Positions 1-37,145 of a stretch of DNA of 37,145 bases are shown here, in pieces. The stretch's first letter is position 1. The number at the start of each line of letters is the position of its first letter. The notes beneath the pieces are model-generated. The model saw only the letters and a program-made list of their open reading frames with translations. It was not told where the DNA came from and searched no databases. The DNA lies in the NCBI GenBank assembly GCA_013115145.1, contig JAAPAO010000351.1:1-37145 (forward strand), written 5' to 3'. Position numbers and translations under genes: made by a program. Source of the DNA: Perkinsus chesapeaki (Eukaryota; Perkinsozoa; Perkinsida; Perkinsidae).

Positions 1-833
1 GTGGGTATGTCACCCGATAGGAAGCCTCGAGCGAGATGTGCGTCATGAAGACCTGCGGTTACTGCCGCTTCATTAGCTGATGTATAAAACTCATCAATTT
101 GGTAAACGGCATATAGTTCAGATATTGCGTCATCGAGCTTGAAGCTATCCGGGAGGCGCTCTACGTTGGTGAACTCCATCTCCTGATACACAATCCCGCT
201 GTGTTGCTCATTAGTTGCAACGAGTCTAACTGGTGATTCATCTTTATCATCCATGTAGAGGGTCCACATATCAGGCGCAACGCCGCTAACATATAATGTG
301 CTCATATTCATACCCGTATCGGGATGCAAACCGTCGAAGCTTGCCCTCTTCCAGACGTTTAAGGTAGCCCCGTCTTGAACGGTTTGGCCTTGACGAGCCC
401 AACCAGCTTCAATGAGGTTTGTTACACCAGAGAACTCATCTACAGAGAAGTCGGCGTGGCCAGAGCTGACCATGTTAAAAGACCGATGATTGTAGAGAAG
501 GTCGACAGAAACGTAACCGGATTTGGAAGTAGTCATGATGTACTGGTAGGGATAGCTGGGGTGGCTCATTACGGAAGCCACTCCCGTGACGGTTGATATG
601 ACATGCTCTTTAGTGTTGAGGACGCCATCTTTCATACCGGGAAGTATTAGGCCCATAGTCTCCCTCGCGGTTGATCGCCGGCAGGGAGCTGAAAGGCCCT
701 CGTGGGTCTTGAGCTCATCGATGCAATACTGTTTAGTGTCAACAAGGAACCGGTAGTTACCTTTAGTTAAGCAGTATCCTCCTCGTATAAAAGTTACGAG
801 GAATAAAACGAACAGATATATATGATAGTGCAT
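1..833 (-). CDS. Secreted protein of unknown family, 5' part only (gene continues past the window edge)
   Basis: Reading the minus strand from the ATG at 833 gives 277 codons without a stop to base 1, so the gene is partial at its 3' end. Residues 1-21 (MHYHIYLFVLFLVTFIRGGY then C) form a signal peptide with a strong hydrophobic core. The mature part has few cysteines and a mixed alpha/beta look, with the segments WTLYMDDKDESPVRLVATN and EMEFTNVERLP. No intron is needed, unlike most genes here. The pattern 'W-x-L-Y-x-D ... P-V-R-L' followed by a Y/F-rich strand loosely recalls secreted LolA-like or ependymin-like folds, but I do not recognise the family. The protein should enter the secretory pathway. 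It is divergent from eIF5B, with about 760 bp between the starts. Confidence 0.8.
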   Translation of the reverse strand, partial: MHYHIYLFVLFLVTFIRGGYCLTKGNYRFLVDTKQYCIDELKTHEGLSAPCRRSTARETMGLILPGMKDGVLNTKEHVISTVTGVASVMSHPSYPYQYIMTTSKSGYVSVDLLYNHRSFNMVSSGHADFSVDEFSGVTNLIEAGWARQGQTVQDGATLNVWKRASFDGLHPDTGMNMSTLYVSGVAPDMWTLYMDDKDESPVRLVATNEQHSGIVYQEMEFTNVERLPDSFKLDDAISELYAVYQIDEFYTSANEAAVTAGLHDAHLARGFLSGDIP

Positions 834-1590
834 GTAGCCACAAGACCGTGACACACCGATATAAGCACAACAGAAAAAGATGTTCATACGTATCGAGCTT
901 GCGCGCGTCATTATAATCGATTAAGAGCTCTTGCCAATCTTCTAACGACAGACCCCCATCCCTTGCTGACCTTTAAGGTCAAGGATGAAGCTACGGCCAA
1001 GGAGGAGATATGGCGATAAATATTAGACTGAGTTCGCAGTATGTGTCAAGTATTGATGATTTGTTGTATTGTTCTCGGTGTATCATGTTTTATAACAATT
1101 GTGCTCTTTCCAATAGAGCCTTGGCATTTTAATAAGTTTCAGGCTCTTCGGTTTACCTCACTGCGCTAAAAAGCACAGCCCGGTGTCCAATCAGAATCTG
1201 GTCGAGGGAAGTTTGAGAATCTTAAAGATCCTCAGAATGGGACCCAATCTTCATTAAACCAATTCTGAGATTGAGAATCGATTCCAGCATCGCATTTTAC
1301 GTGTTGAAAGCAGTTCTGGAATCGATTCTGAATTTCAAAATCGGTTTATTGAACGACCCCAGAATCTTTGAGTCTAAGAAAGATCTTGCTATCTTATCTT
1401 AACCCATGCAGTCGTTGCAAAGGTTGACTGTGATACTAATTCTTTGAGCTCATTCTAGAACTCCCTCCAGTACCACTCCAGATGCCGATTCACGGCGATG
1501 TCGGCTCCCCTAGGGTTCCCCAGCTGATAATGGTTCGTCGGGAATCAGTAACTCCCCGTCGTGTAGGCTTTTTGGGGCCTTCCACCAACC
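834..1590. other. Intergenic region between two divergent genes
   Basis: No coding segment seen. It must hold the upstream sequences of both the secreted-protein gene and eIF5B. Its only clear structure is the large imperfect inverted repeat at 1255-1348, listed separately. No TATA box or other promoter motif could be assigned with confidence. Confidence 0.6.
1255..1348. repeat. Foldback (inverted) repeat, 33-nt arms, copy 1
   Basis: The left arm (1255-1287) and right arm (1316-1348) are reverse complements at about 29 of 33 positions. The inner 14 bases, AGAATCGATTCCAG and its complement, match perfectly, and the spacer is 28 nt. Weaker complementarity continues outward. The right half (1311-1362) resembles 8576-8627 elsewhere in the window, so this is a dispersed repeat, probably MITE-like. 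No target-site duplication was identified. Confidence 0.75.
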
Positions 1591-4500
1591 ATGTCCACAG
1601 TGGTGCCAGCTGAGAGCAACTCTCCAAATATCAATGAGGAGGATAAAAATAAAGACAAAAAGAAACGCAATCATCACAAGAAAAAAACAACTCCGACGGT
1701 TCCACAAGTACCCAAGCAACCCCAGCCTCGATTTCACCATTTACCAGGTGGCTCCACCGCCGAGCTGTCCTGCGGCCGCAGCAGCTCAGGCCGCCGTTGC
1801 ATTGCTGAAGCAACGAGAGCACGAACGCCGAATCGCTGAGGAGGCCAGACGGGCTGCCGAGGAGGAGTAATGAGTGATTCAGAGCGCCCTTTGAAGAGTA
1901 TGTATCAGGATAAAACAAAGTAAAGTGGCACCGGTTGTTGCGGAGCCTGCGGTCTCGGGGAAGAAAAAAAAGAAGAACCCCAAACCGGGGCCGCTAACTG
2001 ATAGGGATAGGCAGTAGGACAGCTGGGTACGCCGAACTAATAATGATCAGGTTCCGAGAATTCCTGCAGCAATCGGGGCAGGTCCCCGGGGGGAACGAAG
2101 ACGCTCAGTCGCCGTCTAGGCGACCGAGAACCCAAAGCGAAATGTAACAAATGTGCAGGTGGAGGAAATCATCGCTTCCTTCGAGGTATAAGAAGAAGAA
2201 TGCGTGCAAGTCCAAGATAGAAGAGCACGCTCCACAGAGCCCCAGAGCGTCTATTGGAAGCTCCGATGAAGACGAGGATCATGATAGCTTCGGGTAGGCC
2301 GTGTCGGTCTATTACTATCTCAAAGAGCCTGGTCGAGGTCTCCTTCGTGGGAGATGGTCGATCTACCATCACCCGAAGGCACTGGAGTAGTTGTAACGCC
2401 GATACAGGGGTCTACAACCCCGTCACCGTCGAAGGGAGTGGTAGCACCTTCACACGCCGCAGGTAGTCAGGACCTATTGGAGGAAGGAGGAGGAGTGCTG
2501 CCTGAGCCTTAGCAAACTGATGGAAAAAAACGGCAACTCTAGAATACAATTTTCATCTTGGAATATATTCAATAAAACCATTGTTACGGTTGTTCGGTCC
2601 TTCCTTATCACTTCAATTGGAGACATGCATTCACATTTCGCCAGATCTTTTTCCTTCACCGAGATACATTAGTCTCTCGGGGGTGATCCGACCAAGTCAG
2701 GCTGCAATCGGCTTTTCTCGAGACGTGGCTGATCTGTACCGACGTGCTTTCAGATGGGGGCTCCACAGAGGGGCACCCCTCGGGTCTGAGGGCTCCTGTT
2801 ATCTGCGTGCTTGGGCACTCCGATGCCGGCAAGACTAAGCTGCTGGACAGGATAAGGAATTCTAAAGTTCAAGAAGGTAGTTTAATGAGTAGACCTCGAA
2901 GCCATTGGCTACTCCAGGCGAGGCCGGAGGGATATCACAACAGATTGGGGCCACGATGGTACCGAGAGAAGTGCTTACTGAGATGTCACAGAGGGTTAAG
3001 AAGTTACAGACAGAAGAGGTGCTGCGGTGGGAGGAGGAGTTGGGGACAGGAATTGTGTACAAGATACCGCGGGGAACTGCTAATATTAGATTCTTAGAAG
3101 GTTGCTGACATCTCTCCGATGTGAACTGGACTGGGTGCGATGAGTCTCCGAGCCCCGCGGGGAGGTGTTCCTCGAACGGTACAAATGTTCCTATTAGAGA
3201 CTCCCATAGGAAAAACGTTCCCAAGGCGAATGAATTACTTCTAGGAGCATTTAATGCCTCTTTATGACTCGCCGGGGTATCTTAGGTTGATCCGTGTCTG
3301 ACACGTACGAATCTAATCATATCGAAGCGTTCAGATCCCCGGTCTGCTCCTGTTGGACACCCCTGGCCACGAGACCTTTAATAATTTGAGACATCGTGGC
3401 AGCTCCATCTGCGATGTTGGTATTGTTGTGGTAGGCCAGCTGTGATTGCTGCAAAGCTCTCCTAGCTTTATTAAGGTCGATATAATGCATGGGTTAGAAA
3501 GGCAAACCAAAGAGGCAATAGCTATGCTGCGAAGTCAACGAAGGCCCTTCGTGGTGGCACTTAATAAAGTGAAGATCGTCTTGGAATCTCAGTGATCACC
3601 GCATCAGTCCACAGGTCGATCGTCTCTACGGCTGGCAGGCCAACGAGACTGCTTCGGTGAGGCAAACTCTAGGGAAGCAATCGAGAGGCGCCTCAGATGA
3701 ATTTGAAATGAGATGGACGAAAGTGAAGGTGCGCGGATGATCAATACCATCCACTCCTATCTCTCATAAGCTAGGTCGGCCTGGCCGAGCTTGGCCTCAA
3801 CTCAGCTCTCTATTGGGAACCCGGGCATGATGAGAGAAGGGACATCTCAGTTGTGCCAGTCTCAGCGCTCAGCGGCGACGGTATCGCCGACCTGCTCCTG
3901 CTTTTAGTAATGAGTTTCCATCGTTCTCATAACGCTGACTGCCGATTGCCTTTCAGTCATCATTTTCACAGCGGTTCCTCTCGAACCGTCTAGCGGTGAA
4001 GTCCGGCCCTCTGGTCTGTACAGTCCTGGAGGTCAGGGAGGCAGTCGGCATGGGAATTTGTGCAGATGTCATCCTTCTACAAGGAAGTAAGTTACCTCTC
4101 GAAATCGCCTCCGCCCACTCTGCTCAGGTCTGAGTGAGGGCGATCATATCACGGTCAGGAACAGGAGTAACGAGACCATCTCGAGCACTATCAGAGCGCT
4201 TGTGACGCCCAAACCGCTGGAGTAGTTTCATTACTGTGGTTTCCATCTCGATATGTATCCCCCATCAGAGAGCTTCGTCTGCAGGGAGGAGGTGCTGCTG
4301 CCTACAATTACCATCACTCAGTCACTGGCACCGCAGCCGTCAGAATAAGCGGACCCAATCTGGGGAATGTAGAAACTCTCGCCCCTGAGAAGCTCCCAGT
4401 GCTTCCGCGGATCAGATTCAAGCTGGCTCTCCTCTTACAGTTGATGAAGGAAGAGGTCGAACCGCGAGTGTAAGACATCTAAAAGATTCCTTTTAGTTCT

Positions 4501-5399
4501 TTCCAGGCATCTTCCACGGTCACTAGCCCCGCCAGCTCCGCTGGGGGCGTCACACTGAAGTGTTCCTCTATGGGCGGCCTTGAGGCCCTCACTAAGCTCG
4601 TTCAGGATCTCCGAGCTCCCATCGGACAGTCTGGCATCGGAGATGTAAAGGCTACACGCATCACGTGCTCACCACCCGACTTCAGGTGCATCTTTTCGAC
4701 GTTCGCAAGGCATCTTGCGTCCTCACTAATAATGGTAAGTTCAGCGTTATCCTCGCCTTTGACGTGAAGGTCAATAGCGATGCCAGAGTTGAGGCTGATA
4801 AGCTCGGGGTACGGCTTGGCCCATCAGTGTTATTGCATCTTCTTCCAGGTTCGGATTATTGAAGGTGATGTTATCTACAAGATAGTAGATGAACTCAAGA
4901 TGTATCTCGAAGGCAAAGAGGATGAACGGTGGGGATCCTCGCATGCTCCGAACGCCACGGTTTTTCCAGGCGAAAGGAGGAGGCTGCGTTGGCCGTTTTC
5001 CCGTGTGTTGTATCTTTGGTGCCGTCTCTGATACTTTCACGGAAGCCACCTTTCCATTTTGGCCTCTACGTTGAGGAAGGCGTTCTGCGTGTCGGCACAC
5101 CGTTATGTGTTGCTAGTAAAAAGCACACCCAACTCGGTAAAGTAATTTCGCTAAAGTCGGCCAGCGGCGACCGGTCTGTCGATGAGGCTACCGCTGGTGA
5201 CACAGTTGTGGTGAGGCTGTCAACTCCACAGAACAACGTGTGGTTTGGAAGTGGTGGAGGCCTCGAGGAGCAGAGCAAGATCGTATCATACATTACTCGG
5301 GAAAGCATAGACTTTTTGAAGACGTATCACAGGGATGCCGTGAAGCTTCAAGATTGGGATCTGGTGGTTAGATTGAAGAAGCTCTTTGATATCACATGA
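1591..5399 (+). CDS. eIF5B: Translation initiation factor eIF5B (multi-exon)
   Basis: eIF5B is the ribosome-bound GTPase that joins the 60S subunit to the initiation complex. The spliced protein starts at 1591 with a Lys-rich, low-complexity N-terminus (KKKR, poly-Ala, Glu-rich helix [18 protein letters not shown], acidic SSDEDEDHD), as in the family. The G domain follows: [15 protein letters not shown] (G1), [13 protein letters not shown] after the next intron, [17 protein letters not shown] (G3, near 3350), HGLERQT, and ALNK|VDRLYGW (G4 NKVD, split by the intron at 3570-3615). Domain II ([19 protein letters not shown]), domain III ([20 protein letters not shown]) and domain IV ([20 protein letters not shown] then V) end at the stop at 5397-5399. 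Early exons: 1591-1707, 1748-1866, 1909-2013, 2051-2143, 2186-2293, 2326-2462, 2754-2876. Most introns are 32-65 nt GT-AG. The exon between about 3030 and 3335 is not resolved. G1 differs from the usual GHVDTGKT at two positions, but the Walker lysine is kept. Confidence 0.95.
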
Positions 5400-6374
5400 T
5401 AAATCATCACATTAGTGATTGCAGCTATCTTGCTTGACATATGATGCTTTTCAAACTGCTGGAACAAGTGTTGAGTTAAAAGTGAGTGGACTGTAACACT
5501 AATAAAAAAGGCAAGCGGGACCACACTACTGTACGAATAAAAGGCAAGCGGGACCACACTGCTGTACGAATAAAAGGCAAGCGGGACCACACTACTGTAC
5601 GAATAAAAGGCAAGAGGGACCACACTACTGTACGAATAAAAGGCAAGAGGGACCACACTACTGTACGAATAAAAGGCAAGCGGGACCACACTTCTGTACG
5701 AATAAAAGGCAAGCGGGACCATACTACTGTACGAATAAAAGGCAAGATAATTATTATAATTGCTGACCATGCGAGAGATTGGGCTCAATGATGTTTAAAC
5801 CTACGAGGGTTATTTTGGTAACTTGTCCTGTGTCAGGTCTCCTGACTTCCTGCTTGGGCTGCCGTGCTGCTCTATGAGTATCACGCTTCAAATCCTGACA
5901 AATCTCCGAATTCATTACACTACAATTGCTCTAGTTCCCATGAACTAATGCCCCGAGTTCCCACCAACCACAGATGTATCGCCCATAACAGCAGCAGATG
6001 AAGAAGTTGTCCATTCCCTAACGGTCGAAGCCTTCAAGAACGCCTTGCCCTCGAAAGGATCTTGCGCAGTACCAGAGGTACTGTACCACCATTTGAGCCT
6101 CCTTTGTAACACAACAGAGCGAGTCTGCTGATACTGTGATCCTGGAACAGTAATGAGATTACGACCTCTAGTGGAATGGACGGCAAAAGGTTAATAATGT
6201 ACTCCTGATAACATCATTGTAGCCTTCGGGAAGGTATAATATGAAAGAGAATAGCCAACCGAATCGTGACAGTAAGTCACACTATGATTTTGGATGATAT
6301 TTCTATGATAGAAATTCTATCCAATAATTTTAGGACATCTTTCTGGAGATTTTAATCGAGACGTTTATATTGTG
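5400..6374. other. Convergent 3' intergenic region
   Basis: This lies between the stop of eIF5B and the stop of gamma-glutamyl hydrolase, which point towards each other. It contains the 33-bp minisatellite (5510-5746). From 5747 to 6374 I see no gene, hairpin or repeat that I can support. Confidence 0.6.
5510..5746. repeat. 33-bp minisatellite, 7 full units plus a partial eighth
   Basis: The motif GGCAAG starts at 5510, 5543, 5576, 5609, 5642, 5675, 5708 and 5741, an exact 33-bp period. Each unit contains GGGACCACAC followed by TGTACGAATAAAA. Units differ by single substitutions (GCGGG/GAGGG; ACTACTG, ACTGCTG, ACTTCTG). Because 33 is divisible by three and the unit lacks stops in several frames, it opens long reading frames on both strands. 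I treat these as non-coding. Confidence 0.95.
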
Positions 6375-7361
6375 TTAGTAATATACTTGATATTCACAGA
6401 GCCCTGACACCATGGATCCACCACCATACTTCTCGCAATTAAGCGGGCTTCTGCGGATGAGATGGCTATCTAGATCCTTAATTGATTTGAATCTATGCGG
6501 TTTATCCCGGAACAGCTGAGCAACAAATAAAGACATTGAACTGGAAACTCGGAAAGCATCCTTCGACTTTATTAATCCATCTTTCAATGGATAAAACCAA
6601 ACGTATGGAACCATTTCCGGGTGCCACTGAAGACTATACATAGGAGGCATGCCAGGCTGGGACTCCATACTGGCGGAGAATACGTTACCATTAGGATCTT
6701 TGCTGGTACTTGTAAGCTTGAACTGCTCCCTTAGACTCGGGTAATTGTCCCACATTTCAGGTGGGACACCGTTCACATGGAAGTTGGGAGTCACTGCCTT
6801 CGTTTTCAAGATCTCCTGCACTTCGGTTGGGAGGGAACCGAGCATTGTTCCCCCGTCCCCAATTATATCCAGATTCAGAGCGATATCAGAAGTCTCGTAC
6901 TTCTCTTTCATAATAACATCTGTGGTACCGGCGGCCAGAGCGGCGAGAAGTTGGTGACCTTGGCATGAACCGAGCAAGGGAAATGGGTCATTCTGTTTGT
7001 GTCTCTCTACGGCATACTCATAAATCTTTGCAGCGGTCTGCTCGTAGAGCCCTTCAAGATTCAAATCAAGGTCACCCTCGCCGAAGTAGACACCACTAAT
7101 AGAAGGTAGAATCCAATGAATAAGTGGATCAGCGTAGCGTAACGGGACAACCTGTAGACCGGCGCTTTCTAGATACTGAACCACATACTCCATGATGAAA
7201 GGACTGCCCCCTAACAGGTCGCCAGGGTGAGTCAGAACTCCAATCACTGGGCTCCAAGGTTCGTAGTCGGAAGAACCACGAAGGTTGTGCGTGTCGTTGG
7301 TAGCACGAGTCATAGCAGCAAGAATGCAGAATGTAGACAACGTATGAAAGAATATAGTCAT
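6375..7361 (-). CDS. GGH: Gamma-glutamyl hydrolase (folylpolyglutamate hydrolase), secreted or vacuolar, peptidase C26
   Basis: This enzyme removes gamma-linked glutamates from folylpolyglutamates in the lysosome, vacuole or secreted space. I start it at the ATG at 7361 (328 aa) because it gives a signal peptide, MTIFFHTLSTFCILAAMT. The frame stays open upstream to 7541, so an N-terminal extension cannot be excluded. Family landmarks in order: VIGVLTHPGD (res 39-48), YLESAGLQVVPLRY (73-77 is VPLRY), GVYFGEGDLDL, GSCQGHQLLAALA with the nucleophile Cys133, NFHVNGV, and SLQWHPE with catalytic His247. Length and order fit the eukaryotic family. The family's GG in 'LFPGG' is replaced by GEG. The gene has no introns, in contrast to its intron-rich neighbours. 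Confidence 0.95.
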   Translation of the reverse strand: MTIFFHTLSTFCILAAMTRATNDTHNLRGSSDYEPWSPVIGVLTHPGDLLGGSPFIMEYVVQYLESAGLQVVPLRYADPLIHWILPSISGVYFGEGDLDLNLEGLYEQTAAKIYEYAVERHKQNDPFPLLGSCQGHQLLAALAAGTTDVIMKEKYETSDIALNLDIIGDGGTMLGSLPTEVQEILKTKAVTPNFHVNGVPPEMWDNYPSLREQFKLTSTSKDPNGNVFSASMESQPGMPPMYSLQWHPEMVPYVWFYPLKDGLIKSKDAFRVSSSMSLFVAQLFRDKPHRFKSIKDLDSHLIRRSPLNCEKYGGGSMVSGLCEYQVYY

Positions 7362-7779
7362 GAGGCTGCAACGAGTGGTCTGGATAGTTGAATGTGAAAT
7401 CCTTTTAATCTGTGACACGCATAGTGACCCTTTTGTCGCCGGTGAAGTGAGACCTCCGAAGACCTTTGCGCTCCAACTTCTGTCCTGCGTCGATGTCTTG
7501 AGGTGCTCGAACAATCGACAAAGGTCTGCTAGAGCTGCCAAACTCGAGCATGAGCGATGTTTTAGGAGTATACTGTACCGGCTGTTCTGCTCGCTGGTTG
7601 AGGCTCATTCACGTAGTCCAAGCGGAAGTGGGCTTATTATAGGTGACACGAGCTTTCACAGATAGCGAATACGAAGTATGGGAGGGAAGGTTTTCCGCTT
7701 GAGAGACTTCCTTAAGCCAACGGTGCGAGTACAAAGACTTCATCCGGAACGAATGGTCGGATCACTCGGTAATGCCATT

Positions 7780-7820
7780 GGCATTATGCCAAGGACCGTT
7801 GTGGTCCTTCGCATAACGCC
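7780..7820. repeat. Long hairpin, 18-bp stem with 5-nt loop
   Basis: 7780-7797 and 7803-7820 are reverse complements at 16 of 18 positions around the loop GTTGT. The stem includes AAGGACC / GGTCCTT and TTATGC / GCATAA. It lies about 420 bp upstream of the GGH start codon and about 960 bp past the stop of the giant gene. It could be a foldback element or a structured RNA; no TTTT tract follows it. Confidence 0.8.
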
Positions 7821-8575
7821 CATGCGCATGTTATACTCATCTATGGGATGGTCAGTGGAGTTTCAGTAGTGTCAGTAAGAGGCTGTCACCGATGAACGAT
7901 GTCACTCAAGGCGGAGAGGGGAGTTTCTATCCTGAATTCAGTAGTTGAACTATCCATACTGACTGCTTTGGTGCATGGGTGACATATAAGGCATGGTGCT
8001 GTCAGCTTTATGGCTTAGCTTCATGTTTGTAGCTACAGTCTTATACATTCTGTGTAAGTGATTGAGTTGAAGTTGTTATGGTTATCCTACATCCTTCGCA
8101 AGACGTGACAGCTATCTTGTATCACACATTAACACCCGAGTTGGACTGACCTTCTCGCCCAGGCACCGGAATAGGTTCTGAAAGGTATAAATGTGCCCAC
8201 TGTTTAAGGAGAATATAATGCAAGTGTAACCCTGATTTTATAAGGATAAGGGAAATGAGATGCGTTAAAGAATGACGATGTTTCACTGGCCGCGCACCAC
8301 TTCTATCCTTTAATAAAGGACCTTTACGCGACAGGATAATTGGTTAACGGGTTAAGCCACACGTGGGTGCTGGTCCCCTAAACAGAAGGTATTTCTCTGA
8401 GGTGGGTTTCGGGCCTCACCAGCAAGCAACAAGGGGAGCGTTGAGTGCGTCAACACCATAGCTTGATAGAGCGGTGGCATCGCACGGGAAGGTGCCTTGA
8501 TGAGTATAGTCAGTTGAATCAGGGACGTGCCCTTATTGTGATGTTCTCGCTCATTAAGCCGGCGTCCGCCAAAAC

Positions 8576-8627
8576 CAGTTCTAGAACCGGTTCCGAGTTT
8601 CGGAACTGGTTACTAAATGACGATCCG
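8576..8627. repeat. Foldback repeat, copy 2, with an internal 12-bp hairpin
   Basis: This aligns without large gaps to 1311-1362, starting CAGTTCT in both, and most differences are transitions. It has its own hairpin: AACCGGTTCCGA (8585-8596), a 3-nt loop, and the near-complement at 8600-8611 (11 of 12 paired). The left arm of copy 1 is missing or degraded. It lies about 155-205 bp past the stop codon of the giant gene. Confidence 0.7.
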
Positions 8628-8781
8628 AGTTTGTTCGTTCTCCAATTTGCCGATTTGATAATAACTCGTGGAGTTTCCCTCAATACGACGTTGAACTTCC
8701 TATGTACGACGGTCGTTCGTACTGGCGTAACGCAAAAGGCAATAAATGACATCACCTTCCTTAATGTTCATGTAGAGTACA

Positions 8782-8925
8782 TTATAACAATAGTGCGGAC
8801 AATATGATAACGATTATGTACAATAATGATACGGACGAAGGCCTAGCAAATGCTATGATCCTCGTATTAGTGTTTGGATGGACGTCACCAATATCGAAGC
8901 CACCAATCGGAAGCGTGGCGAGCAC
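8782..8925 (-). other. Last exon of the giant gene with a hydrophobic C-terminal tail
   Basis: The exon starts after a CTATAG acceptor and encodes 47 residues plus TAA. It ends in 17 mostly hydrophobic residues (SVSLLYIIVIILSALLL) after ARPS, with no basic residue behind. This is the form of a GPI-attachment signal; a tail anchor is the alternative. The preceding intron (8926-8967) is 42 nt, GTAAGA...CTATAG. Confidence 0.75.
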
Positions 8926-11900
8926 CTATAGGAGAATCATGGATGAGGGAAGCCTAGCGAATCTTACGCCAGAGTCTCGAATAGAGCTACAGCCACCACT
9001 GCGACCACAGAACGACACGAACCTGAATACATTAAGATAGGTCATCTGTTGTCTAAGATCTCACCATATGTTGTCCGAAGGCATCTGACTTGGAACGTAG
9101 ACAGGGAAACGAAACCAGTACTCCATTTTGAGGATGTTCTCGGTCGGTAGCACATGAATTAAGAGGCGGTCCTGACGACCATAACAGTTGCACGCGGAGC
9201 GAATGGCGGTTTGCTTACCATTTTTGTAAAGTCAACCCATTTGTCCAGCGTGGTGTCGACTGGGAAGTTCTGTAAATTAAGAACGTCCGATGTGTGCTCA
9301 ACAGCGTGAATGAAACCTGATGAGCCGTTTGATGGCCGCCACCGCGGCTCGGACGTACCCGGTGGCAGTGTTATGAGAACGCTGGTGACGGCGATCACGC
9401 CCGAGGTGTCGGGGATAACTTGCTGCAAGAACTCAAAACGGACCTCCACACCGAGCTTGGATTCAGCACGAACCGTCGACGGATACCTGACAGCACCGTG
9501 AGATCCTGTAGCCGTTCAAACTTGCCATCTCAAGCAGTCTGGCCGCCTTATGGTTTGAACCACAATGGAAGCCGCTTCCTGGAGTGTCCCGTCGTCCGAG
9601 GTATCAGTGAAGCTCGGGCCCTGGACATTGGTGGCACCATCCACCACCTGCAGTAGGCATATAGACCATCAAGTGAAAAGTGCCTACATTGCCGTCCAGG
9701 TCCAACAGTATCATATCGAACGCAGTGTGCAGCGGTTGTTGCTCAGGCATGCTCACATCAATGATAAAGGCATAGTCTCCGGGGAACTGAGCCAGGTAGA
9801 ATGCCTAGAGGCATGAGGGCATGAGGGAACCCACCAAAGTCTCCGTCAATTTTATCGCGAAAAATGGTCGGTTTGAATCGGTCGTCTCGTCGATGCTGCA
9901 GATGTCGGCCGGGTTCTGAAACAGACGGTATCATCGGGCATAAATTTTATCGAGATACAGCGAACAGCGAGTATACAATTTCACCAGGTATAGGAGTTTG
10001 ACCTTCAGCTAGCGCCTGCCGAGGCACGCAGCTGTCTGCTAAACTTACATCGATCGAATGGAAGGGCAAAGATATCTTCGTGAAGGTGCTACAAGAGAAC
10101 TGCAAGCCAGGAGGATAGACCACCTTGAGCTCACCGCCAGCAGCGACTTTCAGAACCTACTGGCCGTTCGGGCGAGTGTGGTAAGGTTGGCTATTACACT
10201 GCGGAATGTGAACGCAGTTTGACTGACGATATTCAGCAGCCTGCCGTAGGTTACACTGACCGATCTGAACGAAGGAGAACTGTCGGGGAGGAATAAAGGG
10301 AATCTTACTTCATCTGTACGACGTCAAATTGCACTGAGCTTTCTCCCCAGCCGATGCGTTCATCCGAAAGCAGCTTGCCCTCGACGAACCACTTAACTGT
10401 GGAGATGGGCGTCTGCGCCGGTGTGATGACCTAAACTCCACAAGTATCTTTTCTTCGTCGAGCTTCCCCTCATCGACCTTGAGGATGAGACCATGAGTCG
10501 GCTCGGAGATGGCATCTCGGAAGGTTAACCTTGCAGTTGGTCTGCCGCCGACCGCGTCAGTGGAGGTCTTAGCAAGAGCGGTGCAGCCTGTCACAACCTG
10601 CTCAATGACAGATGACAGTTCGATATGAAGGCGCTGAGACTACCGCTCTGGAGCTCCCGCCGGACACAAGACAATCGTCCACGAACACAAAAGTCGGTGG
10701 CGCCACTAGAGTGAGCTCGACAGGCCTGAAAAGTTCGATATATTTTTCCCGAATAAACTGGGCACAGGTCACCTGGCCTGGCCAGGAGTTAGAAGAATGC
10801 TGACGTCTATGATGGCATTCGGTGGGCTACGACCGGCGACGATTTCCAAGCCGAGAGGGTAGACCAGTTTAAAGCCACCTAAGAGTAGCACAATCAAACC
10901 AGTAAAGGGCACCGTTTCTACCGGTTAGGCCATCATCGGTGTTCAGTGGTAGGGCTTCGAGGCCGTCGGCATCAACTGACAACCGTCTACACCAAGGGTT
11001 GCGTATAAAACCTACCATCTGGATCGGACCCTTCTGGTCCCCACGTCTCCAAGCGCCAATGTATCAGACCAGCAGCCGCCGAGGCAGGCGTCCAGCACTC
11101 CACGGCCACGCGGTATTCTGACGGGAGCAATTGGACAGTGAATGCCCCCGAGGAGTAACCACCTGTGCTCTCCGACAGACCCTCGGTGACGAGCTGCGCG
11201 ATTAGAAGGTTGCCGTCGTAGAACACAACTGTGGTGTTGATGAGGCGACCTGACCGACTCCTACGCGGCTGGCCAGCCCTTCCGGCCTACCATCGGCGGT
11301 AGTAACTCGGAAGCCTCCGGACATTTGGTACTCTCCGCCAGACACCCGGAACACCCCACCGACCGGCACCCTCTGGGTAAGGAACACCGGGAACAAAGCG
11401 GTCGCTGTGCTGTCGGTTCGAACACCCCACAGGGACTTGATTGGGTACACCACAGGATCGAGGGCGTACTCGGACAGGATCTGTTTGGCTTCGGTAGCCA
11501 GCAGGCCTGGTAAGGATATCGGTGGCATGTGTTCGGGACACTACCCTACCTGGGAGTGTGAAGCCTTGAAGGCCGACCTTCTCATCTCGAGTTATCTGAG
11601 CGGACATTCATCAGCCAATGGTAGATTTTGGATCAAGGGGGAAAACGCCGCGTTTTTCCCCTAGAAATTGGGGGAGGTAAAAACGGTGTGGATTTGCAGC
11701 GCAATTTTCGTTGACTGTCGAGTAAGGTGGACGAATATGCGCAGTTGGATGAGCTACGGCAGGGTGACCGAAACGGTGTAACTTCACGAGTAGGAAAGAA
11801 TAAAGTAGAAGGAGTCCTATTGCACGGACTCCTGACGATTAGACGAGATCGCGGTACGGATTGTGATGTGTTGTGATTGCTCAAGTAGGTTACCTCGAGG

Positions 11901-14900
11901 TAGCTTGTGTGTAGCAGCCACACTGTAGGGCCCCCCAGTTCTCCAAGTTTTAAGTTTGATATGATACAACTGAAGACATCTCCACCAGAGATGGAGGCTC
12001 TGAATCTTATCGAATCACCAGACTGGTCAGTAATAACGAATCTTTCAAGCCCGCCCACACTCAATGAGTTTCGTGGCGCTGCGGTCGGAGCTGATTTGTA
12101 CACCGTGGCCGAAGTGAAATCGAAGCCTATCGGTGAGACGGCTTCAACCAGGACAGTATCCGCCCGGCTGACGCTCGTGAAGGTGATCTGTACGCTAGAT
12201 ATCGCCGTGGCCCTCATCAACTTGCCGACCAAGCGGACCGTGACGTTCTGTAGCTGTGGCACGATAGTCCAGCCCTCGACAGCGTGCGAGCTCTGAATGG
12301 TACGCCCCGAGCCGCCATAGTGGTGCACGAGCCACCAGTTCTGGGTGACGAACGGAGTGGTCGGTGGGTTGAATGTCGACAGGGTAACGACCAAGTCCAG
12401 GTCTCGAGGGAAGGGGAACGGCTCTCGAATGGTTATCGTCATCGAGCCTTCGGAACAGTTCACAAGCGAGTTAGGCAGCACGTTTGCTGTAGCGTCGCCA
12501 GTGTCGCTCAGGAATGAGAAGTTCCAGCATGTCCCGGGCGAATCTGGGTCCTCTAGAGGGAACCCCTCGGGAGCCTGAATCTCGACCACATCACCGTTAA
12601 AGAGCCTGTTGGGGAACTGCATGGTGAGCTCGAGGTTTTCGACAGCAGACAGACCGTTCACCTAAAAAAGATATGGTGACAATCTTCAGAGTTCTGGGCT
12701 ACCTGAGGGTGACCGTGCTCATCCAGATTGGTGAATTCCCAAATGTTAAGCACAGCATTGATGAGGAACCCTTCGACGATATTCTCATCAAGTGCTAACG
12801 AGGGAGTTGCCGACTCCGCAAGATATGTCTGCAGCTTCCACTGGTCTGGAGCCTGTCCGCTCGAGGTCGGGTTATAGACTTTGACCACAATAAGATACTC
12901 CCTCTCAGATACCATCATCAGTGCGCTTCCAAGTCTGATAATCTGATAAAAAAGCTCGAGCTTCGCTCCGCCTCGGCCCAGCGTTACCAATGTGTCGAGG
13001 GCCTGCAAGTCCGGCACCACACAGAGGTAGTCGTTCTCGCTCCACTGTGAGCCTGCTACGTACTCCCCTCGATCGTTGTAATATGGCAGTTCGGTGACAT
13101 GAGCTTGGCAAGTCCCACTGTCGTGGGCGAACTGAAATCCGGTTGGAGCCTCAACTATGAAGGAGCCGCCTGTTCCCCGCGAGTCCGTCGGGTCCACTGT
13201 TTGATGAGGTATGAACTTAATGCTGATGGGATTCACCCTAGGCTCTATATCAAACCCGACAGGTGTCCTGAAATGAGAGATGTCGGAGCTGTCGGAGCGC
13301 GGCGATGTCGCACCTGGCTGTGGAGACCGGGGTGATCATAGCCCTTTTCCCGGTACTAAGTTCAAACCCTTCAAACGGTTCGCTGGTCTCGCCATTGAAG
13401 GCTATGGTCCATTCGTTCACCAACGGAGTGGCATCCGGGTTCCGCACCACTCCGACCCGAATCACGTACAGCTCGTTTTTCTCCAGACCTAAAAACGCAC
13501 CCACCAGGAGTCGAACCAGCGGCCTTTCGCATGAAAGCCTTGCCTGGTAGTATGCTGATCAATGCATTAGAAGCATCACCGGCACAACTCACAATGGCAG
13601 CTTCAGATGGCCAAGTGGCATACTCTGGTGGCCAGCGCGCAGCTCCGCCGAAGACCTCGGCCTCGGCAACTTGGACCGTGTTGAGGCAGTCCTCCGCGAA
13701 GATGAACCCCTCCGGGCCTCGAAGATCGAACAGGAGTGCGGAGCCGTCGCTTCCTGGGACAATCGTGTCGGTGCCAAGACGGAAGGCAAATATGATGTTA
13801 TTGATTCTTCCAGGGCGGTCATCTCGACCGGTATCGAGCCTCTCCTGGCTACTTAGAAATGGCACGCGAGCCTCGACCATTTTCATGGCGATCGGGAAGC
13901 CTGAAGCGACGACCAAGTCTGAACAGTGGGGTAGGTGGATACTGACCTTGGGTGCTCAATCGATAATCGGCCTCCGAAGTGAGCTCTTGAGTATCTTCTA
14001 GTGCGTAAAACGTGAAGCAAAGATTCCACCCGCACTCGGTAGTATCGTCGGTGATAATCTCTGCGACATCGTCCGGGTTCCGAGTGACCAGCCGCCACTC
14101 GTACAGTCCAGCGGTTATGCCTTCCTGACCGGCCGCGATCGTGATCGTTGGAAATGGCCCTATGTTGGTCTGATAGCTGCAGACAGCGTCAACGGGAAAG
14201 GGGCTAGGACCGTTATCGATGCCCAATAGGGTACAGGAAGCCACCGCCGAGAAGCCTCGAGGCATCTCGATCACAAGGCCGCCGCCAGGAGAGACCAGTT
14301 GCGTTTCGATCCTGACGCGGAAGGTGAGCATGTTTTCCTTTCCAGCTGCATTGTATGTGTATGCCACATGAGCGTCGGACAACGCTCTCACGGGCGGGCC
14401 CGTGACCACGCCGACAAAGGGTCTGCTCTCGGCAGTGACGCCGTCCCATGATATCTCAATTCGCCATTCATTGAAGCTCGACACTGGGTTCCTATCCGGC
14501 ACTTCGATGTCAGCTTCGAAGCCGTAAACCTCGGCGTCGTTATACGTGGCTGAGGCGAAGTGTAGTTGGTTGCCGAGCTCGACGGTTGGCAGCCCACCGG
14601 GCCAGACAGCGGTGATGTTGTAGCCGCCTACCCAATCCATCGTGTCACCAGTGCTCCCCGTGGGATGCATTGCAAACCGGACAGAATTAATATTTCGCCA
14701 TATGAAATTTTGTGGCGCAGTGACTCTTACCGACCCGGTAGCCTCCGCAGGGAATGTCACTGGCGCTACAGTGACCCTGGCATACTGGAAGCTGAGCGAA
14801 CGGGGACGCATGTCTGTTACCGACACGCCGAACTGTTCGCCAGGCACCAGCTCCGCCCCGTACATTCCCCAGGCACGGTGGTCCCCTGTAGGCTCACCCT

Positions 14901-17900
14901 CGTTGAGAGGACCGCTGCCAAAGGAGCCATCGATTCTGCGACCATCAGCGTCTCTCGTGTAGAGGAGCCAACTCTCTTGGTGGTCGAAACTGTAGGCGGT
15001 AGGGTTGGTTATCATCACACCGAACGCGTATCTTAGCCCCGCTGTCATGCGACCGTTTACTGTGATCGAGGCCGAACTCGCTGTGCCCACAGTGGTCTTG
15101 GTGCAGCCATTTTCAACGCCCATGATTCGGTGAGTCGGGAGTGTCGAGCCAGTGGCGTAAACGACGGAATCGAGGTGACGGACGCCACACGGATTGGTGA
15201 AAATGAAACCGGCGGGGGCGACAACTTCGACTTTACCGCCGATGCCAACATCCTGTTCAGTCGAGAAAAACACACGGAGAAGATGTGTTGCTCGGCTAAG
15301 CCAACTGCTAGGCTCTATGTGAATCAAAGGCGTCTTGCCGAGCACCTGAATAAAATGTCGACGCCGGGGATCGAACCCGCGTGCTTACCGCCTTATTGCT
15401 AGACCAAGCCGTCGAAGCCGCATCTGACTCTGCATCCTCTTCAATCCCAGCTAAACAACAGCGTAAAAACTACTATTAAACAACAAGACTCACCGTGACC
15501 CTTAAAAACCTCTGTGGTCGCTTGTTTAACTTCACCGCTACTGTAGCCATCACCCGCACCCGCCAGATCCAGCTTCCATAAATTTCTGTCATCAAACGCG
15601 CTCAACGAGTTCGCCGGATTGTTAACAGTGACCTTCAGGAACACCGAGCTGCCCGCATACACGACACCGTTCTCCGGTAACGTGAAGATGCATTTGTTAT
15701 CGGTGAAACTCCAGTAGGTCGATTCCAGGGTGCCTCTCCCCTGCGGCACGGCATCACCAAACTGATGCAAGTCAACCTCCGCGCCTTCTACTCCGACACA
15801 CTCATACCCGCTTGGTAGAGTCAAGGTCATCTTCGCGAAGGCCGCGGGGGCAGCTCCCCTCGGTGTGAATATCGTCGACCCAAGAATGAGCTGGGCATAG
15901 ATAACATTCGCTTGGTCGGACTTATACGGCTTGGCATTGCCGTCCACGCCATTATCAACCAGCCTGGCGATGGTTCGCCCCGAGTCGGGAGACTTCCACA
16001 GGTAGTCTCCAACAGATTCAATATAGTAAGGGTATTCGTCATTGATGTCAGTGACCTCAGCACCCAGGCGACCCGGAAAGAAGCCTCCACTGGGAATGCT
16101 GATGCCAATCACCGAGAGTCTACGCACTTCATCACCGACAAGATCCGGCATCTCCGGAGGCAGTTGTATCCTCACCTGAATGAAGCTATTGTTCTGCCAC
16201 AGGGTTCACAGTTAAGTCCCTAAATTTCGCCACAATTAGTAAAAATGAAATGCCCAACGCGGCATTGCGGCGGTTGCATTGGTCTGAAATACTATCACCC
16301 GCAAAAGTCAACTGGACCAAAAAAATTCTCCATTGTCGTATACACCTTTCCCTCCTCCTCCCACCTTGTTATTCTGAAAACCTTCAACCACAGGCTCTCC
16401 AATACAGCTCTGTATCTCCCCACAAATCTTATTATCCTCTCCAGGTGGTACAGACAAACACACTGCGTTGCAGGAGGCACCGATCTTCCATTCAGTCAAC
16501 GGCCACAGCATGACCCGGATATGATACCCAGCTTTAATTGCACCAGTGAAGAGATTGTCGCCACCTTTAATATCAAACTCTATCGATTCCATATCACCAG
16601 CGTTTATGTAACCTGTCACGGGGATGTAAAAAGCGCGCGCCCAGGTGATCGATTTGTTCCGTACTTACCATTGGTTCCGCCCACCAGAGTGAAGCCCCTC
16701 GAGCCGAAGCTGGGTGTAGCAGTGCCAGCGCTGGGCAGACCCTGTTTCGTCGACAGCTGCGCTCGGCCCATTTCCAGTGCCGAATAAGGATTGTTATCGA
16801 TATCATCGTGCACGAGGAGATGCACATAATCGCAGCTCCGAAGGTCGTCGGGATCACCAAAATTGCCGCAGGTTTTGCTCCCACAACAATCGTCATTTTT
16901 ATAATTAGCGCCGGTGGCCGTCGAACCCACGACCACCAGCTGGTAATTCTGCCCCGGTCGAAGCCCCGACCGTTCCACAAAAATGACTGTGATCTCTCTG
17001 GATGTAATGGTGCTGCCGTCTGGTCTTATGTTCCTATAGTAGCAACCCTGCGGCACCGGGAATCCATAGTCGGCATCATCCGACCACATCTCCCGGAAAA
17101 TTTTTCCGCATGCGAGTTGATTGGCTTCGTGGATCTCATCTTCCTCGGGAATCTCCGCTATGTCGTTCATAGCGACATCGCCGTAGTGTATATCAAACAT
17201 TGCAGGCACCTTAACCATAATTCTCAGGGCCATTCTTCCGGCTGCGGAGGAGTATCTTAGACCCGCGCTGCCGCCAGCCGTTTGAAAGCTGATAATAACC
17301 GGCGCGCGCACTCCACCAGCGGTGCTGGTGCTGACGTGTAAACCGACGCCCTTCATCACAGCAGCACCGACCACCGATAGACGACCGACCTCGTATAGGT
17401 ACTTCCCAGGCAGACCACTTGGTGCCCAACAGACTTTCATTTGGCTTCGCTCCGCTAAACCTTTTAGCTCCTCTCGCGTGTGTGCCTTATTCGTTCGTTT
17501 CCATTCGCCTTGTGAAACTGTGAATGATGGCGGATTATTAGACCACCCCAATGGTATCGAATAAACTGTGTCGGATACTTTAGTGATCTGATGTCCGATG
17601 TCGTAGGTGTCCTGTAGAGTATTGTCGTTCGCAGAGGAATCACCGTACGGGAACATTCCCATCAGACTGCTCAACTGCTCATCAGAACCTACTACCCGAG
17701 ATATCGGCACCTAGCCTTCCGCGCCAGACGAGGGGAATTTCTCTCACGACTCTCTGGACAAAGCATTTTCGATTGAGTTTTCCCTACTCGACCGCCCGTA
17801 ACCCAGTCAACTGCGACTCGAAACGAACAATTTCACACGGCGCTATTCACTCATTCGTAGGAGTTCCGGTGAAGAAAGTAAATATTTCACATTTTCGGAA

Positions 17901-20900
17901 AATCGAAGAAGGGTCCATGGAACCCCACCTGTCCGAGTGGCGGATGACACCATTGCTCTGGATTACATGATCAAGATGCCTTGCTGCCCCAGCGACACCA
18001 TTGAGGAAGCCGACGCACTTTCACACGAATGATCATAACGTTCTCATCACAATTGCGATAATCGAATCAAAGAAGGAATAATTCCGGTAGAATTCACTGC
18101 GCAAGGTCCGCACCCAGGCCTCACATTGCGCTCCACAGGCATAGCCGTTGCCGGTAAGGACAATCCAATCACCAGTGTCGAGTTTCGGGGGGGAAGCAAA
18201 TGTAAGCCGAGTAGTGGTAGCATCAGACATGACTGTGATGCTGGCAATGTAGGCACTTCCTGAGCACTGATTCTTGGCGTCACAATCGACCTAAGATGCG
18301 TGACAGATTATTCAATAAAATGATCAGAGAAATCAGAGTAGATTCCATAACCGGCTTGCAGGTTCCAAATTCGGCGAAGGGATGCAAGCACACGCTCACG
18401 TAGACCGATACTATTTACGCGATATTTCTCCTCCTCGCCCTCATCGACTCTAACACAAATAATAGACGATTTCCGTCGTGCATTATATGGCGATGTATGT
18501 GCGTAATATGCCCTTCTATAATATGCCGGCCATGGGCCCATTTCAAAATCCCAAAATAAAGCCGCTCCCACTTACCCTATCGCTGGCACTGGTAGTGAGA
18601 GGTATATCATCTGAGCTCGTAATAGGCGTGCATCCTGCCGTTGTGACGTCGGGACAGTTCCATTCGTTTGTAGCAACAGCAAGGACTGGTGAGTTGTTAT
18701 TATCGGTGCACTAACAGACACATGCGAACATGGTGAATACGTTCACCGAGTCACCTTAGCGTCGGGCTCGACGATCCTTATGGTGTCACCATTTGACAGG
18801 CCCCACCTGAAGGACACATTCTACTCAGAAATTGAGATCGTCTCACCCAGTAAGTTCAAAGCGAAAAACGATGAAGGTGGAAAATATCCAATTCTGGTCA
18901 GAGTCTGGCCCTCGTACCTGCGCACGCGTGCAAAAAGATTCATACCGATTTTTTCTCACCGTAAATCTTCCAGCAACGACCCAATAGTCGCCATCTGCAC
19001 AGGCATTGTCCGATATAATGCCGCAATAGCAGAGCGCCATGATGCCTGGCTTCTTCACTGTAACTTGCTTTGTGAAATCACCGGCGTTGAACATAAGACG
19101 ATCGTAACTGCGGTACAATGACAAATATACACTAGCAGAAATATAGAAACAAATTAATTGTATGGGAGAAATACAGATATATTTGTTTGGAATAGGACAT
19201 CTTGTACACCTCTATAGCGGTGTTGAAGTGTATATAATACAACAGCCTTCACTGTCACATGACGTAGTTAGCGTGTCACACTCGCAACTGTGATATTATG
19301 ACATCACACCCTCCGACACACAGTGGCGCAGCACGAAGTCTTTGAAAGACAGAAGAGATACGAAAGCAAATTGCCTATAAAATCGATGGAAAATTGAGTA
19401 GGAAAGTGGCCGTAACAGACAAACATCACCGCCAGAAGGTCCAGAAACCTTTATACGTTTCATCGCTACAGTCTTAATGACAGAAATAAAATACTACTCA
19501 AAACGTCCGGTGGTAATAATAGCGAACATAGTATCATTATCAGCCACAGATTGCCAACCTCCGGTAGAACGACCATGCACACTTCGATCAACCTACTTAT
19601 TAGTGGCTCCCTTATACTCACTGGCAGCACTACTCGCTGTCAGACCATCAAGCAGAGCATTGTCATAGGATCTGATAATAATGAACAAGGTATCTTTCTG
19701 CACGCATGCACATGACACAATTCCAAGCTACCTAGCAGCACAGTCAGAATTCATCAAAGGCGTCGGTGAAGAATCATCAACAATTTTAATTATACCTGAG
19801 GGACTCGCATCATCGAATACGTGAACAATACCAATGGAAGATTCAACTAAGTCGCTGGAGAATACCGATTCGCGGTGCCCGGGATGCTCGAACCTCTCGG
19901 CAAAGCCCCTTTCAACGCATCCCAATAAAAGTTAGTTCATCTTCATCGCTCGTCAAACGTTTGCCAAGGACCAGGATACATTGGTCTGCTTTCGTGAGTT
20001 CCATTCGGATGTAACCTCGTTTTGATTGAGATGATGTGATGACCCGGAATGATTCACGAACCCCGCCATTGAGCGGTCTCACCTCCATCAGTAAAGCCTA
20101 ATGCTTCTTCATATATTTCTGGCTTATAGAGAGCCACCGCAGCTGGCTCATTAACGTACCTTAGGAAAATACAAGTCCAGCAACAACGCTGGAAATCACT
20201 TACTGTATAAAAGGACGATCAGCTGTGTCAGTGGCAGCCGAGGCCAGCCGGAACGGCAATAAGCGAAGAATGCCAACTTTAAAATAGTCACCTAGGTAAG
20301 CATGTCAGTCTCTCATCCCAAAGGCCGTGGGTTCGATCCTCACCGTCGCCATTGCAGCCGCTATCACAATAGCAAATGTCAAAGTACTTCATTGCGTGGA
20401 AGCTCCGTCTTTCATAGGCGTTCTCGCCAGCGGCAAATCCCAGCGGCTCCAAGATGCTGCCAAATTCCTTATAGTCCTGCCGCGCCCCACCACTCATCAG
20501 ATCTAGCATTGTAATGAAATCTCCGTAGGAATATTTAGCCAACCTGCGGTAGCAGAATCCGGCAAAGTCTCAATTAATGTTGACATGCTTCCCGTCTTGC
20601 AGATATGTGTATCACTCCAACTCGGAGCCTCTCCTGTGTTACCTGGTAACAGAGTGGGATGCTCTCACTCGATTGTCGGGAGTGGCTCACTATAGACTAT
20701 CACTCGATCGCTCCATAATTTACCACACTACGACTAAATTATTCACATTGCTCCTGCAGTTTTTACGGAAATTCCCGCGAAAAATTTCCAAAAATTTCCA
20801 TCATCCTCACCAGGATTGATGGAGCACCACAAGAACAGGAAACGGGCGAAAACACAGCGGAGTAAAGATTAGTAAAATTCAGCGCTTTTTCTCACAAAGA

Positions 20901-23900
20901 CTTACGCTGCATAATACTAAACTCGCAACGATTATCTTTTTATACTCAATAGGCAAAATGTGTTGCGGCAACCTACTGGGATCAGACCAGGAAGCCAGCT
21001 GCAATTTGAATCTATTATTGTCTGCATTTGCACAAGCATCACTCGGGCAACCAATTCTAATCTTGAATAGATGATCGGCAGCCACGGCGATGTAGGGTGT
21101 TGAACCTGATAAACTAACAATGCCGCGATTGGCTGTCATACCGACACTTACTAAAATTGAAATTTAATACCGTAACAATTATACATGTATGCTATAATTT
21201 TACACGTCGATTCCAGACTGAAATTCCACATAGAAATTTTACACTTAATTTTACTCAAATTCTTTTACTAGAATTTCACTCTCAAAATTTTGCACTTCCA
21301 TTTCGTGCGAATTGTACTTTAAGAAATTTTACGCTCGAATTTCAAACTGACATTTTGCACTTCGATTTTGGATTGCAATTCTATTTCCGAAATGTTAAGC
21401 GACATTTCACCAACGTTTACTTAAAGAAAAGTTACACACGGAACTTATCGCATTTCTGACATTCCCTATTGTCCAGCTTCTTACAATCGTCATCGCCAGC
21501 TGCACAGAGATCTGCGGTATAATAATGTACCACTCCAATCGATTGGGTGTATTCGGTAGTCTGATCACATTCGTCATTACCACCAGAATTATCATAACTT
21601 GGGCAATAACATGCGGCCACGGTGTAACTGAGCACACGGTGCTGGGTTGAACCATGGACGTGTGCGGCTCGACAGGGTTTAAGATTTGGAATAGATGCTT
21701 CGCACTAGGAATTATTAAAATAATAAAGTCAATGAGTTACAATCACCGAAACGGCTGCTACGATGTCCGCCATGCAAAAAAGAATACTCTTTAGTAAATC
21801 GACAATTTTTTTGACTGATTTTGACCCACTTTCCGAATCCGCCAAACTTGCCATTGAGTAATATTAGTAGATATTAGTAGATATAGTAGATTAATACAGT
21901 AGACTAAATAGATTTAGTAGTATAATAGTTTAGAGATATAGTAACATTTTCAGGGATACCAAGCACTGGACCTGTAAGTAAGTTATACGTCAGTAATGAC
22001 AGGGAACGAATGTCAGTAGACATTTTAGGTCCCTATACGGTTTCCTTTGGGACGCCGCCACACTCATCGGGACTTACGGTCTGAAGGTGTTAGCATCCAG
22101 ATTCTTCATGCCCTGTGGAATGGTGATAACCATTTTACCGTACTTCCCAGCAACAACAGAGGACGTAACTGAAAGCGACTTTTCAGCAATTAGCCGCGAA
22201 TCAACCTCCAAAATATCTTCTGAGGGGAAGATGCAAAAATTTATACAAAAAAACTGACCGTCGTTCTACCGGAAAATTTCCCTGTTGATCGGTGGGACAA
22301 GGTGAGCCATCCTATATATAGACTAGAGATGCTAGAGCGAAAACTGGAACTGAAATATCTCCCTACCTGGCGCTATCAATCTTGATCCTCCTGAGCACCC
22401 CTCTCCATCGGGACAAATGAACTGTGCAGCGGCCGCTCCCGTGCCACAGAGACTCTGTGTCACTCCGCTCACAACACCATCGGTGGTGTAAGTCGTTGCC
22501 CACTCTGCTGTCCATGTGGCCTTGCCAGCATTTCCTGTGGTGCGCTTGTAGAATCCCTGACATAGTAGAACCGTACAAGGTCCAAAATAGGAAATTTCTA
22601 TGCAGATTTTTCCTGGAAAATATTTCTAGGCTTTTTTATGGAACATACACAACCATTGCTGAGATAACTGCATGATCTTATGTTGGAAAGAAATCCGGAA
22701 TTTTTTTGGAAAAAATTACAGTTTTTTTTCAAATACACTGAAATTTCTTTGCTGGGAAGAAAAAAAATTGTGCAAATTTCGCATCCGTCAGTTGTGAAGG
22801 TTACTCGTGAAGCGATCGGATCTCAGTGCTCAACTGAGGTAAGCCGACAGGCATTAGACTATAGAATGGATACGTAAAATGCCCCATCCCAGATTCGAAC
22901 CCGCGTCCACCGACCTGATTTGCGCCGGTGAAGTCCATCTCACAGCTGCCTTTGGAGGAATGCTGCTTCCTCAACAGATAGCAAGTCATCTCAGTTTTCG
23001 CCAGACAATCGTCGGCATCGCAGTCAGTGTAAATTCCCGTTACTAGTAGAGTCGCGCTCGGTACCTGTCAACCCCCAGTTCACATCGCTGTTACACTGAC
23101 GCGCCTACATCTCCGTGGAAGGCTCCGAATGTGCCCGTGTCGGTATAACACAATTTGAATTCGCCTCCCATCCGAAAGTTCAACAGTCCCTCGGTTGGCG
23201 TGGCTATGAAAGCACCAATGAAAATCCCCTCAACAGCTTGTCTCACTGTCAGGTTGAGCCACCAGACTTGGTGAATTAGCGGTGGTTGCGGTAGGCATGC
23301 CGGTATTGGTGGACCATGGGCTGTTGACGTAGTTGCCCGCTTTGTGGGATGACCCAGGAGCGCATGCTCCGGCCTGAAGAACGGAGATAGTTTTGAAGTC
23401 GAATGTCATCAGCCGTCGTCTGCGGCCGTGGAGGTGTTAATTTTTGATCCCTACTGTGAACTTTGCACAGGGAATTGGCTTGAATTGATATTTAATGTCA
23501 ATGCTGTTATAAAGAATATAATGCCAGTATCCCTTACCCATGCATCATCGGCCGACACAGAGCCATCGACTATGTTGAGCCGTCCATAGCTAGGGCTCCA
23601 CGAGTTACCAACGCCGAGGTAAAGCTCGACCGATGTGATAGGCACACCCGAATGAAGCTTCGTCGAGGAAGTCGCTGAAAGACGGCCACTATTGTGACCG
23701 ACAATCCTTCCTGTTTTAACCTGGAGTCGTGGCGCCGTTGAGACGGATTTCCGCGTCGATTGCAAGCTGAGTGAAGCTGGACGTGACGACTGCGAGCCTC
23801 CGTAGCTGTGGTTTGTCGGTCTGTTAAGGACGGTAATTAGTAGAGATTGCACGCATGCGTTGTTACTGTTGTAGCGTTCTGCGGCGGTGGTGCTGCTGCA

Positions 23901-24356
23901 TTACAGGTGAAAAGGGTTATTATATGTAGAGGGAGCCGACTCCATTTCATATGGTACAAGAGGACGAACTGTTAATTACCAACAAGATAAGTGATGATGG
24001 TCTACGAGTTGAAGGGGTTATGTACAACCTCAATACATTAGTATTATGCCACTTTCTCATTACATTTATATATTATTTTCATGCCACTTTTTCATTACTT
24101 CTATATATTATTTTCATGCCACTTTTTCATTACTTCTATATATTATTTTCAGGCCACTTTCTCATTACATTTATATATTATTATTCACCATGGTTGTAAA
24201 GGTCATATAGAACTGGTCTCTTACTATTAAAGAGTTCAGCACATTCAACCTTACTCCATCTAGGCGATTCAGGTCGACTGTTGAGTACAACAGCAACCAC
24301 AACAGTCCAAGAAATCGCCAATGCAATCTTAGAGAGCCCCCACCCGACACGCCCAT
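8782..24356 (-). CDS. Giant multi-exon surface protein with Cys modules, beta-sandwich-like modules and a C-terminal anchor tail
   Basis: One minus-strand gene with dozens of short introns. My rough estimate is 3,500-4,500 residues; many exon borders are not resolved. The start ATG at 24356 opens a 34-codon exon (24255-24356) with a signal peptide core FLGLLWLLLYS. The N-terminal half (about 23.4 to 16.6 kb) has repeated Cys modules such as YFDICYCDSGC..GDYFKVGIL, ALCYCGIISDNACADGDYWV and FKLCYTDTGTF....DVG. The C-terminal half (16.2 to 8.8 kb) has about a dozen modules with 'V-x-V-x-x-P-x-G-F-x-F', one or two Cys, 'AG-x-x-Y-x-F-x-V-x-V-x-N-P' and 'N-x-W-x-L'. Splicing restores motifs: an intron near 9.3 kb joins LPPG to FIHAVEHTSD. 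The last exon (8782-8925) ends in SVSLLYIIVIILSALLL then stop, with nothing cytoplasmic after it, as in GPI-anchor signals. It should be a secreted, surface-attached adhesin-like or wall protein; this role is inferred. That it is one gene and not two is supported by in-frame joins but not proven. Confidence 0.75.
13489..13543 (-). repeat. tRNA-3'-end intron 1 (sense), GC-AG, 55 nt
   Basis: Intron of the giant gene. It begins GCAAGG and ends TTTTTAG. Removing it joins ISILPG to LEKNELYVIRVG in phase 1. Inside lies AAAGGCCGC then the B box GGTTCGA, 13 bases, and CGTTTTT. No GT donor fits, so this is a GC-AG intron. Confidence 0.85.
15346..15388 (-). repeat. tRNA-3'-end intron 2 (sense), 43 nt
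   Basis: Intron of the giant gene, GTAAGC...ATTCAG, phase 0, between exons encoding STAWSSNKA and VLGKTPLIHIEP. It holds GGTTCGA, 13 bases, then CATTTT. The T stem is paired at 4 of 5 positions. Almost the whole intron is tRNA-like. Confidence 0.9.
19855..19893 (-). repeat. Possible degenerate B-box intron (uncertain)
   Basis: On the minus strand this reads GGTTCGAGCAT at its 5' end and TCTCCAG at its 3' end. It can be removed in frame (GFAES|DLVESS), but it is also 39 nt and stop-free, so it could be retained. It lacks the 13-base spacing to CATTTT seen in the ten good copies. Confidence 0.25.
20292..20343 (-). repeat. tRNA-3'-end intron 3 (antisense), 52 nt
   Basis: Intron of the giant gene, GTGAGG...CCTAG, phase 1; splicing gives CYCDSGCNGD|GDYFKVG, which restores the Cys module. 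On the plus strand it shows GTCAG, TCTC, AAAGGCC, then GGTTCGA with a fully paired T stem (GTGGG/CTCAC). The following acceptor part (13-base spacing, CATTGC) lies in the exon. The anticodon-arm side resembles eukaryotic elongator tRNA-Met. Confidence 0.85.
21201..21390. repeat. Degenerate A/T-rich periodic array
   Basis: Motifs of the form GAAATTTTAC, AATTTTAC, AAATTTTGCACTT and CATTTTGCACTT recur about every 17-21 bp. It lies within non-coding sequence of the giant gene, between the exons near 21.1 and 21.45 kb. The plus-strand open frame here is a by-product of the repeat. Confidence 0.6.
21858..21950. repeat. Simple AT-rich repeat (AGTAGATAT-like)
   Basis: TAGTAGATAT and variants (TTAGTAGATA, AGTAGATTAA, TAGTAGTATA) repeat through about 90 bp, inside an intron of the giant gene. 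Low-complexity sequence; no function inferred. Confidence 0.7.
22859..22914 (-). repeat. tRNA-3'-end intron 4 (sense), about 56 nt
   Basis: Intron of the giant gene after the exon encoding SSKGSCEMDFTGANQ. The donor is a weak GTCGGT; the acceptor is CTATAG at 22859, or CTCAG about 25 nt further. It holds GGTTCGA, 13 bases, then CATTTT. The exact 3' splice site is uncertain. Confidence 0.7.
24048..24187. repeat. 35-bp minisatellite, 4 units, in the first long intron of the giant gene
   Basis: GCCACTTT starts at 24048, 24083, 24118 and 24153 (period 35). Units contain CTCATTACATTTATATATTA or a variant TTCATTACTTCTATATATTA. The open frame on the plus strand here comes only from the repeat. Confidence 0.9.
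24255..24356 (-). other. Signal-peptide exon of the giant gene
   Basis: This exon encodes 34 residues starting MGVSGGGSLRLHWRFLGLLW and ends at a good donor (GGA|GTAAGG on the minus strand). The core is about 12 hydrophobic residues after two basic ones. An upstream in-frame ATG at 24425 would bury the signal 23 residues in, so I prefer 24356. Confidence 0.65.
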
Positions 24357-24898
24357 ATGAACGCCTGTTTTCGGACGGTCATCTTGAGTTTTGTGGCGCG
24401 CGCCGTTTACATTGCATCTTGACATTTCTCAATGGCACGATCGATTTGGCGTCACGTCACGGCTCCCGTGTCCCCACAATTATCTATCAACTTGTAGGCT
24501 TATCTCTGTGCTTTGCTGTCATCAATCCACCTAATTCGATCAAACCTCTCTGTTGTGCTCCAAGCTAAGATACGCTCCTATTCACATACACCCTCAAGGA
24601 GGAGGAGAGCAATTCCATTTCTCCGTGAAAAGCGCACGCCCCAAGAGACGCATGATTGTTACTCCTGCACGTGAACGGCTTTCCATGTTTATTAAATAAA
24701 CGCGTGCAGTAAACTTTATTTCGGCTAATTCGACTTCGAAATAGGATTTGCCATGTGTGGATCCCGAACTAAGTTCGGTCAGTAGGTTATCGTTTTGGTG
24801 CAACCTCCACTATTTTTGAAACCGCTGGGTGCGAAGTTTGAAAAAATGTCATTAAAACTGAGTATGTTATAGAGCGCGTGAGATCGTTGAAAGGCATT
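24357..24898. other. Divergent promoter region between the giant gene and tryptophan dioxygenase
   Basis: About 540 bp separate the two start codons on opposite strands. I see no coding sequence and no clear TATA box. Plus-strand in-frame sequence upstream of the dioxygenase start is open for a few codons (from a GTG at 24878), so a small error in the start is possible. Confidence 0.55.
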
Positions 24899-27346
<2,448 letters not shown>

Positions 27347-27574
27347 TTGGTGGAGGGAAAATCTTCACAGTGCGCAAAGATGCGCCTGTGTTGGAGTTTG
27401 TTATGTGATTGTTACCTGCAGTGACTTTGACCACTCGTACGGTCTTATTGATAGTGTAATTATGACACAAAATCTGTCCCCATCTACAGTTCGATTGAAA
27501 TAAGGTCTTCTCACCTGCCCGGTGCGTTGCGTTCCTTCCTGGGAGCTCCACGGTTGAGGGAACTAGGGTCAACT

Positions 27575-30167
27575 ATGACGGCTACGGTGGCCGTGCCGTC
27601 ACCACTCGGAGCTGGGCAACCCTTACCGAGGTATCGAGAGACAGCATCCGGTGTTACGATCTCAGACAGGCAAAACCGAATAAGGCGAGGTAGCTGTGAA
27701 AGTTGAGGGAAATGTGGTATGAAAAATCAGGAGTCACCAGACGGTTTCATGATGTTGATTATCTAGTGGAAGTGGAGATCGACGGTGACAATTTAAGCGC
27801 CTCCTGCGAAGACAGATTCGAGGGGACTCGGTAGGGCAGTACAGGAAGCCCTGGCGGCTGGAGTGCTGTCCCCATATAGGTGGGTGTCATCATTCTCCAG
27901 CCGATTTATCGAAGAGATAACCCACCGCACGGGCAACTTCAAATCGTTCGCGGTGTTCGTTCAAATGTTGTTCGACGCTCTGTTGGACTCGGATGAGCAG
28001 GCGGCAGTCAGTGACAGTAGCAGTACGGTTACGGTTGATATATTGACGTAATGCCCTCGCTGGGGATCGAACCAGGGTGGATTTATCTGGTTAGGGGCAG
28101 AGATCTCGAGCTGTTACGTCATCGAAATGGAGGAAGCTCAGCTGCAGCACAAATGACAGCATCGAGGAGTCCTCCTCCTCCTGATGGTGATGCCAAACGA
28201 TATCTTATATTAACGTACCAGGTAGTAGTAGGAAGGCTGGGCGGCTGGGCGGATCAGCTTAATTCGGTTTTCTTGAACTCATCGAGCGACCACTGAGATG
28301 CTGCTGGGAGCGCGATACTTCCTGTCCTGAGTGGAGCGCACATGGCCGATATAAGGCAGGAATGGCTACACCTCCTTAAATCCCTGTCAGTTGCTGTTAT
28401 TTAGTGACTTCTGGGTCATTCCTCATCTGGATGACCGGGATCAGATAGTAGTTTCCCCGTTTAGTTGTGGGCATTTATTGCGTTACCAAAGCGGCCTTTG
28501 GAACTCAACAAGCGGGCCGGTTCCGACGCTCTGGCCTTACCCTTCTGGGGTGTTCATAGATCTTAAGACTCGAATCGTTAAAGTGTGCAGGTCTCCTATG
28601 ATAGAGTGCACTATCCCTTGGCCTTGGCCCGACAGGAGCCAGGCTCGGATGTAGGGGCTTTATTACGGACGATAAAACGGCTAAGTCGGGAGCTGAAGGT
28701 GAAGCAATCTCGCGTGGGTTGCCGGAGGAAGGATTCAGGAAGCGTATCGAAGCGGGCGGTCCAACAGCAAGATGACGCGATCGGTAGACAGCGATTATGT
28801 CGCCGGAGATGCTCTGTTGAGGTGAGGCCGGCTCGTGTGGGGGGTAGGGTACGACTCGATCAGGCAAGGGCCTTCGAAGAAGCTTCTGGGACAACTAGAG
28901 GAAGAGAACGATAGACTAGCAAGACGGTGCGCGGAGCTGCAAGAGGAGCTTGAGAATCGTAGAGGTAGTAGCGGTGATGAGGGGTGATGGGATGGTAAGG
29001 TTAGGAGGACGGCATAGAGGAGATCATACAGCTGAGTTGAAGCGGGTGAAGGAGAATAATGCTAGATTGCAGGCGGAACTGAGGCAGATGAGAGAGACCA
29101 AATTGCGGCTCAGTCAAACGGTAATAAAGGGGGGGGCTAACTTGAGATTTGGGAGAAATGTGGTATGAAGATCCCATCAGGCAACCGTGGGCTCGGTAGA
29201 CGTGCAAGGAAAATATCTTGTTCAAAATGAATCTCGGTTGGTTGGGCCGTTCTAGTGGACTCCAGAGAGCGACTGACCGAATATTGGTGTAAAAACCGGG
29301 CGGAATTTTCCGAGCATGTCCGAAATTCCTTGTAGAATTTGCATGTAAAATCGAACGGCAATTTCTCACTGTTTTTTCTAACTAAATCGATATTGGTTCA
29401 TTTTCAGCATCGGGCTGAAGTAGATAAGCTAAGAAGAGAGCTCAACGCAGTTCGAGGCCAGGAACGGCAACTGAAATCCAAAGTAGGTGGGCAATGGAAT
29501 TAGCGCGCGCCATGGTGATCGATTCCAGGTTCGATCGCTCGAAAATGATCTACTGCGGCAAAGGAGCAGGGCCCCTAGTTCGGCAGGCTCGCTGCGTTCA
29601 GTGGGCAGCCGAGCAGCATCCCCGGTATCGCCTCGAACACATATGATGAATAGATCGTCTCGGGCCGCCAGTAGCAGTAATCGATCACCTTCTCCGACAA
29701 CCAGTAGGGGCCGTCGGCCTCAAAGTGCGGCGTTGCCGAGGCGGCCACCGAGCACAGCGTCATCTCGATCGAGAGGGAGCGTTGGTTCAGCTCCAGTTAG
29801 GTCTACACGGTCCCCCAGCCCTAGCAACTATGCATCGGGATACGTCAGTCCGTATGCCCAGAGACCATCACCAGCTTCAAGGCGGCCATCACCGTACAGA
29901 GGAAGCGAGTACAGACCGTCTCCAGTACGGAGAATGGATACGAGAGCGCCGTCACCAGTGCGAGGCCCGAGCCCTACGAGGCCTAGAAGAAGCGACAGCC
30001 CAGCGCCTCGGCCCACTCCGCCAGCTCCGCTGGTGAGGCCGGTGCCGCCGACGGTTCAGAAGGGAGTGGTGGCAACGGAGGGCATGAAAACAGCAGCCGA
30101 GGTGTCGGATATCGACGCCCGGTTGATGGCGCTGCAGAATTTCTTGAGAAATACGATGAAGCCGTGA
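27575..30167 (+). CDS. CCDC61: CCDC61/VFL3 homologue, basal-body and centriole protein, 10 exons, 538 aa
   Basis: CCDC61 (VFL3 in green algae) is an XRCC4/SAS-6-fold coiled-coil protein that organises basal bodies and their rootlets. Exons: 27575-27689, 27731-27830, 27880-28047, 28095-28221, 28591-28698, 28739-28821, 28864-28964, 29020-29120, 29408-29482, 29529-30167; all joins keep frame. The head domain shows VTRRFHDVDYLVEVEIDG, FIEEITHRTGNFKSF, VTVDILTGRDLELLRHRNGG and KRYLILTYQVSYDRVHYPLA, matching the animal protein block by block. A coiled coil follows (LLGQLEEENDRLARRCAELQ; AELKRVKENNARLQAELRQM). The C-terminal 210 residues are a Ser/Arg/Pro-rich basic tail ending with DIDARLMALQNFLR, a motif also near the end of animal CCDC61. 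It implies basal bodies or flagella in the organism. It starts 228 bp after the dioxygenase stop, same strand. The acceptor before exon 8 (CATAGAG) is the weakest. Confidence 0.93.
28048..28094 (+). repeat. tRNA-3'-end intron 9 (antisense), 47 nt, in CCDC61
   Basis: GTAATG...GGTTAG, phase 2; removal joins STVTVDILT to GRDLELLRHRNGG, matching CCDC61. On the opposite strand: GGTTCGA, 13 bases, then CATTAC, whose complement forms the donor GTAATG. Confidence 0.9.
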
Positions 30168-30317
30168 ATGTATTATATTGTATTATTATTCGTATAAAGT
30201 ATAATTCAGCACATGATGGTAGCAGAAGCGGTCTCAATGAAATGGGAATGGTTGAGTTTTTATATGGGGATAGCTAGAGGTGTCAGAAAATAGTTAGGGA
30301 AGATTTAAGCAATCATA

Positions 30318-31468
30318 ATGCAACCATCAATAAGAAACACCTTCTTAACATTCGATGATGAAGCTGCACGAGCTGCTGGATGTCAACGTAGACAGAAGAA
30401 GTCTCGAAGTCTGCCGGCCAAGAGCACCTGTGATCGGCAGAAATTGGCACTTACCTCGCTGCTTTACCGCGCTGGCAGCGGGCCGGCTAGGATGGAAGCT
30501 CCACAGGTTTGTCCACAGATCACTAGGATATAAGTGTGTTCGAGGGGTACTAGCTTGGTCCTAGTAAATTAGTAGTACTAATACTCTTCAACGCAGAGAT
30601 GCAGGTTACTTAGTACTGGATCGGCCAGTGACGTTTTTTGTGTGACAGAAAGGCGTCAACTAGGGATCGCTGCTAGTGGTAATGCTTTGTGGAACAGCAA
30701 TGAATGAATTGCTGCATTTCTAATGGAGAGGTCTTTCTGATTGAAGATGAAATCCCCAAATAGCCCCTTTCTAACTCTCCATTAATACGCAACCAATCTA
30801 AACCGGGCTCTGCGGTCATTTCGCTAGTGTTAAGGTTTCAGGTATCTTTAATAGACATCGCAGAAGCCGACGAGTCTGCACCAACGACCTCATCAATCTA
30901 TCGTCTCAATCCCCTAACGCTGTTGAAATCCGACTCCAACAGCACATGTTCGAATGTATTGAACAGGGAGCTGAGTCCGAGCCCGAAGGCAGCGCACTCA
31001 GTACATAAGAAAAAGGGCTGGCCATCCCACATCGACCTTGACCGTCTCAGCGAGGACCATCGAGACACGTTATTGGCAGCGATTCCACAGGACCCAATTT
31101 CGGACCAATTGCTTTCCTGTGGAAGCATCCCTCATATCTTAGGGGCCTGCCGCCCATGCGTTTTCGCGAGGAACTTCGACAGGCCTTGCCAGTACGGCGC
31201 AGCATGCCTGTATTGCCATTACCCCCACGAAGCAAAGAAGAGAACGAGGAAGACTAAGAAGCAAAGAGCCGAAGCGAAGCTGGCGGCGGCAGCTGCCGTC
31301 ATGGCCAAGTCCACTGGTGACGAGGATCTCTTCGAAGAGGACGCCTCCCCGATACCGAGCGAGAACACTGAGCAACATGATCCGGAGAATATTTATCGCG
31401 AGTTGATGGACCAAGTGATGCTGGTGTGCGCGCAGAACTTCGGCATTACTCCGAAAGCCAGTCAGTAG
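30318..31468 (+). CDS. CCCH zinc-finger protein of alveolate type (at least two exons)
   Basis: Probable RNA-binding protein. Exon 1 starts at ATG 30318 with SIRNTFLTFDDEA and QKKSRSLPAKS; an 'NTF-(hydrophobic)-x-F ... RSLP' start is common in dinoflagellate and Perkinsus CCCH proteins. The second exon begins around 30840 and runs to the stop at 31466-31468. Its finger reads GSIPHILGACRPCVFARNF then CQYGAACLYCHYPHE, giving C-x(5-15)-C-x5-C-x2-C-H spacing. A basic stretch (KKRTRKTKKQRAEAK) and an acidic, Ser-rich tail follow. The intron between about 30435 and 30840 is much longer than its neighbours, and neither splice site is certain. If the two parts are not joined, the start of the second part is unknown. 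Confidence 0.7.
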
Positions 31469-31601
31469 GCTGCGCGCGGAGGAGCACGTGTTTGTCGTCC
31501 TGTTTATTTCCGTTCGAGACAGCACCGTTGAGATTTCTTTTCATTTTTGATAATATATATAATTGGCGCCTTTTTGGTTTATTCTACATGTTATCCTACT
31601 G

Positions 31602-34600
31602 ATGATGTTGTCCACAAGTGGAGGTTTTGTGTTCAGTGTCCCCAATTCTATAATACCGCAGTTCAATGGTACTTTTATCGTGGTCGTCATCTCGACGGCG
31701 GTCACAGAGCTGCCCCTTCAACACTGTGCTTAATAACAGTGACATACATTTCATTTTAGCGGAGTATCTCACTTATACAGATTGTGTCGCTCTGCAAGGG
31801 ACTTGTACAGGATGGCAGCACGCTTTCCGAGGTAGGCCGCCGCCGTCGCGTCCTGTGTGCTCTGTGCTCTCTATCGGGTTTTAATGCACATCGCTTGTAC
31901 TACAGCATCTCTCGGTCATGTTCCCGACTGGCGCGCATCAAATTATCCGAGCAATACAACGTGTCTGCTACCTAGCCGTAAAATATTTTCTTGGAAGATC
32001 CCAAATAATTTCAATTTTGGAGCTTTCTCGTGGTGCTGTTTCGTTCCTTTTTGCCGCTAATCGAAGGGGAACTTGATATAGAGTTAAATGTGAACGATGA
32101 CCTCGTGTACCTTCTATGCGTAAATTAGTAGTTCCCCGCGCCTGCTTCACAGAAAGCATCTTTTTGCTGTGCCTCTTGAGGTTTATGGTGATTTATCTCG
32201 ATAACATAAGTTAAAAGTCAATAAGATACATGACATAGTAGCAGGAGGGATGGCAAAATAAGCCAATACAAAGCAGTTCGGTTAAGCAATTAAATCGAAT
32301 TAGTTGAGACATACGACCTGGCAGCAATGAACATCGAGTTTGAATCACTGCTCGCTCTGGAGGTCCGGCGAATTTCTTTGCGATGAAAAAAGTGTCTCGA
32401 CAAATACCCGTTCGATACATGCCATCCTCCATGTGACGGCGTCACACGACGCCGTATGGCCAGGAATTTGCCAAGGATCGTATTGGGTAGTGATTCAAGA
32501 AGCATGTGGTCTTTGTTGTTGTTGTCAGAGGAAGTCTGGCAGCTTTGGCGAAGAATCTTTTATTTCAACTACTGTTTTAAACTGGACACAACGCCGTCGC
32601 GGTCTACGGAAGGTGAATTGGTCATTGGCAGGCTAACGCTTCATTCATCGCGCTGGTTTTCCGATCGTTCTTCGCGCCACATCGGTAGTTCGCACCTATT
32701 TTTACATATTTGTTAAATCTTAATTGGCGGAATCGTCATTCTTAGTGTCGTGGATTTCGACCGGACCAGGGCTGGTCGAAGAGTTCCCGGTTGTTCGACT
32801 AGCAACCCCTACTGGAGAGCCAGGCTTCCCGGTGGATAGTCTCCGCCAGTTTTGTGAACGAAAACGCACGTGTTGATATGAGACAATACTCATGTTTAAT
32901 ATATCAGATTCTGCAGTGTGCGATGCTCGACCGTTCGGTGAGCAGGCCGTTGGGTGGAGCCTGCTTGTTCAAGACCATCACGATGATTTTATTTGGAGAG
33001 AGGGTGTTGTGGTCGAGTACAGCCCTATTCGGGACTGGTAAGTCTGGTGGGTTATTGAACATTCGAAAACCTAGCTCAATGCACCTGATATACAAATTTA
33101 ATGGGATGATTCTGTAATAGTTATCATAGACCTCCCTGCGTAGAAATAATAGAACTTATCGTATGTCTACTATAATATACGTATAATATACTATATATAA
33201 CTTACGTATCTTTAATATGGTACTGTATGTTCTATTAAAAAGGCGTATTATTTTATAGACTACTTCTCCAATGTCACTTCTTTGATCATGATATTTTGCC
33301 AATTGGGCAACTGCTAGCTACTCTAATATTAATACTAATTGGAATGTATAACTTACAGTATGATATTTATATTTGTCATCTTCTCGACAGATGGACTTGT
33401 GTCGTTTTCTGTCCCAGTTACAGAATTCTCTACTCTGACCCTGCGGTCCAGTCGATGACTCGGTTAGAGTCCCTCCAGGCCGGCTTGGATATGCATGAGA
33501 GGCCAGACGGCGAGGAGGAGTTCCCGCCGACCTTCTGGGAATCTGAGAGCCACACGAATGAATACCGCGTTCGTCGAGGGGGATACGTGAAGACGATGTC
33601 TCGGTTTAAGTGGATGAAGGCACCAAATGGGAGCGGCCATCGACCACCTGCTGTAACCAATGTTAACCGGTTCCCAATCAGCGGCGATAGTGCACTGGAG
33701 ATGCCACTCGGCGGCCTCAGCTGGAAGAGAGCTGTGGCGCAACTGTCTGCTGAGGTGAGAGATGCTTGGTTGTTGGCCATAAAGCTGCCGACGTGCCCCC
33801 GTCGGCAATTCCGTGGCGGCGGAAAAGCGAGTAGTTGTGTTGTATTCAGTCTGATTAGTCCGCTGTGTGTCGTGTGTGGACTCTAGGCGCCGCGTGGAAG
33901 AGTAGCACTATTCCCTTATGAAGAGATAGTCGATCGTCAAATTTGGTGGCCAAGCAGATGACACTCGACCTGTTATAACGAAACTGGGCCCAGGGGACGG
34001 GGATTTCTATCTCTTCCTCAGGTAACGAGTGAGCCGGTATTGACGATACGTGACCATGATGATGAGGTCCTTTATGCCGACTTTAGCCCTTGTGGCAAGT
34101 TCCTCGCCACCGCCAGTCGAGACGGGTCATGTGAGCAAAATACACAGCGCGGGGTTCGAACTCACGACCTCTTGTTTCCCAGGCAACGTGTATGCCCTGT
34201 TCGACCCATTGAGCGATTCCAAGGAAGAGTTCGACTTCGATCGCACTGTCTGCTATGACTTCTTGGATCTCTCCGAGTTCTCACCGGGGCTCCCGGATGT
34301 CATGGTTGATGCCTCCACGTGGCGTTGGGCATCCGATGCCAGCATCGCCACGCGCCTTCTCTGTAATTCTCCGTACCCGTTGGTTGCGGTATTCTCGATT
34401 AGGTAAACTGAACTGCGGATGGACGATCAGAGCGACCAGGCGCTCGCAGGCCGACGAGCCCGCAGACGCTGAGCGCGAGAAATTGTACCCCGGGAGAGTG
34501 ATGTGGGCGCCGGACTCCAGCTCCATCCTGGTCGCCTCCACCGGCCCTCTGTTCTGGGTCGACATGCGCTCTCTCATCGCTGGCCGAGGCCCTCCGAGAC

Positions 34601-36731
34601 TTATCACTAGTATCACCCAGGTGGGCAGCTTCAGTGGCCCAACGGAAGCCTTAAGGAGTTGCCGTTCAGACGCCCAGCGACGTATATGGTGGGTTCCTGT
34701 ACTACCCTCCAGAAGGTTCTAGTAACTTGCCGGAGGAAGACTTCGAGGGAAGAATCCCGCTGGACGATCGACTCTGTGTGCTATCATGTAACAGGCTTTG
34801 AGAAGTCGCGTGCATTTTGGGAAGACAAATAGCACTGCTACCTGTTTTGGTAGCGGTATTGAAAACAGAGGTTCACAGCAATGTGTTCATCGTGGGTCTG
34901 CCGTTTAAGCGCGAAATAATTTCCAGTTTCGGAAACCCTGTTGGAGCCATACGCCTGATAGAGCGCCAACCACGCAAGCCACTGTTGCCGTCGATGTATC
35001 ATAGAGAGTAAAAGTTTTCTTTATATATATGGAAGACGAATTGTCTGTGCTTCTTCAAGCTATATATGAACAAGCCATTGGTGCTCTCCGTTACTCTTTC
35101 CCTAGGTACACGCGTTATTCCAGTCATTGACCGCGATACAGGGGTATCCAGCCTTACCCAGCGCTTTGAAGTCCACGCCAGGCCGCCACCACCACCAGCA
35201 GCAGCACCGCCCTCGGAAGGCGGCGCGCGGTTTGCAGGCGCTGCTGCTTCAGCGGCGTTTGATATCAATCTTGGACATCAGGCTTTGATCAGAGCCATCT
35301 CCGGTAACACTTCCTGAAATAAAGGTCCTGATTATCTGTTTCTAATGTCTTACAAAGAGAGAGTTCTGAGAGTCTTCCCGTGTGCTACGACTACTATATA
35401 GTTACTATTTCTCTCTGGACTCGTAATGTGCCTAATGGCACGAGAAGTCTCCCTTTATCCTAACTAGTGCGCAGGCAGAGGATTCTCCTCTTCTTGTTGC
35501 CAACTAGTTGGGGCCCGAAGCTTTATACCGTTCGAAGGCTCTCATCTTCTTGGTCTACGAGAAAGGTCTAAAAAGTGGTCAGTGGGCCTTAGTGAGCGAA
35601 CACCCTCCATTACTAGTAGATTGGCTCCTTGAAATCTCTCACATCTGGAGGCAGATTACATATACAAGTGTTATTATTACATATCTTATAGCATCGCATC
35701 TAGGCGTGAATTCGAATCACATGCTACTTCATTCTCGCCTCAGTTGAGCCTCGTCAACAGCTTATGGTGGGCCTTAGCGGCGTCAAGCTAACCATGATGG
35801 ACCAAGTTGTCCTTGTGGATCTTCGTAACACAGTCACAGTCAGCCGACCTGTGCCGAAGAGTAAGCCGACCTGTGCTGCGTCGGTCCGGTACCTCCTCTC
35901 CCTCTAGGTCTTCGTTTCCCAATCCGACTGTCTTCGCCTCCAGTTCGTATAGTTGACTTCTCCCGTTTTGCGTGTAAGATTATCTTCTCTGAGTTACGCT
36001 GGTATCATGGTCCTCGTAGGCTGTTTGGCTTGCCGTTTCACACCTTCCGCTGAAGGCCTCCTCCTCAACTTGAGGAAGTTTGTGAACCACGCTCTCACCG
36101 ATAAGTTCTACGAGGATCCCTCGCCAGTGCCGGCCATCGCGCCTGATCTTGACGTCAATATGGAGGCTTTGCTGCTGCCTGTGGTTCCCGGTGAACCGGA
36201 GAAGCCTGCTCGAACTGACAGTGAGAACATTACTGTTATGAAAGGGCACCACGCCTACACTACTAAGAGCAGCCCTTTCATCATAATGCCTGACGGTAAG
36301 TATCCTGAATACCATCACCAGACTCACGAGGCTGCTTTGTCCGGTGGAAGTGATGCGTTTTACGTGCCTGATAGAGCTGAGTCATCGCCTTGTCCGTATC
36401 GCTCTCTTGTCCAGGTGTCCTGGGCTCACGCCAAGTTGTATCAAGCGGCGGTGAAGATGGTAACGTGTACACCTGGAGTCTTCTCGGCCGTCACAACAAC
36501 AGCAGCAGCAGCGGGACCGCCGCCCCTCTCGTATGTGCTGGTAGACTTGCTCATAGCGATACTGTAAATCTTGTTAACTACTGTCCCTCAAAGCATGGTG
36601 TAATGGCCAGCAGCTCCGACGATAATACTGTTGTCATTTGGCTCAGCCAGCAACGATCGTTCTACGCTGGAGTCAGTCGCCGTTGTTTATCAGTAGATAC
36701 TTGTGTACCCTTTTCAAATGTTTCTCCTTGA
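31602..36731 (+). CDS. F-box/WD40-repeat protein, FBXW5-like, many exons
   Basis: A likely substrate receptor of an SCF (cullin 1) ubiquitin ligase. The F-box is visible after splicing near 31.7-31.8 kb: ELPLQHSEYLTYTDC, VALQGTCTGWQHAF. A helix typical of what follows the F-box, MWSLLLLSEEVWQLWRRIFY, is at about 32.5 kb. WD repeats: VLTIRDHDDEVLYADFSP then CGKFLATASRDGS|CNVYALF (34.0-34.2 kb, joined over a tRNA-like intron), and at the C-terminus RQVVSSGGEDGNVYTWSLL and HSDTVNLVNYCPSKHGVMAS then SSDDNTVVIW (36.4-36.65 kb). KGHHAYTTKSSPFIIMPD before the last repeats parallels the 'RAHRAYTPNDECFFIF' segment of animal FBXW5. A Pro/Ala linker (RPPPPPAAAPPSEGG) lies near 35.2 kb. The start at 31602 and many internal exons (31.9-33.4, 34.7-36.0 kb) are not resolved. 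FBXW5 regulates centriole duplication through SAS-6 in animals. Confidence 0.75.
34131..34182 (+). repeat. tRNA-3'-end intron 10 (antisense), 52 nt, in the F-box/WD40 gene
   Basis: GTGAGC...TTCCCAG, phase 1; removal joins FLATASRDGS to CNVYALFDP inside a WD repeat. On the opposite strand: AAGAGGTCGTG then AGTTCGA, 13 bases, TATTTT. The variable-loop part is like eukaryotic tRNA-Met. T stem 4 of 5 paired. Confidence 0.9.
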
Positions 36732-37145
36732 CCATTGGGCGTTATTGTTACAAGTGGTAGTCTAGATAATACCGCACCGACCTGCGCTCGAAAGAATGAG
36801 AGAAGTAAACCTGTCTCTCCTTGGTTATAAGGGTTCTTATGAGAACTGCTCATAATAGGATTAGGCTCTGGTGTGTCCACATTACTGCCCACATGCCCAG
36901 TGGGCGTTGGATGACCGCTCCATGTGGATTAAACTATTTCGTAAAACTGATACGAATGAGACTCTTGATAACCGCTACGTGAGCTGCTGCCTTTACTGTT
37001 TGCGAACCTAGGGCTGTTTCGTATTCGAAATCCCCCCATGTTGAGGAGGCAATGCCAATTTAGTGTGAAATAGTAAATCGCTATCTTTTCGGGAGAGTGG
37101 GAAGAGGGCGAAGGTGTTGACCGACAGCCGGATGGCGGCATGTCT
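36732..37145. other. 3' flank of the F-box/WD40 gene, nothing recognised
   Basis: No open frame with family resemblance, no repeat and no RNA gene seen up to the window edge. Confidence 0.5.

What the first reader, a model, noticed from the sequence alone, without database searches (positions are those of the whole stretch)
13489..34182. Ten spliceosomal introns made from the 3' end of a tRNA gene
Seen: ten introns of 43-56 nt in four unrelated genes (13489, 15346, 20292, 22859, 26211, 26356, 26500, 26813, 28048, 34131) each contain GGTTCGA or AGTTCGA, then exactly 13 bases, then C-A (once T-A, once C-G), with TTTT next in five of them. Known: the Pol III B box is GGTTCGANNCC, and in a tRNA gene the distance from A58 to C72 and A73 gives this same count, followed by a T-run terminator. 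The 3' trailer in place of CCA points to a tRNA gene, pre-tRNA or tRNA-derived SINE as the source, not mature tRNA. Inference: this is a tRNA-derived introner-like element family that creates new introns. I know of no described introner built this way.
Basis: partly seen in the sequence, partly recalled or inferred. Interest (0 to 1): 0.93.

Follow-up and report, generated by a model that had tools for sequence, protein, structure and literature searches.

The report
Introns built from tRNA-like B-box fragments
In the genome of a Perkinsus shellfish parasite, many very short introns consist almost entirely of a small tRNA-like fragment that carries the B box of tRNA genes, which suggests that tRNA-type sequences have been spreading through genes and making new introns.

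Summary
The ten motifs are real: a profile trained only on other contigs finds exactly these ten in the window (25.7-42.7 bits; next 8.8; none in reversed sequence). Genome-wide, GGTTCGANNCC with CA at the tRNA spacing occurs 774 times (12 in the backward control), but 43 times with one base more.

Splicing: three of the ten introns are confirmed by a transcript-derived protein, two by orthologues, three by reading frame only; two are weak. Elsewhere, a Pfam domain crosses the junction in 10 of 20 spliced frames tested. Splice sites crowd at the element's edges, so the element appears to be the intron, not a guest in it.

"3' end of a tRNA gene" is only partly right: T-stem pairing is mostly lost, no sampled tRNA fits as source, and box A is not enriched upstream. 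B box, C72-A73 and T-run are kept.

Best reading: an introner-like family of Pol III (tRNA/SINE-type) descent. Intron gain was not shown: no empty orthologous site was available and no target duplication was found. Ten library searches found no tRNA-derived introner; a key 2023 paper was not readable.

The parts
13489..13543 (-). Candidate intron (GC-AG, 55 nt) holding the sense element 13496-13517
   Evidence: Profile 27.5 bits; frame open 411 nt left and 234 nt right when spliced; no homologue tested
15346..15388 (-). Candidate intron (GT-AG, 43 nt) holding the sense element 15356-15377
   Evidence: Profile 42.7 bits; frame open 81 nt left and 1494 nt right
20292..20343 (-). Weak candidate intron (52 nt, interval inferred) with most of the antisense element 20330-20351
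   Evidence: Element 25.7 bits; frames inconclusive
22859..22914 (-). Weak candidate intron (56 nt) holding the sense element 22880-22901
   Evidence: Element 41.1 bits; best frames short, 153/33 or 54/54 nt
25788..26951 (+). Part of a tryptophan 2,3-dioxygenase gene with eight introns in this stretch, four of them elements
   Evidence: PDB E 3.2e-36; P. marinus 77% and P. olseni 76%
26211..26253 (+). Intron (43 nt) = antisense element, motif 26220-26241
   Evidence: Junction crossed by transcript-derived protein P0003 and by orthologues
26356..26399 (+). Intron (44 nt) = sense element, motif 26372-26393
   Evidence: Junction crossed by P0003 and by orthologues
26500..26548 (+). Intron (49 nt) = antisense element, motif 26514-26535
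   Evidence: Junction crossed by P0003 and by orthologues
26813..26864 (+). Intron (52 nt) = sense element, motif 26830-26851
   Evidence: Junction (SRG|VRRWSR) continuous in P. marinus and P. olseni orthologues; P0003 ends before it
28048..28094 (+). Candidate intron (47 nt) = antisense element, motif 28052-28073
   Evidence: Profile 33.1 bits; frame open 249 nt left and 198 nt right
34131..34182 (+). Intron (52 nt) = antisense element, motif 34141-34162, in a WD40-type gene
   Evidence: P. olseni P0121, 61% identical, is continuous across the junction

Best explanation
The genome carries a large, strongly diverged family of short (about 35-45 nt) tRNA-like elements. They keep the Pol III B box (GGTTCGANNCC), C72-A73 at the tRNA distance and a T-run, but mostly not box A, T-stem pairing or the sequence of a sampled tRNA. 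In many places the element is itself a spliceosomal intron, in either orientation. Shown: the family, its geometry, its abundance, splicing of several copies, and splice sites placed at the element's edges. Inferred: the element arrived by insertion into an exon and made the intron (introner-like). Inferred with less certainty: the inserted unit was a 5'-truncated copy of a Pol III (tRNA- or SINE-type) transcript, copied from its U-tail. [quoted passage not shown] The B box would stay intact because only copies with a B box are transcribed and multiply.
For: Spacing 13 gives 774 matches (12 backward control), spacing 14 gives 43 (11); GTTCGA-N13-CATTTT 438 (8), all other spacings from 8 to 20 together 94. 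Profile trained outside the window on 111 elements finds exactly the ten. Conserved part runs from -8 to +24 only, and alignments between loci stop at its edges except in two groups. GTRRG donors: 1.56 per position at -25 to -9 against 0.13-0.35 further upstream; YAGG acceptors: 1.07 per position at +25 to +40 against 0.07-0.54 further downstream (70 elements). Donor+acceptor+frame score of 6 or more: 25 of 68 elements, 35 of 544 shifted positions. Pfam domains cross the junction in 10 of 20 frames. Transcript and orthologue evidence in the window. GTAAG peak at -18 (19 of 89), the anticodon-loop place; sampled Thr tRNAs have GTAAGC there. T after A73 in 41 of 48, CCA in 0 of 48.
Against: No empty site: a DNA search with window 13001-32900 found no second copy of these genes, and no other Perkinsus genome was available. 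No target-site duplication: matches across splice sites equal permuted ones (p 0.49 both sides, 68 introns). 43 of 68 elements did not reach the intron score of 6, so many copies may not be introns or are missed. The antisense excess is weak (5 of 68 against 14 of 544). Candidate introns were only looked for between 38 and 70 nt, so their short range (39-70) is partly by construction. Copies are old or very diverse (median pairwise identity 0.62), unlike typical young introners. Box A not clearly enriched (0.50 per position at -50 to -42 against 0.20-0.35 beyond -56). Pol III transcription was not tested.
Confidence: 0.62

Rival explanations
1. Function in place: the B-box module is kept inside introns by selection on each copy, for example as a TFIIIC-type binding site, whatever the origin of the intron.
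For: The core is far more conserved than the rest: of 18 new hits outside the window and not already known, 15 have exact GTTCGA, two have one mismatch and one has two, while elements agree with their consensus at 72% of positions. Both orientations occur. In three related loci the 13 free positions differ at 1-2 sites although the flanks are 72-75% identical.
Against: The fixed distance to C72-A73 and the T-run is not needed for a bare B box; such sites would not have to coincide with the edges of the intron. The scan itself favours intact cores.
Confidence: 0.15
2. SINE-like elements inserted into introns that already existed, and the old intron sequence was later lost.
For: tRNA-like loci with both boxes exist, and one group of loci shares a longer repeat around the element.
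Against: Transcript-supported element introns are 43, 44 and 49 nt, like the other introns read in the same gene (43, 42, 49 and 45 nt, one acceptor corrected by hand). No space is left for an older intron, and splice sites sit at the element's edges.
Confidence: 0.13
3. DNA transposition: a transposase that recognises tRNA genes, such as the Dada superfamily known from P. marinus tRNA genes, moves these B-box fragments.
For: P. marinus has five tRNA-targeting Dada families (PMC3706591, passages and sections 10 and 14). Most introners are thought to be DNA elements (PMC9860276, section 8).
Against: No target duplication found; terminal repeats and a transposase were not looked for; the published target duplication lies in box A, not at the B box.
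Confidence: 0.08
4. Chance, or a motif chosen after the fact.
Against: Spacing control, independent profile and transcript.
Confidence: 0.02

Closest known systems
Introners / introner elements (PMC9860276: outline, sections 7-8 and a term search seen; Amoebophrya introners, PMC7789003: passages seen)
   Same: Many related introns at unrelated places in one genome; short; some families take splice sites from the target; known in dinoflagellates, the sister group of perkinsids
   Different: Published families are mostly DNA-transposon-like (duplications, inverted repeats) or fungal RNA-type; the main text of PMC9860276 has no occurrence of tRNA, SINE or Perkins. Here the unit is tRNA-like with a Pol III B box, much more diverged, used in both orientations, without detected duplication
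tRNA-derived SINEs (recalled)
   Same: Pol III B box, tRNA geometry, T-run, dispersed copies
   Different: Only about 35-45 nt, mostly no box A, no shared body beyond the T-run in most copies, and the copy itself is the intron
Dada DNA transposons in tRNA genes of P. marinus (PMC3706591: passages, outline, sections 10 and 14 seen)
   Same: Same genus, tRNA sequences involved
   Different: Dada elements are 4.7-11 kb, sit inside tRNA genes and leave 6-7 bp duplications; no Dada sequence was searched for here
Extra TFIIIC sites (recalled)
   Same: B box without a working tRNA gene
   Different: As recalled, they lack the fixed C72-A73 and T-run and are not introns

Membership tests
Introners | Many introns of one genome share sequence although they lie in unrelated genes | tested here: met
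Introners | The element is spliced out as an intron | tested here: met
   Three window introns by a transcript-derived protein, two by orthologues; domains crossing the junction in 10 of 20 frames
Introners | Insertion made the intron (orthologue without it) | not testable with these tools
   No second copy of the genes found in this genome (window 13001-32900); no other Perkinsus genome held
Introners | High similarity between copies (recent spread) | tested here: not met
   Median pairwise identity 0.62, nearest neighbour 0.83 in a sample of 119
Introners | Target-site duplication or terminal inverted repeats (in part of the families) | tested here: not met
   No duplication signal in 68 candidate introns; inverted repeats not tested
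tRNA-derived SINE | B box at tRNA spacing to the 3' end | tested here: met
   774 against 43 at one base more
tRNA-derived SINE | Box A upstream | tested here: not met
   Not clearly enriched in 116 elements; some separate loci have both boxes
tRNA-derived SINE | Transcription by Pol III and copying by a partner element | not testable with these tools
   No expression data for the elements; LINE-type enzymes not searched
tRNA gene | Paired T-stem and acceptor stem | tested here: not met
   T-stem no better than shuffled in 119 elements, though pair 49-65 is above shuffled in 89 GTAAG-selected ones (49 against 38); acceptor 1-3 of 7 pairs in ten two-box loci, against 6 and 7 in two real tRNAs; no tRNA gene found in the window
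Dada-mobilised element | 6-7 bp target-site duplication | tested here: inconclusive
   None seen across splice sites, but copies are old and exact element ends are unknown
Dada-mobilised element | Dada transposase in the genome | not tested

The most novel reading that the evidence does not exclude
A Pol III-transcribed, tRNA-derived element has acted as a self-copying intron maker in Perkinsus. Its 5'-truncated copies insert into exons in either orientation. [quoted passage not shown] Thousands of introns would have arisen this way, linking tRNA-type transcription to spliceosomal intron gain.
Probability: 0.4. Interest if true: 0.93.

Novelty: new variant of a known kind. Interest (0 to 1): 0.82.

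Why it matters
Where new spliceosomal introns come from is a long-standing question. Most described introners look like DNA transposons. A tRNA- or Pol III-type source would be a different route to intron gain and gives a testable model of what supplies each splice site. The copy number is large enough for statistics on insertion preference and splice-site supply, and other sequenced Perkinsus species would let each gain be dated by presence or absence.

Tried and rejected
Chance: rejected by the spacing control. Functional tRNA genes: none in the window. Two real tRNAs were caught by the CATTTT pattern: L035 (Trp) was dropped, L096 (Phe) is still among the 70 and was dropped from then on. Copies of particular tRNA genes: not supported, but only 22 3' ends of 13 amino acids were compared (Ala, Asn, Gly, His, Met, Pro and Tyr missing; names are my reading of anticodons). 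In one search right halves do match real tRNAs better than column-shuffled ones (0 of 300 as good), so some tRNA-specific signal remains. RNA structure under selection: no T-stem covariation in 119 elements, but pair 49-65 is above shuffled in the GTAAG-selected set (49 against 38).

A first reading-frame test with lax splice sites did not separate elements from controls and was replaced by a stricter score. The element sample comes from the first places listed by capped searches, so it is not random. The Pfam sample is 20 of the 32 proteins printed (58 qualified), chosen by eye: 10 with an above-cutoff domain across the junction (Pkinase only just, 31.8 against 31.7), 2 below cutoff (Ras, SURF6), 1 with domains on either side (L068), 7 with none. 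Eight of the ten come from loci selected for a GTAAG donor. One search was useless because I mis-spaced its pattern (14 instead of 13); one search had the same slip and became the off-by-one control. Empty site in this genome: none found (window 13001-32900 only, so not 34131). Longer shared repeats: only L032/L081/L090 (about 175 nt) and L059/L083 (396 nt) among the 70 loci compared.

Literature: the searches listed no paper that I could see to describe a tRNA-derived introner. Most listed papers were seen as a listing only. Roy et al. 2023 (Curr Biol) on dinoflagellate introners was seen only as a citation, so novelty is provisional.
Full report
Organism. The spliced tryptophan 2,3-dioxygenase (TDO) in the window is 77% and 76% identical to P. 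marinus and P. olseni proteins. It is identical, save the last three residues, to a 161-aa protein from an MMETSP transcript (P0003; MMETSP is a transcriptome project, recalled). The genome is thus probably a third Perkinsus. P. chesapeaki is my inference (recalled as an MMETSP strain); no call names it. The genome held (G000, 35.4 Mb, 884 contigs) could be searched.

Observation. All ten sites carry RGTTCGA, 13 bases, then CA (eight), TA (one) or CG (one), with TTTT next in six. A weight matrix trained on 111 elements from other contigs scores exactly these ten at 25.7-42.7 bits. The next window hit has 8.8, and reversed or complemented sequence gives nothing at 0 bits or more; ten block-shuffled windows gave one hit of 18 bits or more. 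Five elements are sense and five antisense to the host gene by the intervals used.

Are they introns? In TDO, removing 26211-26253, 26356-26399, 26500-26548 and 26813-26864 restores a protein that matches solved structures. P0003 runs unbroken across the first three junctions. It ends before the fourth, which rests on P. marinus and P. olseni orthologues. 34131-34182 is bridged by a P. olseni WD40 protein. 13489, 15346 and 28048 restore open frames only; 20292 and 22859 are weak. On other contigs, 20 spliced frames (chosen by eye from 32 printed) were scanned: in ten an above-cutoff Pfam domain crosses the junction (Ion_trans, WD40, FAD-oxidase_C, Pkinase, Response_reg, Kelch_4, Methyltr_RsmB-F, ERAP1_C, GcpE, PAP2_C). 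With a score for donor, acceptor and frame, 25 of 68 elements reach 6 or more against 35 of 544 shifted positions. The excess is mostly sense (20 against 22 of 544) and weaker antisense (5 against 14 of 544). So a part of the elements, not all, are recognisable introns by this test.

Genome-wide family. GGTTCGANNCC followed by CA at the tRNA distance: 774 (12 for the pattern read backwards). One base further: 43 (11). GTTCGA-N13-CATTTT: 438 (8); spacings 8-20 together 532, which leaves 94 for the other twelve. Some of these are true tRNA genes, for example repeated copies of one tRNA-Ile in the capped listing. In 195,761 bases with retrieval sites masked, 37 hits reach 16 bits and none in reversed sequence. 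Eleven are in the window and eight were already known. The other 18 in about 159 kb would extrapolate to roughly 4,000 copies, but these flanks are not a random sample and overlap in places.

Anatomy. Conservation runs from about -8 to +24 around GTTCGA, with consensus GGTCGCGGGTTCGATCCCCGGCGGGGGCA and then the T-run. Y48, Y60 and C61 follow tRNA rules (rules recalled). Positions 65-68 and 70 are linked, pointing to at least two subfamilies. After A73, T follows in 41 of 48 elements not selected for it, TTT in 25, CCA in none. T-stem pairs 49-65, 50-64 and 51-63 are no more complementary than shuffled columns in 119 elements; in 89 GTAAG-selected ones 49-65 is (49 against 38). Box A is not clearly enriched upstream. 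Ten loci with both boxes show only 1-3 of 7 acceptor pairs, against 6 and 7 in two real tRNAs. Against 22 tRNA 3' ends of this genome the best match averages 65% over 23 non-core positions, and fitting both halves of an element to one tRNA is no better than with shuffled halves (98 of 500 shuffles as good); right halves alone match real tRNAs better than column-shuffled ones (0 of 300 as good). So the descent is tRNA-like, but direct copying of a sampled tRNA gene is not supported.

Splice sites. GTRRG donors crowd at -25 to -9 and YAGG acceptors at +25 to +40. GTAAG within 3-25 nt before an element: 123, against 59 for the permuted GAATG (backward controls 29 and 26). Its distance peaks at -18 (19 of 89; next 8), which is tRNA position 35; two sampled Thr tRNAs have GTAAGC there. 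The others lie anywhere from -9 to -29. In many sense copies the T-run followed by AG is the likely 3' splice site, and in some antisense copies its complement (GTAAAA) is the likely donor. The 68 candidate introns measure 39-70 nt, 67 of them at most 63, but only 38-70 nt was searched. No target duplication was found: runs across splice sites equal permuted ones.

Mechanism. The transcript-supported element introns (43, 44, 49 nt) are as short as the other introns read in that gene (42-49 nt, one acceptor corrected by hand), so no space is left for an older intron around a guest element. Copies at unrelated places and in both orientations point to insertion that made the intron; this is inference. 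The T-run without CCA and the variable 5' edge fit 5'-truncated copies of Pol III transcripts; this is weaker inference. The near-fixed B box (15 of the 18 new hits exact) against 72% agreement elsewhere fits selection on transcribable sources, or function in place (first rival). A DNA route through tRNA-targeting Dada transposons, known from P. marinus (PMC3706591), is possible but untested.

Known work. PMC9860276 (outline, sections 7-8, term search; [quoted passage not shown] Passages seen of the Amoebophrya introner paper (PMC7789003, 12 of 24 places), a dinoflagellate genome review (PMC11453091) and the Perkinsozoa spliced-leader paper (PMC9399869, 12 of 17 places) do not describe this. 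The library lacks most subscription papers.

Verdict. Real, spliced in several tested cases, genome-wide and tRNA-like: near certain. Intron-making element: likely. Retroposition of Pol III transcripts: plausible. Origin from the 3' end of a given tRNA gene: not supported.

Noticed in passing
L032, L081, L090 (G000 contigs C23, C56, C66), about 175 nt around the element: Three loci share a longer repeat (72-75% identical) with the B-box unit inside; the 13 free positions of the unit differ at only 1-2 sites. It could be a longer parent repeat.
   Followed up: partly
L059 and L083: 396-nt duplication, 86% identical, with the element in both copies; it shows elements inherited through duplication.
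   Followed up: partly
L109-L118 (loci) and listings: tRNA-like sequences with box A and box B but without acceptor pairing: possible full-length relatives or pseudogenes.
   Followed up: partly
window 1246-1366: Inverted repeat of about 100-120 nt (long hairpin), with weak Rfam matches below the family cut-offs.
   Followed up: no
window 24023-24185: Minisatellite; 44 of the 46 similar places found with window 13001-32900 belong to it.
   Followed up: no
window 5510-5745 and 25380-25720: Two more tandem arrays, seen by eye; the first has a unit of about 33 nt, the second holds a run of N at 25518-25614.
   Followed up: no
L001-L008 (contigs C208, C328, C317, C376, C440): Several scattered and clustered tRNA-Arg(TCT) gene copies.
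   Followed up: no
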